From Yersinia kristensenii (lineage in GTDB: Bacteria > Pseudomonadota > Gammaproteobacteria > Enterobacterales > Enterobacteriaceae): DNA of 64,000 nt. Below the pieces are notes generated by a model. It was not told where the DNA came from, made no database searches, and saw nothing but the letters and a program-made list of their open reading frames with translations. How positions within the stretch are numbered: position 1 is the first letter of the stretch; the number at the start of each line of letters is the position of its first letter. Below, one piece after another: positions 1-64,000 of the stretch. The translations under genes were made by a program, and so were the position numbers. The stretch spans positions 2,976,001 through 3,040,000 of the forward strand of contig NZ_UHIY01000001.1 in assembly GCF_900460525.1 (NCBI RefSeq), read 5' to 3'.

Positions 1-41
1 CATATTTCTCTATCCTTCATCGGGGTTATAGGGGGGGGACT

Positions 42-392
42 TTAGAGTGAAAACTTAAACGGTAGACCTTTAACCAGTCGGGCGGCGTTGTTACCCAACC
101 GCCGTAATTGGTCTTCGTTCTGCTCGCGTTCCTGCCGAAATAGCGGGTTGGCGGGCGGTAAATGACGAAAATGCACAATCACTTCGTCGGCAGAACATGC
201 CAGCCCCACCAATAATGGAGAGCGGGTCGCCGCCTGCCAGGCGCGTTGTATGGCATCCGTGTCATCGTCTTGCTGCCATTGCCAGGGAATACCTTCCTCC
301 TCAATCCCCAGTAATACCTGGTGCCAAATCGCCTCAGGGGTTGACGAAGTTAGGCTGATAACAATCGCGGGTGCATCTTGGGTAAAGTTCAT
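42..392 (-). CDS. pduH: PduH, small subunit of diol dehydratase reactivase
   Basis: The 116-residue protein has the length and sequence of PduH. With PduG it exchanges damaged cobalamin out of propanediol dehydratase inside the Pdu microcompartment. The start is ATG at 392-390, which shares one base with the pduG stop (TGATG overlap), so the genes are translationally coupled; a TTG one codon earlier is less likely. Beyond the TAA stop lies a run of eight G (plus strand). A CAT at 1-3 with an AAGGA-like ribosome site on the minus strand is probably the pduJ start, which would continue left of the window. Confidence 0.93.
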   Translation of the reverse strand: MNFTQDAPAIVISLTSSTPEAIWHQVLLGIEEEGIPWQWQQDDDTDAIQRAWQAATRSPLLVGLACSADEVIVHFRHLPPANPLFRQEREQNEDQLRRLGNNAARLVKGLPFKFSL

Positions 393-2215
393 CAATAACT
401 CTCCCGCTGATAGGCCAGAATCAGCCCGGTGGCAACCGCATTACGCGGGCCTTCACTAGCACGGATATTGCCGCGACCAGCCACCAGCTTGTAGTGGGAG
501 AGAGCGTCGGTCACCAATTGTGGGATTTCGAAGTCCAGCGAGGAGCCGCCAACCAGCACCACGAAGGGGATATCGCGGATATTGCCGGTCGGGCTGACTT
601 GACGTAGGGCGCGAAGCGCATTAGTGACAAATACCCGCTCTTTGGCAGAACGGCGGATATTGCGCACTTTTTCCAGTGCGTAATCCCCCGGCAGAGGGGT
701 CAGACCTTCCGGTTTAACCACCACCAATCGGGCAAAAACTTCGGGCGGCAGCGGTTGTGGGAAGAACTGAACGCTGCCGTCTTCGTGGCGCAGGTGGAAC
801 AGACTTTCCACTTTTGCCAAGGGATATTTTTTGATGTCTTCGGCCAAATAGCGGTCTTGCAAATCCAGTTCAGAGGCGATGATCATCGTGACCATGTCCC
901 CGGCTCCTGCCAGATGGGTGGCAACGATTTGACCCTGCGCATTGATGATAGAGGCATCGGTAGATCCAGCCCCTAAATCGAGGATGGCGAGTGGCCGCCG
1001 CGTCCCTGGTGTGGTCAGCGCGCCGAGTATCGCCGCTTCGGCCTCCGCCCCCCCGACCTGTACCTCAATATTTAGGTTCTTTTTGATTTCACTGGCGATG
1101 TGTGCCATTTGCAGGCGATCAGATTTCACCATTGAGGCGATACCCACCGCCTGTTCAAGCGAAAACTCTCCCGCCAGACCGCCGGTGACATTGACTGGCA
1201 CCGCCGTGTCAACCGCCAACAAATCTTGAATGAAGATCTCACTGGTCGGTTTGTTGGTCAGTTCGGCCATGGTTTGGCGCACGTGCTCAAGCATGCCGCC
1301 GATATTGGTACCGGCTTCGCCACTGACATTATCCAGATGCCGGAAGCTGTTGACCGCAGTCATGATAGCTTCAGCACCGGTGGCGACATCCACCCGCAGG
1401 GTACGGCCATTGGCAAATAGCTCCAAATGACCCGCCGGAATAGAACGGGCTTTAACATCGCCCTCGGGTGTTTTCACCACCACCGCAGAGCGCGTGCCAA
1501 TTAAGGCGCGTGCCACTGGGACGATGTTTTTGGTTTCTTCGGCATTGAGTTCAAATACGGTGGCAATACCATAAGGGTTTGAAAGGGTTTCAATCACTTG
1601 ACCCGGCATGGCAACTTCAACTGCCGCCAGCATACCCATCGGGATGCGGTCGATATGCAAGACTTCATCGACGATGGGCAATGGATGCGTGAGGCGGTTA
1701 CTGACCAGCACCCCATCATCCCGTTGCAGGATAATCGCGGTAATGTGGTATCCAGCGCCGTGAGCCGCATTCACCACAGCCGCAACATCGGCAAAATCAA
1801 CCGCTGAAGGCACCACCAGAATGTAAGGCCGGGTAGGGTCGCGAGTGACCAGCTCATCAATCGTGATGGTTACCCCAACGCCCAACCCCAGCCCACCGGG
1901 AGTTTTCGGATTGTGGCCTATCATGGTGGATTCAGTGATGATGGTTTCAGTAATGGTTTCCATCGCCACATCACCAATGACCGGGGTCGCCTCGTTGATG
2001 CGGATTAGACTGATATCACTCAGCGCGATACCGGCCTTTTCCACCAACATATTTAGCGCCTTATTGATGCCGAAAATGTTGCGTTGCGTCCCTTTGACAC
2101 CGGTGGTTTCGGTTAGGGTACTGGTAACAAAGTGCAACTGACCATCAGCCATGCATTGTGCCAATGCGACTTCTGTTGATGAGTTGCCGATGTCTACCCC
2201 GACGATGTAATCCAT
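392..2215 (-). CDS. pduG: PduG, large subunit of diol dehydratase reactivase
   Basis: The 607-residue ASKHA-fold ATPase starts MDYIVGVDIGNSSTEVAL, the phosphate-1 motif region of the DdrA/PduG family, and matches that family to its end. The complex with PduH uses ATP to release inactive cobalamin from PduCDE. The reading frame is open to 2308, but the family start is ATG at 2215-2213, preceded by AAGGT; the 31 extra upstream codons come from a repeat element and look non-native. It lies 141 bp after pduE, a large gap for this operon, filled by that element. Confidence 0.95.
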   Translation of the reverse strand: MDYIVGVDIGNSSTEVALAQCMADGQLHFVTSTLTETTGVKGTQRNIFGINKALNMLVEKAGIALSDISLIRINEATPVIGDVAMETITETIITESTMIGHNPKTPGGLGLGVGVTITIDELVTRDPTRPYILVVPSAVDFADVAAVVNAAHGAGYHITAIILQRDDGVLVSNRLTHPLPIVDEVLHIDRIPMGMLAAVEVAMPGQVIETLSNPYGIATVFELNAEETKNIVPVARALIGTRSAVVVKTPEGDVKARSIPAGHLELFANGRTLRVDVATGAEAIMTAVNSFRHLDNVSGEAGTNIGGMLEHVRQTMAELTNKPTSEIFIQDLLAVDTAVPVNVTGGLAGEFSLEQAVGIASMVKSDRLQMAHIASEIKKNLNIEVQVGGAEAEAAILGALTTPGTRRPLAILDLGAGSTDASIINAQGQIVATHLAGAGDMVTMIIASELDLQDRYLAEDIKKYPLAKVESLFHLRHEDGSVQFFPQPLPPEVFARLVVVKPEGLTPLPGDYALEKVRNIRRSAKERVFVTNALRALRQVSPTGNIRDIPFVVLVGGSSLDFEIPQLVTDALSHYKLVAGRGNIRASEGPRNAVATGLILAYQRESY

Positions 2216-2256
2216 ATCTCTTACCTTAAGTTGCTGACAGTAACACCCCTCTGATT

Positions 2257-2341
2257 TAGCCGAGGTGAGCGAAGGGCTTATATGTCTAGGGGCGCTCCGG
2301 CGGCTCACGCCGCTACGACCCCAACGACCTATTTCCCTTCG
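2257..2341. repeat. GC-rich palindromic repeat, copy A (YPAL-like)
   Basis: The core at 2270-2341 is an imperfect palindrome bounded by CGAAGGG and CCCTTCG. Inside it GGGG pairs with CCCC and GGCGG pairs with CGCCG around a CTCA loop. A diverged copy in opposite orientation lies at 36351-36437, with similarity extending past the CGAAGGG end. Size, palindromy and genus suggest the Yersinia YPAL miniature insertions, but I cannot compare it with the consensus. It sits between pduE and pduG within the operon. Confidence 0.7.
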
Positions 2342-2356
2342 TTTGATATCGCCAAA

Positions 2357-2881
2357 TTAATCGTCGCCTTTTAGCTTCTTGCGCTGGAGATACAACACGG
2401 CAGCTTCGCGCACGAAAGCGGCGCAAATGGTCGCTTTGTAGGTCTGTTCCAACTCATCAGCGATGGCATTCAACTCTTCTTTGCTGGAGCGGAATGGGCG
2501 CAGGGCGTTGTAGATATCCAGCACCTTGTCATCCGGTACCGCGGTCAGCTCGGCTGCACGCTCAAAGTTCATTGCCAGCAGCGGGCGGCCCGCATCTTTA
2601 GCAATAGAGGCTTGAATTCGCAGGATTTCTGGGGTAATACGCAAATCCTGTGAAGTGACACTGCCGTTTAAGACGTTCGCCAGCGTCAGGTCATCCAGTG
2701 TTTTATTGGTGGCGGTTTTCACCCAGTCAGGGTGTTTATTCGCCAACGGATAATCTGAGACTTTGGCATCACTGCGCGAACTGGCCGCGGGAGCACTCGC
2801 GGCAGTTGGCGTTTGGCTTTGCAAGCTGTTCATCTTGCTCAGCACATCGCGAACCATGGATTCAATAGCTTCGGAATTCAT
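2357..2881 (-). CDS. pduE: PduE, small subunit of B12-dependent propanediol dehydratase
   Basis: The 174-residue protein matches PduE, the gamma subunit of adenosylcobalamin-dependent diol dehydratase, which converts 1,2-propanediol to propionaldehyde in the microcompartment lumen. The family core 'KVSDYPLANKHPDWVKTATN' is present from about residue 40. The first 20 residues form an amphipathic helix (MNSEAIESMVRDVLSKMNSL), followed by an Ala/Ser/Pro-rich linker, like the N-terminal extensions of PduD and PduE. It follows pduD by 14 nt. The gap after it holds repeat copy A. Confidence 0.96.
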   Translation of the reverse strand: MNSEAIESMVRDVLSKMNSLQSQTPTAASAPAASSRSDAKVSDYPLANKHPDWVKTATNKTLDDLTLANVLNGSVTSQDLRITPEILRIQASIAKDAGRPLLAMNFERAAELTAVPDDKVLDIYNALRPFRSSKEELNAIADELEQTYKATICAAFVREAAVLYLQRKKLKGDD

Positions 2882-2895
2882 TGTGTTTTCCTTAA

Positions 2896-3564
2896 TTAAA
2901 GCGCCACCCGGAGTTCCTGAGGATTCTTGCCGATCACCACATACTTGGTTTCTTTAATATGCAGAATCGCGGATTTGGCCTGATATTTTGGCCGTGCCAT
3001 TTGGTCATTCAGGGTCGGAACCGGTTGTGGTGATTCCCGCTTGGCGTAACGAGCGGCGTTTTTACCAATCTGGCGATAGGTTTCCAGTGTCAGCAATGGG
3101 GCTTGCGGGAATAGCTCTAAATTCGAGAGCGGCGGCAAACCTTGCTGATGAATCACCGTGGTGCCTTTTGACTGGATACCGATAGAAATCCCAGAACCAC
3201 TCAGGCGGTTGCCTTCTACCGCGACAAAAGCCACGTCGGAGGATTTAAAGCAGCGGATCACCCGCGCCTTGATCCCTTCTTCTTCGATACCAGCAATCAC
3301 TTCGCGCAGAATGTTTTTGTGCGATAAACCGACGATATTGGCGGTTTGCGACAAGCCAAATGCCGGACCGACGGCAATAATCACTTCATCCTGATGAGTG
3401 CCGGGACGGGCTTCACCCACTTCAGTGAGAAAATCCCCGGACGCAACAGCCGCTGCTGCAGGCTGGGTTTCTTGCTTAAAGGAAACAGTATTTTTGTCTC
3501 CCTGCATTTCCTGCAATACGCCTTCAATAATTTGGCGTAACAGTTTTTCGTTAATATCCACCAT
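2896..3564 (-). CDS. pduD: PduD, medium subunit of B12-dependent propanediol dehydratase
   Basis: The 222-residue beta subunit of diol dehydratase shares cobalamin binding with PduC. Its N terminus ([20 protein letters not shown]) is an amphipathic helix equivalent to the PduD sequence known to direct cargo into the Pdu microcompartment. The conserved body starts near residue 45 after a variable linker. It is spaced 12 nt after pduC and 14 nt before pduE, consistent with one transcript for the three subunits. Confidence 0.96.
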
Positions 3565-3576
3565 CTCGTGAACCCC

Positions 3577-5241
3577 TTAGCCAAGCTCATTCGGATCAAG
3601 CGCGTTTGGAATATTTTTAATTTCTTCCCAACGTGCACCTTCCAGCCGGTAACCGGTAGCTGGCCCCGCGTAGTCATTGACGTCATTCACCGCCGACAAC
3701 ACTTGGTTATTACCTTTGATGATTGCCGAGGTATGCAGGTAGTCGCCGGCAATTTTGGCTTTCTGGATGTTAAGCATGTCTTGCGCCACATCTTCAAAGC
3801 CGCCTTGCGCCAGGGCTTTCACGACTTCCAGACCGGTGCGGTTTTTGCTGATAATTTCCTGAGCGAACTTGATGTCTTCGACGATGTTACGTTCCGGCAT
3901 ATCTTTCGAGCCGTGGGCATAAGTCGCGGCAATCACTTCTTCGTCAGTGATTGGCGGCAAGCCCATCCCAGCAAATACAGCTTGCAGGGCGCGCGCGGCT
4001 TTATTGCGAATCGCCACCACGTCAGCTTCCAATACCGGACGCAGGCCACCATCGACTTTCAGGTCGCGCTGCATGACGTTGTAATCGTCAAAATCTTCGG
4101 CATCTTCGTTGGAGCCCGCGAACATGTTGTCGTAGTTCGGTACCGCAGAATAACCAGAGGAGATAAAGTCAGTCCCCGGCAGGAACTGCATCAGCAGACG
4201 AGCAGTACGGCGCATATCTGAGTGGGTAAAGGTTTGGTCGTTACTGGAGGCGCATTCCAAATCCAGCGCCGAACAAATCAGGTTTTCGGCCAGAATGGCG
4301 CGAATGCCCGATGGCACCGCAGACGGCACGCCGACACAACTGACGGAGCCGTTTTGCAGCCCCTGAACCCCGGCGGCTTTGGTGATATAAATACAGCGCG
4401 CTTCGAGATACAGCATGGATTTGCCTTCGGCATAGCCCATTTGCACTTCAGAGCCGGAGCCGGAGGTAAAGCGCATTTTCAAGCCGCGAGAGGCATAAGA
4501 TGAGGCGAGAAAGCCTTTTGACCATGGCGTATCATCGCCGTCGGTAAACACCGGCTCAGTGCCATAAACTGAAATAGTTTCGGCGTAACAGGTGTGGCCC
4601 AGCATCCCCAGTTTCAGCTCGGTGGCTTCTTCCAGCGAACATTGGGTCAGTACGCCGGGGCGGCCCACTTGTGATCCCACCAACAGCGCAATGGCGTTGA
4701 ATGGCGCATAGCGGGCTACGGCCACCGTGGTTTCTTGCTCATCGAAACCACGGAATGCGCCTTCCGCCGCATCGGCGGCAATTTGCACCGGATTATCTTT
4801 CACGTTGGTCACGTGAGCTTGTTGTGATGGAGTCCGACGGGCGCGCATTTTCTGCATCGACATCATCATTTCCACCACGTTCATATGGGAAACCACCTCG
4901 ACTATCTTGGCCGGAGTCATGGCGGTGGTCAGCGGCACAATAGTGCGGCGCGACACATTGGGGTCACACAGCATATTGGCCAACTTGATGGAATCCATCT
5001 TCATCACTTCTTCCGCGTGCTCCAGATTAATACCGTAGCGGGCGATAAAGTGGTCAATCAGGTCAAAACTGCTTTGTGGTTTGCCGTCTAGCTCGGTCAC
5101 CACACCATTGACAATCTTGATGGAAGGTTTTGGATCATTCGGGCTTTCCATGGCAATAAAGCCTTCCTCGATCCATTCTTTGACAAAGCCGTCCTGATTA
5201 ACCGGGCGTTTCGCCAACGCTTCAAATCTTTTCGATTTCAT
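3577..5241 (-). CDS. pduC: PduC, large subunit of B12-dependent propanediol dehydratase
   Basis: The 554-residue alpha subunit is the same length as characterised PduC proteins and collinear from the start (MKSKRFEALAKRPVNQDG). It forms the TIM barrel where the adenosyl radical dehydrates 1,2-propanediol. No truncation or internal stop is seen. It starts 20 nt after pduB. A 217-codon open frame on the opposite strand is a coding shadow. Confidence 0.97.
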   Translation of the reverse strand: MKSKRFEALAKRPVNQDGFVKEWIEEGFIAMESPNDPKPSIKIVNGVVTELDGKPQSSFDLIDHFIARYGINLEHAEEVMKMDSIKLANMLCDPNVSRRTIVPLTTAMTPAKIVEVVSHMNVVEMMMSMQKMRARRTPSQQAHVTNVKDNPVQIAADAAEGAFRGFDEQETTVAVARYAPFNAIALLVGSQVGRPGVLTQCSLEEATELKLGMLGHTCYAETISVYGTEPVFTDGDDTPWSKGFLASSYASRGLKMRFTSGSGSEVQMGYAEGKSMLYLEARCIYITKAAGVQGLQNGSVSCVGVPSAVPSGIRAILAENLICSALDLECASSNDQTFTHSDMRRTARLLMQFLPGTDFISSGYSAVPNYDNMFAGSNEDAEDFDDYNVMQRDLKVDGGLRPVLEADVVAIRNKAARALQAVFAGMGLPPITDEEVIAATYAHGSKDMPERNIVEDIKFAQEIISKNRTGLEVVKALAQGGFEDVAQDMLNIQKAKIAGDYLHTSAIIKGNNQVLSAVNDVNDYAGPATGYRLEGARWEEIKNIPNALDPNELG

Positions 5242-5261
5242 GAAACAGCCTCACTGTGGCG

Positions 5262-6074
5262 TCAGATATAAGACGGGCGGTCGTTTTTCGGTTCAGCACC
5301 TAAAGTGGCTAATACCGTTTTGCCAATCTCACGGGCAGAAATAACTGCCTGACGGACTGCGCCAGAATCGCCGGAGATAACCAGAATGACTTCGTTACTA
5401 AAGCTGGTGCCCTGTGCGGGGGAACTGTAAGCCACCACATCAACATTGGCGGATTTCACGGCGGTATCGGCCATCAAAACACCAATAGAAGCCGGTGCGC
5501 CGACAATCACGCCGCAAGAGCGGCCCAGTGGTGCGCCAAACGCTTTTTCCAGGGCATGACTGGCGCGGGCGCTGTATTGCAATTCAATGTGACCGGCTTC
5601 ATTGGCATAAACGTCACCGAATGTCCGGTCTAACTCTTTCAATGCCACTTCGACGGCGCGTTTTACGTCAGAAACATCATCACCGCCGAAGATAATTAGC
5701 GAACCATGACCTGCGCCGCCTTTGGTATCACGGGGTAATTCAATACTGACCACCTCGGTATTGGTGGCTTTTACCGCTTCATCAGCCGCCATGATGTGTG
5801 GGCCAGCGCCGGTACGTGCGCCCAAAATACCAATTGAGCGATAACGTTTTTCCAGCTTCATGGCGTCCAATAGGGCGCTGTCTACGTTGGCGATCACCAG
5901 TCCGACGGTGTCGCCGATCGCGGTTCCAACAAATTCCGTTAAACTGCAAGTTTTCTCAGCCATAGCCGTATCTCGTTGTTTATAGGATGGTTGTACAGAA
6001 GACGCCGGGGCGTGCTCGCTGACTTTTGCTATCACCTGCGCCATGATTTGGTCAACCAGGTCATTGCTACTCAT
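5262..6074 (-). CDS. pduB: PduB, microcompartment shell protein with tandem BMC domains
   Basis: The 270-residue protein contains two consecutive bacterial-microcompartment domains and forms a trimeric shell facet. Met38 (ATG at 5963-5961, '[13 protein letters not shown]') corresponds to the internal start that gives the shorter PduB' form in Salmonella, so both forms are likely made here. The first 37 residues contain the amphipathic stretch [16 protein letters not shown], implicated in Salmonella in linking shell to cargo. The start overlaps the pduA stop by 4 nt (ATGA). Confidence 0.96.
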
Positions 6075-6355
6075 GGTTTACTTCCCTTGGGTAAAAAAGC
6101 TTCTACATCGGTATGGGGGCGGGGGATCACATGGGTAGATTTCACTTCGCCCACGTTAGCGGCGGCAATCGCGCCGGCATCAGTGGCGGCTTTAACTGCT
6201 CCCACGTCACCCCGGACGATAACGGTGACCAGGCCAGATCCAATTTTTTCATAGCCCACTAATGTCACATTGGCCGATTTCACCATGGTGTCAGCAGCCT
6301 CAATGGCTGCGGCCAACCCTTTGGTTTCCACCATTCCTAGTGCTTCTTGTTGCAT
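6071..6355 (-). CDS. pduA: PduA, hexameric microcompartment shell protein
   Basis: The 94-residue protein has one BMC domain with the pore loop Lys37-Ile-Gly-Ser-Gly41, the KIGSG signature of PduA, whose central pore passes propanediol. It is the first gene of the minus-strand pdu operon. A CGAGGT ribosome site lies just upstream (6361-6366) and an ERIC element begins 29 bp before the start codon, so the ERIC is probably transcribed in the 5' leader. Confidence 0.97.
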
Positions 6356-6383
6356 ATATACCTCGACGAATATCAGGTGCCCT

Positions 6384-6523
6384 TACCCGTCATACTTCAA
6401 GCTGCATGTGTGTTGGCTGCTTTCGTTCACCCCAGTCACTGACTGCCATTGACCTTAAAATCAATAAGCTTCTGGGGATTGACTCAATTGCCGCCTTCCT
6501 GCAACTCGAATTATTTAGGGTAT
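6384..6523. repeat. ERIC element, 140 bp, in the pduA leader
   Basis: It has the ERIC ends (TACCCGTCATACTT and AATTATTTAGGGTAT) and the conserved blocks TTGGCTGCTTTCGTTCACCC and CCTGCAACTCGAATTA. The centre differs from the other copy: about 15 extra bases replace the usual TTACTTATGTAAGCT. It has the same plus-strand orientation as the copy at 7080-7204, hence inverted relative to pduA. Confidence 0.93.
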
Positions 6524-6670
6524 TGCTTTGGCTTGAATGGCCATACTCAAAAGTAATGTTGTTATATTCAGTAATAACGTTGTCAGGTTCGTGCTGCGAC
6601 TGAATATACAAACAAGTAATGAAAAAGAATGGCTGTATTGAATTTACTGGCGGGAATGGTTAGTGACGAA

Positions 6671-6688
6671 ATAACAAATTATTGTCAT
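6671..6688 (-). promoter_or_regulatory. Candidate PocR-type operator, copy 1
   Basis: Read on the minus strand this is ATGACAATAATTTGTTAT, identical at 17 of 18 positions to the copy at 9332-9349 upstream of the cob operon. It lies 316 bp from the pduA start. Assignment to PocR is inference from its presence before both operons. Confidence 0.45.
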
Positions 6689-6914
6689 GAGCTCATTTAA
6701 CTGATTATTTTATAAGTCTATTTATTAATGGATGGGTGGTAATAATTGGTTTTTGCATATTCATAATTACAATTAAGTCAGTGACAACCCCTATTTTCTT
6801 TGGTACTCACGCACGCGAATATAAAGATGGAATCTGGTTCACATTAAAATAGAAATTGCGAGCTTGCTAACAATAACGGAAATAATAAATGACAAAAAAG
6901 TCACATTATTTAAT

Positions 6915-6932
6915 TAGACAATAAGTTGCTTG
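6915..6932 (+). promoter_or_regulatory. Candidate PocR-type operator, copy 2 (degenerate)
   Basis: TAGACAATAAGTTGCTTG shares the core GACAATAA-TTGCT with the other copies. It lies directly before TTGACA, a possible -35 box reading toward pduF, a common position for an activator site. Confidence 0.35.
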
Positions 6933-6966
6933 TTGACAGGGTTTTGAGGGGGGTATGGGCCAGGTA

Positions 6967-6984
6967 ATAGCAATAATTTGCTAT
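6967..6984 (+). promoter_or_regulatory. Candidate PocR-type operator, copy 3
   Basis: ATAGCAATAATTTGCTAT is a perfect inverted repeat (ATAGCAA / TTGCTAT around TAAT). It shares 16 of 18 bases with the cob-side copy at 9332-9349. The symmetry supports a protein-binding site; the identity of the protein is inferred. Confidence 0.45.
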
Positions 6985-7079
6985 AGGAACTCTATTTTTT
7001 GTTTAATTAATGGCTAATCACGACAACACTTTCATTTTCCGTCTCTTTATAGTGATCAGGTCAAGGGCCGTGCAATACC

Positions 7080-7204
7080 ATACCCGTCATACTTCGAGCT
7101 GCATATGCGTTGGCTGCTTTCGTTCACCCCAGTCACTTACTTATGTAAGCTCCCGGGGATTTACTCAATTGCCGTCTTCCTGCAACTCGAATTATTTAGG
7201 GTAT
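7080..7204. repeat. ERIC element, 125 bp, in the pduF leader
   Basis: This is a near-canonical ERIC with both ends (ATACCCGTCATACTTC and TTATTTAGGGTAT), the block GGCTGCTTTCGTTCACCCC and the central TTACTTATGTAAGCTCCC. It ends 36 bp before the pduF start, so it is probably part of the pduF mRNA leader and able to fold. Confidence 0.95.
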
Positions 7205-7240
7205 ATAACGTATTAATTTAACCGCAAGCAGGGTAACCCT

Positions 7241-8055
7241 ATGAATGAATCGCTCAAAGCTCAGTGTATCGCAGAATTTCTCGGCACCGGGCTATTTTTG
7301 TTTTTTGGTATTAGTTGTCTGGCAGCGATGAAAGTGGCCGGTGCCAGTTTTGGTTTGTGGGAAATTTGTATTGTATGGGGGCTGGGGATTTCACTGGCGG
7401 TCTATCTGACCGCCGGGATTTCCGGTGCTCACCTCAACCCCGCCATCACTATTGCTCTCTGGCTGTTTGCTTGTTTCCCCGCCCGTAAAGTGATTCCTTA
7501 CAGCATTGCGCAGATTGCCGGTGCTTTTGGGGGGCGGCGCTGTCTTATATGTTGTATCACAACTTATTTACGGATTTTGAAACCGCCCATCAGATGGTGC
7601 GCGGCAGTCTGGAAAGCCTGCAATTAGCCAGTATTTTCAGTACCTTCCCATCACCGGCTATCAGCGTATGGCAAGCTGCCTTTGTTGAAATCATCATTAC
7701 CTCAATTTTGATGGGGCTGATTATGGCGTTGACGGATGATGGTAACGGAGTACCGCGTGGGGCATTAGGGCCGCTATTGATTGGTATTCTGGTGGCAGTG
7801 ATTGGCGCGGCGACGGGGCCATTAACCGGTTTCGCCATGAACCCGGCGCGTGATTTTGGTCCTAAATTATTCACCTTTTTTGCCGGTTGGGGGAAAATCT
7901 CAATGACCGGTGGCCGTGATATCCCTTATTTCCTTGTCCCAATCATCGCACCGATTATTGGGGCTTGCCTCGGTGCGGCGGTTTATCGTTTCTTCATTGG
8001 TAAAAATCTGCCGTGTAATACCTGCAAGTTAGAGGATGAGAAAGCCAGTATATAA
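7241..8055 (+). pseudogene. pduF: PduF propanediol diffusion facilitator, frameshifted
   Basis: The locus encodes the MIP/aquaglyceroporin PduF of the inner membrane. Codons up to about 7530 give the N-terminal half with the first NPA motif (HLNPAITIALW). The C-terminal half, in another frame from about 7535, carries the second motif (FAMNPARDFGPKL) with the Asp typical of glycerol-type channels. The frames join at G6 (7529-7534): one more G restores the expected GAFGGAALSYMLY. No gene remnant is otherwise missing, so this is a single-base deletion, a phase-variable tract or a sequencing error. As written, the N-terminal frame stops at 7627. AGGG at 7229-7232 is the likely ribosome site. Confidence 0.9.
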
Positions 8056-8066
8056 ATTAAGGCGAG

Positions 8067-8103
8067 TTTCCTCATCTTGAACCGGTGAAACAGGATGAGG
8101 AAA
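8067..8103 (+). terminator. Hairpin after pduF
   Basis: TTTCCTCATC (8067-8076) pairs perfectly with GATGAGGAAA (8094-8103) over a 17-nt loop, 12 nt after the pduF stop. Only a short T stretch follows, so it may be a weak terminator that lets some transcripts continue into pocR. Confidence 0.5.
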
Positions 8104-8337
8104 TTTCGTGATCTATTCGGGTTAATGGGCTGATTATCGTCCCCTGTTGATGATGATTCTGGTAAAGTGAGTTATTACTTTTCATTTCACCAGAGTATAA
8201 ATTGGTACAGGGAAATAGGTTTCTATTGGGTGAGGGGGAATTAAATATAACAAAAAAGTAACACATTGATTATTTCAAGGATGAACGATGGTAACAAACA
8301 AAAACTAATAACAATAAATTAACTGAGAGGTTTTATC

Positions 8338-9240
8338 ATGATTTCTGCCAGTTCTCTAAACTCAGAGCTCATAAATAAAATCGCGCAGGATTTTGCTCAG
8401 GCAACTGGGCTGGCTGTGGTGGTGGTCAATATTCACGGCGAAGAAATTTCTGATCTCTTTAATTTTACGCCATTTTGTCAATTGATGCGGCAAGACCCAG
8501 TGCATCATCTTCGTTGCCGCATGAGTGATCGCTGCGGTGGCTTGGAAGCTTCAAAATCCAATGAACCTTGTATTTATCGCTGCCACGCCGGGTTAACTGA
8601 TTTCTCTATCCCGCTGGTTATTGCCGGTCATTTGGTCGGGTTTGTTTTATGTGGGCAGGTGCGGTTGCACTCAGATGTTTATCTGATTGATATTCTTAAT
8701 GTTGATAACCACTGGCAGCAAAATCCAGCACTGATGGACGAATTCCACAATGTGCCCATTATGGACTTTTCGCGAGTGATTGCGTCGGCAGATTTATTAA
8801 AGCTGATTGTTGAAAATTGTCTCAAAAAACACCTCAACTTTGTGGTTATCAATGACAATATGGGCAGCAAAGAACCGGGGAGAATACGGCCGGCTCACCC
8901 CCATGACAGCAAAATGAAGAAGGCATTGCGTTATATTGATGCGCATTTATCGGAAGAACTGCGGCTGGAAGAAGTCGCGGCCAAGGTGTATCTCAGCCCT
9001 TATTATTTCAGCAAATTGTTTAAAAAATACCACGGCATCGGCTTTAATGCCTGGGTCAATCAGCAACGGATGGCTAATGCCAGAGAGATGTTGCAGCACA
9101 GTGACTGGAGCATTGCCAGCATTGCTAAGAATCTAGGATTTTCCCAGACCAGCTATTTCTGCAAAGTGTTCCGTCAGACCTACAATGTGACACCGCAGGT
9201 ATTTCGCTCACTTTCTTCTGAACGTAGCGGAATGGAATAG
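8338..9240 (+). CDS. pocR: PocR, AraC-type activator of pdu and cob operons
   Basis: The 300-residue regulator has an N-terminal PocR sensory domain (about 10-160), rich in conserved Cys (CQLM, LRCRMSDRCGG, CIYRCHAG), and a C-terminal AraC double helix-turn-helix (about 193-292). In Salmonella PocR with propanediol activates both pdu and cob. Its position between pduF and the cob operon fits that role. GAGAGG at 8323-8328 is a good ribosome site for ATG 8338. The 234 bp between the pduF hairpin and this start are AT-rich and hold no other gene I can support. Confidence 0.93.
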   Translation: MISASSLNSELINKIAQDFAQATGLAVVVVNIHGEEISDLFNFTPFCQLMRQDPVHHLRCRMSDRCGGLEASKSNEPCIYRCHAGLTDFSIPLVIAGHLVGFVLCGQVRLHSDVYLIDILNVDNHWQQNPALMDEFHNVPIMDFSRVIASADLLKLIVENCLKKHLNFVVINDNMGSKEPGRIRPAHPHDSKMKKALRYIDAHLSEELRLEEVAAKVYLSPYYFSKLFKKYHGIGFNAWVNQQRMANAREMLQHSDWSIASIAKNLGFSQTSYFCKVFRQTYNVTPQVFRSLSSERSGME

Positions 9241-9331
9241 CCATCATTGATTTAATATTATGCAATTGGGCCGTTCGCTTGGGTTTTCTATTTAAATAAA
9301 AAAAATAAAAATTAGCCATTTAAAATAATTA

Positions 9332-9349
9332 ATGACAATAATTTGCTAT
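9332..9349 (+). promoter_or_regulatory. Candidate PocR-type operator, copy 4 (cob side)
   Basis: ATGACAATAATTTGCTAT is 17/18 identical to pdu copy 1 (minus strand) and 16/18 to copy 3. It lies about 300 bp upstream of the riboswitch. Confidence 0.45.
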
Positions 9350-9409
9350 AAATAAAATGAACTTAAAGTTATATAAGTCACTGTTTTTAATTATAAATCA
9401 CTCGCAATC

Positions 9410-9427
9410 TCGACAATAAATTGTTGT
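9410..9427 (+). promoter_or_regulatory. Candidate PocR-type operator, copy 5 (degenerate)
   Basis: TCGACAATAAATTGTTGT retains the GACAATAA-TTG-T core, 78 bp after copy 4. That spacing is about seven helical turns, compatible with two sites on the same DNA face. Confidence 0.3.
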
Positions 9428-9629
9428 GGTGATGCAAAAAAATCCCTATCAAAAAATGAAATTCACCATTTTTTATGAACAGAAAAGGGTATATTAATTT
9501 TAAGAAATTCTATCAGACTAATAATGAATAAACACTCTGTTATAACAGTGTAAATAAAGAGATAAATTAGATAACGAAATAAGAAATTAAATAACAGAAT
9601 CTACTGTAATTAGATAATTGTAGTTACTG

Positions 9630-9832
9630 AAATGGTTATGTCGTGTACTTGTACTCAAGACATGATTGGGAAGGGGGTGAAAATCCCCCGCAGCCCCCGC
9701 TGCTGTGATGCTGACGAACCCGCTGAAACCACTGATCCACCGGATTGGGAAGGTAGCGGGGGAGGGTGACGCTAAGCCAGAAGACCAGCCAAATCAGTAA
9801 AAGAGTTTCAACTCCTTCGGTGGGAAGCGGGT
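9630..9832 (+). ncRNA. Cobalamin (B12) riboswitch of the cob operon
   Basis: The leader contains GGTGAAAATCCCCCGC-type P3/P4 sequence (9676-9691) and the B12 box AGCCAGAAGACCAGCC (9775-9790), with GC-rich helices between them (for example GCGGGGGAG), as in cobalamin riboswitches. Boundaries are approximate. In this family, adenosylcobalamin binding reduces downstream expression. A segment at its 3' edge (9825-9831, AAGCGGG) can pair with the 5' arm of the terminator at 9890, giving a plausible switch. Confidence 0.93.
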
Positions 9833-9889
9833 TGTCATCAGATGCGCGCAGCGGTGACGTTGCGTAGATGCACCTTTTTGACACTGCAT

Positions 9890-9916
9890 ATCCCGCTTGA
9901 AATGGCGGGATTTTTT
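9890..9916 (+). terminator. Intrinsic terminator abutting the cbiA start codon
   Basis: ATCCCGC (9890-9896) pairs with GCGGGAT (9905-9911) over an 8-nt loop and runs into six T (9911-9916). The ATG of cbiA follows directly. The 3' arm GGCGGGA is also the only apparent ribosome site for cbiA, so the same hairpin could both terminate transcription and block translation. Confidence 0.85.
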
Positions 9917-11320
9917 ATGCAATGCTCAGGTAAACAAGCATTTATCATCGCAGGAACCGGCAGCGGGTGCGGTAAAACCACCGTAACTTTGGGTATTTTG
10001 CGGGCGCTGATGGCGCGTGGATTGTCGGTGCAGCCGTTCAAGGTCGGGCCGGATTATCTGGATACTGGCTGGCATACCGCCGTCAGTGGCGTGACCTCGC
10101 GTAACCTCGATGCTTTTATGTTGCCGCCTGCCACCCTCAATGGCCTGTATAACCAGCATATGCGCCATGCCGATGTGGCGGTGATTGAAGGTGTCATGGG
10201 GCTGTATGACGGCTATGGCACTGACCCCGATTATTGCAGCAGTGCGGCGATGGCCAAGCAACTGGGCTGCCCGGTTATCTTGCTGGTGGATGGCAAAGCG
10301 GTATCTACCTCGGTGGCGGCAACGGTGCTGGGCTTTAGTCAATTTGATCCCGACCTCACCATTGCCGGGGTGATTGTTAATCGCGTTAACTCAGATAATC
10401 ACTATCAACTTATTCGCCATGCTATTGAACATTATTGTGGCATTCCGGTTTTGGGCCGCTTGCCGGTTATGGATGATGTGGCCTTGCCATCACGCCATTT
10501 GGGGCTGATCCCAGCACAGGAGCGGGGCGGAGTTGTCGCCAGGCAGCCCGATAACTCGCCGCACTGGCAACGGCTGGCCCAGCAGGTTGAAGAATTTATT
10601 GATCTGGACAGATTGCTCGCTCTGACTTGTTGCTCCCAACTTCCGGTTGGCACCCCTCCCGCGTTACCGCCGCAAGCTTTGGCCGACGGGCTGACACTGG
10701 CCTTAGCCGAAGACGAAGCTTTCAATTTTTATTACCCCGATAACCTTGATTTACTGGAGCAGGCGGGAGTGCGTATCCAGCGCTTTAGTCCGCTGCATGA
10801 CCGCAGTTTGCCTGCTTGCCAGATGATTTATCTGGGCGGCGGTTATCCGGAAATCTACGCTACAGCGCTGGCAGAAAATACCGCCATGCACGCCGCGTTA
10901 CAGCAAGCCCACCGCCAGCAAATCCCCCTGTATGCCGAATGTGGTGGCTTGATGTATTTAGGCGACGGTCTCACCGATGACAGTGGACAGCGCCATGCCA
11001 TGGTGGGGATTTTGCCCGGTGAAAGCCGCATGGGGAAACGCCTGACCCGTTTTGGCTACTGTCAGGCACAGGCCCGCAGTGACACGTTATTAGCCGCGTT
11101 TGGTGAAACTCTGCGCGGTCATGAGTTCCATTACTCCGATTTTACCAGCCCGCTGACACCGGTTTTTGATAGCAGCAAATGGCGTGATGGTGCGGTTATC
11201 CAGCAGTGGCGCAGTGGCTATCAGGTACAGCGCACTCAGGCCAGTTATCTGCATATTCATTTCGCCCAGCGCCCCGGTTTACTGAATGGCTGGCTGACTG
11301 CCGCCCGGAGTGTGCTATGA
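9917..11320 (+). CDS. cbiA: CbiA, cobyrinate a,c-diamide synthase
   Basis: The 467-residue glutamine-dependent enzyme amidates the a and c side chains of cobyrinate. A P-loop lies at residues 12-21 (AGTGSGCGKT) and a C-terminal class I glutamine amidotransferase domain has its nucleophile at Cys342 (YAECGGLMYLG). An in-frame start exists at 9842, but homologues begin near ATG 9917; the longer version would run through the terminator hairpin. The stop overlaps cbiB by 4 nt. Confidence 0.95.
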   Translation: MQCSGKQAFIIAGTGSGCGKTTVTLGILRALMARGLSVQPFKVGPDYLDTGWHTAVSGVTSRNLDAFMLPPATLNGLYNQHMRHADVAVIEGVMGLYDGYGTDPDYCSSAAMAKQLGCPVILLVDGKAVSTSVAATVLGFSQFDPDLTIAGVIVNRVNSDNHYQLIRHAIEHYCGIPVLGRLPVMDDVALPSRHLGLIPAQERGGVVARQPDNSPHWQRLAQQVEEFIDLDRLLALTCCSQLPVGTPPALPPQALADGLTLALAEDEAFNFYYPDNLDLLEQAGVRIQRFSPLHDRSLPACQMIYLGGGYPEIYATALAENTAMHAALQQAHRQQIPLYAECGGLMYLGDGLTDDSGQRHAMVGILPGESRMGKRLTRFGYCQAQARSDTLLAAFGETLRGHEFHYSDFTSPLTPVFDSSKWRDGAVIQQWRSGYQVQRTQASYLHIHFAQRPGLLNGWLTAARSVL

Positions 11321-12273
11321 CCCTGAGCGCGTGGTTTGTGGCTTTCTTATTGGACCATTGGCTTGGCGACCCACCGCATTGGCCGCATCCGGTACGTTGG
11401 ATTGGCAATTTGATTACGGTGCTGCAACAGGCGGTTCGCGCGGTGTGTCGTAGTGAGCGGGCGCTGAAATGGGGCGGTGCCCTGTTGTGGGTGTTGGTGG
11501 TCGGCATCACCTGGCTGGTTAGTTGGGGCTTTTTATGGCTGATGACAGAAATTAACCCGTGGCTTGGTTGGCTGGCGCAAGTGTGGATGATTTACACCTT
11601 GCTGGCCGGGCGTTGCTTGAGTGATGCGGCGCTGTTGGTTTTCGATGCGCTACAGCATGGCTCCCTGGCGCAAAGTCGTGAAAAGTTGTCATGGATTGTC
11701 GGGCGCGATACTTCGCAATTGGGGAAACCGCAAATGACCCGTGCGGTGGTGGAAACTGTGGCTGAGAACAGTGTCGATGGTGTTATTGCGCCGTTGTTCT
11801 TCCTGATGCTGGGCGGCCCACCGCTGGCAATGGCCTACAAAGCGGTCAATACCCTTGATTCGATGGTGGGATATAAAACGCCGAAATATAGGGCAATCGG
11901 TTATATGTCTGCGCGAATGGATGATTTAGCTAATTGGCTGCCCGCGCGCTTGAGCTGGGTACTGCTGAGTGCTGCTGCCTGGCTGATTCAGGCCGATTAC
12001 CGCCAGGCGCTACGTATTGGCTGGCGTGATCGCTACCAGCATTCCAGCCCCAATTGCGCTTGGTCAGAAGCTACCGTCGCCGGTGCACTTGGTATCCGTC
12101 TGGGCGGCCCGAATGATTACTTTGGTGAACGAGTCGAGAAGCCGTGGATTGGCGATGAGCGGCGCGAAGTGGCACTAAGTGACATTCCGCGCAGCATCCA
12201 TTTGATGATGATGGCGTCGTTATTGGCCCTGTTATTGTTCGCCCTGATCCGCTTGTTGCTGGTCGGGATTTGA
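11317..12273 (+). CDS. cbiB: CbiB, adenosylcobinamide(-phosphate) synthase
   Basis: The 318-residue inner-membrane protein attaches aminopropanol (phosphate) to adenosylcobyrate. It has several hydrophobic segments (for example LLWVLVVGITWLVSWGFLWL and the C-terminal MMMASLLALLLFALIRLLLV) and the conserved DHWLGDPPHWPHPVRWIG start. The start is ATG 11317, which overlaps the cbiA stop (ATGA) and matches the family; an upstream in-frame start at 11206 lies inside cbiA. Confidence 0.95.
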   Translation: MTLSAWFVAFLLDHWLGDPPHWPHPVRWIGNLITVLQQAVRAVCRSERALKWGGALLWVLVVGITWLVSWGFLWLMTEINPWLGWLAQVWMIYTLLAGRCLSDAALLVFDALQHGSLAQSREKLSWIVGRDTSQLGKPQMTRAVVETVAENSVDGVIAPLFFLMLGGPPLAMAYKAVNTLDSMVGYKTPKYRAIGYMSARMDDLANWLPARLSWVLLSAAAWLIQADYRQALRIGWRDRYQHSSPNCAWSEATVAGALGIRLGGPNDYFGERVEKPWIGDERREVALSDIPRSIHLMMMASLLALLLFALIRLLLVGI

Positions 12274-12286
12274 TAAGGATAACCCG

Positions 12287-12934
12287 ATGAACTATATAAA
12301 AAATCCGCAGGAAATCGAACAAAATAGTTTTGTCATTATTGGCGATATTATTGCCACTGAACGGCCAGATTATTGCTTTGCCAGCGAAATGCACCAAGCG
12401 GTTGTCAAGCGGGTTATCCATACTACCGCCGATTTTGACTGGCTCGATATTCTGCATTTCTCCCCCGATGTGTTGGCTCACATTGCTGAGGGCATCCGCC
12501 GAGGATGCACGCTATACACCGACACTACCATGGCGATGTCGGGCATTAACAAAACGCTGCTCAAGCAGATGGGATGCGAGTGCCGCTGCTATATCAGTGA
12601 CCCGCGCGTGGTGGAAACTGCGCCTGTGCAGGGCATTACCCGCTCGATGGCGGCGGTGGATGTGGCGCTGGCGGAGCCGGGCGAAAAGCTATTTGTGTTC
12701 GGCAATGCGCCGACCGCGTTATTCCGTTTGTTAGAGCGCCAAGTGATCCCGGTGGCGGTCATTGGGGTGCCGGTGGGGTTTGTTGGCGCGGCGGAATCCA
12801 AAGATGCGCTGGTGGAAAGCGGCTTGCCCTGTATTGCCGCACTGGGGCGCAAAGGAGGTAGCAATGTGGCAGCGGCGATTATCAACGCCATCCTCTATCA
12901 ATTACAAAGGACGCAGTTGCGAGGGGCATTATGA
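12287..12934 (+). CDS. cbiC: CbiC, cobalt-precorrin-8 methylmutase
   Basis: The 215-residue protein is of typical CbiC length. It migrates the C11 methyl to C12 to form cobyrinate. Recognisable blocks are [12 protein letters not shown] and the C-terminal [29 protein letters not shown] just upstream supplies the ribosome site. Its last codons overlap cbiD by 4 nt. Confidence 0.95.
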
Positions 12935-14097
12935 GTGACGTTATTGCGAATGACGGAGCGGCACTGCAAAACCAGCAATTAGAGAGTATTTGGCATAACG
13001 GCAAGCAATACCGCAAAGGCTATACCACCGGCTCCTGTGCTACAGCTGCGGCCAAAGTGGCGGCGCTGATGGTGCTGCGCCAGCAAGTGATTGACCAGAT
13101 TTCGATTGTCACCCCCTCTGGCGTCACCTTGTGTCTGAATGTCGAGCTGCCACTTATTGAGGGCCAGCAAGCCACGGCGGCTGTCCGCAAAGATGGCGGC
13201 GATGATGTCGATGCCACCCACGGCATGTTGATTTTTGCTCGCGTGACTCTCACTGAACAGACTGAAATCACTTTGCGGGGCGGCGAGGGGATCGGAACCG
13301 TCACTCGTAAAGGTATTGGTTTACCCATCGGCAGTAGCGCAATTAATCGCACGCCGCGCCAGACAATTGAAGCTGCCGTGCGCGAGGTTATTGGCCCGTT
13401 ACGCGGAGCCGAGATAGAAATTTTCGCGCCGGAAGGGGTTGAACGGGCGAAAAAAACCTACAACGGGCGGCTGGGGATCTGGGGTGGAATTTCCATCATT
13501 GGCACCACTGGCATTGTCACGCCAATGTCGGAAGAGAGCTGGAAACGCTCTTTAGCGCTGGAACTGGAGATGAAGCGGGCCGCCGGTGAGGATCGCGTGA
13601 TTTTAGTGCCGGGTAATCACGGCGAGCGCTTTGTTCGCGACCATTTGGGGCTGGAGAGCCAGCGGGTGGTCACCATGAGTAATTTTGTCGGCTACATGCT
13701 GCAAGAAACGGTGCGGCTGGGGTTCCGCCATGTGCTGTTGGTCGGGCATCCCGGCAAATTAGTCAAAGTGGCCGCCGGTATCTTCCATACTCACAGCCAC
13801 ATTGCCGATGGGCGCATGGAGACGTTGGTGGCGAACTTAGCATTAATGGGCGCACCACATTCATTGCTTCTTGAAGTTAATCAATGTGATACCACCGAGG
13901 CGGCGATGGAGTTAATTGCCGAGCAGGGCTGGCAAGGGGTGTATGCGCGTATCGCGCAGCGCATCTGCGAGCGCATCGCGGAGATGATGCGCTTCTCGGT
14001 TAACCCGCCCCAGTGTGATGCCATTTTATTCTCTTTCGATAATCAGGTGTTAGGTAGCAACCGAGCACTGGATGAGATTGCGGAGGCATTCCGATGA
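12931..14097 (+). CDS. cbiD: CbiD, cobalt-precorrin-5B C1-methyltransferase
   Basis: The 388-residue protein methylates C1 during anaerobic corrin synthesis. The family signature [19 protein letters not shown] lies at residues 28-46. The first 27 residues are slightly longer than in Salmonella, but the ATG overlaps the cbiC stop (ATGA), supporting this start. It overlaps cbiE by 4 nt. Confidence 0.95.
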
Positions 14098-14696
14098 TTA
14101 CAGTAGTAGGTATTGGCCCCGGTGATACTGACTATCTGACGCCAACGGCGCGGCGGGCTATTGAGTGCGCCGAGGTGTTGGTGGGCGGCAAACGCCATCT
14201 GGCGACATTTTGTTGTGATATCAAAGAGTCTCGTTTGTTGGATGCGGACTTATTGGGGCTACTAGAGTGGCTGGATAGCAATAAAAATCGCGCCATTGTG
14301 GTGTTGGCCTCGGGCGATCCTCTGCTGTACGGCATCGGCAAATTACTGGCGGCAAACTTCAGTACCGAGGAGTTGCATATCGTCCCCGGTATCAGCGCGA
14401 TTCAATATCTGTGCGCCAAAGTGGCGCTGGACATGAATGACCTTTTCCTCACCAGCAGCCATGGTCGCGAGCCTGATTTTGACTGGATCTTCCAGCACGA
14501 CAAAGTGGCGATGGTGACCGACGGCATTATCGGCCCACGGGCCATTGCAGATGCGCTACAGCAACGCGGCCTGTTTCGCACTTTTATTATTGGTGAAAAT
14601 CTTTCGCAATCTAACGAACGCATCCACCGCCTGCCCGCAGAGCAGGTGGCAGCCCGCTATGACATGAATGTGGTGGTGATCCTCAATGAAAGATGA
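14094..14696 (+). CDS. cbiE: CbiE, cobalt-precorrin-7 C5-methyltransferase
   Basis: The 200-residue tetrapyrrole methyltransferase starts [16 protein letters not shown] and has the family's [12 protein letters not shown]-site loop. It adds the C5 methyl. CbiE and CbiT are fused in many organisms; here they are separate but overlap by 11 nt. Confidence 0.94.
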
Positions 14697-15255
14697 GCTG
14701 TTTATTCGTGGGCAAAAAGTCCCGATGACCAAAGAAGCGGTGCGGGTATTGGCGCTGGAACGGCTGGCGTTATCGGGTGCCACTCACCTGATTGATGTTG
14801 GCGCGGGCACCGGCAGTGTGGCGTTGGAGGCGGCGCTGCGCTTCCCTCATTTACAGGTAACCGCCATTGAGTGCAACCCTACGGCCCTTGAATTGATTGA
14901 TGAAAACCGCCAGCGCTTGGGGTGCGGCAATGTGAACATCCTCGCCGGTGTCGCCCCCCTTGCTCTGCCGGATAAAGCCGACGCCATTTTTATTGGCGGC
15001 AGCGGCGGCCATTTAACTGACCTTATCGACTGGGCGCTGATGATGCTCAATCCCGATGGCCGCCTGGTGCTGACCTTTATTTTGCTCAATAACCTCAATG
15101 AGGCTTTAAACCACTTACAGACCTGCGCCGTCAGTGAGTTGGATTGTGTGCAATTGCAACTCTCCACTCTGACCCCTCTGGGCAGCGGGCACTATTTTAA
15201 ACCGAATAATCCTACTTATCTTATTTCCTGCCACAAGGAGGCGAGCAATGTCTGA
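14686..15255 (+). CDS. cbiT: CbiT, cobalt-precorrin-6B C15-methyltransferase (decarboxylating)
   Basis: The 189-residue class I SAM methyltransferase has the binding loop [14 protein letters not shown] at about residues 37-50. It methylates C15 and removes the C12 acetate carboxyl. ATG 14686 lies inside the end of cbiE, and its stop overlaps the cbiF start by 8 nt. Confidence 0.94.
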
Positions 15256-16054
15256 GCATCCTAATGCTGTATCAGCAGCGATTAAACCAACATGGGATAC
15301 GCAAAAAGTCTGGTTTGTTGGGGCCGGGCCGGGTGACAAAGAGCTGATTACGCTAAAAGGCTACCGCTTGCTGCAACAGGCGCAGGTGGTCATTTATGCC
15401 GGGTCGCTTATCAATACCGAGCTATTGGAATATTGCTCTGCCGAAGCTGAATGTCATGACAGCGCGGGCTTGAATCTGGAACAAATCATTACGCTGATGG
15501 TGGATGGCGTGCGCGCCGGCAAGCTGGTAGTGCGGTTGCAAACCGGCGACCTCTCTTTGTATGGCTCGATTCGTGAGCAGGGAGAAGTGTTGAGTGAACA
15601 CGGCATTGGCTTTGTTTCGGTGCCGGGGGTGAGTGCCTTCCTGGGGGCTGCGGCGCAACTGGGAGTGGAATACACCGTGCCGGAAGTGGCGCAGAGCTTG
15701 ATTATCACCCGTATTGAGGGACGCACTCCGATGCCGCCATTGGAGCAATTGGAAGCTTTCGCCGCGCACCAAACTTCAATGGCGATCTTCTTGTCGGTAC
15801 AGGAAATGGACCGCGTTGCCGAGCGCTTAATTGCTGGTGGCTATCCCGCCAATACGCCGGTCGCGGTGGTGTACAAAGCCACATGGGCTGAAAGCCGCAC
15901 GGTACGCGGCACGCTGGCGGATATCGCCGAGTTAGTGCGTGCGGCGGCCATTCATAAAACGGCGCTGATTTTGGTGGGGGCATTCCTCGGCGATGAATAT
16001 CACTATTCCAAACTCTATGACGCGGGGTTTAGCCATGAATATCGTCAAGCCTGA
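15248..16054 (+). CDS. cbiF: CbiF, cobalt-precorrin-4 C11-methyltransferase
   Basis: The 268-residue tetrapyrrole methyltransferase contains [18 protein letters not shown] and the [11 protein letters not shown] loop. It methylates C11 before ring opening by CbiG. The first 18 residues before the conserved core vary in the family. AAGGAGG at 15235-15241 is a strong ribosome site. The last 20 nt overlap cbiG. Confidence 0.94.
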
Positions 16055-17105
16055 ATCCATCGCGGTATTTTGCCTGACCCCCGGCGGAGTGCGACTGGCG
16101 CGGCGCTTGCAAACCCACTTGCCGCTGACCTGTTTTACCAGTGACAAACTGCTGGAACCGGGTTTTTTGCCTTTCAACGGCAGTTTTGGCGACACCCTGC
16201 GTGAAGCATTTAAACAGTATTCGGCGCTGGTGGTGGTGGGGGCAATTGGCCTGACAGTGCGGGTTATCGCGCCGCTGGTGAATGACAAAATGACCGATCC
16301 TGCGGTGGTGGTGATTGATGAACGCGGGCAACACGTCGTCAGCTTGCTGTCGGGCCATGTGGGCGGGGCGAATACCTTAACCCGCTATCTGGCGGGTATT
16401 TTGGGGGCTGATCCGGTGATAACCACCGCCACCGATGTGAATGAGATGGCGGCGCTGGACACACTGGCCACCCAACTGGACGGCGAAATGCAAGATTTCC
16501 GCCATGCAGTCAAAGTGGTCAATCAAATGTTGGTTAGCGGCCAGAAAGTCGGGCTGTGGTGGGATGCGCCGCTGTTAGCGGAGCGGGAGCGCTGCGACAC
16601 GCGGGGGTTTGTGCCGGTTGATTGTTTGGATCAATTGCCCGCACTGGACGCATTAGTGTGCATCACGCTGCGCGACACTCTGCCACTGCCCGCCGAACAA
16701 CTCGCCGCCTTACCGGTGTACAAACTGGTGCCGCGCCGGGTGGTGGCGGGCATTGGTTGCCGCCGCGCGACCTCGCTGCAAACCTTGGTGGAGTTACTGC
16801 AACAGCAAATGGCTGAAAATCATTTTGATATCATGGCGTTGCGAGCGATTGGCAGTGTCACCATCAAAAAAGACGAACCGGCGCTGCACCAGTTGGCCCA
16901 ATGCTGGCGGGTGCCATTCGAACTTTTCAGCGTCGGCGAATTAAGCCGCCACGAGCAACGTTTTCCCGCTTCTGATTTTGTCCGCCAAACGGTGGGGGTC
17001 GGCAGCGTTTCACAACCGGTCGCCTGGCTGATGAGCGACGGTAAATTGGTTGGCAATACTCTGCGCCAGCAGGGAGTCACCATCACTCTGGGAGTATCGC
17101 ATTAA
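16035..17105 (+). CDS. cbiG: CbiG, cobalt-precorrin-5A hydrolase
   Basis: The 356-residue protein opens the ring-A delta-lactone and releases acetaldehyde, contracting the macrocycle. Blocks include [28 protein letters not shown] and the C-terminal GIGCRRATS. An in-frame start at 15993 exists, but ATG 16035 matches family length. It overlaps cbiF by 20 nt and the next gene by one base. Confidence 0.94.
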
Positions 17106-17830
17106 TGTTAACCGTAATTGGCATCGGGCCGGGCAGTGAATCGATGATGACGCAAGACGCTATCGCCGCTATTCGCGAGGCGGAAATTATCGTCGGCTAC
17201 AAAACCTATACCCATCTGGTGAAATCCATGACCCTGGATAAGCAAGTGATCAAAACCGGCATGTGTAAAGAGATTGAGCGCTGTCAGGCGGCGATTGACT
17301 TGGCCATGGCCGGTCATAACGTGGCGCTGATCAGCAGTGGCGATGCCGGTATTTACGGCATGGCTGGGCTGGTGTTGGAACTGGTCACCCAGCAACAGCT
17401 TGAACTGGAAGTGCGGTTGGTGGCCGGTATTACCGCCAGTATTGCGGCCGCCTCTTTACTCGGCGCACCGCTGATGCATGACTTTTGTCATATCAGCCTG
17501 AGTGATTTGATGACCCCGTGGGCAGTGATTGAAAAACGCATTATCGCGGCGGCGCAGGCCGATTTTGTTATCTGCTTCTATAACCCGCGCAGCCGTGGCC
17601 GCGAAGGGCATTTATCACGGGCGTTTGAGCTGATGCAGCCGTGGAAGAAAGCCGCAACACCCGTCGGTGTAGTGAAGGCGGCGGGGCGCAAAAAACAGGA
17701 GAAATGGCTCACCACCTTGGGTGAAATGGATTTTGAACCGGTAGACATGACCAGTTTGGTGATTGTCGGCAATCAGGCCACTTATTGCCGTAACGGGCTG
17801 ATGATCACCCCTCGGGGCTATTCATTATAA
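17105..17830 (+). CDS. cbiH: CbiH, cobalt-precorrin-3 C17-methyltransferase
   Basis: The 241-residue methyltransferase drives C17 methylation and ring contraction to cobalt-precorrin-4. It starts LTVIGIGPGSESMMT and carries SSGDAGIYGMAG. The start shares one base with the cbiG stop (TAATG). A 30-nt gap follows with a possible six-codon mini-ORF (17844-17864). Confidence 0.95.
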   Translation: MLTVIGIGPGSESMMTQDAIAAIREAEIIVGYKTYTHLVKSMTLDKQVIKTGMCKEIERCQAAIDLAMAGHNVALISSGDAGIYGMAGLVLELVTQQQLELEVRLVAGITASIAAASLLGAPLMHDFCHISLSDLMTPWAVIEKRIIAAAQADFVICFYNPRSRGREGHLSRAFELMQPWKKAATPVGVVKAAGRKKQEKWLTTLGEMDFEPVDMTSLVIVGNQATYCRNGLMITPRGYSL

Positions 17831-17860
17831 AGAGATATTCATTATGACGGACGATTCACT

Positions 17861-18688
17861 ATGACTTATGACCCTCCACCAATTCATATTTTCGGTGGCA
17901 CCAGTGACGCCCGGCTGATTTGCCAATTGCTGGACCGGGCTGGCGAGCGCTACAGCTTGTCGGTCGCCACCGATGCCGGTAAACAGCTGGCGGGGGATAT
18001 TGGCGGCGAGGTCGTGGTCGGGCGGATGGATGTGGTGGCAATGGCCGATTTTCTTATCAATCGGCAAGTGCAGTGGGTGATTGATGCTTCTCATCCTTAT
18101 GCCGATTTGCTCAGTGACAATGTGGTTGCCGCGTGCCAGCAATCCAAAGTGCTACTGACACGTTATCAGCGCCCAAGTGAAATTGAAGTGCTCAATCATC
18201 CGCTGCTTTACAAAGTGGAGAGTGCCGCAGCAGCTTGTGCGGTGGCGCAAGGCTTGGGGCCGCGAGTGTTATTGACCACCGGCAGTAAGCAGTTGGCGGA
18301 GTATCAACAGGGATTGGCCGGTAAAACCCTATTCGCGCGGGTACTGCCAACGGCGAAGGTGCTGAGTCAATGTGAGGCGCTGGGGCTGGGGGTCGACCAT
18401 ATCATTGCGCTGCGCGGGCCATTTAGTGCGCAATTCAATCACGCGCTGTATCAGTTCTGCCAGCCAGATGTGGTCATCACCAAAGAATCCGGCGCACAAG
18501 GCGGCTATCAAGAAAAAGTCGCGCCCTGTTTGGCACTGAATATTCCCTGCATTGTGGTGCGCCGCCCGGCCGCCGTGGTGTTGGACAGTCTGGGACAGCA
18601 AGTGACTTCATTGGATGAATTTAGCCAACATCTGATGCACTGGCAGCAATCTGACCCACGGGCAAGAACAACGAGGACAATAAAATGA
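17861..18688 (+). CDS. cbiJ: CbiJ, cobalt-precorrin-6A reductase
   Basis: The 275-residue NAD(P)H-dependent reductase begins with a nucleotide-binding-type strand and loop (IHIFGGTSDARLICQLL) and contains VIDASHPYAD, as in CbiJ/CobK. It is slightly longer than the Salmonella protein, mostly at the C terminus. The start codon overlaps the stop of the upstream mini-ORF by 4 nt. Confidence 0.94.
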   Translation: MTYDPPPIHIFGGTSDARLICQLLDRAGERYSLSVATDAGKQLAGDIGGEVVVGRMDVVAMADFLINRQVQWVIDASHPYADLLSDNVVAACQQSKVLLTRYQRPSEIEVLNHPLLYKVESAAAACAVAQGLGPRVLLTTGSKQLAEYQQGLAGKTLFARVLPTAKVLSQCEALGLGVDHIIALRGPFSAQFNHALYQFCQPDVVITKESGAQGGYQEKVAPCLALNIPCIVVRRPAAVVLDSLGQQVTSLDEFSQHLMHWQQSDPRARTTRTIK

Positions 18689-19479
18689 AAAAAGCACTGT
18701 TGGTGATCAGTTTCGGCACCAGTTATGAACACACCCGGCAAAAGAATATTGATGCTTGCGAACAACAATTGGCGGCGGCTTACCGCGATCGCGATCTGTT
18801 CCGCGCCTTTACCTCAGAAATGATCATTCGCAAGCTGCGCAAACGCGATGGCTTATTGATCAATAACCCGCGAGAAGCGCTGAAGCAGCTGGCTGAACAG
18901 GGTTATCAAGATGTCGCCATCCAATCACTGCATGTGATTAATGGCGATGAATACGAAAAAATTGCCACTGAAGTGCGCAGTTTCAATGACAGTTTCCATC
19001 ATTTGGTCTTAGGTACGCCGCTGTTGAGCAGCTTTGCCGATTACCAGCAATTACTGGTGGCACTGCAAGCACAAATGCCCCCATTGGCAGCCGATGAGCG
19101 CGTGGTCTTTATGGGCCACGGGGCCAGCCACTATGCTTTCTCCGCTTATGCTTGCCTTGACCATTTGATGGCTTCGCTGAACTTCCCGGCCATGGTCGGC
19201 GCGGTCGAAAGCTATCCGGAAATCGACCACATCATTAGCTGCTTACAGCAGCAGGGCGTGCGCAAAGTGCATTTGATGCCATTGATGCTGGTGGCCGGTG
19301 ATCACGCCATCAATGACATGGCCTCTGACGAGCCGGACTCATGGCGCTCACAACTGGAAGCCGCCGGTATCAGTGCGCAATCATGGCTGCAAGGATTGGG
19401 AGAAAACCCCTTGATTCGCCAGATGTTTGTCGGGCATTTGAGCCTCGCCTTACAGCAAAAACAGCAGGAGGCAGCGTAA
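18685..19479 (+). CDS. cbiK: CbiK, anaerobic cobalt chelatase
   Basis: The 264-residue class II chelatase inserts Co2+ into sirohydrochlorin, the entry step of the anaerobic route. The start KKALLVISFGTSYEHTR and MGHGASHYAF, with candidate metal-site histidines, are conserved. There is no signal peptide, so it acts in the cytoplasm. It overlaps cbiJ by 4 nt and cbiL by one base. Confidence 0.95.
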   Translation: MKKALLVISFGTSYEHTRQKNIDACEQQLAAAYRDRDLFRAFTSEMIIRKLRKRDGLLINNPREALKQLAEQGYQDVAIQSLHVINGDEYEKIATEVRSFNDSFHHLVLGTPLLSSFADYQQLLVALQAQMPPLAADERVVFMGHGASHYAFSAYACLDHLMASLNFPAMVGAVESYPEIDHIISCLQQQGVRKVHLMPLMLVAGDHAINDMASDEPDSWRSQLEAAGISAQSWLQGLGENPLIRQMFVGHLSLALQQKQQEAA

Positions 19480-20189
19480 TGAGCGGCAGACTTTATGCCT
19501 TGGGCGTCGGCCCCGGCGCCAGTGACTTAATCACCGTGCGGGCAGCGCGGCTGATAGCCAAACTCGATGTGCTGTATGCCCCCGCGGGGCGCAAAGGCGG
19601 CGACAGCCTGGCGCTGTCAATTGTGCGCGAATATTTATCACCCAACACCGAAATCCGCACCTGCCACTTCCCTATGAGTGCTGATGACAGCGAAAAACAG
19701 GCCGTCTGGGATGAGGTTGCGCAACAGTTACAAGCAGAAGTCGCCAAGGGGCGTCAGGTGGGATTTATCACTCTCGGCGATGCCATGTTATTCAGCACTT
19801 GGGTGTTTTTGCTCGAACGCATTGGTCGGCCAGATTGGTTGGAAATTGTCCCCGGAGTCACTTCCTTTGCCGCCATTGCCGCGCGTGCCGCATTGCCATT
19901 GGCGATGGAGCAACAATCGCTGGCGATTATGTCCTGCACTGCGCCGGAAGCCGAACTGGAACGCGCACTGCGCGATCACGACTGTGTGGTGCTGATGAAA
20001 GTCTATGGCCGCTTTGCGCGAATTCAGGCGCTATTGGGCCGACTCAATCTGTTCCCCCACGCGCTATTGATGTCAGAAGCCTCATTGCCGGGGGAGGTGT
20101 GCTGGCGTCAGTTGGAGAACATTGCCGCTGACCAACCATTGCCCTATTTCTCGACTATTTTAGTCAATAAGCAGCAACGAGTTATTTAA
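19479..20189 (+). CDS. cbiL: CbiL, cobalt-precorrin-2 C20-methyltransferase
   Basis: The 236-residue methyltransferase starts SGRLYALGVGPGASDLITVRA and carries TLGDAMLFSTW. It methylates C20 after cobalt insertion. An upstream in-frame start at 19341 lies inside cbiK and is rejected; ATG 19479 shares a base with the cbiK stop (TAATG) and follows GGAGG (19469-19473). Confidence 0.95.
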   Translation: MSGRLYALGVGPGASDLITVRAARLIAKLDVLYAPAGRKGGDSLALSIVREYLSPNTEIRTCHFPMSADDSEKQAVWDEVAQQLQAEVAKGRQVGFITLGDAMLFSTWVFLLERIGRPDWLEIVPGVTSFAAIAARAALPLAMEQQSLAIMSCTAPEAELERALRDHDCVVLMKVYGRFARIQALLGRLNLFPHALLMSEASLPGEVCWRQLENIAADQPLPYFSTILVNKQQRVI

Positions 20190-20242
20190 AAACAATCGGT
20201 TAGCCAGTTTTATTTAGATGCTCAACGTTATTGGAGTCACTC

Positions 20243-20980
20243 ATGGAAATGGAAAGACAGTTAAAGAAACTTTCATATAGTGGGGTTGCTATGGCAATCC
20301 TGCTAACGATTGCCCCGAATGATGTTTTTGCGATGCACATTATGGAAGGCTTTTTACCACCGATGTGGGCGCTGGCCTGGTGGGTGCTGTTCCTGCCGTG
20401 CTTGTTTATGGGGTTGGTGCGCTTAAAGCAGATTGTCTCTGAAGACAGCAATCAAAAAGTGCTGCTGGCACTGTGCGGTGCGTTTATTTTCGTGCTATCG
20501 GCGCTGAAAATCCCGTCAGTGACCGGCAGTTGTTCACATCCGACCGGTGTCGGGCTGGCGGTTATCCTGTTTGGGCCGGTGGTGGTGGCGGTGCTGGGGG
20601 CGATTGTGCTGCTGTTCCAGGCGTTATTACTGGCGCACGGCGGCTTGACCACGTTGGGCGCTAACGGCATGTCAATGGCGGTGATTGGGCCGGTAGTGGG
20701 TTATTTAGTCTGGAAACTGGCCTGCAAAGCGGGGTTGCGCCGCGATGTCGGGGTGTTCCTCTGTGCCATGCTGGCGGATTTAACCACCTATTTTGTCACC
20801 TCGGTACAACTTGGTTTGGCGTTTCCCGATCCGCAATTTGGTATCAGTGGTTCGATTATCAAATTTATGGGGGTGTTCTGCATTACCCAGATTCCGATTG
20901 CTATTGCTGAAGGTTTGCTGACGGTGATGATTTACGACCAATTAACCAAACGGCAGTTAATCCACGCGGGGAGTCACTAA
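20243..20980 (+). CDS. cbiM: CbiM, substrate component of the cobalt ECF transporter
   Basis: The 245-residue membrane protein has [10 protein letters not shown], the N-terminal metal-binding motif of CbiM/NikM S components, after a cleavable-looking hydrophobic N terminus ([18 protein letters not shown]). With CbiN, CbiQ and CbiO it imports Co2+. A TTG at 20231 is in frame, but ATG 20243 has GGAG at 20233 and gives the family length. Confidence 0.96.
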
Positions 20981-20981
20981 C

Positions 20982-21263
20982 ATGAAAAAGACACTTATTC
21001 TGCTGGCGATGGTTATCGCGCTGGTCATATTGCCGTTCTTTATTGATCACGGCGGCGAGTTCGGCGGTTCAGACGGCGAAGCTGAAGCTCTGATCCAGGT
21101 CACTGCCCCTCATTATCAGCCATGGTTTACACCGCTGTATGAACCGGCCAGTGGCGAAATAGAAAGTCTGCTGTTCACCTTGCAAGGTTCCATTGGGGCG
21201 GCGGTGATTTTCTATATTTTAGGCTATTACCGGGGGAAACGCGGTGAGCATGCTGGGGATTGA
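20982..21263 (+). CDS. cbiN: CbiN, auxiliary subunit of the cobalt transporter
   Basis: The 93-residue protein has two hydrophobic segments (about 3-19 and 68-84) with an exported loop between them, the usual CbiN topology. CbiN supports transport by CbiM. It follows cbiM by 1 nt and overlaps cbiQ. Confidence 0.95.
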   Translation: MKKTLILLAMVIALVILPFFIDHGGEFGGSDGEAEALIQVTAPHYQPWFTPLYEPASGEIESLLFTLQGSIGAAVIFYILGYYRGKRGEHAGD

Positions 21264-21927
21264 TAAACTCAGTTATCAAAGCCGCTGGCGGCAGGCCGAC
21301 CCGATGGGCAAGCTGGTGCTATATGGGGTTTTCCTGCTGTTGGCGATGCTTAGCCCGCCGATGTATCAGGCGCTGTTATTGGTATTTATCGCCGGGCTGA
21401 CGTGCTATCTACTGCGGGTGGGGCCGCGCCGCTATTTGCGCTGGCTGGCGATACCGCTTTCTTTCCTGTTAGTGGGGTTGGTGACTATTGTGCTGTCCCT
21501 CTCCCGTCAACCGGAGAGCCTGTGGTGGGGCGTGCAGATAGGCAATTGGTGGTTTGGGCTGGATAGCGTCGGTTTAGCCACCGCTAATCAAACCCTATGG
21601 CGCAGTTTAGCGGCATTAGCGGCCACTTTTTGGTTTGTGCTTAATACGCCGTTTCCGCAACTTATTCAGATACTTAAACGATGCCACGCGCCGCGTTTGT
21701 TAACCGAGCAAATTTTACTAACCTGGCGTTTTATCTTTATCTTGATTGAAGAGGCTGCCGCCATTCAACAGGTGCAGTCTCTACGATTTGGTTATATCTC
21801 ATTGCGTACCGGCTATCACTCGCTGGCAATGTTGGTCGGTATGCTATTTACCCGCGTGATGATTCGCTATCAGCAAATGGTCATTTCGCTGGATATGAAA
21901 CTCTATCAGGGCGATTTCCACCTCTAA
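21250..21927 (+). CDS. cbiQ: CbiQ, transmembrane coupling subunit of the cobalt transporter
   Basis: The 225-residue ECF T component has about five hydrophobic segments and the conserved cytoplasmic region RLLTEQILLTWRF. GTG 21244 is also in frame, but ATG 21250 gives the Salmonella length and N terminus (GIDKLSYQSRW). It overlaps cbiN by 14 nt. Confidence 0.95.
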   Translation: MLGIDKLSYQSRWRQADPMGKLVLYGVFLLLAMLSPPMYQALLLVFIAGLTCYLLRVGPRRYLRWLAIPLSFLLVGLVTIVLSLSRQPESLWWGVQIGNWWFGLDSVGLATANQTLWRSLAALAATFWFVLNTPFPQLIQILKRCHAPRLLTEQILLTWRFIFILIEEAAAIQQVQSLRFGYISLRTGYHSLAMLVGMLFTRVMIRYQQMVISLDMKLYQGDFHL

Positions 21928-21938
21928 GGCAGGATGTA

Positions 21939-22754
21939 ATGTTAGCCACCCGGCAGTTAGGTTTCAGCTATCAGGATGAACAGGTATTGCACGACCTGAC
22001 ACTGGATTTCAGTCAGCATGCAGTCACCGGGGTCTTGGGGGCCAATGGTTGTGGCAAATCCACATTATTTATGAATTTGACCGGAATTCTGCAACCGCAA
22101 CAGGGCGCGGTGTTGTGGCAAGGTGAGCCGCTCAGTTATAAAAAGGCCAGTTTGCGTGAATTACGCCAGCGCGTCACCACGGTATTTCAAGACCCAGAGC
22201 AGCAGATTTTTTATACCGATATTGACAGCGACATCGCGTTTAGCTTGCGCAATTTGGGCATGGCGGAAGAGATTATTGCTCAGCGGGTTGACCGAGCATT
22301 AACCTTGGTGGATGCCCAGGGATTTCGCCATAAATCTATTCAGCATTTGAGTCACGGGCAGAAAAAACGGGTAGCTATTGCCGGTGCGCTGGTGATGGAG
22401 GCCGAATATCTGTTGCTGGATGAACCCACCGCAGGGCTAGACCCGGCGGGCCGCCAGCACATGATTACTATTATTGAGCGTATTGTCGCGGAGGGAAAAC
22501 GGGTTATTCTCTCCAGCCATGATATTGATTTGATTTATAAGGTTTGTGATTACCTCTATGTCTTATCCCATGGTCATCTGATGATTGCCGGTGAAACCAC
22601 CGAGGTATTCCTGCAACAGGATAAACTGCAAGCCGCCGGGCTGGTTCAGCCGTGGTTGGTCAAAATGCACAGTGAGCTGGGGTTGCCGCTGTGTAAAACG
22701 GAAGAGCAACTTTTTGCGCTGATGCGCCAGCGGGAAACGGAGGAAATGCGATGA
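21939..22754 (+). CDS. cbiO: CbiO, ATPase of the cobalt transporter
   Basis: The 271-residue ABC ATPase has Walker [10 protein letters not shown] (34-42), the signature [15 protein letters not shown] and Walker [12 protein letters not shown]. It powers CbiMNQ. It ends with a 4-nt overlap with cbiP. Confidence 0.96.
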
Positions 22755-24304
22755 GTCGGCCGGTAATGAATTTGTCGATAATGGTGCAAGGCACTGCCTC
22801 TGACGTCGGTAAAAGTGTGTTAGTGGCGGGGTTATGCCGCATTTTTAGGCAAGATGGCTACCGCTGCGCGCCGTTTAAATCGCAGAATATGGCGCTCAAT
22901 TCTGGGATTACGGCACAAGGCGAAGAGATGGGCCGGGCGCAGATTTTCCAGGCCGAAGCCGCTGGAATAGCGCCGGATGTCCGCATGAACCCGGTGTTGC
23001 TTAAACCCACCAGTGACCGCAAGGCGCAGGTGGTTTTAATGGGCAAAGTGGCCTGCAATATGGATGCGGTGGAATACCATCAATATAAGCCGCAATTGCA
23101 ACAGCAAATCAGCGAGGTTTACCACAGTTTAGCGCGCGAATATGACGTCATGGTGCTGGAAGGGGCGGGTAGCCCGGCAGAAATCAATCTGCGTGACCGT
23201 GATATCGTCAATATGGGCATGGCGGAGATGGCGGATGCGCCGGTATTGCTGGTGGCTGATATTGATCGCGGCGGAGTTTTTGCGGCGATTTATGGCACTT
23301 TGGCGTTGCTGCATCCGCATGAAAAAGCGCGGGTCAAGGGGGTGATAATCAATAAGTTTCGCGGTGATATCGCGCTGCTGACCTCCGGCCTGGAACAGAT
23401 TGAAGCCCTGACAAATGTCCCGGTGCTGGGGGTGATGCCGTGGCTGGACATTGATTTAGAAGATGAAGATGGCGTCGCACTGCAACAGGGAAAATATCAG
23501 CATTCGGCGGAGAAATCGCTGGATATTGCAGTGATCCACTTGCCGCATATTGCCAATTTTACCGATTTTAATGCGCTGGCGGCCCAGCCGGATGTACGTC
23601 TGCGCTATGTTTCTCAATTATCGGCTTTAGGCCAACCGGACTTAATTATCTTGCCGGGCAGCAAAAATACGCTGGGGGATTTGCAATGGTTACATCACAG
23701 TGGGCTGGCGGCGGCGCTATTAGCGCAACATCAACACAATGTGCCGGTGATAGGGATTTGCGGCGGTTATCAAATGTTGGGAAAACGCATTATTGATGGT
23801 GTGGAGTCGGGCTTAGAGCAGATGGACGGCTTGGGCTTATTGGATGTGGAAACTGAGTTCGCAGTAGAGAAAGTCACCACACGGGTGAGCGGCTATTGCC
23901 AAACAGGACTGCCGGGAATATTAAAAAACTGCGGCGAGCACCCGCTTGAAGGCTATGAAATCCACATGGGCGCATCCCTGTTGGGGGCCGCAGCCGTGCC
24001 TTTTGCGCGCTTAACCTTGCGCAACGGGCAAGCCGAGCAGTGGGTCGATGGCGCGGTAAATCGCGATGGCAGCGTGTTGGGCAGCTATATTCATGGGCTG
24101 TTTGATAGCCACCACTTTACCCGCCCGCTATTGGATAGCCTGCGGCAACGCAAAGGGCTGGCGGCTTTTGATGGCGTGACGGTGAATTATGCTGAACATA
24201 AACAGCAGCAGTTCGATATTCTGGCCTCGAATATGCGTGAACATATTGATATTAATAGGATTCTAGAGTTAATGAAAGCACACCAACAGGAGAGCGTGCA
24301 GTGA
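22751..24304 (+). CDS. cbiP: CbiP, adenosylcobyric acid synthase
   Basis: The 517-residue glutamine-dependent amidase adds amide groups at b, d, e and g. A P-loop-like [10 protein letters not shown] lies at residues 14-23, and a C-terminal amidotransferase domain has [11 protein letters not shown] with the catalytic Cys. About ten residues precede the usual start, but ATG 22751 overlaps the cbiO stop (ATGA). Confidence 0.95.
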
Positions 24305-24846
24305 TTTTGATTACCGGCGGGGCGCGCAGTGGCAAGAGTTCATTGGCAGAGCGTATGGCAGCGCAAGCAGCTGAGCGGGTGTTTTACATTGCTACCTCGG
24401 TGGTGACAGATGCGGAAATGGCCGAGCGGGTTGCATTGCATCGCGCCAGCCGCCCGGCACACTGGCGCACTTGGGAAGGTTATCGGGATTTAGGTGCGGT
24501 GCTGGAGCAGCAGGTCGAACCCGGTGAAGCCGTGATGTTGGAATGCATTACCACACTTATTACCAATCTGCTGTTTGAATTGGCGGGTGATACGCCGCCG
24601 GAGCAGATGGATTTTGCGGCGCTTGAAGTGGGTATTCAGCAGCAAATTTCTGAACTGCTGGCCGCCTGTGCCCAAAGTTCAGCTCCCATTTATCTGGTGA
24701 CCAATGAATTGGGCATGGGCATTGTGCCGGAAAACCGCCTGGCGCGGCATTTTCGCGATATTGCCGGGCGGGTTAATCAGCGCCTGGCCGCTGCCGCCGA
24801 CGAGGTGTTTTTAGTGGTGTCGGGCATTGAGGTAAAAATTAAATGA
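24301..24846 (+). CDS. cobU: CobU, adenosylcobinamide kinase / guanylyltransferase
   Basis: The 181-residue bifunctional enzyme activates cobinamide to GDP-cobinamide in nucleotide-loop assembly. The P-loop is GGARSGKSS (5-13), and the C-terminal part ([20 protein letters not shown]) is highly conserved. It starts with GTG overlapping the cbiP stop (GTGA); no closer ATG fits. It overlaps cobS by 4 nt. Confidence 0.95.
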
Positions 24847-25589
24847 ACCTGCGTTTATTTCTCGCAACATTACAGTTTATGACCCGCATTCCGGTGCCAG
24901 AGCGCTGGACTCAAGGGCTGGCGATGGATAACTACCAAAGCGGTATTATTGGGTTCCCATTCATTGGCTTGATTGTCGGGGGGCTCGGTGGGGTGGTTTT
25001 CACTCTGTTAGCGCCGTGGTGCGGTGTGCCGCTGGCGGCTTTGGGTTATGTGCTAGCGCTGGCGCTGATTACCGGTGCTTTTCACCTCGACGGGCTGGCC
25101 GACACCTGTGATGGGGTGTTTTCTGCCCGTAAACGCGAGCAAATGCTGGAGATCATGCGCGATAGCCGCCTTGGGACTAACGGCGGTTTGGCGTTGATAT
25201 TTATCGTGGTAGCAAAAGTGCTGGTGGTCAGTGAGTTGGCGCTGCGCGATGTATCGATGCTCGCGATGCTCACCGCCGCCTCGGTGGCCGGGCGCACGGT
25301 GATTGTGCTGCTGATGTATCGCCAACGCTATGCGCGCGAAAGCAATGGATTGGGCAATATTTATATCGGTAAAGTGACGGGGAAACAAACGGCGGTCACA
25401 TTGGCGATTGGCACGATATTAACTCTGTTACTCGGCAAGGGCGCGGCACTGTTGGCATGGGTTATCACCATGGTAGTGGTGCTGTTATTGGCGGCCTATC
25501 TACGTCGCCGTTTGGGTGGTCAAACCGGTGACACGCTGGGCGCTGCGGCTGAAGTGGGCGAGTTGGTATTCTTACTGGCACTGTTATGA
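24843..25589 (+). CDS. cobS: CobS, cobalamin synthase
   Basis: The 248-residue polytopic inner-membrane enzyme joins GDP-cobinamide to alpha-ribazole (phosphate). The family motif [17 protein letters not shown] lies near residues 78-94 and carries the metal-binding acidic residues. It overlaps cobU by 4 nt. Confidence 0.95.
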
Positions 25590-25626
25590 TGTTGCCGATT
25601 TCTGATCACTTTTGATGAGCCATTCT

Positions 25627-26247
25627 ATGCGACTTTTTCTGGTGCGCCATGGGCAAACTGAAGCCAATTTACACGGTGTTTTTTGCGGGCTGACCGACGT
25701 GGCGTTAACTTCATTGGGGGCAGAGCAGGCCGGTAATGTCGCGGGTTGGCTGGCGGAGGTCGAGTTTACTCACGCCGTTAGCAGCCAATTGCTGCGCGCC
25801 CGCCATACTGCCGATATCGTGCTGGCGGGGCATTCAATCAATGCGAGTGCCGATGACCAATTAAATGAAATGAATTTCGGTGAATGGGAAATGCGCCATC
25901 ACCATGATTTGCAACGTGAAGATCCTAATGCGTGGGCAGCATGGGTGGCTGATTGGCAGCAGGCCAGCCCCACCGGTGGGGAATCTTTCCCACAGTTTTC
26001 AGCCCGTATAGAAAGTGCGGTTCAATCACTTTTTTCAATAAAAGATAATGAAAAAAATCAGTTAGTGGTATCCCATCAAGGGGTATTAAGCCTAATGTTG
26101 GCGCGCTTACTGGCGATGCCAGCGGCTGCCATGTGGCATTTTCATTTTGAGCAAGGTGCATACAGCGTGTTGGAAATCCATGATGGATTTGTCACTCTGC
26201 GTGCGTTCAATAGCCGGGCTGTTTGGCAGCCTGTAACACGAGGTTAA
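25627..26247 (+). CDS. cobC: CobC, alpha-ribazole-5'-phosphate phosphatase
   Basis: The 206-residue histidine-phosphatase protein has the RHGQTEAN motif with nucleophile His8 and the later catalytic SHQGVLSL. It dephosphorylates alpha-ribazole-P or cobalamin-P. ATG 25627 matches homologues (MRLFLVRHG); ATG 25615 is an alternative, and neither has a strong ribosome site. Unlike in Salmonella, cobC lies inside the operon here, between cobS and cobT. Confidence 0.92.
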
Positions 26248-26251
26248 ATTC

Positions 26252-27310
26252 ATGCAAACACTTTCATCAATTTTGCGGACTATTGCACCGCTGGATAGTA
26301 GGGCGATGAGCCGAGCAAAAGCGCGGCTGGATGGTTTGCTTAAGCCCTGCGGCAGCTTGGGCCGGTTGGAGCAATTGGCTATCCAATTGGCAGGAATGCG
26401 CGGTTTATACGGCCATCAAGTCGACCGCAAGCAAATCATTGTCATGGCGGCCGACCACGGCGTTTTCGATGAGGGGGTGGCTATCTCACCACGGGCCGTG
26501 ACGATGATTCAGGCATTGAATATGGTGAAAGGCGTAACCGGTGTTTGCGTGTTGGCGACTAACGCGGGTGCGGAAGTGAAGATAGTGGATGTGGGCATCG
26601 ACAGCGAGACACTCCCCGGTGTGATCGATATGAAAGTGGCGCGAGGCAGTGGCAATATTGCCCGCGAAGCGGCCATGACCCGTCAGCAGGCCGAAGATTT
26701 ACTGATTGCCAGTGCCACACTGACATTACAACAAGCGGCAAGTGGCGTGAAAGTGTTTGGTGTCGGTGAGCTGGGTATCGCGAATACCACCCCAGCGGCG
26801 GCGATGGTTAGTGTATTTACCGACAGTGACCCTGAACAGGTGGTGGGAATTGGGGCTAATTTCCCCAGTGAGCAATTACATCACAAAGTGGCCGTGGTGC
26901 GGCGTGCCATTGAAACCAATCAACCGGATGGCAGTGATGGCATTGATGTGTTGGCAAAAGTCGGTGGTTTTGATTTGGTGGGGATGACCGGTGTCATGCT
27001 CGGCGCAGCGGCGGCGGGCTTGCCGGTGGTGCTGGATGGTTTTCTCTCTTACGCTTCTGCCTTAGCAGCTTGCCGTATCGAACCCAAAGTGCGTGATTAT
27101 CTGATTCCGTCCCACTTATCAGCAGAAAAAGGCGCAATTATTGCGTTAAACCATTTGCAGCTGGAACCTTATTTGCAAATGAGTATGCGCTTGGGTGAGG
27201 GTAGCGGCGCGGCACTTGCTATGCATTTAGTGGATGCAGCTTGTGCGATGTATAATAATATGGGGTCGTTGGCGGAGAGTAATATTGAATTGCCGACATC
27301 GGCGGTTTGA
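26252..27310 (+). CDS. cobT: CobT, nicotinate-nucleotide:dimethylbenzimidazole phosphoribosyltransferase
   Basis: The 352-residue enzyme makes alpha-ribazole phosphate from the lower-ligand base. The conserved blocks are [34 protein letters not shown] and the C-terminal [17 protein letters not shown], which contains the catalytic Glu region. It is the last gene of the operon, 4 nt after cobC, and is followed by a strong hairpin. Confidence 0.95.
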
Positions 27311-27330
27311 GGTTGATTCGGTGACAGGTC

Positions 27331-27369
27331 TCGAAGCAGGTTTAGGGTGATAGCCCAAGCCTGCTTCGA
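27331..27369. terminator. Hairpin between convergent cobT and argG
   Basis: TCGAAGCAGG (27331-27340) pairs perfectly with CCTGCTTCGA (27360-27369), with further GGG/CCC pairing in the loop. It lies 20 bp after cobT and 19 bp beyond the argG stop. T-rich sequence follows on the plus side only, so it is mainly the cob operon terminator, perhaps bidirectional. Confidence 0.65.
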
Positions 27370-27388
27370 TTTATACTAATAATAACAA

Positions 27389-28756
<1,368 letters not shown>

Positions 28757-28840
28757 TTAAATCCTGTATAAATTAGGTCTGTCTGGCAAAGGTTTCAATG
28801 CCTACATTGATATCGCAAAACTAGGGTTAGAGTCAAAGGT

Positions 28841-28880
28841 ATTTTGCATATTTATGTGCATTGTATTGCATAACTATTTC
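28841..28880. promoter_or_regulatory. Possible ArgR boxes upstream of argG
   Basis: Two adjacent AT-rich imperfect palindromes (TTGCATATTTATGTGCAT from 28844, then TGCATTGTATTGCATAAC from 28857) lie about 90 bp upstream of argG. ArgR normally binds two tandem 18-bp boxes in such promoters. The match to the consensus TGAAT-N8-ATTCA is loose. Confidence 0.35.
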
Positions 28881-28962
28881 ATTTGCGTGCTGATGAAATG
28901 TGGTTTCATTTAAATTAATTCGCTGTTCTGTTATGATGTGCATATCGACTTTCATCGAGTAT

Positions 28963-28985
28963 ATACCTTAAATAATTCGAGTATA
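28963..28985. repeat. ERIC terminal remnant
   Basis: ATACCTTAAATAATTCGAGT matches the terminal 20 bp of an inverted ERIC (the end seen at 6504-6523), with one change. The rest of the element is absent. Confidence 0.4.
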
Positions 28986-28990
28986 TTAAG

Positions 28991-30388
28991 TTGAAAATTT
29001 TTTGCGAAAATGCATGGTATAAAAAGCGGAAATCCTATCGAGTGCTGTTTTGGCGGGAGATAACACCGCTGGCGATCCCGCTGTTTATTGAAGGTCTGTG
29101 CGTACTGCTGATGGGGGTGTTTAGCACTCTGTTGGTCAGTTGGTTGGGCAAAGAAGCTATGGCTGCAGTTGGGTTAGCCGACAGCTTTAATATGCTAATC
29201 GCCGCTTTTTTTGCCTCCGTGGCGCTCGGTACGTCAGTGGTGGTGTCATTCAGTTTGGGGCAACGTAAGCGGAAACAGGCACAAACCGCAGCACGCGAAT
29301 CTATCTCTCTGTTGGTCTTAATCTCACTATTATTGGTGCTGCTGGTACATTTTGCCGGGGACGCCATTATCAATCTTATGGCCAGCCAGGCTGATCCTGA
29401 AGTCAAAATGATGGCGCTGACTTACCTGCATTTGACGGTGTGGAATTATCCGGCCATGGCGATAACCTTGGTGGGATGCGGGGCATTGCGTGGTGCCGGT
29501 AATACGCGGTTGCCGATGTTTATCAATATCGCCATGAATATTCTTAATATTGCTATCAGTAGCGTGCTGATTTATGGCGTGGGGCGCTGGCCGGGACTGG
29601 GGTTTATCGGGGCAGGTATCGGCATCACATTTTCCCGTTATTTAGGGGCTTTGGTGGTGGTGTTAGTGCTGATTTTCGGTGCTAATAATACTCTGCGTAT
29701 CCCCTTTAAAGCTTATTTTATGCCCTTTACCTCGGCCATTATGTTTGAGGTTTTAAGTATTGGTATTCCTGCCAGTGTTGAGTCGGTGATGTTTAACGTC
29801 GGCAAACTTATTACGCAGCGTTTTGTCGCCGGAATGGGCACCGAAGTGATCGCGGGTAACTTTATCGCGTTTTCCATCGTCGGGCTGATTAACTTACCGG
29901 GTAATGCGCTGGGTTACACATCGACGATTATTATCGGAACTCGCTTGGGTAAAGGGCAGATTTTGCAGCCCATCCGCCAACTCAAACATATTTTTTGGTT
30001 ATCGACCCTTGGGGTGTGTTTTATCGCTTTGCTGTCGATCCCCAGTGCTGGATTTCTGGCGTCGCTATATACCCATGAACCGGGGGTTATCGCGGTCGTT
30101 AAGCACCTAATTTGGATTAATGCACTCTTTATGCCGATTTGGGCGGCGGCCTGGGTGCTGCCCTCTGGGCTGAAAGGCGCGAAAGATGCCAGCTACACCA
30201 TGTGGGTGGCGCTCGCGGGAATGTGGGGGTGCCGTATTATTGCCGGTTATATTCTGGGGGTGACATTAGGGTTTGGTGTCACCGGCGTTTGGATGGGGAT
30301 GTTCCTCGATTGGATAGTGCGCGGCGTATTATTCTATCGCCGCATGTCCACTGGCCGCTGGTTATGGCGCTATCGGCCAGCGGCGTGA
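28991..30388 (+). CDS. MATE-family multidrug/metabolite exporter
   Basis: The 465-residue protein has about twelve hydrophobic segments in two homologous halves, as in MATE Na+ or H+ antiporters. Typical MATE elements are WREITPLAIPLFIEGL near the N terminus and GCGALRGAGNTRLPM in the first half. The start is uncertain: TTG 28991 gives the listed protein, GTG 29042 is an alternative, and there is no ATG before the first membrane segment. TTG directly follows an ERIC end remnant. Substrate cannot be predicted. Confidence 0.85.
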   Translation: MKIFCENAWYKKRKSYRVLFWREITPLAIPLFIEGLCVLLMGVFSTLLVSWLGKEAMAAVGLADSFNMLIAAFFASVALGTSVVVSFSLGQRKRKQAQTAARESISLLVLISLLLVLLVHFAGDAIINLMASQADPEVKMMALTYLHLTVWNYPAMAITLVGCGALRGAGNTRLPMFINIAMNILNIAISSVLIYGVGRWPGLGFIGAGIGITFSRYLGALVVVLVLIFGANNTLRIPFKAYFMPFTSAIMFEVLSIGIPASVESVMFNVGKLITQRFVAGMGTEVIAGNFIAFSIVGLINLPGNALGYTSTIIIGTRLGKGQILQPIRQLKHIFWLSTLGVCFIALLSIPSAGFLASLYTHEPGVIAVVKHLIWINALFMPIWAAAWVLPSGLKGAKDASYTMWVALAGMWGCRIIAGYILGVTLGFGVTGVWMGMFLDWIVRGVLFYRRMSTGRWLWRYRPAA

Positions 30389-30405
30389 ATACAGCAACTG
30401 GAGAA

Positions 30406-30894
30406 CTAATAGACCAGTTGCGCCAGCAATTTTGCTGCCAAATATAAGCCGACACCAAAACTGGTATGCGCAATCAAGCTTCGCAGCCGGGCAATCGTGG
30501 GTTGTGGTGTTTTTGCAGCGGCGATACCTGCCCCCATACCCGGTTGCAGAATGAAAAATGGCGCAGCCACACTGATAATGCCGAACAACAGCGCGGTAGT
30601 CAGCGTCGGCTGGGGGCCACTGATGGCTAACAGCAGGGCGGCAAAAATAATCCCGATGGCATAGTGGGCGCTCCAGCCGATCGCTCGTTCTGCGGGTATC
30701 GGGGAGGATTGGCTAATATTCTGATGAATAAAACGTCCCTGCGGGAAATGCCCAATCCAACGGCCGACCATGGCATAATTGAGTGATGGCACGCCAAAAC
30801 AGCGTTTTTGTATCAGCGCCCATAAATCCATGACCATCGTCGCCCCAACACCGATAAAAACCGCGTTTCTGATAAATTCCCATTCGATGTTCAT
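30406..30894 (-). CDS. DUF2938-type membrane protein
   Basis: The 162-residue protein has four to five hydrophobic segments and resembles the uncharacterised DUF2938 family (GWSAHYAIGIIFAALLLA, LQPGMGAGIAAAKTP). ATG 30894 is chosen because AAGGA lies 8 nt upstream; the frame is open to 30921. It is divergent from an ArsR-rhodanese gene with a palindrome between them, suggesting regulation by that protein. Function is unknown. Confidence 0.75.
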   Translation of the reverse strand: MNIEWEFIRNAVFIGVGATMVMDLWALIQKRCFGVPSLNYAMVGRWIGHFPQGRFIHQNISQSSPIPAERAIGWSAHYAIGIIFAALLLAISGPQPTLTTALLFGIISVAAPFFILQPGMGAGIAAAKTPQPTIARLRSLIAHTSFGVGLYLAAKLLAQLVY

Positions 30895-30952
30895 AAACAT
30901 GTTCCTTGCGGCAAGCTCCACTGGAGCCTTACGTTATTTTAAGTTAATATTA

Positions 30953-30974
30953 CATTCAATTGATTAATTGAATG
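30953..30974. promoter_or_regulatory. Perfect inverted repeat, probable ArsR-type operator
   Basis: CATTCAATT (30953-30961) and AATTGAATG (30966-30974) flank GATT. The AT-rich symmetrical site between divergent genes fits ArsR/SmtB-type operators. It covers an in-frame ATG at 30972, favouring the later start of the regulator. Confidence 0.6.
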
Positions 30975-30992
30975 ATAGGATGGAAATTGATT

Positions 30993-31673
30993 ATGTCAAC
31001 GGAAATACTGCCATCCACATTGCAGATTTTTGCCGAAATGGCGGATTTGGGGCGAGTGCTCAGTAATACGCACCGGTTGATTCTGCTCGACCACATCGCG
31101 CAGGGAGAGCGCTCGGTGGAGAATCTGGCTGAACTGGCGGGGTTATCTATTGCCAATACATCGCAACATTTGCAGCATTTAAAGCGCGCCGGTTTTGTAC
31201 TCGGACGGCGGGACGGAAAGCATGTGTTTTACCGTTTGGGCAATGGGCCGATATTGCCCGTGCTGGATGCTTTACAACATTATGCGGCGCACAATCATTC
31301 GGAAATTCGTGAGCTGGTTGCTGATGCTTTCCGCCGTCGTGAACATCTGGAAGCTATTACGCAAGATGAATTGCTGGGTCGGATGCAGGAGGGCAGTATT
31401 ATTTTGCTGGATGTACGTCCTGAAGATGAATATCGCCAAGGGCATTTACCGGGTGCTATCCACATCCCCGTAGAGGAACTCGAAAACCGCCTGGTTGAAC
31501 TCTCACCAAATCAAGAAGTTGTGGCTTACTGCCGAGGTGCTTATTGCATGTTGTCAGAGAAAGCGGTTGCTCTGCTGCGAGCAGAAGGCCGACAGGCACG
31601 GCGCTGGGTCGATGGCTTCCCTGAATGGCAAGCCGCAGGACATGAAATTGAAACCGGCTTACCCAAAAAGTAA
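30993..31673 (+). CDS. ArsR-type regulator fused to a rhodanese domain
   Basis: The 226-residue protein has an ArsR winged helix (about 10-100; SVENLAELAGLSIANTSQHLQHL is the recognition region) and a C-terminal rhodanese domain (about 125-215; LDVRPEDEYRQGHLPGAIHIP, then catalytic loop YCRGAYC). The family may sense reactive sulfur or oxidants through the rhodanese Cys; that is inference here. ATG 30993 has AGGATGG upstream; ATG 30972 would put coding sequence over the operator. Its likely target is the divergent membrane-protein gene. Confidence 0.88.
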   Translation: MSTEILPSTLQIFAEMADLGRVLSNTHRLILLDHIAQGERSVENLAELAGLSIANTSQHLQHLKRAGFVLGRRDGKHVFYRLGNGPILPVLDALQHYAAHNHSEIRELVADAFRRREHLEAITQDELLGRMQEGSIILLDVRPEDEYRQGHLPGAIHIPVEELENRLVELSPNQEVVAYCRGAYCMLSEKAVALLRAEGRQARRWVDGFPEWQAAGHEIETGLPKK

Positions 31674-32086
31674 TCCATGGCACCCGCCACTCATTTATCT
31701 TTTCATGACTCACGGATACCACTCAGCATAGCCCGAAGCTGAGGGTATCAGCTTCGGAAACCCTCTTTGATTCTCCGCTTTTTCTTTTTACCCGAAATAT
31801 CAAGCCGCAATAATTTGAACCTCATCACGAAAACAACAAAACAAAATAAAACAACAAAATGCCAATTTGTAGTTTTAAGTATCTTGTTATCTCAATTTTA
31901 AAGAATATTAGTTTAATTTAATGACCATATATTTTGATTAGTAGAATTAATTGTTATTCAAGCAATGGAGCTAATCAGTGATCTTGTGTTGTTTAATGTT
32001 GCTTTGGGCTGTTTTTTCTGTGATTGTGAATTGCAGTTAAAAACATAATAACACTTTCTAACATTTCTTATCTTTTGAGGCCCGAC
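31674..32086. other. Non-coding region before the EIIC-like locus
   Basis: No gene is supported. A 10-bp perfect hairpin CCGAAGCTGA / TCAGCTTCGG (31733-31757) follows the ArsR-rhodanese gene and may terminate it, though T-rich sequence begins about 20 bp later. Direct repeats of AAAACAACAAAA lie at 31830-31841 and 31848-31859, possible sites for the DeoR repressor encoded at 35534. The rest is AT-rich promoter-like DNA. Confidence 0.5.
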
Positions 32087-33691
32087 ATGAAAAATGTAGC
32101 AATACTCGGAAGCAGCGGGGGAAATCTGTTCAATCTCGGTGGTGCATACCCGGAAAGACTTCTACAAGAAATTTATACTCAACTTCACTCTGCGGGGTTA
32201 GGTGTCAGTGCGGTGCAATTTATTGCAGCGGAAGAATCGATGGATGTGGCAAAGCCGACCACCGCCGCCGCAGTGTATTCAATCACCGCAGAGGAAAGCG
32301 ATAAACCCCGGATTAGCTTCCAGGGAAAACTGTCAGAGGTGAATGATGCGGTAAAATCTTCGGATGCGGCTATCGCGGCACAAATCCGAGCCGGTGATAT
32401 TGACGGCATCATTATCATGAGCGCCGATCCTGATCGTAGTAATAAAGAAGCTATTCTGGCGGCGATAGAAAAGAAAATCCCGATTGTGGGGACGGGCGGC
32501 ACCTCAATGGCGATTATCACGTCCAAAGGTGCCAATGTGATTGCCACTTCTGGCACCACGGGCACCAATAGCCGTACCCGGGCTATCTCTTTTACTGCCT
32601 CCTTGTGCAAACACTGGCAGATAAAATATACCCCAATATTGGGCAGCGCCGATGCCAATATGCCGGGTAGCGACAAGAGCCTGTTAAAAAGAATCAATAT
32701 TCGTAGCATCATGATCCCGGCTTTACCCGGTTTTATCGCCATGGCTATCGTGTTGGCACTCAGCCATATCCCAGGGCTGCAATCACTGAATGCTATCTTT
32801 GAATTATTGCTCAAAGGGTTACCGGTGATTGTCGCGGTTATTGCGGCCAAACAAGTTTCCGAGCTAGATGAAGTGTCGATTGTGGCCGGTGTTGTGGCCG
32901 GTGTGCTGTCAGTTGAAGGCGGCTTAATTGGCGGTATTCTGGGCGGTATCGGCGCGGGTATTATGGTGCGCTATCTGTTCGGGCTGTGTCTGAAATGGCA
33001 ATTCCCCATGACCACTATCAATATCGTGGCGGGCGGTTTGTCTGGTCTATTCTCTGGCTTAGTCATGTATTACCTGCTCAGTCCATTGGCTTTAGCCGCC
33101 GGTGACTATATTAAATTGGCCATTGAAGCCACTCTGGCTTTCAGCCCAATTTTAGCCGGATTACTGGCCGGTTTGGTTATTTGGCCCGCTATTCTGGGTG
33201 GGGTTTATCACGCCGTTATATTGCCACTGGTATTGCTGGAAATGGAAAAGTCCGGTGTCAGTTTCCTTGGTGCTGTCGATATGGTCGGGCTGGTGATGGT
33301 GGCAGCCGGTATTAACCTGGCAAACGTTATTGCCCCTCGAGAAAAAAGCGAAGCCGCCGTTGCCGCACCAGGATTATTAATTAACTTGGGCTTCGGGACG
33401 TTCGTCGAATCAGCTTATCCGTTTATGTTCTCTAATAAAGTCGTCTTTGCTGGCGCGATATTCTCAGCCGGTGTCGGCGGAATGTTATTGGGATTATTAA
33501 ATATTAAAGGTGTGGCTTATGTCCCTGCTTTCGCCTCACCCTTCTTATCAAATAACGCTTTTCATATGGCGATAGTCATGACGGTAACGCTGGTATTGAC
33601 CTGTGTTATCACCCTATTAGCCAACAAATTTGTAGCAATTAAAAAGGCAATACCCGAATCACCAACACCAGGGATTTCGGCTAAGAGTTAA
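32087..33691 (+). CDS. EIIC-like (PTS_EIIC_2-type) permease with N-terminal cytosolic domain
   Basis: The 534-residue protein has a soluble N-terminal domain (about 1-180), starting KNVAILGSSGGNLFNLGGAYP and resembling a Rossmann-like binding domain, followed by about ten hydrophobic segments with Gly-rich loops (GGLIGGILGGIGAGIMVRY). The membrane part recalls the PTS_EIIC_2 family, but no EIIA or EIIB is encoded nearby, so phosphotransfer is unproven. The start is ATG 32087 with GAGG at 32077; an in-frame TTG at 32075 is less likely. The next gene follows after 42 bp. Confidence 0.65.
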   Translation: MKNVAILGSSGGNLFNLGGAYPERLLQEIYTQLHSAGLGVSAVQFIAAEESMDVAKPTTAAAVYSITAEESDKPRISFQGKLSEVNDAVKSSDAAIAAQIRAGDIDGIIIMSADPDRSNKEAILAAIEKKIPIVGTGGTSMAIITSKGANVIATSGTTGTNSRTRAISFTASLCKHWQIKYTPILGSADANMPGSDKSLLKRINIRSIMIPALPGFIAMAIVLALSHIPGLQSLNAIFELLLKGLPVIVAVIAAKQVSELDEVSIVAGVVAGVLSVEGGLIGGILGGIGAGIMVRYLFGLCLKWQFPMTTINIVAGGLSGLFSGLVMYYLLSPLALAAGDYIKLAIEATLAFSPILAGLLAGLVIWPAILGGVYHAVILPLVLLEMEKSGVSFLGAVDMVGLVMVAAGINLANVIAPREKSEAAVAAPGLLINLGFGTFVESAYPFMFSNKVVFAGAIFSAGVGGMLLGLLNIKGVAYVPAFASPFLSNNAFHMAIVMTVTLVLTCVITLLANKFVAIKKAIPESPTPGISAKS

Positions 33692-33733
33692 CAATTAAAA
33701 AAGCAGTTTTATATAAATCAAGTAGAGGTCAAT

Positions 33734-34573
33734 ATGTTCAACGCTGATATGAGTAAAAAACGTTCCGTCGCTATGGATAAAGTACGCAATGCCATTGCGT
33801 TACATGGCGGTCAAACTATTCTGAGTACCGGAATAACCGGGGATGATGCTCGCTTAGCGAAAGCAGTATGCGATTCAGGCGTTAAATTATTAGAACCGAA
33901 TCACCCAGCATTAGCATTGGCGCGTGGCCATAATGGCGTGACAAATATGCATGCCGCCGAGCGAATTCGCCATGAAATCACTATCGGGCAAATGGCGGAA
34001 GCGGTGCAGGGGGTGCGTAATGTGGTGGCTGACGATATTTTTATTACTGTCGGGATTGCCGGGGGCTTTACTGAAACTGTCCCCACGCCGGTGACTGAAC
34101 AGGATATTTTATTAATAGCTCAATCAGGCGCTGATGGTTTACATACCCATAAATCCAGTTTTGAAGATTTAAAAGAGTTAGTCGATTTAGCCCATAAATA
34201 TGGCCTGACAGTGGATGCTTATATTGGTCACCCGAGTGATTTGCACACCTTCGGTATTGCGGCTGAAACCCCGGCGGATGTCGCCGAAGTGGCGAAAAAG
34301 ATGGAAGAGTTAGGTGTTGATATGATTGGTTTAATGACCGGCATGAGCTATGAAGGTGTTGGCGCTGGCGATATTCCTGATGTTATCAAACAGCGCTTGT
34401 TAGCATTGGTCGGTGCAGTTTCCGTCCCGACGTTAGCTGAGGGCGGTATTAACTTGGAAAATGCCAAAGCATTTAAAGATACCGGCGTTAATATTCTGGT
34501 GGTGGGCACCGCCATTGATAATGTGGTCTGTAATGCGGCCAAAGATGTGGTAACGCAGTTTATTACTCACTGA
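33734..34573 (+). CDS. TIM-barrel protein of unknown function
   Basis: The 279-residue protein looks like a (beta/alpha)8 barrel. The C-terminal pair SVPTLAEGGINLENAKAF and VNILVVGTAI resembles the phosphate-binding strands of HisA/KDPG-aldolase-like barrels. A conserved-looking HTHKSSFEDL segment is near the middle. AGAGG precedes the ATG. Lying between an EIIC-like permease and a HAD phosphatase, it may act on a phosphorylated sugar-like compound; the reaction is unknown to me. Confidence 0.65.
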   Translation: MFNADMSKKRSVAMDKVRNAIALHGGQTILSTGITGDDARLAKAVCDSGVKLLEPNHPALALARGHNGVTNMHAAERIRHEITIGQMAEAVQGVRNVVADDIFITVGIAGGFTETVPTPVTEQDILLIAQSGADGLHTHKSSFEDLKELVDLAHKYGLTVDAYIGHPSDLHTFGIAAETPADVAEVAKKMEELGVDMIGLMTGMSYEGVGAGDIPDVIKQRLLALVGAVSVPTLAEGGINLENAKAFKDTGVNILVVGTAIDNVVCNAAKDVVTQFITH

Positions 34574-34593
34574 TTGTAGGATATTAACCAGGC

Positions 34594-34634
34594 GGGAGAA
34601 TGTATTAGCAATAATGTATTCTCCCTTTTTTATT
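34594..34634 (+). terminator. Intrinsic terminator after the TIM-barrel gene
   Basis: GGGAGAAT (34594-34601) pairs with ATTCTCCC (34618-34625), followed by TTTTTTATT. The hairpin lies between two genes of the same direction, so the HAD gene probably gets only read-through or has its own promoter. Confidence 0.85.
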
Positions 34635-34645
34635 GGAGTTAAAAT

Positions 34646-35455
34646 ATGTATAGATTATTGGCCCTTGATCTTGATGGCACTTTACTCAATCAGGAAAACC
34701 AAATATCAGCTCAGAATATCAGCGCGATAAAGCATGTTATTCATCACCATGGTACGGTGGTTTTATGTTCAGCTCGGCCGGTTAAGGCTATTGCCGCAGT
34801 TATCCGTAATACTGAATTAGAATATCTGATTCGCTACTTTATTTCGTTTAATGGCGCATGGATATATGATGCTGTTGAGAAAAGAGATATTCGCTTTACC
34901 CCATTGAACGACGGGGAGGTAAAAAATGCGATAACTATGCTGGCAGAGAACAAATTCCCACATCATTTTTTCACCCGAGATAATATACTATCCAGCTCGT
35001 CGACTGTCAGTGATTACACGCGCTATGAATCTCAACTCTTTGCTATGGAACTGATATCTATTGAACCAAAGGTTATTACTCAACGAGATGATATCGTTAA
35101 AGTCTCTATTGTCGGCTCGGCTGATTTTATTAATAGTGTTGCCGATAAAATAGATGCAGAATTTCACCGCCAATACTCACTCAGTAAGACCAGTCAACAT
35201 TATTACGAAATAATGAGACAGGGAATTACAAAGGGAGAAGCCTTGCATTACTTATCTCAGTACTTAAATATTGGTTCTGAATTTGTCGTCAGTATTGGCG
35301 ATCAAGAGAATGATATCAGTATGTTTCAGTTTTCTGCTGTCGGCGTGGCAATGGGCAATGCCAGTGATTTTGTCAAATCTCGCGCGGATAGAGTCAGTCA
35401 GGATAATAACCAACACGGGGTTGCTTTTGCCATTAATCAACTCTGGCCACTGTGA
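34646..35455 (+). CDS. HAD-superfamily Cof-type sugar phosphatase
   Basis: The 269-residue protein has motif I LDLDGTLLN (7-15), with the nucleophile Asp, and motif IV GDQENDISMF near the C terminus, with a Cof-type cap between. Such enzymes dephosphorylate sugar phosphates or related small molecules. TTGGAGTT supplies the ribosome site 5 nt upstream. Context suggests a role with the preceding permease and TIM-barrel genes. Confidence 0.85.
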   Translation: MYRLLALDLDGTLLNQENQISAQNISAIKHVIHHHGTVVLCSARPVKAIAAVIRNTELEYLIRYFISFNGAWIYDAVEKRDIRFTPLNDGEVKNAITMLAENKFPHHFFTRDNILSSSSTVSDYTRYESQLFAMELISIEPKVITQRDDIVKVSIVGSADFINSVADKIDAEFHRQYSLSKTSQHYYEIMRQGITKGEALHYLSQYLNIGSEFVVSIGDQENDISMFQFSAVGVAMGNASDFVKSRADRVSQDNNQHGVAFAINQLWPL

Positions 35456-35533
35456 TGGAATCGCCTTTTTTTTCATGAAATTATTGCGTAGAATGGCACA
35501 AAATGCATCGCACAGCTTCGGGCCTTTATTCTT

Positions 35534-36295
35534 ATGAATCAGATCAAACGTAAACAGTTTATTTTGGAAAAGCTGGATAGCCTTGGTGAGGTTTCTGTTA
35601 TTGGTCTTTCCGAAGAGTTGGGTGTGACATCTGAAACGATCCGCAGAGATCTTTCCTATTTGGAAAAGAGTGGCGAAGTTACTAAAGTCCACGGCGGTGC
35701 GATAAAGGTTCAGAATATACAAGAGGGCAGTTTTGCTCAAAGAATGGAGTTAAATCGCCAGGAAAAAATGTTAATTGGCCAATATGCCGCCTCATTGGTG
35801 ACGGAAAACGACAGCTTATTTATTGACTCTTGTACCACCACACTTATTTTTGCTTCATTCTTACCGCTAGTAAAATTGACTGTTTTTACCAATTCATCCT
35901 TAATTGCCGATCAAATAAAAAGTAAAAATAATATGGCTATCGTGCATGTCTTGGGCGGTGAATATAACCATACTTATAAAGCGAATTTAGGTATTCAGAC
36001 AATTGAACAAATGAATGACATTCATACTGATTTCACCTTTGTTGGGGTGGGCGGAATAGACAGTGACTTTGGTGTGATGGTGAAAAATTTGGATGAAGGG
36101 CGTATAGCTAAGAAAATGTTGGCTATGGGCCGACAGAAAGTCATTTTATGTGATACCAGTAAGTTTGGTCAAAGTGGGTTAATGAAAATAAGTGATATCA
36201 ACGACATTGATATTATTGTCACCGACAAAAAGAAAAATATGCATAAGCAAGCAATTGAAACACTTTATTCAGATAAAATTATCTACGCCAATTAA
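35534..36295 (+). CDS. DeoR-family transcriptional regulator
   Basis: The 253-residue protein has an N-terminal winged helix (VSVIGLSEELGVTSETIRRDLSYLE, about 20-44) and a C-terminal sugar-phosphate sensing domain (SLFIDSCTTTLIFASFL; VGVGGIDSDFGV). DeoR proteins usually repress the adjacent carbohydrate genes and respond to a phosphorylated intermediate. No clear ribosome site precedes the ATG, so translation may be weak. It probably controls the 32087-35455 genes. Confidence 0.88.
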   Translation: MNQIKRKQFILEKLDSLGEVSVIGLSEELGVTSETIRRDLSYLEKSGEVTKVHGGAIKVQNIQEGSFAQRMELNRQEKMLIGQYAASLVTENDSLFIDSCTTTLIFASFLPLVKLTVFTNSSLIADQIKSKNNMAIVHVLGGEYNHTYKANLGIQTIEQMNDIHTDFTFVGVGGIDSDFGVMVKNLDEGRIAKKMLAMGRQKVILCDTSKFGQSGLMKISDINDIDIIVTDKKKNMHKQAIETLYSDKIIYAN

Positions 36296-36303
36296 TTTTA
36301 AAA

Positions 36304-36329
36304 AAACACCCGCCGGATAGCGGGTGTTT
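36304..36329 (+). terminator. Intrinsic terminator after the DeoR gene
   Basis: AAACACCCGC and GCGGGTGTTT form a perfect 10-bp stem over CGGATA, 8 bp after the stop codon, ending in TTT. Its core ACCCGCCGGATAGCGGGT recurs at 36458-36475. Confidence 0.85.
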
Positions 36330-36350
36330 CAGATTGCTGAAAAAATCAAA

Positions 36351-36437
36351 TGAAGGGAAACGTGCCGTTGGGGTCGTAGTGGCGTAAGCCACCGGAGTGC
36401 CCCTAGGTGTGGTCAACCCTTCACTCACTGAGCCACA
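36351..36437. repeat. GC-rich palindromic repeat, copy B (YPAL-like)
   Basis: The core (36351-36423) is bounded by TGAAGGG and CCCTTCA and contains a GTGGC-GTAA-GCCAC hairpin. It is the inverted, diverged counterpart of the repeat at 2257-2341, sharing TCTAGGGG/CCCCTAG, the CTCCGG-GGC core and CTACGACCCCAACG. It lies between two near-identical terminator hairpins of convergent genes. Confidence 0.7.
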
Positions 36438-36457
36438 AATATCTTTGTTATTAACTA

Positions 36458-36475
36458 CCCGCCGGATAGCGGGTA
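36458..36475 (-). terminator. Hairpin after the MFS gene, duplicate of the 36304 stem core
   Basis: ACCCGC / GCGGGT over CGGATA, the same 18 bases as inside the DeoR-side terminator, lies 18 bp beyond the MFS stop. It could terminate the minus-strand transcript, although no T tract follows on that strand. Confidence 0.5.
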
Positions 36476-36492
36476 TTGCTATAGATATCATC

Positions 36493-37680
36493 TCAACATT
36501 TTGCCGAATGCATGGCGCTACGAATGCCCGGTTTGAACCCGTGTCGCTGTGCTTGCCAGACAACCATTAACCCTAAGAACAATAACCCCAGCACTGCCCA
36601 TGGGAAACTGGCCGCACCGGCGCTTTGTAACAGCAGGCCACCGACTATCCCGCCGCCCGCAATAGCCAGATTCCACGCCACCACAATCATTGACTGCGCT
36701 ACATCGGCATCTTGCCCTGCGGCATCCGCCGACGCGGTTTGCAATAAGGTGGGTGCGCCGCCAAAACTCAACCCCCACAACACCATGCTGGCGTAAATAG
36801 CGGCGGGCGATCCTCCTTCAATTGCCAATATCAATGCCGCCAGAACAAAGGTGCCAATACTGAGTAATACCGCGCCACGTAACCAGCGATCCACTACCAG
36901 CCCGGTCAGCCAAATCCCCGCCAGCGCACTGATCCCAAAGACTAACAGCACTTTATCGACCTGATTGCCTAACCCCGCTGGGGCGATAAAAGGCGCAATA
37001 TAGGTATAAAGAATATTGTGCGCCAGCATCCACAGGACAATAACCGACAACACAGGGCGCACGCCGGGGATGATGAATACTTTGCGCACTGGCTGCTGCT
37101 GTTTGATTGATTGCCTAGGATAATCAGGGACTTTCGCGATAACCCAGATAATCAACAGCACAGTTAATCCCGACATAATAGCAAATGCACTGCGCCAGTT
37201 GAGCACGCTGCCCAGCCATGCTCCCAGCGGCACCCCTAGCGCCAGCGCTACAGGTGTGCCGGTCATGGCAATCGCCATTGCACGCCCTTGCTGATGGGGT
37301 TGCACCATGCGCCGTGCGTAACCGGCAATCAGCCCCCAGGCCAGCCCCGCAGCGGCACCGGCCATAAAACGGGCCAGTAAAGTTAAACTGAACCACGGCG
37401 AAATAGTGGTCAGCGTATTGAATAAGAAAAACCCAATAATAGCGCTGAGTAAGGCTTTACGTCGCCCCCAACTGCGGGTCAGCGCAATCAATGGGATTGC
37501 GGCCATTAACGAACCCAGCGCATAGAGTGTGACCCATTGGCCTGCCAATGCTGGTGAGACCCCTAATTCCTGGCTAATTTGCGGCAATAACCCGGCGGGT
37601 AATGTCTCGGTCATGATGGCAATAAAGCCGGTCATCGCCAGTGCCAGCAAAGCCGCGAGAGGAAAGGGCGCCGGGTTCAT
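36493..37680 (-). CDS. MFS exporter (DHA1 / AraJ-like)
   Basis: The 395-residue protein has twelve predicted membrane segments. ALTRSWGRRKALL (about 65-77) is the MFS loop 2-3 motif, and the TM4-TM5 region reads ARFMAGAAAGLAWGLIAGYARR and MTGTPVALALGVPLGAWLG, as in proton-coupled drug or sugar exporters. It overlaps the upstream hydrolase gene by 4 nt (ATGA), so both form an operon. Substrate unknown. Confidence 0.85.
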   Translation of the reverse strand: MNPAPFPLAALLALAMTGFIAIMTETLPAGLLPQISQELGVSPALAGQWVTLYALGSLMAAIPLIALTRSWGRRKALLSAIIGFFLFNTLTTISPWFSLTLLARFMAGAAAGLAWGLIAGYARRMVQPHQQGRAMAIAMTGTPVALALGVPLGAWLGSVLNWRSAFAIMSGLTVLLIIWVIAKVPDYPRQSIKQQQPVRKVFIIPGVRPVLSVIVLWMLAHNILYTYIAPFIAPAGLGNQVDKVLLVFGISALAGIWLTGLVVDRWLRGAVLLSIGTFVLAALILAIEGGSPAAIYASMVLWGLSFGGAPTLLQTASADAAGQDADVAQSMIVVAWNLAIAGGGIVGGLLLQSAGAASFPWAVLGLLFLGLMVVWQAQRHGFKPGIRSAMHSAKC

Positions 37681-38858
37681 TGCTGTTCCCCGACGCCATA
37701 GACAGCATCACGCAGGTCATTAACAAACTGCCCAGACATTCCCTCGTAGAGAGTATTGGTCAATGCTACAACGCTTATCCCTTGAATTTTATCAACAAAC
37801 CATGAATGACCATAGGCACCGCCCCAGCTCCATGTGCCGACGGACTCGGGCGAATCAGCCGCATCCGGGTCACGCAGCACTGAAAAACCTAAGCCAAAGC
37901 CCAAACCGGGGGAATCTGGTAAGGTCATTCCGCGCGTTTGATCCTGGCCCATCTCATCAACCAAAGCTGCCGGGAGCAAGGGCGAACCGCCCTGACGCAG
38001 GGTTTCCAACAAGCGCAGCAGGTCACTGGCACTGCCCACCATCCCCGCACCGCCAGAAGGGAAAGCATGGCGATTGAGCGCGCGGGCAGGGGAGAATTCA
38101 ATCCCCACGGTATCCGGAAACGGCGCGACAATCTCCCCTTCCTGCAAAGGGTGTGGCGCAGGAATATCATTGACATAAGGTGTCGATAACCGACTGATAT
38201 CATGGGTAAAAAATTCAGTATCATCCATTTGTAGCGGCCCGGTGACTAATGCCCGGACGGCTTTATCTAACGGCTGACCATAAACTTGCTCAATCACTGC
38301 ACCTAAAACATCAATTGCCAATGAATAAGCCCACGAGGTTCCCGGCGCATAATACAGCGGCACCTCCGCCAATCGACGTAAATTCTCACTTAATGTAATG
38401 GCTGATTGGTCCATGCCATCGGAGATACCCGCGCGAGCATAAGGCCCATTTTCATCCGCTTCAACAAAGCGATAGCCCAGACCGGCGGTATGGCTGAGTA
38501 ATTGGCGCACCGTAATTTGGGGTAATTCCCCGTCAGCCAGACGTGGTTGAAAGTCAGGTAACCAGTGGCGAATATCACCATCAAGGTCGAGTTTACCTTG
38601 TGCGACTAACACCATGGCGGCAGTGGAAACAATAGGTTTGCTGATGGAAGCCAATCGAAACAGGGTGTTGGCAGCCATGGGATGCTCGGTTTCGCGATCC
38701 GCCCAACCTGCTGCTCGGCAGAAATGGGTTTCGCCATTAAGCGCAACCATGACCACAGCACCGACTAAACGCTGCTCGGAGAGTGCCTGATCAATCACGG
38801 CATTAATTCTGCTTGCCAGAGGCTCTGGCTGTCGGGGCGCTAACGAATTGGCGGACAT
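37677..38858 (-). CDS. Serine hydrolase of the beta-lactamase / EstB family
   Basis: The 393-residue protein has the class C-type catalytic motif Ser71-Ile-Ser-Lys74 (RLASISKP) and a probable Tyr motif at WAYSLA. No secretion signal is evident, favouring a cytoplasmic esterase over a resistance beta-lactamase. AAGGAA precedes the start. It is first in an operon with the MFS exporter and divergent from a LysR gene that probably regulates it. Confidence 0.85.
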   Translation of the reverse strand: MSANSLAPRQPEPLASRINAVIDQALSEQRLVGAVVMVALNGETHFCRAAGWADRETEHPMAANTLFRLASISKPIVSTAAMVLVAQGKLDLDGDIRHWLPDFQPRLADGELPQITVRQLLSHTAGLGYRFVEADENGPYARAGISDGMDQSAITLSENLRRLAEVPLYYAPGTSWAYSLAIDVLGAVIEQVYGQPLDKAVRALVTGPLQMDDTEFFTHDISRLSTPYVNDIPAPHPLQEGEIVAPFPDTVGIEFSPARALNRHAFPSGGAGMVGSASDLLRLLETLRQGGSPLLPAALVDEMGQDQTRGMTLPDSPGLGFGLGFSVLRDPDAADSPESVGTWSWGGAYGHSWFVDKIQGISVVALTNTLYEGMSGQFVNDLRDAVYGVGEQQ

Positions 38859-38969
38859 AGTAATTCCTTAATCTGAATGAATGACGACTTAACCCTAGAG
38901 CAAGCGATACAGTAAATAATTACGCAATCAGGAAAAAGTGGGGTAGATTTCCAGTATTAGAGGACAAAA

Positions 38970-39872
38970 ATGTCCGCAATAGGAAATGTGATGGATAATT
39001 TGAGCAGCTTGACCGTGTTTGTACAAGTGGCCGAGACCCGCAGCTTTGTGGTGGCGGGGCGTGTTTTGGGGGTTTCTGCTTCCGCGGTCGGCAAAAGTAT
39101 CGCCCGGCTTGAGGCGCGGCTGGGAGTGAGGCTGTTTCATCGCAGCACCCGCAGTATTGCACTGACTTCTGAGGGAGCGATTTTTCTTGAGCGCAGTCGG
39201 CGAATTTTGGCCGAGGTCGAGGCCGCAGAGCTGGAAATGCTACAACTGGCCGATAAGCCACGCGGCAAATTGCGGGTCAGTTTTCCCTTGGCGAGCACCT
39301 TGCTATTGCCGGTATTGGCTGATTTTATGTTGGCTTATCCCGACATTGTACTGGATCTGGATTTCAGTGATCGGATTGTTGATGTAGTCGAAGAGGGGTT
39401 TGATGCCGTGGTTCGCACCGGTGAACTGACCGATTCTCGGCTATCTGCCCGTAAGTTGGGGCAGTCCAACGTGTTGCTGGTGGCTTCACCCGCCTATCTG
39501 GAACAGTATGGGGAGCCGCTGCATCCGAGTGAGTTGGCTAACCATATCTGTCTGCACTACCGCTATCCCAACAGTGGCAAATTGGAAACCTGGCCGTTGC
39601 CCTATGAGCCGGATTTGCAAATCCCCATTTCGATGGTGTGCAATAACATTGAAACCAGAATGTGTTTTGCTTTACGCGGGCTGGGGATCGCATGCTTACC
39701 GGATTTTTCGATGGGAAACGCACTGGTGGAAGGTAAGCTGCGCACCTTATTGGACGGTTATATGAAGCGCACCGTCAGCTTGCATGTGGTGTGGCCTTCT
39801 GGGCGTTATATCACACCTAAGTTACGGGTATTTATCGATTTTATCAGTGAAAGGGTGTTTGCAGACCCGTAG
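38970..39872 (+). CDS. LysR-type transcriptional regulator
   Basis: The 300-residue protein has an N-terminal winged helix (LTVFVQVAETRSFVVAGRVLGVSASAVGKSIARLEARLGVRLF region, about 12-55) and a periplasmic-binding-like effector domain. ATG 38970 has AGAGGA upstream; ATG 38991 with AGGAAA is an alternative. The first ATG lies in the 3' arm of a small inverted repeat GGACA-AAAA-TGTCC (38962-38975). It likely controls the divergent hydrolase-MFS operon. Confidence 0.88.
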   Translation: MSAIGNVMDNLSSLTVFVQVAETRSFVVAGRVLGVSASAVGKSIARLEARLGVRLFHRSTRSIALTSEGAIFLERSRRILAEVEAAELEMLQLADKPRGKLRVSFPLASTLLLPVLADFMLAYPDIVLDLDFSDRIVDVVEEGFDAVVRTGELTDSRLSARKLGQSNVLLVASPAYLEQYGEPLHPSELANHICLHYRYPNSGKLETWPLPYEPDLQIPISMVCNNIETRMCFALRGLGIACLPDFSMGNALVEGKLRTLLDGYMKRTVSLHVVWPSGRYITPKLRVFIDFISERVFADP

Positions 39873-39987
39873 CGGATACCCTCAATATTTTTCCCTGTTT
39901 CTTAAGTCGAATAATTAAGCATTTTTCGCCAATTGCCGATATAAGGTTACAAGTTCCTCCATTTTAGAAAAAGGTATTGGGGAAAGT

Positions 39988-40962
39988 ATGGATAATTTTC
40001 AAAAAGAGATAGAAGAGAGAACGAATCTCACCTCCTCTAACAGATTTGAGTTGTTGCTGTTTCGTTTGGGGGAATCTCAGGAGGAACAGCAGTCTGAACT
40101 GTACGGTATTAACGTATTCAAATTACGTGAAATAGTCCCGATGCCAAGTTTAACCAAAGCGGCGGGCATGGCTTCACCCATGATGGGCATGGCGAATATT
40201 CGTGGGGAAATCATTCCTGTGATTGACCTCCCAGCTATTGTTGGCTGTGTCCCCAAAACCGGGTTGAACATTTTACTGGTGACAGAGTATGCCCGCAGTA
40301 CCCAAGCATTTGCGGTGGAATCTGTTGATGATATTGTTCGCTTGGAATGGAGCCAAGTGCTGGCGGCTGACGCGGGGGTCAAAAGCCGCAATATCACCAG
40401 TATCGCGCGTCTCGATAATGATAAAGCCAGTAACCGGTTGGCGCTGGTATTGGATGTTGAACAGATTTTATATGACATCCTTCCGGCCAATCGCAATGTT
40501 CAAATTGATAGTGAGAAAACCAAAGCATTCGATTTGAAACCGGGGGCGGTGGCCATTGTGGCTGAAGATTCCAAAGTTGCCCGCTCGATGCTGGAACAAG
40601 CCCTGAAAATGATGGATATTCCGGCCGCAATGCATATTACCGGCCTGGAAGCGTGGAATAAAATCAAGAAGATAGCAGAAGAAGCTCGGGCCGAGGGCCG
40701 CCCGATTTCGGATAAAATCTCATTTGTGTTAACCGATTTAGAAATGCCGGAGATGGATGGTTTTACCCTGACTTTGAATATCAAACGGGATGAGTTCCTG
40801 AAAAATATCCCGGTCATTATCCATTCTTCATTATCAGGTAGCGCGAATGAAGATCATGTCCGCAAAGTGGGGGCCGATGCCTATGTAGCGAAATTCGAAG
40901 CTAATGAATTGGAAGCCGCTATTCACAAGGCGTTGGATGCCAAGAAAAACCTAAATCGGTAA
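39988..40962 (+). CDS. CheV-type chemotaxis coupling protein
   Basis: The 324-residue protein has a CheW-like coupling domain (about 20-170; MMGMANIRGEIIPVIDLP) and a response-regulator receiver (about 187-318) with phospho-acceptor Asp250 in VLTDLEMPEMDG and conserved Lys in YVAKFEA. CheV couples chemoreceptors to CheA and may buffer phosphorylation. GGGGAAAG precedes ATG. It stands alone, with no flagellar or chemotaxis gene in the window. Confidence 0.9.
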   Translation: MDNFQKEIEERTNLTSSNRFELLLFRLGESQEEQQSELYGINVFKLREIVPMPSLTKAAGMASPMMGMANIRGEIIPVIDLPAIVGCVPKTGLNILLVTEYARSTQAFAVESVDDIVRLEWSQVLAADAGVKSRNITSIARLDNDKASNRLALVLDVEQILYDILPANRNVQIDSEKTKAFDLKPGAVAIVAEDSKVARSMLEQALKMMDIPAAMHITGLEAWNKIKKIAEEARAEGRPISDKISFVLTDLEMPEMDGFTLTLNIKRDEFLKNIPVIIHSSLSGSANEDHVRKVGADAYVAKFEANELEAAIHKALDAKKNLNR

Positions 40963-41098
40963 CTTGAGTATTATCCTCTACGGCCCGTTTCTGTGTGTTG
41001 CATCACCAGAAATGGGCTTGCTGATCGCCAAACTGACTGGCACGATATGATGATAGTGGTGATAGAAAGCGCAGTCAGTGGCCGGCGAGGAGTAAAAC

Positions 41099-41551
41099 AT
41101 GAAAATGATCAAATGCGCTATACGGGATGTGATCGCAGGCCAAAACGTCACTGTGGTGGAGCCAGTCAACCTCTATGAGTGCTCGCTCCAGGATGATGTA
41201 TTCATTGGCCCGTTTGTTGAGGTTCAGAAAGGGTGCATTATCGGACGGGGCAGCCGGATACAATCCCATACCTTTCTCTGCGAGAATGTCACCACCGGTG
41301 AAAATTGCTTTATTGGTCATAATGTGACTTTTGCCAATGATCTTTTTAAACAGGGTTCACCTGACCCAGATTCCAACCATTGGCTGAGAATCTGTTTGGG
41401 TGATAATGTGGTTATTGGCAGTGGCGCGACAATATTGACTGATTCAATTTGTAGCGGTGCGGTCATTGGTGCCGGGAGTGTGGTTGCCAAGCCTATAATA
41501 TTAAAAGGAGTTTATGCCGGTAACCCCGCCCGCCTGATAAGAACGCTCTGA
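41099..41551 (+). CDS. Hexapeptide-repeat acyltransferase (WbpD/FdtC-like)
   Basis: The 150-residue protein has repeated [IV]G-x4 turns forming a left-handed beta helix (VFIGPFVEVQKGCIIGRGSRIQ, VVIGSGATILTDSICSGAVIGAGSVV) and ends with GNPARLI, typical of sugar N-acetyltransferases in nucleotide-sugar pathways. GGAG precedes the ATG. No other surface-polysaccharide gene is near, so the acceptor is unknown. Confidence 0.82.
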   Translation: MKMIKCAIRDVIAGQNVTVVEPVNLYECSLQDDVFIGPFVEVQKGCIIGRGSRIQSHTFLCENVTTGENCFIGHNVTFANDLFKQGSPDPDSNHWLRICLGDNVVIGSGATILTDSICSGAVIGAGSVVAKPIILKGVYAGNPARLIRTL

Positions 41552-41571
41552 TAATCCGGCCACACGGAATA

Positions 41572-42156
41572 TTACTTTTCTTCCCCCAATAAGGCTGTTT
41601 TGGCCGCATCAAGAAATTCATCCGATATTTTATCCCCAGCAGTCGCCCGTGCCAGTGTTAATGCCCCTGACAACATCGCCAACTGCGCCAGGGCGTGCTG
41701 CCTACGCTGTTCTGGGTCTGCTATATCAGAAACCGACTCTAATCTTGCCAGCATGGATTTCACGCCACTGAGATACACTTCGCATACTGGATTTTCATCA
41801 TTCTCACGCGCCACATCGCTGGCGAGTGCAGTAATGGCACAGCCATTTTCTGCGTGATCTCGGTGAGTCGGTGAGAGATAAAATTCTACTAAGGTGCGTA
41901 GATTATTCTGGTCTGGCTGGTCGCCCATTTCTTGCCAGCGAGTGCTGGAATCGTCGAGCGCTTTGCGGCTGGCAATCGCCGCCAGTTCATCTTTAGACGC
42001 AAAATGCCCGTAGAATCCGCCATGAGTCAAACCGACCGCCGCCATTAAATCATTGACACTGACGCCATTCAAACCCCGAGCACGGAAGAGTTGCGAAGAC
42101 GTCTCTACAATGGCTTCGCGATTGAGCGCCATCTGCTGTTTTGATACTCGGGCCAT
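41572..42156 (-). CDS. TetR-family repressor
   Basis: The 194-residue protein has an N-terminal helix-turn-helix (GLNGVSVNDLMAAVGLTHGGFYGHFASKDEL, split across residues 29-59) and a ligand-binding C-terminal domain of the AcrR/NemR-like type. AAGGAG precedes ATG. It lies 89 bp downstream of an aldo-keto reductase gene on the same strand and probably controls the reductase genes. Confidence 0.87.
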   Translation of the reverse strand: MARVSKQQMALNREAIVETSSQLFRARGLNGVSVNDLMAAVGLTHGGFYGHFASKDELAAIASRKALDDSSTRWQEMGDQPDQNNLRTLVEFYLSPTHRDHAENGCAITALASDVARENDENPVCEVYLSGVKSMLARLESVSDIADPEQRRQHALAQLAMLSGALTLARATAGDKISDEFLDAAKTALLGEEK

Positions 42157-42245
42157 ACATTTCTCCTTAGTGAATAGGCAGCATCATAAGGTATGCTATG
42201 CCAGCACATCAATAGATGTTGCCTCTCATCAATATATCAGCTGGT

Positions 42246-43295
42246 TTATGCTCGCGGTATTCGGGGGGGGATGATGCGAGTGCTATCGCCGCCCTGAGCC
42301 CGTGCCAGCGTGTTGGCAATTTGATCATGTGGTGTCCCCAACGTGATGGCGCTGACCTTATCAAGACGGGCCACTTGTTCATCACTTAATGTCACATCCA
42401 ATGCTGCCAGTGTGTCATTCAATTGAGCCAGCGTACGGGAACCTAAAATAGGGATCAAACTGGTCGGTGAGTTTGCGGCCTTATGGCGCAACCAGGCAAT
42501 GGCGACGTGTAATGGCTGGATATGGTGTTCCTGTGATACCGCGATAACTTCATCCAGTAGCGCGGTATCTTGCTCGGTATGCACCAATTTGCCCGCGAAG
42601 CCCAGTAGTCGGCCTTCATTGCTGTGGCGGTATTTGCCTGTCAGTAACCCGCCTCCCAGTGGCGACCATAGCGCGGCTGCCAAGCCCAATGCTTCAGCCA
42701 TCGGTAACAATTCGCGCTCGGCGGTTCGTTGCACCAGACTATATTCCACCTGAATACCGGCAATACGCGACCAGCCGCGCAATTCTGCCAGAGTATCAGC
42801 GCGAGCAATACGCCATGCAGGGAAGTTGGAAAGCCCAGCATATTGTATTTTTCCGGCGCGGATCAGGTCATCGAAAGCGCGCACAATTTCTTCTAGCGGC
42901 GTCAACTGGTCATCAAAATGCGCCCATAATAAATCAATACGGTCGGTATTCAGCCGTTTAAGACTGCTTTCCACCGAGGCGATCATATTGCGGCGGCTAT
43001 TACCGGTTTGAGTGATTCCAGCATCCGGTTGCGCCCCCAATGTATATTTTGTCGCCACCACAAAGCGGTCTCGTTCCGCAGCAATAAACTCGCCCACAAG
43101 CTGTTCAGACTGACCAAATTGATATGTATCAGCGGTGTCGATGAAATTACCACCGGCATCGGAAAAGCGATCAAATACTTGTTTTGCTTCTTCTTTTTCC
43201 GAACCATATCCCCAAGCGGTACCAAAATTACCGGTGCCCAACGCCAATTCAGAGACCCGCAGGCCGCTATTACGGCCAAAAGTGGTGTATTTCAT
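42246..43295 (-). CDS. Aldo/keto reductase
   Basis: The 349-residue protein starts MKYTTFGRNSGLRVSELALG and has the active-site region FIDTADTYQFGQSE (catalytic Asp and Tyr), with Lys in VATKYTLG and His in LLWAHFDD. It reduces carbonyls with NAD(P)H in the cytoplasm. ATG 43295 is favoured over 43313 because it matches homologues and has GGGGC upstream. It is divergent from a short-chain dehydrogenase. Confidence 0.88.
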   Translation of the reverse strand: MKYTTFGRNSGLRVSELALGTGNFGTAWGYGSEKEEAKQVFDRFSDAGGNFIDTADTYQFGQSEQLVGEFIAAERDRFVVATKYTLGAQPDAGITQTGNSRRNMIASVESSLKRLNTDRIDLLWAHFDDQLTPLEEIVRAFDDLIRAGKIQYAGLSNFPAWRIARADTLAELRGWSRIAGIQVEYSLVQRTAERELLPMAEALGLAAALWSPLGGGLLTGKYRHSNEGRLLGFAGKLVHTEQDTALLDEVIAVSQEHHIQPLHVAIAWLRHKAANSPTSLIPILGSRTLAQLNDTLAALDVTLSDEQVARLDKVSAITLGTPHDQIANTLARAQGGDSTRIIPPRIPRA

Positions 43296-43382
43296 ATTGA
43301 AGCCCCATTCCAATGATTATTTATGATGACTGACATTTATTATATATGACATGCGTAATCTATTAATGCAAATGAATCCTCG

Positions 43383-43437
43383 TTGACACTTAGATGATGG
43401 TTGTCATAATATTAAAATTAGATGTCAACTGTCATCT
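43383..43437. promoter_or_regulatory. Cluster of TGTCA half-sites between divergent reductase genes
   Basis: GTTGACA (43383-43389) and TGTCAAC (43423-43429) are inverted repeats, and AGATGTCAACTGTCATCT (43420-43437) is a 14/18 symmetrical palindrome. More TGACA half-sites lie at 43328-43353. They are candidate operators for the nearby TetR protein. Confidence 0.4.
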
Positions 43438-43464
43438 ATAAATCATCCTGAGAGAGAAAACTTC

Positions 43465-44256
43465 ATGAACACGACTCCAGCGGTTCTTATTACCGGTGCT
43501 TCATCGGGTATTGGTGCGACTTATGCTGAGCGCTTCGCACTTAGGGGGCATGACTTGGTATTGGTGGCGCGCGATGGTGCACGATTGGAAACATTGGCAA
43601 CCCAACTTCGCCAAAAAAATGGCATTAATGTGGACGTTTTACCGGCTGATCTGACTCAACCCAGCGAGCTTGCCGCCGTAGAGGCGCGATTACGCGATGA
43701 TAGCCGCATCGGAGTCTTGGTAAACAATGCCGGCATGAATATTAGCGGCAGCTTTATTGAGCAGTCCATTGACGATATTACGCGGATTATCACCCTTAAT
43801 ACCACCGCCCTGGCGCGGCTTGCCAGTGCTATTGCCCCTCGGTTGGCGGCAGCAGGTGAGGGGGCCATTATTAATATTGGCTCCGTGGTCGGTTTGGCAC
43901 CTGAATTTGGTTTGACAGTGTATGGTGCAACCAAAGCGTTTGTACTGTTTCTTTCTCAAGGGCTCAGTCTTGAGCTTGCGCCTCAAGGTGTCTATGTTCA
44001 GGCGGTGTTGCCCGCCGCCACACGGACTGAAATTTGGCAGCGTTCTGGCACCGATATCAACACTATTTCAGCGCTGATGGAGGTAGGGGAATTGGTCGAT
44101 GCCGCATTAGTAGGTTTTGACCGCCGCGAGCCAGTGACCATCCCACCGCTGCATGATATTGAACAGTGGGGCGTTTATCAGGCCGCCCGGCAAGCTATGT
44201 TGCCGGGTTTCGCTCAGGAACATGCCGCAGAACGTTATCGGGTTATCTCTGAATAA
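43465..44256 (+). CDS. Short-chain dehydrogenase/reductase
   Basis: The 263-residue Rossmann oxidoreductase has the NAD(P) motif TGASSGIGATYAERF (9-23), NNAGMN, and the Tyr-x3-Lys pair YGATK, with Ser in NIGSVVG. GAGAGA precedes the start. It is divergent from the aldo-keto reductase and probably co-regulated by the TetR protein. Substrate unknown. Confidence 0.88.
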   Translation: MNTTPAVLITGASSGIGATYAERFALRGHDLVLVARDGARLETLATQLRQKNGINVDVLPADLTQPSELAAVEARLRDDSRIGVLVNNAGMNISGSFIEQSIDDITRIITLNTTALARLASAIAPRLAAAGEGAIINIGSVVGLAPEFGLTVYGATKAFVLFLSQGLSLELAPQGVYVQAVLPAATRTEIWQRSGTDINTISALMEVGELVDAALVGFDRREPVTIPPLHDIEQWGVYQAARQAMLPGFAQEHAAERYRVISE

Positions 44257-44268
44257 TTCTTTTTTTTC

Positions 44269-44310
44269 ATTAAGTTAACGGTTGGTTCATGTCAGGGCAG
44301 CTAACTTAAT
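44269..44310. terminator. Inverted repeat after the SDR gene
   Basis: ATTAAGTTA (44269-44277) pairs with TAACTTAAT (44302-44310). T-rich sequence precedes it. A second stem, GCGGGTTC / GAACCCGC at 44356-44382, lies just beyond the stop of the convergent minus-strand operon and could serve that side. Confidence 0.4.
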
Positions 44311-44389
44311 GGCTAATATTTTCATCAAACAGAAAGAGGCATTTGATGCGCAGATGCGGGTTCGCCAGCTCTCTGAACCCGCGCTGGGC

Positions 44390-44803
44390 TTATAAACCCG
44401 CCGCGTAGCTGTGCAGTGCCGGGTCGATATCGACCTGATACCCTTGCACCAGCCGGTTAGTTTCATTGGCCATACCGACAATCGCCAGTAGTTCATTGCG
44501 CTGACCCACCGTTAGCCCAGCCTTGCGCGCCGCTGCCAAGTGCGACACCGTGCAGTAATCACAGCCATTGGTGATGGAAACGGCAACGTAAATCAGCTCT
44601 TTGGTCAATGGGTCTAACTCCCCATCGGGGGACATAATGGCTTTCAGACTCGACCAGGTGCGCTCCAGCGCGGCAGGGTCATTAGCCAGCGCCAGCCAGA
44701 AATTGTTAATCGTCTCGACCTGCCGCGTCTGTTTAATGTCGTCGAACACCGCTTTAACGCGCGGCTCCGCCTGTGCTTCATCGATATAGTTCACTAAGGC
44801 CAT
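44390..44803 (-). CDS. Carboxymuconolactone decarboxylase / AhpD-like protein
   Basis: The 137-residue protein carries the AhpD-type motif Glu69...Cys81-x2-Cys84-x3-His88 (TKELIYVAVSITNGCDYC, then TVSH), indicating a redox-active CxxC with a proton relay, as in the CMD superfamily. It is the last gene of a sugar-ABC/propeller operon, 24 bp after the ATPase gene, and could process or protect the substrate of that system. Confidence 0.85.
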   Translation of the reverse strand: MALVNYIDEAQAEPRVKAVFDDIKQTRQVETINNFWLALANDPAALERTWSSLKAIMSPDGELDPLTKELIYVAVSITNGCDYCTVSHLAAARKAGLTVGQRNELLAIVGMANETNRLVQGYQVDIDPALHSYAAGL

Positions 44804-44827
44804 ATTGGCTCTCCCGTGGTTGGCAGC

Positions 44828-46318
44828 TTAATGCACTGCGGCATACATGATTCTTTTTTCATCGGCCTGATCAGCGGTAAACTCTTCCACGATCCGACCC
44901 TGCCGTGACACTAAAATGCGATCAGACAACGCCAGAATCTCCGGCAGATAGGAGGAGATAACCACCACCGCCAGGCCGTCATCTGCCAACTGATTGATTA
45001 ACTGATGAATCTCGTGGATCGCGCCGACATCCACACCGCGTGTCGGCTCATCAAAAATGATTAAGCGTGGCTGCTGTACCAGACTTTTACCGATCACCAC
45101 TTTTTGTTGATTGCCACCCGATAGCGCCACCACGGGCTCTTGCGGGTTGAGAGCACGGATATTGAGCCGCTGTCGCCACTGTTCCGCCAGTGCGGCTTGC
45201 GCCCGTCGGCTAACCAGCGGGGAGCGATGTTGGTTGGAGGCAAGCAAACCGGCATAGAGGTTCTCGGCAATGGTCGCGGTCTCGAAAAAACCTTCTGATT
45301 TACGGTCTTCAGTCACATACACGATGCCATCTTTCATCGCCTGACGCGGTACGCGGTAGCGCACTGGCTGACCATTAAGCTCAATGGTGCCGCCGCGCGA
45401 AAAGTCCCGCTTATCAATGCCAGCAATAATGCGGGCAGTTTCGGTGCGCCCTGATCCCACCAGCCCAAAAATGCCAGTAATTTGGCCACGATAAAGGGAA
45501 AACGCGTTATTGCGCACCACATTGCCACGTGAGAGATCTTGCACGCTGAGGATTTTTTCCCCCGCAGGGCGCGGTGTGCGCGTGGTTGTCGCCGGTGTAC
45601 TGCCCGCCGTCCTGCCGACCATATGGGCAATGATGCTTTCGCGGTTAAAAGCTTGCACGTCGTCGGTGATAATATGTTTGCCATCGCGCAAAATAGTGAT
45701 GCGATCGGCCAGTTGCAGCGCCTCTTCAATGGCGTGACTGATAAATACCAGCGTCATTCCCTGTTTCTGCAAACGGCGCACCAGAGCGAAAAAGTGCCGT
45801 TTCTCTTCTGGCGTTAAGGTAGCGGTCGGTTCATCGAAAATAATCACTTTGGCTTGCAGACGTACTGCGCGAGCGATTTCCACCATTTGTCTTTTGGCCG
45901 CGCCCAGTGTTGCCACTTGTGCCGTGGGGTCCACTGGGAAGTTAAGGGCTTGCAAGAATTGTTGCGCGGCAATATAGACATCGCGCAGGCGGTTAAAGGT
46001 TTTCTCATCGCCCAACCAAATGTTCTGCGCCACGGTCATTGATGGGATCAGGCTGGTCTCCTGAAACACCATGGCGATGCCCTGTTTGCGCGCCTCGGCG
46101 GGGGAGGTAAAACTGACGGGACGCCCCTCCCAACGCAGTTCGCCGTGCTCCGGGGTGACGACTCCGGCGATGATTTTGCTGAGTGTCGATTTCCCCGCGC
46201 CGTTCTCCCCCAGTAGCGCGTGGACTTCACCGGCGCGCAGGCTAAAACTCACCTCATCCAACGCCTGCGCCCCGTGATAATGCTTACTGATGTTGGTTAA
46301 TGTCAGCAGCTCATGCAT
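44828..46318 (-). CDS. Ribose-type ABC transporter ATPase (tandem domains)
   Basis: The 496-residue RbsA-like ATPase has two nucleotide-binding domains. The first has Walker A LLGENGAGKST (about 35-45) and Walker B VIIFDEPTATL. The second has the degenerate Walker A FGLVGSGRTE and a good signature LSGGNQQKVVIGKSL with LIIFDEPTRGVD, the usual RbsA/XylG pattern. It overlaps the upstream propeller gene by 8 nt. It energises uptake through the two permeases. Confidence 0.93.
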   Translation of the reverse strand: MHELLTLTNISKHYHGAQALDEVSFSLRAGEVHALLGENGAGKSTLSKIIAGVVTPEHGELRWEGRPVSFTSPAEARKQGIAMVFQETSLIPSMTVAQNIWLGDEKTFNRLRDVYIAAQQFLQALNFPVDPTAQVATLGAAKRQMVEIARAVRLQAKVIIFDEPTATLTPEEKRHFFALVRRLQKQGMTLVFISHAIEEALQLADRITILRDGKHIITDDVQAFNRESIIAHMVGRTAGSTPATTTRTPRPAGEKILSVQDLSRGNVVRNNAFSLYRGQITGIFGLVGSGRTETARIIAGIDKRDFSRGGTIELNGQPVRYRVPRQAMKDGIVYVTEDRKSEGFFETATIAENLYAGLLASNQHRSPLVSRRAQAALAEQWRQRLNIRALNPQEPVVALSGGNQQKVVIGKSLVQQPRLIIFDEPTRGVDVGAIHEIHQLINQLADDGLAVVVISSYLPEILALSDRILVSRQGRIVEEFTADQADEKRIMYAAVH

Positions 46319-47396
46319 GCTGTGCCTCCTGGTGCAAATTAATCAGCACATCGCCACCGCGCGACGCGACCCACAGCCCGTGAGCGCTATCCAGCACGCT
46401 GTTCACCCCATGCCGGTGCCCATCGGCCCGGCTGTGATAGCTGGCAATCGGCTGCCCCTGTTTATCCAACCGCACCACTAACCCCCACGAACGGCTGGGT
46501 GACCAGGGCTTATGCACGCCCATGGTTTTGACCGCGCCGCACTGAAGCGGCTCAAGAAAACTGTGGCCGGAGGCATAAGCGGGCGCAATCCAGAACTCCG
46601 GTGGTACTTCAGCCAGCATCGCCAACCGATAAGATTTCTCCTGTAACACAAACTCCACCAGCCGGTTGCGTGGGGCAAAACAACTCAGCCAGTAGCCGCT
46701 GCCGTCATGGCTGGCGACAATGCGCGAGGGATAAGCGGGCAAATGATCTAGCACCATGCGGATGCCGGGGCGGGTAAGGGTTAGCTCAATGACCCGGTGA
46801 CGCCAACTTTCCGTCACCAGCAGCGTATCCGCTTGATGGCCATGGGCAATCCCTTGCGGGTAGCCCAGCCCGTCGGCCAGACAGCGCGTTTGTTGGGTGT
46901 TGAGATCCCACAACCATACCGCGCCTTCCCGGTGTTTTAGCAGCAGGTCGCGTGACCACTCGCTGGCCGGTAACCGCCGTGATCCGCTGCACAGCACCAG
47001 CCGTTGGCTATCGAGAAACAGCATGGCGGTAATGCAGCGCAGCGCATCATGCGGGCGGGTTAATGGTTGCGGTGCGCCATCCTGCCACAGCCACAATGAA
47101 TCATCCGCCAGCGCCAGTGCCAGCCCGCCACCGGGGCGCGCGGCGATACTGATAATCTGCTGCGGAAATTGCCACAGCCGCGTCGGCGCACTGTGCGGTT
47201 CCTGCGCCAACTGCAACAATTGGGAGCCGCTGGAGAACAGCACCCGCTCGCCATCGGCGGTTAAATTATCGGGCTGCGGCGTTACCAGCCAAGGGGCGGC
47301 ATCATCCAGCGCGGTGTTAGGTTGTAGCGGCCCATCCAGTGGCGGAATGGTCAGCGCTTTGCCGCGAAAAAGATCGAGCAGTGAAAAACGGCTCAT
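46311..47396 (-). CDS. Beta-propeller protein of the SMP-30 / strictosidine synthase type
   Basis: The 361-residue protein resembles the propeller fused to the neighbouring permease: GLGYPQGIAHGHQADTLLVTESWRHRVIEL parallels the GLRYTNGVCIAHDGQSLFLAESWACRVHRY segment there, and LPAYPSRIVASHDGSGYWLS parallels DMPGYPDNINRASDGRYWMA. No signal peptide is seen. The likely role is hydrolysis or sensing of a lactone or glycoside substrate, by family analogy only. ATG 47396 overlaps the fusion stop (ATGA); an in-frame start at 47411 is less likely. Confidence 0.75.
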   Translation of the reverse strand: MSRFSLLDLFRGKALTIPPLDGPLQPNTALDDAAPWLVTPQPDNLTADGERVLFSSGSQLLQLAQEPHSAPTRLWQFPQQIISIAARPGGGLALALADDSLWLWQDGAPQPLTRPHDALRCITAMLFLDSQRLVLCSGSRRLPASEWSRDLLLKHREGAVWLWDLNTQQTRCLADGLGYPQGIAHGHQADTLLVTESWRHRVIELTLTRPGIRMVLDHLPAYPSRIVASHDGSGYWLSCFAPRNRLVEFVLQEKSYRLAMLAEVPPEFWIAPAYASGHSFLEPLQCGAVKTMGVHKPWSPSRSWGLVVRLDKQGQPIASYHSRADGHRHGVNSVLDSAHGLWVASRGGDVLINLHQEAQHA

Positions 47397-49516
47397 GCAG
47401 ATTTCCCCCAATAAGAGTGATAGCCCGTCCAGTGGGGATCGGCGTCGGGCAAGCGGTAGCGGCCAATGCGGTTATTCAAAATGCCGCCCACATAGAGGTA
47501 TCCTTTGTGTTCGCGCATTGAAGTGACCATCGGGTGGCTCATACCGCCAAGGTTGCCGAGCACATCGTGAATTTCGCCTTGCTCACTGAATTTCACCACG
47601 CCACCAGTATTGATGTTGGGGAACAGCCACTCATCTTGCACCAGTCGCCGCGTCATACGCCGCCTCATGCCGGGGTGACGTAGCGCCAGATCGAAAGTGG
47701 GGGTGCGCATACCGAGCCACGCCATCCAGTAGCGGCCGTCCGAGGCGCGGTTGATGTTGTCGGGATAACCGGGCATATCGCGGATCACGCATTCCAGTTG
47801 GCCTTTTTTCGGCCCGTCGAACCAGTAACGGTGTACGCGACAGGCCCAGGACTCGGCCAAAAATAGTGACTGCCCATCATGGGCGATACAGACACCGTTG
47901 GTGTAGCGCAGGCCGCTGAGGAGTGTTTCGGTTTTGCCGCTATCGGGGTAGTAACAGAGCAGGCGGCCGGTAGGGCGGCTTTCGATGCTATCCAGCGCCC
48001 ATTCGTGCGCATCATAGCGCGTGGTGGAGTCGGTAAAGAACACCCGGCCATCCGGCGCGATATCACAGTCATTGGGATCACGCAGCCGCGCATCATCCAC
48101 CACTGACAGCCACGAGCGGCGGGTTCGAGTTGAAAGCTGTTGCACCGTGCGGTCGCTCGTTACTGAATATAGCCCCATCGCCCCGACGCAAATTTTCAGC
48201 GATTGGTCTTTATCCAGCGCCAAACCTAAGGGAAAACCGCCAATATGGGTGAAAACCTCGGAGCGCTGATAATCGGGGGCGAAGAAACGGATAATTTCGC
48301 CGTGACGGGTACCGCAGTAAAGATGGTCATTGTTGTCGAGAATCACATCTTCCGGCCCTTCCAGCTCGCCCAAGCCGATAAATTCAGTCTCAGCCAGTTT
48401 GTCGTTCAGCGACCAGGCCGATTGCGCTGCCGGCTCTGCTGACAACGTTTCACCCACGCGAGTGTAAATCGGGGCCACATAGACATTCGCCAGCACTTTG
48501 TGCCGGTTTTTTAACCAGCGAATATCAAGAAAGACGGCGGCAATCAGCACCACCCCCAGCACCATTTGGGTGCTGCCGCTGGGCAGCCCGAGGCGGATTA
48601 GTCCATTGGTCAACAGCAGAACAATAATAGCGCCGAGGATGCCTTTCATGATGGAGCCACGGCCGCCGCCGAGACTGTTGCCACCCACCACACCTGCGGT
48701 CAGCGCCATGATCTCCAGCCCTAAGCCGGTGCCTGGGCCGACGCCGCCCATGCGTGTGGCGAGCAAAAAACCCGCCAGCCCACAGCACAAACCGGAGAGG
48801 ACATAGGTGATAAATACGGTGCGGCGCACCGCAATGCCGGTATTCCACGCCGAACGGCGCGAGCCGCCCACCGCCTGAATATGCCAGCCGAGGCGCATAC
48901 GGCTGAGCAGCAGATGCAGGCCGATAGCCACTAACACCGCCAGCACAAAACTGACCGGCAGCGGCCCGATTCCCTCTTCGCCGATGAAATTCCACTGCGA
49001 GTTATCCACTGACGACTGTTGAATTTGAGTGGCGTATTTCACCACCAGAATATCGAACAAGGTGCGCAGGAGGATAAAACTGACCAATGTGGTCAGAAAC
49101 GCTCGCAGCCGTAAATAGCCGATCAACACGCCATTAAAGGCACCCGCCAGTGCGCCGACCGCCAGTGTCAGTAGCAGCGATTGCCACAACGGCAGCCCCA
49201 GCAGAGAATTGGCTGAAACGGCAGTGAAAGCGCTAAGGGCAAAGATAGCGCCGACGCTAAGATCGATGCCACCACCAAGCATCACAATGCTCATCCCCAT
49301 CACCACCAGGGCAAACTCTCCCCACTGTCGCGAGGTGTCAGTCAGGCTCGATAGGGCGAAAAAGCCGGGCAGAAAATGGCCGAGCACGGGCAAGAGAATC
49401 AGCAGAAATAACAGCGGAATCACATTGTCGATCCAGCGCTTGGTCAGCAGCTCGCCGACCAAATAACTGGGAATTAGATTGTAGCGGAGCCGTGCCGCCC
49501 GTTCGCGCATAAACAT
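47393..49516 (-). CDS. Sugar ABC permease fused to a strictosidine synthase-like propeller
   Basis: Residues 1 to about 345 are a RbsC-type permease with eight to ten membrane segments and the signature MLGGGIDLSVGAIFAL (about 78-93). After a 30-residue linker, residues about 375-700 form a six-bladed propeller related to SMP-30/strictosidine synthase/APMAP, with RDPNDCDIAPDGRVFFTDST and DMPGYPDNINRASDGRYWMA. The frame is continuous with no stop or repeat at the junction, so it is a real fusion in this sequence. RbsC-type C termini are usually cytoplasmic, placing the propeller inside the cell. Confidence 0.88.
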   Translation of the reverse strand: MFMRERAARLRYNLIPSYLVGELLTKRWIDNVIPLLFLLILLPVLGHFLPGFFALSSLTDTSRQWGEFALVVMGMSIVMLGGGIDLSVGAIFALSAFTAVSANSLLGLPLWQSLLLTLAVGALAGAFNGVLIGYLRLRAFLTTLVSFILLRTLFDILVVKYATQIQQSSVDNSQWNFIGEEGIGPLPVSFVLAVLVAIGLHLLLSRMRLGWHIQAVGGSRRSAWNTGIAVRRTVFITYVLSGLCCGLAGFLLATRMGGVGPGTGLGLEIMALTAGVVGGNSLGGGRGSIMKGILGAIIVLLLTNGLIRLGLPSGSTQMVLGVVLIAAVFLDIRWLKNRHKVLANVYVAPIYTRVGETLSAEPAAQSAWSLNDKLAETEFIGLGELEGPEDVILDNNDHLYCGTRHGEIIRFFAPDYQRSEVFTHIGGFPLGLALDKDQSLKICVGAMGLYSVTSDRTVQQLSTRTRRSWLSVVDDARLRDPNDCDIAPDGRVFFTDSTTRYDAHEWALDSIESRPTGRLLCYYPDSGKTETLLSGLRYTNGVCIAHDGQSLFLAESWACRVHRYWFDGPKKGQLECVIRDMPGYPDNINRASDGRYWMAWLGMRTPTFDLALRHPGMRRRMTRRLVQDEWLFPNINTGGVVKFSEQGEIHDVLGNLGGMSHPMVTSMREHKGYLYVGGILNNRIGRYRLPDADPHWTGYHSYWGKSA

Positions 49517-49570
49517 GATGAGTGACCAGATAAACGAAGTGATCAGCCGCGCACGGCTGATCGGGAGTGA

Positions 49571-50569
49571 TTAGGCTGCCGCGTTGTCTTTCAGGGACCA
49601 GCAAGTGCCGGGCTTCACGTCACTACGTGTCGTGATTGATTCCGGTGTGTAGATCCAGGTTTTGCTATTGCCCGCCTGCGTGCCACTTTGCAGCAGATAC
49701 TTCACTAGCGTGCTGACATCACGTGACTGATTTGGCACGTCGGTAGAGACCAGGGCATCAATTATGCCGTTGTTGAGGCGGTCACAGTCGGCCTGCTCGC
49801 CGCCGCCGGTGGTGGCGAGGAAGATTTTGCCGGTTTTACCCGCATCGCGAATTGCCGCCCCGGTGCCCTGCGCGGTGGTTGACCAGAAATCAACAATACC
49901 GCACACATCAGGATGCTGTTGGATTAACGTGCTGGTGACGTTGCGTGCAGTGGTTTCGTCCCAGTTGGAGTAGGGCGCTGCAACCACTTCAAAGCCAGGA
50001 TGCTTTTTCAGCTCTTCTCGCAAACCGGCCCATTGATCAAGGCTGGAGGCATTAACCTGGTCGCCCTGAATGATACCGATTTTTTGGGTTGAATTGGCCC
50101 CGCAGCCCTTAACTACCGCCTGCGCTTCCAACTGGCCGACGGTGGCCCAGTTACTGCCAACAAAGGCGTCGGAGGAGAAATTGCTCGGATTATCCACTTG
50201 AATCACATAAATCCCCGCCTGCTGCGCTCGCTTATAAAGACGTGAATAGGATTGCAGGTCAGGCGATTGCACGATAACGGCGGCGACTTTGCGGTTAATC
50301 GCGTCAGTCAATGCTTCCGCACCGTCGTCAGGTTTCCAGTTGGGATCGCGTGTTTCAAAGTTGATACCTTCTGCTTTCAACGATTTACCGATGTAGTACG
50401 CCCAACCTTGCGATAAGTCCATTCCCATCGCCATCGGGATCAGCACCACTGTTTTATCTTTAAAATGCTCCGCCACATTGGCTGGCCCCGGATCATCGCG
50501 ACCAAACGCACTGCTGCCCCACACGCTGAGTGCTAAACCCAACGCGGCCACTTTTTGCCATTTTTTCAT
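49571..50569 (-). CDS. Periplasmic sugar-binding protein (RbsB-type)
   Basis: The 332-residue type I periplasmic binding protein has a signal peptide (KKWQKVAALGLALSVWGSSAFG, cleavage near residue 23). The binding domains show VVLIPMAMGMDLSQGWAYYIG and VAAVIVQSPDLQSYSRLYKRA. It delivers substrate to the two permeases. It lies 30 bp after permease 1 and 54 bp before the fusion gene. Confidence 0.92.
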   Translation of the reverse strand: MKKWQKVAALGLALSVWGSSAFGRDDPGPANVAEHFKDKTVVLIPMAMGMDLSQGWAYYIGKSLKAEGINFETRDPNWKPDDGAEALTDAINRKVAAVIVQSPDLQSYSRLYKRAQQAGIYVIQVDNPSNFSSDAFVGSNWATVGQLEAQAVVKGCGANSTQKIGIIQGDQVNASSLDQWAGLREELKKHPGFEVVAAPYSNWDETTARNVTSTLIQQHPDVCGIVDFWSTTAQGTGAAIRDAGKTGKIFLATTGGGEQADCDRLNNGIIDALVSTDVPNQSRDVSTLVKYLLQSGTQAGNSKTWIYTPESITTRSDVKPGTCWSLKDNAAA

Positions 50570-50599
50570 GTTCGTTACCCTGTGTGAATAAGTGATGAC

Positions 50600-51583
50600 T
50601 CAAATGTCGCCCTGTTGCTCGGTTTGCTCATCGCGGGGATTAATCACCCCGTCAATAATCAGGGCAATTAAAAGAAAACTGGCTTTGATCAAGTTTTGAT
50701 ATAGATCGGAAATATCGAGGATAGTTAATCCATTAATTAACAGGCCGATTAACAAAGTGCCGTAAATAACATTACGCATGCCGCCTTTACCGCCTGATAA
50801 ACCTATTCCGCCCACTACCACCACTAATATGACGTCATACAGTAAGGTGGAGTTAATAATCCGGGTATTGATGGAATGCAAGCTGGCCACAATGACCAAA
50901 CCGGCAATAAACGCCACCAGCGTGGAAACTGTATATTGCAAGGTAATCAATGGGCGAACCGGAATACCGATATTACGCGCCGCGTGTAAATTATCGCCCA
51001 TCAAATAGAGATAGCGGCCATATTTAAAAAAGCGGAGTAACAAAGCCATTAACGCTGCCAGCACCAAAAATAGCACTATCTCCAGTGGGACAGGGCCGAG
51101 CGCAGCTTCACCCAGCGCCGCAATGGTATGCTGAGATTTTGGCAGATAGATAACATCCTGGCTTATCAGTTGCGAGCGACCGACGCCGTAGACCAGAATG
51201 CCAGTGGCGAGTGTGGCGAACAGCGCCGGGATCTCCGCGTAGGCAATCAGCAAGCCATTGACCATACCAATGGCAATTACTGCCAACAGTGTTAACGGCA
51301 GCGCCACCGCCAGTGACATCTGCTGATTAAGCATATGTAATAGCCAGGCGGTCGACATTGCCATGACCGATATTAATGAGAGGTCAATGCCACGACCAAT
51401 AACAATCATGCCCATGGCCACGGCGAGAATACCGAGAAGTGTGACACTGCGGACTAAGTTAACCAGATTATCCGTGGATAAAAAACGCGGTAAGAAAAAG
51501 GCGAAAACGATAAAAATCGTTATCGATAAAACAAGTACGATAATTCCCTGCCGGTCTCGCCGGTAAATTTCACTGACTTTCAT
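50600..51583 (-). CDS. Ribose-type ABC transporter permease
   Basis: The 327-residue RbsC-like permease has about ten hydrophobic segments and the signature GMIVIGRGIDLSLISVMAM (about 58-76); GGIGLSGGKGGMRNVIYGT is the coupling loop. It is the first gene of the six-gene minus-strand operon, with the fusion protein as second permease, suggesting a heterodimeric channel. Confidence 0.92.
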   Translation of the reverse strand: MKVSEIYRRDRQGIIVLVLSITIFIVFAFFLPRFLSTDNLVNLVRSVTLLGILAVAMGMIVIGRGIDLSLISVMAMSTAWLLHMLNQQMSLAVALPLTLLAVIAIGMVNGLLIAYAEIPALFATLATGILVYGVGRSQLISQDVIYLPKSQHTIAALGEAALGPVPLEIVLFLVLAALMALLLRFFKYGRYLYLMGDNLHAARNIGIPVRPLITLQYTVSTLVAFIAGLVIVASLHSINTRIINSTLLYDVILVVVVGGIGLSGGKGGMRNVIYGTLLIGLLINGLTILDISDLYQNLIKASFLLIALIIDGVINPRDEQTEQQGDI

Positions 51584-51863
51584 TTTTAACTCTTTTTATA
51601 ATCTCAATATTGGATGAGATAATGTTTTTATTTTTATATTTGAAGTAATAATTAAAGTCAAAGTAGTAAAGCGTCTAGCGATAGAACAAAAATAGAAATA
51701 GTGCTTCGGTGATGATGATTGTTTTAATTTTTTAAGTCGATGCACTGAATAAAAGGTACGCAGTGGTTGATGATTTTCATTGTTGGAGGTGAGGAGTGGG
51801 GCAATTCTGCCATCATCGTGTGTGCTCCTGCGTCACTCAAGATCTTGCTTAATCCGTTGGCTA
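51584..51863. promoter_or_regulatory. Promoter region of the sugar ABC operon
   Basis: No gene is supported. A palindrome ATCTCA-N8-TGAGAT (51601-51620), 18 bp upstream of the first permease start, could be an operator. The rest is AT-rich and ends at the transposase remnant. Confidence 0.4.
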
Positions 51864-52319
51864 TTAGAACAATAAATTAACATCAACCTGCACATGATGC
51901 CCTGGAACCTGTTTCTCATAGCGTCTGAACAATGGCTTAGAGCGTTGTCGTTGATTTGGTGGAAGTTGATTTAGCCTATTTCGAAGAAAGGCATAATAAC
52001 AACCAGAGTGAGATATCTTGATATTATGAAATCGTAACAAATACCGCGATATTCTCTGAGGTCTAAAATGGTAGGTTGTACGCAAGTAAATTATTTGCTC
52101 TTCAATGTGCTTTTCCACATATCGAGTAGGATTTTCTGGGCAAGGTTTATGATTGATTAACCCTTTTTATCCATAGCACTCATAGACTTTTTTCCATGTG
52201 TTCTAGGTTTGCCTGCTAATATTAAAATGTCGACAGATTTTTGCGACATTTCTGGTATTATTTGCATAGTTCAAAAAATTTGTTTTGAGCGCTATATCTC
52301 GCTTTGCGTTAGCATTCAT
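51864..52319 (-). pseudogene. Decayed IS481-type transposase, N-terminal half
   Basis: Reading from ATG 52319 the frame gives a helix-turn-helix (NTRNVAKICRHFNISRQT), an amber codon (52205-52203), WKKVYECYG, an ochre codon (52169-52167), then NHKPCPENPTRYVEKHIEEQ and RYEKQVPGHHVQVDV, a layout typical of IS481-family transposases. It ends just where the DDE catalytic core should begin. GGAGG (52334-52330) still precedes the start. Two stops and loss of the core show it is inactive. Confidence 0.8.
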
Positions 52320-52791
52320 AATATCTATACCTCCGGCTATAGTTAGGAAACACTAACTGTCCACCGAGATCGAGACTTTCATAGTGCTGGTAACAGTGGC
52401 TTATGATTTCTAATACGCTTGCCGAATAGATATACTCGGTATTCCATCACTCGTGTAACTCCCCATCAATTTTATGTTAACTATATTTATAATATAAACA
52501 ATCATAATAGCTAGCTTAGTAATAAATCAATTGCAATAAATATAATAAACTAATAGTTATTTATTATCTTCTTGTTAATTAGTGTTTTTTATTTTTTTGT
52601 TTTTTTATATTAATTATTTCTTGCTGGTGTTATTTTTTTGCGCTATACATAAATACATATGATTTATAATCAAAATTAAATATTTTTTATTTAATTAGTT
52701 ATTGATTTATTTGTTATTAATTCAACTGGTGTCGTTCAGGGTATTAATATTTTTCTAATGGAAAGTTACTATGAATATAGGTGGCTAGACT
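52320..52791. other. AT-rich region upstream of the PKS genes
   Basis: No gene is supported. An inverted repeat AGTTAG-GAAACA-CTAACT at 52344-52361, just before the transposase start, may be part of the old IS end. From about 52480 to 52790 the DNA is extremely A/T-rich and probably contains the PKS promoter. A five-codon mini-ORF (52771-52788) ends 3 bp before the first PKS gene. Confidence 0.5.
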
Positions 52792-55146
52792 ATGAAAATA
52801 TTATTATTTTCAGGGCAGGGTCAGCAATATAAAGGCATGGGGAGAACACTGTTTTCCATTTATCCGCAGATTACTCAGGATGCTTCGGATATATTAGGCT
52901 ACTCGATTGAAGAGCTTTGTCTTGATGACCCATTGCACCGTTTACAACTCACTGAATATACTCAGCCAGCTCTTTTTGTTATTAATACTCTTGGTTATTA
53001 TCAATGGTGTGAGCGTTTTCCATCCACAAAGATTGATGCCCTTGTCGGGCATAGCTTAGGAGAGCTTTCTGCATTATTTGCTGCTGGCTGTTTCGATTTT
53101 AAAACCGGGTTACAAATAGTGCGTCAGCGCGGTCAATTAATGGGCTAGGCTGGCGAAGGGAGGATGGCTGCGGTACTTGGCTTACCGGCGATTGAACTCC
53201 AAGTAATGTTAAATGAATTTGGGCTGTCACGATTGGATTTGGTTAATTTTAATTCTACGAATCAAACGGTTATTGCCGGTGACAGTGATGCCATCTACCT
53301 TGCCGAGAAACAGCTTACCGAGCAAGGAATACAATGCATTGTGTTAAATGTTTGCGTACCTTTCCATTCACGTTATATGAATAAAGCTCAGGAGGAGTTT
53401 GCTACGTTTTTACACGAATTCACTTTTGCTGATCCGGAAATCCCCGTCATTGCGAATGCGACTGCACGTCGATATCCCCCTGGACAGGTCGCTCAATTAC
53501 TCGTACAACAAATTGCCAACCCAGTTAAATGGATGCAGAGTATTCAGTATCTTATGGGATTCGGTAATTTTGATTATGAGGAAATCGGTGCGGATTCGTC
53601 ACGTATCGGAGGAAATGTTTTGGGTAAGTTGGTGGATGACATTCGCAGCCACTCGCACTTTCTAGATAAGCATACTGAGGTATTAGCAACTGATGCCAGA
53701 GAAAATTGCCGCTATATTTTACCCAATATTCCCCCTGTAGTTGCACCTCCCTCTGAGATATATACCCTTGATTGGGATGCTAAACATTTAGGAAGTTCAG
53801 TTTTTCGTGAACGCTATGGTACTCAATATGCTTATGTGGCAGGGGCAATGTATCGGGCAATTGCATCTGAAGCATTAGTAATACAGATGAGTCAGGCAGG
53901 TTTATTGAGTTATTTCGGCAGCGGTGGTCTTAGTTTGCAACGAATTGAAAATGCGATCCAAACAATTCAGGCCCGGCTTGGTGTGGACTCTCTCTATGGT
54001 ATGAATTTACTCGCTGATTATGTAGACCCTGAACTCGAATTGGCGACTGTTCAACTCTATTTGAAATATGGCGTTCGTAATATTGAAGCTGCTGCTTATA
54101 TGCAGATAACACCTGCAATAGTGCAATTTCGTCTTAGTGGTTTGAGCCGTGATATTCAGGGTTATATTCAATGTGCTCATCACATATTAGCTAAGATTTC
54201 CCGATTAGAAGTTGCTCAAGCATTTATGAGCCCACCACCGGCAGAAATTGTCGCAATGTTATACCAGAAAGGTGCTATCACTGCTGAACAAGCTGAATTA
54301 GCTCAGTATATCCCGGTAAGTGACGATATTTGTGCCGAAGCTGACTCTGGTGGGCATACTGATGCTGGCATCCCTACTATTTTGCTGCCCGCTATTTTGC
54401 AGTTACGACAATCCATCATCGAAAAATATCACTATCAAGTGCCTCCCTGTGTGGGGTTGGCGGGGGGAATCGGTACACCGATGGCTGCTGCTGCCGCATT
54501 TGTTATGGGGGCGGATTTTATTCTAACAGGTTCGATTAACCAATGTACGGTGGAGTCAGGTTCTAGTGCGCTGGTGAAAGAGATGCTGCAACAAGCCAGT
54601 ATTCATGATATGGCATATGCCCCAGCAGGAGATATGTTTGAAATGGGTTCTCGGGTACAAGTCCTCAGAAAAGGGCTACTTTTCCCGCCACGTGCCAACA
54701 AGCTTTATGCATATTATCTGCAATATGACAGCCTGGAAGATTTACCTACCGCCGTACAGTCTCAATTAGAGGATTGTTATTTTAAATGTAGTTTGGCCGA
54801 AGTTTGGCAAGAAACTTTATATCATTTACAAGCAAGTGGACGGACACAGGATATTGCCAAAGCACAAGTTAATGCCAAATACCGTATGAGTTTAGTGTTC
54901 CGTTGGTATTTCAGTTACTCAACTCAGTTAGCTTTTAGCGGACTACCTGACGATAAGACTAATTATCAGGTACATACAGGCCCGGCTTTGGGGGCATTTA
55001 ATCAGTGGGTTCAGGGTACCGAATTAGCGGTATGGACACAGCGCCATGTTGATCTGATTGCAATGAAACTACTACATGCCACAGCCAATCAATTAACATC
55101 GATGCTAAATATTGGATGTGACGCCAGAGAAGGAATGAGGTCATGA
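52792..55146 (+). pseudogene. Trans-acting malonyl acyltransferase-enoylreductase (AT-ER), interrupted by amber codon
   Basis: Two collinear frames in the same register are separated only by TAG at 53146-53148. The upstream part (118 aa) is the AT N-terminal half, with GQGQQYKGMG and nucleophile Ser88 in GHSLGE. The downstream part (660 aa from ATG 53164) gives the rest of the AT with catalytic His in VPFHSRYM, then a PfaD-like FMN enoylreductase (GLAGGIGTPMAAAAAFVMGADFILTG). AT-ER proteins of this design serve trans-AT synthases. AGGGAGG directly precedes ATG 53164. Ser and His lie on opposite sides of the stop, so activity needs suppression, reassembly or a sequence correction. The ER alone could still be made. 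Confidence 0.85.
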
Positions 55147-55472
55147 AAGCCTCGCCTGTTTTGGATTATCATATCTACATTATTCATATTGTGAAAAATA
55201 ATAGCTTATTGGTCGATTATTTATTTGAAGATTATGATGATAACGAATCAGCATTGCTGCAATTAATATACGGTTCATCTGATATTAAAATTCATCATTG
55301 GTTGGAAAATATATTACTCAACGAAATAGATGTATTCGAAATAGAATCAGTTTCTTCAAAAACTCTTGCACAAGATGCGGTAGAGTTCTGGAGCGCTTAT
55401 TTCCGGTCAATTGGTATTTCCGTGATTGAAACTGATCATATTTGTGAACGATTGGTCATGAATAAAATATGA
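55143..55472 (+). CDS. Small protein of unknown function in the PKS operon
   Basis: The 109-residue acidic protein is not recognised. It has no membrane segment or signal peptide and is mostly helical in appearance (EDYDDNESALLQLIYG, AQDAVEFWSAYFRSIG). Its ATG overlaps the stop of the AT-ER gene by 4 nt, so it is coupled and probably real. A structural or docking role in the synthase is only a guess. Confidence 0.65.
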   Translation: MKASPVLDYHIYIIHIVKNNSLLVDYLFEDYDDNESALLQLIYGSSDIKIHHWLENILLNEIDVFEIESVSSKTLAQDAVEFWSAYFRSIGISVIETDHICERLVMNKI

Positions 55473-55515
55473 CTTTCTACCGGTATCGACTATTTAATTA
55501 TTTGGGGAGGGAGCT

Positions 55516-58500
55516 ATGTTGGAGTTTGTGAACAGGTTTGCCAACAATTGGGCCGCTACACCTGTAATTCATGCTCTTGCCCGACGTGGAGTGCTTGATG
55601 TGTTAGCGGAACAACCGATAAGTATTAGCCAGTTAGTTTTACGCTTTAGAGCTAATGCAGGGCATTTACAGGTGGCACTGCGGATATTATTTGAATTGGG
55701 CTGGATAGATTCCCCCTTGATCAATCACTATCAAGCTAGCCCCCTACTGAAGACTGGCAAAGACTTACCAGAGGATCTGGATAAACTTATTAATGTCATC
55801 ATGACGCCAACTCCTCTACAAAAGGTACCTGCCGAACTCTATACCTGGCTTAGTCGGTGTACGGCTCATTGGCAAAATACGGATCCCGATATTGCTATTT
55901 TATTAGAAGGCGCATTACTGACACCTATATTGTCTGAATTACACGGTTTGGGAGCCGCTAGCTTGGAGTTACCGCCGATTTTGGGCGGAATAAGCACCCA
56001 AGTATGGAATGAGCTCCAACAGTTATTCGTGCAAAATGAATGGGGGCAATATACACACAGTGGATTTCACCTTAGCCCATCAGGCCGTAGTTTGTTAGAG
56101 AGCGGTGGCGCTCTCGGTATGCTGATGTCTTACGCGGCGATGTTTCGACGAATGGAGGATTTGCTATTTGGTGACGCGGGCTCAGTGTTTGATACTAACC
56201 AGCAAGGGCATGAGGGGCATATTGATCGTACGCTTAATGTTACCGTAAGTGGGTGGCAGCATCAGAGCCACTTTGCCGAACTGGACCTGCTGATTATTGA
56301 TATTTTTACCCGGACACCTTTAGCGGAACAACCACGTTATATTGCCGATATGGGGTGTGGGGATGGTAGCCTGTTATTGCGAATTTATCAGGTTATTTCT
56401 ACCCGTACGCCACGAGGACAAGCATTAAAATCCTATCCTTTGATACTGATTGGTATCGACTACAACGTATTGGCGCTCGAAGCCACAGGGCGCACATTAG
56501 CAGAATTACCACATTATTTGATCAAAGGGGATATTGCTGATCCTCAGCAATTAGTCCGCGATCTCATCGCTCAAGGAATTAATGATCTCGAATATATTTT
56601 GCATATACGCACTTTTCTGGATCATGACCGGCCTTTCGTTCCCGTAGAAGAAAATCAAATCGCTCTTCAGCGTAAGGCTCTATCGTATAGCGGGGTGTAT
56701 GTGACAACTGATGGCCAGGAGATTGATGCAGGATATGCCGTGCAAAGTCTGGTTGAACATTTGCGTCGTTGGAAATCGGTAGTTTCTCACTTTGGCTTAA
56801 TTTTACTGGAGGTTCACTGTTTGCGCCCGGCAACAGTGCGACGACTCCAGAATTCAACGGAAAGTCTGTATTTTGATGCCTATCATGCCTTTTCCAGACA
56901 ACAACTGGTTGAAGCCCCAGTATTTTTGATGAGTGCCGTGGAGGCAGGGCTTTTCCCAAAACAGGGTGTATCGCGATGTATTCCCAAAACAGCCGATTTC
57001 ACCCGAATATCACTACATTGTTTAATGCCAAAACCCTACACTGTGCGGCATCCTACGCGGCTTGATTTACCTGAATTGGAAAAACTCGATAGATTGAGTC
57101 AACCTGAGAATCTTCATACGCCGCAACATGAATTATTGCGCCGTCTAACTGATTTTCCCCTAGGCCAAATGGTTTTGGAACTGGATCGGCAAATTGTCGC
57201 CGTATTGTATACACAGCGAATTGAATCAGTTGATGCTTTATATACCTGTCAGTATCGTGATTTGGGGCAATTACATCGTGCGGATGGTCGCTATCTTCAG
57301 TTGTTGGGGCTTTATGTTCTACCTGAAATGCATGGTCGAGGTTACAGCGATGCATTACTGGAGTTGATGCTCACTTACTGTGCTGCTCTTGAGGGGATTG
57401 ACTCAGTGGTCGGGGTAACTCGATGTGCTAATTTTGTACAACACAAAGCCACCCGTGACATTGCCTGTTATATCCAACTGCGTAATGATCAAGGGCAACA
57501 CCAAGACTCAATGCTGCATTTTCATGCGTCTCATGGTGCCACCATCCATAAACCATTATATGGATTTCGGCCAAAAGATACTGATAATGATGGTATTGGA
57601 GTGTTGATTGAATATTTTTTACACCAACAAGATACACATCTCGCCCTAGAAGTTCCCTCTGAGAAGCCAATTTATCCCCTAATGAGTGCTGATGAATTAG
57701 CGAATATTGTGCGCAGTCATATCTTGAAATTATTAGGGCACCAGCGAGCAGAAACTTACGGTGAGTTCGTTCCCTTAATGGAAATGGGGCTGAGTTCGCT
57801 TGAACTGCTTGAGTTGCGACGTAAGCTCGGCGAGAGTATGGGGGAATTATTATCGCCGACATTTTTATTTAGCTATGGCACTGCGGCAGCTATCACTGCA
57901 TTTTTTGCCCAAAAGAATAATGCTTTACCTGCTACTCGCCCTTTCCCCTTGTCAGAACCTCATATGCCGTCACTTTCCCCTATTCTATCTGGAGAAAAAC
58001 GGGTCGAACGTAGTGAATGTTCTGAGTCTAACAGCATTGCTATTATTGGTATGGCTTGTCGGTTTCCTCCTAATGCAGATACGCCAGAAAAGTTCTGGCA
58101 AAATCTAATAGCAGGTACAGATAGCATTGGACTATTGCCTGATGGTCGTCAATCTTCACGATTGGCCTCCTCACACCGACTCCATTGGCGAGCAGGATTT
58201 CTCAGAGAGGTTGACCTGTTTGATGCCAGATTCTTTCGTATCTCGCCTCTGGAAGCTGAATTACTTGATCCGCAGCAGCGTCTGTTATTAGAAATCGCCT
58301 GGGAAACGTTGGAATCAGCAGCTATCGCTCCTTCCACATTGCGTGGTACGCCCACCGGGGTTTTTATTGGGTTGATGGGGAGTGGTTATCAGGGATTGAT
58401 CACCCAGCAAAACAATGATGTAGATAACAATGCCTATTTTGCTACCGGTAATGCCTGTTCCGTGGCTGCAGGTCGATTATCTTATTTCTTTGACTGGCGA

Positions 58501-61500
58501 GGTCCGGCCCTTAGCATTGATACCGCATGTAGTTCCTCATTAGTCGCTATACACACCGCATGCTGTAGTTTGCTACAAGGTGAGTGCGATTTTGCTTTGG
58601 CGGCAGGGGTCAACTTACTGCTGGATGATAGGTTGTTTATGGCGTACCAGCATGCCGGAATGCTCTCTCCCGATGGTCATTGCAAGACGTTTGATACTCT
58701 GGCTGATGGCTATGTTCGTGGTGAGGGCTGTGCCGCAATTGCCTTGAAAAAACTTCAAGATGCACAAAATGACGGTGATCGTATTCTCGCGGTGATCCGT
58801 GGCAGTGCTATCAATCAAGATGGCAGCAGCAGTGGTTTGACCGCCCCTAACCAGCCTGCCCAGCAGGCGGTAATTCAAGCAGCATTGTCACGGGCAGGGG
58901 TCAACGCGGATGAAATAAGTTATTTGGAGGCTCATGGCACTGGCACTAAATTAGGTGATCCTATTGAGGTGATGGCAGCCGCTGAAGCTTTAGGTAACGG
59001 AAGAGCACCGAATGCTCCCCTGCTCATCGGCTCGGTCAAAAGTTCTATTGGTCATCTTGAAGCAGCAGCAGGCATCGCAGGTCTAATTAAAGTCGTATTA
59101 TCAATGGAGCACGATACTCTCCCATCGCAGTTACATTTCTCGATACATAACCCGCTAATTCCTTGGGAGAATTTGCCTGTTAAAGTGGTTTCTCAGACAC
59201 AAAAATGGCCGGCAGGGGTAAAGCGTGCGGGTCTCAGTTCATTTGGTTTTAGTGGTACCAATGGGCATCTGATTATTGAGGAGTACAGGATGGCGAACGC
59301 GATACGGCCAGCTGCCATTGAACCTGTCCTGATCATTCTGTCTGCCCGTACCAAGTCACAGTTACATGAACAAGCTAATAAATTGTTGTTATATATCTCG
59401 GACACCCCTCTCGATCTCCATGATTTGGCCTACACATTACAGGTGGGTCGTGAAGCGTTTGGTACCCGATTAGCTTTTACGGCTAATGCCCTTGAAAGTG
59501 TGAAGAAACAATTAGCGCAATACATTGAGGGCAGCAAGGTAACAAACGAGCTGTATCAAGGGGATATAAAACAGAATAGTGAGAGGAGGGCAACAGGCGG
59601 TGAGGATAGGCAAAATACCATCGATAATGGGTTGCGTGAGGAGAATATTGGCAAACTTGCGGCGCTGTGGGTCAACGGTGGAGATGTGGAGTGGCAGAGT
59701 CTATATTCCCATGTTAAACCGCAACGTATTAACTTACCGACTTATGTTTTTAACCGTGAAAGCTACTGGATTCCTGTAACTAACATCCCGTCCTTGCCAA
59801 AGAATGGGACAGAGCCATCGGATGGTGAGATTAGGCATCCACTCCTGCATCGTAATACCTCGAACTTAGGTCAGGTCCGTTATAGCACCACCTTGACTGG
59901 CAACGAGTCATTTTTGCGTGATCACCGGGTGCGTGGTGAGCAAGTAGTGCCCGGCGTTGCACAACTGGAGTGGGCTCGGGCGGCAATGGCCTTTGCGAGT
60001 GACGAGAAGGTTGGGCACGGTATCGCACTTGAGCAAGTGACCTGGTTACAGCCCTTGAGAGTAACTAATCAACTTGAAGTACATATCTGTCTCCATCAGC
60101 AAAGTGATGGGCGCGTTCACTTTAAAATCTATCGTGATCAAGGCGAGGAAGGGCAAGTTTATAGTCAGGGCTATGCTCTATATGCGAACAGTGAACCTAG
60201 ACCACAACTGGATATCCCTCATACGCAAACTCAGTGTTTTCATTCGCTAACGGGAGCTGAATGTTACAGCCAGTTTGCGCTTCACGGGTTCCAATATGGC
60301 GCCAGTTTTCAGGTACTCAAGCAATTAACTTGGGGGAATGAAATCGCGCTGGGTGTTTTCTGTCCTGGCGCTGAAGTATCTTCGTGTTATGAATGGCCCT
60401 TCGGATTATTAGATGGGGCACTACAAGCGACTCTGGGTTTAATTCAGCAGGGTGCTGCTACGCAGCTATCTTTACCATTTGCACTGGAACAGGTAATGCA
60501 ATGGGCTCCTTTGTCGAACGTGGTTCAAGTGGTGGTGCAACCTGACATCAATGATACTTCTACAATACGTAAGCTGGTGCTCTTTCTGGTCGATGCTGAT
60601 GGGCAAGTTGCTTTACGCCTGAGTGGTTTCAGTATGCGTCCGGCTTTCCGCAGTATTGACCCTGCGAGTCATCATCAGCCCATAATGATAAGCCCACAAT
60701 GGGATATTCAATCCTCGATACCGGCACTGACCACTGTGACTTATCAAGTGCATGGTGTCATTCTTTGTGAAATCGGTGATATGGAACCTGAGAGTGTTGC
60801 TGCGTGGTCGATGGCAATACCAGCAGCTCAACCGCACTATCTTAGTGAAGTTGGTACTCTTACCCAACGGTACACCGCATATGCACAATACATATTGTGC
60901 TGGTTACAACAAGCGGTCAAAGATGCTCGAAGTCAACCATTGCTGCTTCAAATAATCGTGCCTGATAGTGAAGAAGGTATGATATTTCAAGGGTTAAGCG
61001 GTTTATTGAACAGTGCTCAGCAAGAATATCCAGCATTAAAAACGCAGCTGATTGTCGTTGAACAGGGGATAAGTACATCTATATTAGCCCAACGATTGCG
61101 AGATGAGTCTGTTTCTCCAGCGGTCAGAGTGCATTATGGTGCTGGTTTACGTAAAGTATTTAATTTCAAAGAGTTAGAACCAATACTTATCAATGATACC
61201 GCGCTGCCTTGGCGTGATGATGGAGTCTACCTGATAACTGGTGGGCTAGGCGGCTTGGGACAGATATTTGTCCAAGAGATAACAAATAAATGTCGTGCGA
61301 GAGTGATATTAACGGGTCGCAGTCCCATGTCGGCAGAATATGAAAACATATTAATGGAGTTGCGTAGCAATGGAGCCAATATTATCTATAAAAGAGCAGA
61401 TGTCAGTGACTTGTGCGCCATCTCGCTCTTGCTGATGAATATCATCGCGGAATATGGTCAATTAAATGGTGTTATTCATAGCGCGGGAATTATTCGGGAT

Positions 61501-62283
61501 AGTTGGCTGGCGGCAAAAACGCCTCAGGAATTACAGGAAGTATTAGCACCAAAAGTCGCTGGGCTAATCGCAATAGATAGGGCAACACAGGATATCAAAC
61601 TGGATTGGCTAGTACTGTGTTCATCAATAAGTAGTGTTCTTGGCAGCATAGGCCAGACCGATTATGCCACAGCAAATGGCTTTATGGATGCCTATGCCGA
61701 ATATCGAACAGCATTGGTTGCCAAAGGTCTACGTCATGGCCGAACCGTTTCGATAGGGTGGCCATTATGGGCTCATGGTGGTATGCAAATGGATATTGAT
61801 GCTGTGGATGCATTACGTCGTCAGACGGGGCAAATTCCCATGCCGGATGCTGTAGGGCTAAGGATATTGCGCCAGGTGCTCGCGCATCAGGCAGCACATA
61901 TTATTGTGGGCTATGGCGAACCAGCACGGGTACGGCAACGGTTACTCGGGGGCAGTGAACCATTTATCCCCATCCAGCCTATATTATCGACAAAATCTAA
62001 CATGGCATTACCTGATGTTGAGCAATTATGTTCTTCAGTAGAACGCTTCATAATCACTCTTATTTCAACAGACTTGAAAATTAAAGAGGATGAGTTAGGG
62101 CGGGATATTCCATTCCCTGAATTTGGTTATGATTCTATTATGCTAACATCTCTTAGTAATAAATTGAATTCTCAATATAACTTGAAATTATCCACGATGA
62201 TATTTTTTGAATATCCAACGATTGCGACATTAGTAAATTATTTAGTTGGCGAGAAACGCGAAGAAATTACTGCTAAAAAGTAA
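55516..62283 (+). CDS. Type I PKS: MT-GNAT-ACP loading unit plus AT-less KS-DH-KR-ACP module
   Basis: The 2255-residue synthase has these domains: an adaptor/methyltransferase region (1-500; SAM loop ADMGCGDG 277-284; HIRTFLDHDRP 363-373, resembling the metal-site motif of AprA/SxtA-type MTs); a GNAT-like domain (505-695) with Thr635 and His670/His673 near the decarboxylase positions of CurA; ACP1 (Ser761); KS (Cys1005, His1140, His1180); DH (His1470, Asp1633); KR (GGLGGLG near 1906, Tyr2050); ACP2 (Ser2207). There is no AT between KS and DH, so the extender must come from a trans AT. All catalytic residues I can find are present. GGGGAGGGAG precedes ATG. GC content is visibly lower than in the cob region. 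Confidence 0.93.
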   Translation: MLEFVNRFANNWAATPVIHALARRGVLDVLAEQPISISQLVLRFRANAGHLQVALRILFELGWIDSPLINHYQASPLLKTGKDLPEDLDKLINVIMTPTPLQKVPAELYTWLSRCTAHWQNTDPDIAILLEGALLTPILSELHGLGAASLELPPILGGISTQVWNELQQLFVQNEWGQYTHSGFHLSPSGRSLLESGGALGMLMSYAAMFRRMEDLLFGDAGSVFDTNQQGHEGHIDRTLNVTVSGWQHQSHFAELDLLIIDIFTRTPLAEQPRYIADMGCGDGSLLLRIYQVISTRTPRGQALKSYPLILIGIDYNVLALEATGRTLAELPHYLIKGDIADPQQLVRDLIAQGINDLEYILHIRTFLDHDRPFVPVEENQIALQRKALSYSGVYVTTDGQEIDAGYAVQSLVEHLRRWKSVVSHFGLILLEVHCLRPATVRRLQNSTESLYFDAYHAFSRQQLVEAPVFLMSAVEAGLFPKQGVSRCIPKTADFTRISLHCLMPKPYTVRHPTRLDLPELEKLDRLSQPENLHTPQHELLRRLTDFPLGQMVLELDRQIVAVLYTQRIESVDALYTCQYRDLGQLHRADGRYLQLLGLYVLPEMHGRGYSDALLELMLTYCAALEGIDSVVGVTRCANFVQHKATRDIACYIQLRNDQGQHQDSMLHFHASHGATIHKPLYGFRPKDTDNDGIGVLIEYFLHQQDTHLALEVPSEKPIYPLMSADELANIVRSHILKLLGHQRAETYGEFVPLMEMGLSSLELLELRRKLGESMGELLSPTFLFSYGTAAAITAFFAQKNNALPATRPFPLSEPHMPSLSPILSGEKRVERSECSESNSIAIIGMACRFPPNADTPEKFWQNLIAGTDSIGLLPDGRQSSRLASSHRLHWRAGFLREVDLFDARFFRISPLEAELLDPQQRLLLEIAWETLESAAIAPSTLRGTPTGVFIGLMGSGYQGLITQQNNDVDNNAYFATGNACSVAAGRLSYFFDWRGPALSIDTACSSSLVAIHTACCSLLQGECDFALAAGVNLLLDDRLFMAYQHAGMLSPDGHCKTFDTLADGYVRGEGCAAIALKKLQDAQNDGDRILAVIRGSAINQDGSSSGLTAPNQPAQQAVIQAALSRAGVNADEISYLEAHGTGTKLGDPIEVMAAAEALGNGRAPNAPLLIGSVKSSIGHLEAAAGIAGLIKVVLSMEHDTLPSQLHFSIHNPLIPWENLPVKVVSQTQKWPAGVKRAGLSSFGFSGTNGHLIIEEYRMANAIRPAAIEPVLIILSARTKSQLHEQANKLLLYISDTPLDLHDLAYTLQVGREAFGTRLAFTANALESVKKQLAQYIEGSKVTNELYQGDIKQNSERRATGGEDRQNTIDNGLREENIGKLAALWVNGGDVEWQSLYSHVKPQRINLPTYVFNRESYWIPVTNIPSLPKNGTEPSDGEIRHPLLHRNTSNLGQVRYSTTLTGNESFLRDHRVRGEQVVPGVAQLEWARAAMAFASDEKVGHGIALEQVTWLQPLRVTNQLEVHICLHQQSDGRVHFKIYRDQGEEGQVYSQGYALYANSEPRPQLDIPHTQTQCFHSLTGAECYSQFALHGFQYGASFQVLKQLTWGNEIALGVFCPGAEVSSCYEWPFGLLDGALQATLGLIQQGAATQLSLPFALEQVMQWAPLSNVVQVVVQPDINDTSTIRKLVLFLVDADGQVALRLSGFSMRPAFRSIDPASHHQPIMISPQWDIQSSIPALTTVTYQVHGVILCEIGDMEPESVAAWSMAIPAAQPHYLSEVGTLTQRYTAYAQYILCWLQQAVKDARSQPLLLQIIVPDSEEGMIFQGLSGLLNSAQQEYPALKTQLIVVEQGISTSILAQRLRDESVSPAVRVHYGAGLRKVFNFKELEPILINDTALPWRDDGVYLITGGLGGLGQIFVQEITNKCRARVILTGRSPMSAEYENILMELRSNGANIIYKRADVSDLCAISLLLMNIIAEYGQLNGVIHSAGIIRDSWLAAKTPQELQEVLAPKVAGLIAIDRATQDIKLDWLVLCSSISSVLGSIGQTDYATANGFMDAYAEYRTALVAKGLRHGRTVSIGWPLWAHGGMQMDIDAVDALRRQTGQIPMPDAVGLRILRQVLAHQAAHIIVGYGEPARVRQRLLGGSEPFIPIQPILSTKSNMALPDVEQLCSSVERFIITLISTDLKIKEDELGRDIPFPEFGYDSIMLTSLSNKLNSQYNLKLSTMIFFEYPTIATLVNYLVGEKREEITAKK

Positions 62284-62329
62284 TTTCATTAATCAATATA
62301 GCCATATTACTTTTTCAGGAGTGTTATAA

Positions 62330-64000
62330 ATGCCTATTTTTAAAGAACCAATAGCTATTGTTGGTATAGGATGCCGTATGCCTGGAAAGGTTTTGGGGCC
62401 GGATGATTTGTGGATGTTATTACTTGGAAATATTAGTGGTATTATAGATATCCCTCCAGATCGTTGGAGTATACGTGAATATTACGATCCTAATCCAAAT
62501 AAGACTGGGAAGATGAAAGTAGCTAGAGGAGGGTTTATTGAAGGTGTCGACCTTTTTGATAACGAGTTTTTTAATATATACCCGAAGGAGGCTGAAAATA
62601 TAGATCCACAACAAAGACTATTATTACATAGCACGCATGAAGCATTAGAAGATTCGGGGGACACGCTAGATAAATTCCAAGGTTCTAAAACGGCTGTCTA
62701 TATTGGTTCATTCGCTAATGATTATCAGGATATACTTGCCGATAGCAATAACCGTTATTTAATTACTCCACATGCCCCAATGGGAACTTCCCTCACCTCT
62801 CTTTCAAATCGTATTTCTTATCTTTATAACCTTAAGGGGCCCAGTGTCACTCTTGATACTGCTTGTTCCACTTCATTGGTAGCAGTACACCATGCCTGTC
62901 AATGTATTTGGCATCAGGAATGTGATTCCGCCATCAGTGGTGGGGTTAGTCTCAATATTAATCCAGCGATGGCAATAATGTTGTCGAAGGGCAATTTTCT
63001 TAGCCCTGATGGTGAATGTCGTTCATTTGATGAAAGTGCTAACGGTTATGTACGCGGTGAAGGAGTCGCGGTGGTCTATCTTAAGACGCTATCAAAGGCA
63101 ATTACTGACGATAATAAGATATACGGTTTAATCCGGGGTAGTGCCTGTAATTCTGATGGTTTTACTGCTCAAGGTTTTACTGTGCCTAGCAGCGAAGCAC
63201 AAACAGATATGTTACATACTGCCTATCGAGATGCTAATATTAATGTCGACCAAGTACAATTTATTGAAGCGCATGGCACAGGAACCGCGATTGGTGACCC
63301 TCTAGAGGCAAGAGCCTTCGCTAATGTATTTAAGCCGAGGATTGACCACCTACCGTTATTAATAGGTTCTATAAAAAGTAACATTGGCCATCTTGAAGGA
63401 GCTTCCGGTATTGCTGGGCTAATAAAACTCGCTTTGTGCCTCTATCATAAATATATTCCCGCGAATCTTCACTTTAAAAAAGGTAACCCTAATATTGATT
63501 TTGATAATTGGGGTATTAAAGTGGTTGATAATAATCAAGTGTGGCCAGAGCAAGTTGATGGTAGTCCACGGGTTGGTGGCGTCAATTCCTTTGGTGCAGG
63601 GGGAACAAATGCTCATGTCGTATTAGAAGAATATATCGAGAGTCCCTCTGGAATATCGAAAAATCATCTAATTTCATATCGAGATAATATATCATCTTTG
63701 TTAAGGGTCTTTACTTGTAGCGCACATACTGAAGTTGCGTTAAAACAGCTATTAAATTCTTATCAAGATTATTTATCAAAAACCCAGTCAACATTAAATG
63801 ATATTTGTTTTAATTCGGGTAAACATCGGTCAGATTTACGTCATCGTATCGCTATTGTTGCCTGTGATTCTCAGGATTTAATTAACAAGATAGAGGGGTT
63901 TTTACAAGGAAATACCGCCAGCGGTGTAGAGTATTCAAAATTTCGTGAGAAAAAACCTCGGATAGCTTTTATTTTTACCGGACAAGGCCCGCAATGGTAT
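62330..64000 (+). CDS. Second type I PKS, KS followed by start of an integrated AT (partial)
   Basis: An uninterrupted frame of 557 codons runs off the right edge. AGGAG (62317-62321) precedes ATG 62330. Residues 5 to about 440 are a ketosynthase with Cys179 (DTACSTS), His315 (EAHGTGT) and His354 (SNIGHLE). A KS-AT linker follows, and the last residues, IAFIFTGQGPQWY, are the GQG start of an acyltransferase domain. This protein therefore carries its own AT, unlike the preceding synthase. Further domains lie outside the window. Confidence 0.93.
   Translation, partial: MPIFKEPIAIVGIGCRMPGKVLGPDDLWMLLLGNISGIIDIPPDRWSIREYYDPNPNKTGKMKVARGGFIEGVDLFDNEFFNIYPKEAENIDPQQRLLLHSTHEALEDSGDTLDKFQGSKTAVYIGSFANDYQDILADSNNRYLITPHAPMGTSLTSLSNRISYLYNLKGPSVTLDTACSTSLVAVHHACQCIWHQECDSAISGGVSLNINPAMAIMLSKGNFLSPDGECRSFDESANGYVRGEGVAVVYLKTLSKAITDDNKIYGLIRGSACNSDGFTAQGFTVPSSEAQTDMLHTAYRDANINVDQVQFIEAHGTGTAIGDPLEARAFANVFKPRIDHLPLLIGSIKSNIGHLEGASGIAGLIKLALCLYHKYIPANLHFKKGNPNIDFDNWGIKVVDNNQVWPEQVDGSPRVGGVNSFGAGGTNAHVVLEEYIESPSGISKNHLISYRDNISSLLRVFTCSAHTEVALKQLLNSYQDYLSKTQSTLNDICFNSGKHRSDLRHRIAIVACDSQDLINKIEGFLQGNTASGVEYSKFREKKPRIAFIFTGQGPQWY

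What the first reader, a model, noticed from the sequence alone, without database searches (positions are those of the whole stretch)
52792..64000. Unrecognised polyketide synthase cluster in a Yersinia-like chromosome
Seen: an AT-ER gene, a small unknown protein, a seven-domain synthase and a second KS-AT synthase on one strand, low in GC, next to a transposase remnant and running off the edge. Known: enterobacterial PKS loci such as yersiniabactin and colibactin have different first genes. Inference: this is a horizontally acquired cluster for a product I cannot name, possibly a short reduced or branched-starter polyketide.
Basis: partly seen in the sequence, partly recalled or inferred. Interest (0 to 1): 0.88.

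Follow-up and report, generated by a model that had tools for sequence, protein, structure and literature searches.

The report
Branched-starter polyketide cluster in Yersinia
A Yersinia chromosome carries a small, apparently undescribed gene cluster that probably builds a short branched fatty-acid-like molecule, starting from a unit made by adding methyl groups, although the first gene is interrupted by a stop codon.

Summary
The cluster is real and complete: four genes (window 52792 to 69508; the last ends 5.5 kb past the window) in a Yersinia, most likely Y. kristensenii. Gene 1: stand-alone acyltransferase plus PfaD-type enoyl reductase, interrupted inside the acyltransferase by an in-frame TAG. 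Gene 2: 109 residues, no Pfam match. Gene 3: 2255-residue synthase, MT-GNAT-ACP-KS-DH-KR-ACP, without its own acyltransferase. Gene 4: 2392-residue synthase, KS-AT-DH-ER-KR-ACP-TE. Gene 3 starts with a methylating GNAT loading module; its metal-site motif equals that of AprA MT1, recalled as able to methylate twice. Best prediction: isobutyryl starter, two reducing extensions (more if gene 4 iterates), release as an iso-branched reduced acid. The segment sits against tRNA-Asn, the kind of site used by the yersiniabactin island, and the relatives compared lack it there. The closest relatives found, in Y. wautersii, are 75-77% identical (genes 1 and 3); no named cluster of this order was found in the lists seen. 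The product remains a prediction.

The parts
51790..64000 (.). Acquired segment: left edge lies between 51701/51789 (last stretch shared with relatives) and 52792; right edge is window coordinate 70319, next to tRNA-Asn (70324-70399, minus strand), outside the window
   Evidence: blastn against four relatives; tRNA; no second copy of the tRNA end to the left
51864..52118 (-). Transposase remnant (84 residues) at the left edge
   Evidence: likeness by eye
52792..53148 (+). Gene 1, first piece (118 residues): N-terminal part of a stand-alone FabD-like acyltransferase with the GHSLGE motif; ends at in-frame TAG 53146-53148
53164..55146 (+). Gene 1, second piece (660 residues): C-terminal part of the acyltransferase (about 53164-53600) and PfaD-type enoyl reductase (53779-55095)
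   Evidence: TIGR02814 pfaD_fam 620.8 bits over cut-off 449; FabD_helical_ins
55143..55472 (+). Gene 2: 109-residue protein, no Pfam match; distant relatives in a Serratia fonticola plasmid PKS-like locus and in Paraburkholderia replicons
55516..62283 (+). Gene 3: 2255-residue synthase MT-GNAT-ACP-KS-DH-KR-ACP without an AT domain
56212..57018 (+). AprA-type methyltransferase domain (PF23525) of gene 3, with motif FDAYHAFS as in AprA MT1
   Evidence: E 1.3e-99 for the family; alignment to 6b39
57007..57627 (+). GNAT (starter decarboxylase type) domain of gene 3
   Evidence: alignment to CurA 2ree (E 2.7e-43) and match to GphF 6mfc (E 6.1e-30)
58030..59139 (+). KS of gene 3 with Cys-His-His motifs; followed by linker and DH, no room for an AT
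59836..60645 (+). DH of gene 3
61222..61773 (+). KR of gene 3
62330..64000 (+). Gene 4, first part: KS (62345-63475) and start of AT (from 63968); the gene runs to window coordinate 69508 as KS-AT-DH-ER-KR-ACP-TE, 2392 residues

Best explanation
A horizontally acquired, compact hybrid (part trans-AT, part cis-AT) polyketide synthase. Proposed order of events: malonyl is placed on the first ACP of gene 3 (normally by the stand-alone AT of gene 1). The AprA-type metal- and SAM-dependent methyltransferase adds two methyl groups to the malonyl alpha-carbon. The GNAT domain removes the carboxyl group, leaving isobutyryl-ACP. The AT-less module of gene 3 adds one malonyl unit, and its KR and DH reduce it to an enoyl, which the PfaD-type ER can saturate in trans. 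Gene 4 adds one or more fully reduced malonyl units and its thioesterase releases the chain. One pass each would give 6-methylheptanoic acid (or its 4-enoic form); iteration of gene 4 would give longer iso-branched acids. In this strain the AT of gene 1 is interrupted, so loading of gene 3 would have to rely on another acyltransferase (the AT of gene 4, or host FabD), or the pathway is impaired. Shown: gene content, domain order, active-site motifs, interruption, absence at the same place in relatives. Inferred: every reaction, the number of methylations and of extensions, and the product.
For: Domains and order. The loading part aligns over residues 1-707 with a solved MT-GNAT protein (7uci, E 4e-181; recalled as the saxitoxin-pathway one), over 2-574 with AprA MT1 (6b39, E 3e-127), and its GNAT with CurA; GphF GNAT is also hit. 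The motif FDAYHAFS is identical to AprA MT1, where 7uci reads FDAFQGFS; the eight best rows (P0002-P0009) all read Y/F-H there. A paper states that Thr and Arg are required for GNAT decarboxylation and gives dimethylmalonyl-to-isobutyryl for gephyronic acid, and proposes it for thiamyxin (PMC10100342, passages); gene 3 keeps a Thr and an Arg also present in CurA, though which residues are meant is recalled. KS, DH, KR, ACP, AT and TE motifs are present. A PPTase with 4PPT_N and ACPS domains lies 34 kb downstream. Y. wautersii holds the same kind of gene 3 and an uninterrupted gene 1.
Against: The in-frame TAG in gene 1. Two methylations is a motif argument, not an assay; His at that position is found in 47 of 113 rows examined, so the motif varies widely. 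The DH of gene 4 has Asp where the classical motif has Gly; of 11 gene-4 relatives checked, 6 also have Asp, 1 Asn, 1 Gly, and 3 did not match my pattern. Pfam's own GNAT model scores just below cut-off (20.1 against 20.7 bits). No regulator or exporter was seen among the cluster's ORFs. No expression or product data.
Confidence: 0.58

Rival explanations
1. Decaying remnant: the cluster was functional in a donor and may still be in relatives, but in this strain it is inactive because the trans-acyltransferase needed by the AT-less gene 3 is interrupted.
For: In-frame TAG at 53146-53148. The 660-residue form has 2 member sequences on 3 contigs, the longest (4730788) not this genome's contig, so it may not be a single assembly error. 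A gene-4 relative in another Yersinia (G003) is also broken.
Against: Genes 3 and 4, 14 kb of coding sequence, are fully open, with motifs present. Another Y. kristensenii sequence of gene 3 differs at 26 of 2255 residues and is full length. A start codon preceded by a purine-rich stretch follows the TAG, so the ER piece may still be made.
Confidence: 0.3
2. Same machine, different starter: the methyltransferase acts once (propionyl) or leads to a more branched unit.
For: Homologous modules are used with propionyl, isobutyryl or pivaloyl starters (recalled from the AprA literature); the motif position varies among relatives, with His in 47 of 113 rows.
Against: The metal-site motif is identical to AprA MT1; one MT domain was found, and the GNAT aligns with CurA over 207 residues, unlike AprA MT1, whose alignment stops at residue 574.
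Confidence: 0.25
3. A lipid rather than a classical polyketide: gene 4 is an iterative fatty-acid-like synthase primed with isobutyryl by gene 3, so the product is a medium or long iso-branched fatty acid.
For: A gene-4 relative in G022 has no second PKS ORF beside it (only methyltransferase-like ORFs, between cys-type genes; by eye); rows named as Bacteroidota hold relatives of 2384-2477 residues at 40-50% identity; a mono-modular KS-AT-DH-ER-KR-ACP enzyme was deduced to act iteratively (SwfA, PMC3908369, passages).
Against: Iteration cannot be read from sequence; gene 4 here is paired with a modular partner.
Confidence: 0.3
4. A known enterobacterial cluster (yersiniabactin or colibactin type) seen from an unusual angle.
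For: It sits at tRNA-Asn, the site type of the yersiniabactin island (PMC2801613, passages).
Against: No NRPS domain in the four genes; the genome's other six ketosynthase-family matches lie in frames of only 402-536 residues; no near DNA match in 20,395 E. coli records or 72,556 plasmids.
Confidence: 0.03

Closest known systems
Relatives in Yersinia wautersii (unnamed cluster, no product known)
   Same: Gene 3 of the same architecture (77% over the loading part, 2262 residues) and gene 1 of the same AT-ER type (75%, 783 residues)
Gephyronic acid loading module GphF and apratoxin loading module AprA
   Same: MT plus GNAT plus ACP start; sequence match to the solved AprA MT1 and GphF GNAT
   Different: Those start long myxobacterial or cyanobacterial assembly lines (recalled); here it starts a two-protein line with trans AT/ER in an enterobacterium; AprA's GNAT is truncated (recalled)
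Curacin CurA GNAT loading domain
   Same: GNAT aligned over 207 residues with Thr, His and Arg positions kept
   Different: CurA starts from acetyl, without an active methyltransferase (recalled)
Stand-alone AT-ER proteins such as those of Dyella jejuensis, Burkholderia cepacia and Glaciimonas sp. GG7
   Same: 62-63% identity to the 660-residue piece
   Different: No cluster-level match was shown
SwfA mono-modular PKS/FAS of sponge symbionts
   Same: KS-AT-DH-ER-KR-ACP order, like gene 4 (PMC3908369, passages)
   Different: Gene 4 also has a thioesterase; no sequence comparison was made
Yersiniabactin and colibactin islands
   Same: Enterobacterial PKS; yersiniabactin island at a tRNA-Asn site
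   Different: Both are PKS-NRPS hybrids; no NRPS domain and no integrase seen here

Membership tests
Methylating GNAT-type PKS loading module (AprA/GphF type) | AprA-type MT domain with N-terminal and winged-helix parts | tested here: met
   PF23526, PF23589, PF23525 over cut-off
Methylating GNAT-type PKS loading module (AprA/GphF type) | GNAT of the starter type, then ACP | tested here: met
   Alignment to CurA and match to GphF, motifs; Pfam's general GNAT model 20.1 bits, just below its cut-off 20.7
Methylating GNAT-type PKS loading module (AprA/GphF type) | Methylation of malonyl-ACP and decarboxylation in vitro | not testable with these tools
   needs an assay
trans-AT polyketide synthase | Module without its own AT | tested here: met
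   Gene 3: KS linker ends at residue 1339, DH begins at 1441, no AT match
trans-AT polyketide synthase | Intact stand-alone AT encoded with it | tested here: not met
   In-frame TAG splits it; uninterrupted in Y. wautersii. So 'hybrid with interrupted trans-AT', not a plain trans-AT system; gene 4 also has a cis AT
Highly reducing iterative type I PKS (gene 4) | KS-AT-DH-ER-KR-ACP in one protein | tested here: met
Highly reducing iterative type I PKS (gene 4) | Iterative use of the module | not testable with these tools
tRNA-Asn genomic island (HPI type) | Insertion at the 3' end of tRNA-Asn | tested here: met
   Homology resumes at 70319/70320 in four of four relatives compared, tRNA at 70324
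tRNA-Asn genomic island (HPI type) | Second copy of the 17-bp direct repeat and an integrase | tested here: not met
   No exact second copy of the tRNA end, down to 12 bases, in the 70 kb to the left; best partial match there has 7 of 22 mismatches (40001-71000); no integrase seen by eye among the listed ORFs between the edges, no family search for one was run. So it is at that site but not shown to be an island of that family

The most novel reading that the evidence does not exclude
Some Yersinia hold a SAM-dependent route to iso-branched acyl chains: an AprA-type loading module makes isobutyryl from malonyl and primes an iterative, fully reducing synthase, giving an iso-branched lipid or lipid tail without using valine or leucine breakdown, a kind of product I know of from no Yersinia.
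Probability: 0.25. Interest if true: 0.72.

Novelty: new variant of a known kind. Interest (0 to 1): 0.52.

Why it matters
Methylating GNAT loading modules are described mainly from cyanobacteria and myxobacteria (recalled; named rows include many cyanobacteria and two myxobacteria). One in Yersinia, feeding a two-protein line, would be a very small natural system in which starter methylation, trans-AT loading and trans-ER action can be studied together. It would give a genus best known for yersiniabactin (recalled) another kind of polyketide locus, with related genes 1 and 3 in Y. wautersii. The interrupted AT beside open synthases poses a clear question: can another AT load an AT-less module?

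Tried and rejected
Yersiniabactin/HPI: rejected, no NRPS domain in the four genes and no further long PKS frame among the genome's ketosynthase matches. Plasmid or E. coli copy: no near DNA match. Insertion by an HPI-like integrase: tRNA site met, second repeat not found, integrase not seen. Gene 2 as a GIY-YIG-like protein: an impression by eye, with a GIY-YIG gene near a Janthinobacterium PKS; Pfam gave nothing at E up to 10 for it and four relatives, and the single-sequence fold was too poor to use (mean pLDDT 46.5), so no fold search was run. Papers on methylation extent and the GNAT fold: not held, so those points are recalled. The genome-contig scan found six loci, best segment 38-44% identity, all matched from residue 721 or later, so without the loading part. 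The class-wide search found other AprA-type MTs (6 of 369 over cut-off, own included), so the domain itself is not unique.
Full report
Where it is. The window is G000:C1:2976001-3040000 of a 4.73 Mb, three-contig genome. A protein differing from gene 3 at 26 of 2255 residues is named Yersinia kristensenii in a public source (P0002).

What is there. Gene 1 (52792-55146) is a FabD-like acyltransferase joined to a PfaD-type enoyl reductase, but an in-frame TAG at 53146-53148 splits it; the pieces are 118 and 660 residues. The AT serine motif lies in the first piece and the AT His motif in the second. Y. wautersii has an uninterrupted 783-residue relative (75%). The 660-residue form has 2 member sequences on 3 contigs, the longest of 4,730,788 bases, which is not the contig of this genome (4,708,938); this argues against a single assembly error but does not settle it, since the members were not seen one by one. 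Gene 2 (55143-55472) is 109 residues without a Pfam match. Four plasmid records hold distant relatives (E up to 0.01): one Serratia fonticola plasmid beside acyl carrier, acyltransferase, dehydratase and HMG-CoA synthase genes, and three Paraburkholderia replicons, where I saw by eye no PKS among the ORFs listed nearby.

Gene 3 (55516-62283, 2255 residues) reads AprA_N, winged helix, AprA-type MT (family E 1.3e-99), GNAT, ACP, KS, linker, DH, KR, ACP. About 100 residues separate the KS linker from the DH, so there is no AT. Gene 4 (62330 to window coordinate 69508) is KS-AT-DH-ER-KR-ACP-TE. Then come 0.8 kb without a long ORF, tRNA-Asn and fimbrial-type genes.

Starter prediction. Residues 1-707 of gene 3 align with the solved protein 7uci, 2-574 with AprA MT1 (6b39), 498-704 with CurA GNAT (2ree); GphF GNAT (6mfc) is also hit. 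Where AprA MT1 reads FDAYHAFS, gene 3 is identical; 7uci reads FDAFQGFS. I recall, without a held paper, that AprA MT1 is an iron enzyme able to methylate malonyl-ACP once or twice and that 7uci is the saxitoxin-pathway enzyme, which methylates once. Of 113 of the 120 listed homologues (seven SxtA-like rows left out), 38 read YH, 8 FH, 1 VH, 16 gave no motif match and 50 other pairs; the eight best (P0002-P0009) all read Y/F-H. A paper states that Thr and Arg are required for GNAT decarboxylation, gives isobutyryl from dimethylmalonyl-ACP for gephyronic acid and proposes the same for thiamyxin (PMC10100342, passages only). Gene 3 keeps a Thr and an Arg shared with CurA; that these are the ones meant is recalled. 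Isobutyryl is thus the best guess, not a demonstrated starter.

Rest of the pathway. KS, DH and ACP motifs of gene 3 were checked on P0002, whose 26 differences do not fall in them, and the KR motif on the window's own protein; KS, AT, DH, ER, KR, ACP and TE motifs of gene 4 are present. The gene-4 DH has Asp in place of the usual Gly; of 11 gene-4 relatives checked 6 have Asp, 1 Asn, 1 Gly, and 3 did not match my pattern. In the genus search 4 of 25 genomes have a strong gene-4 match: own, G016 (55%), G022 (53%) and G003 in two pieces with a stop. In G022 the gene lies between cys-type genes with only methyltransferase-like ORFs beside it; in G003 small ACP-, SDR- and ligase-like ORFs follow; in G016 the contig is only 9 kb, so its surroundings cannot be told (ORFs named by eye). 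Rows named as Bacteroidota hold relatives of 2384-2477 residues at 40-50%. An iterative role is therefore plausible: a mono-modular KS-AT-DH-ER-KR-ACP enzyme was deduced to act iteratively (PMC3908369, passages only). A PPTase (4PPT_N and ACPS domains) lies 34 kb downstream.

Origin. Among 99 related genomes, 25 of them of the genus, only this one shows a full-length gene 3 (best three candidates per genome scored). The AprA-type MT is over cut-off in 1 of 295 genomes of the family (own) and 6 of 369 of the class, own included. No near DNA match in the E. coli or plasmid collections. In a tree of 49 of the 120 listed loading parts the two Yersinia sequences group with an unnamed sequence and Variovorax (99/95); under midpoint rooting they lie in a 13-row clade (100/100) that also holds Burkholderia, Bordetella, Achromobacter, a Silvibacterium MAG and a sequence from an Apophysomyces assembly. 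This suggests, but does not prove, a betaproteobacterial source. In all four relatives compared, homology resumes at 70319/70320, four or five bases before tRNA-Asn (70324-70399). On the left, G017 shares 51712-51789 and G006 shares up to 51701, with 0.1 kb and 6.3 kb of other DNA before the tRNA; G023 and G012 break further left. So the segment lies in a variable spot at tRNA-Asn. The tRNA end carries the 17-bp sequence given for HPI-type integration in PMC2801613 (passages; tRNA), but no second copy was found to the left and no integrase was seen, though none was searched for by family.

Judgement. The kind of machine is known; this combination, this host and the interrupted trans-AT make it a new variant. 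Paper listings for Yersinia kristensenii with polyketide (4 papers), Yersinia wautersii with polyketide (0), Yersinia with trans-AT and polyketide synthase (18) and Yersinia with antiSMASH and polyketide (25 shown of 170) showed no title describing it; these were read as listings only, apart from one enterobacterial survey that says PKS-like clusters are highly common in Yersinia without naming this one in the passages shown and the SwfA paper, of which passages were seen. Subscription papers and MIBiG were not searchable. Confidence is good on anatomy, moderate on starter class, low on the exact product and on activity in this strain.

Noticed in passing
47393-49516 (-): A 707-residue ORF looks by eye like an ABC-type sugar permease joined to an SMP-30/gluconolactonase-like C-terminal part, next to another such protein (46311-47411); an unusual fusion, not scanned.
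   Followed up: no
window coordinates 70324-70399, 82279-82354, 106743-106818 (-), beyond the window: Three tRNA-Asn genes within 37 kb, each a potential island site; only the first was compared with relatives.
   Followed up: partly
L048 (G003:C99) 10644-17841: Another Yersinia carries a broken gene-4-like synthase followed by small ACP-, SDR- and acyl-ligase-like ORFs (by eye); a different, decayed polyketide locus.
   Followed up: partly
L074/L075 (G551:C5): A genome of the same class has, by eye, a stand-alone AT and a PPTase-like ORF beside a synthase of at least 4312 residues that starts with an AprA-type methylating module.
   Followed up: partly
L067 6281-8033 (Janthinobacterium lividum plasmid): A GIY-YIG-type gene and a PPTase gene sit upstream of a PKS 36% identical to gene 3 over 78% of it; possible link to small unknown proteins near PKS genes.
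   Followed up: no
L057 4224-10514 (G006): The same tRNA-Asn spot in another Yersinia holds 6.3 kb of other genes (by eye regulator-, transporter- and dehydrogenase-like ORFs).
   Followed up: partly
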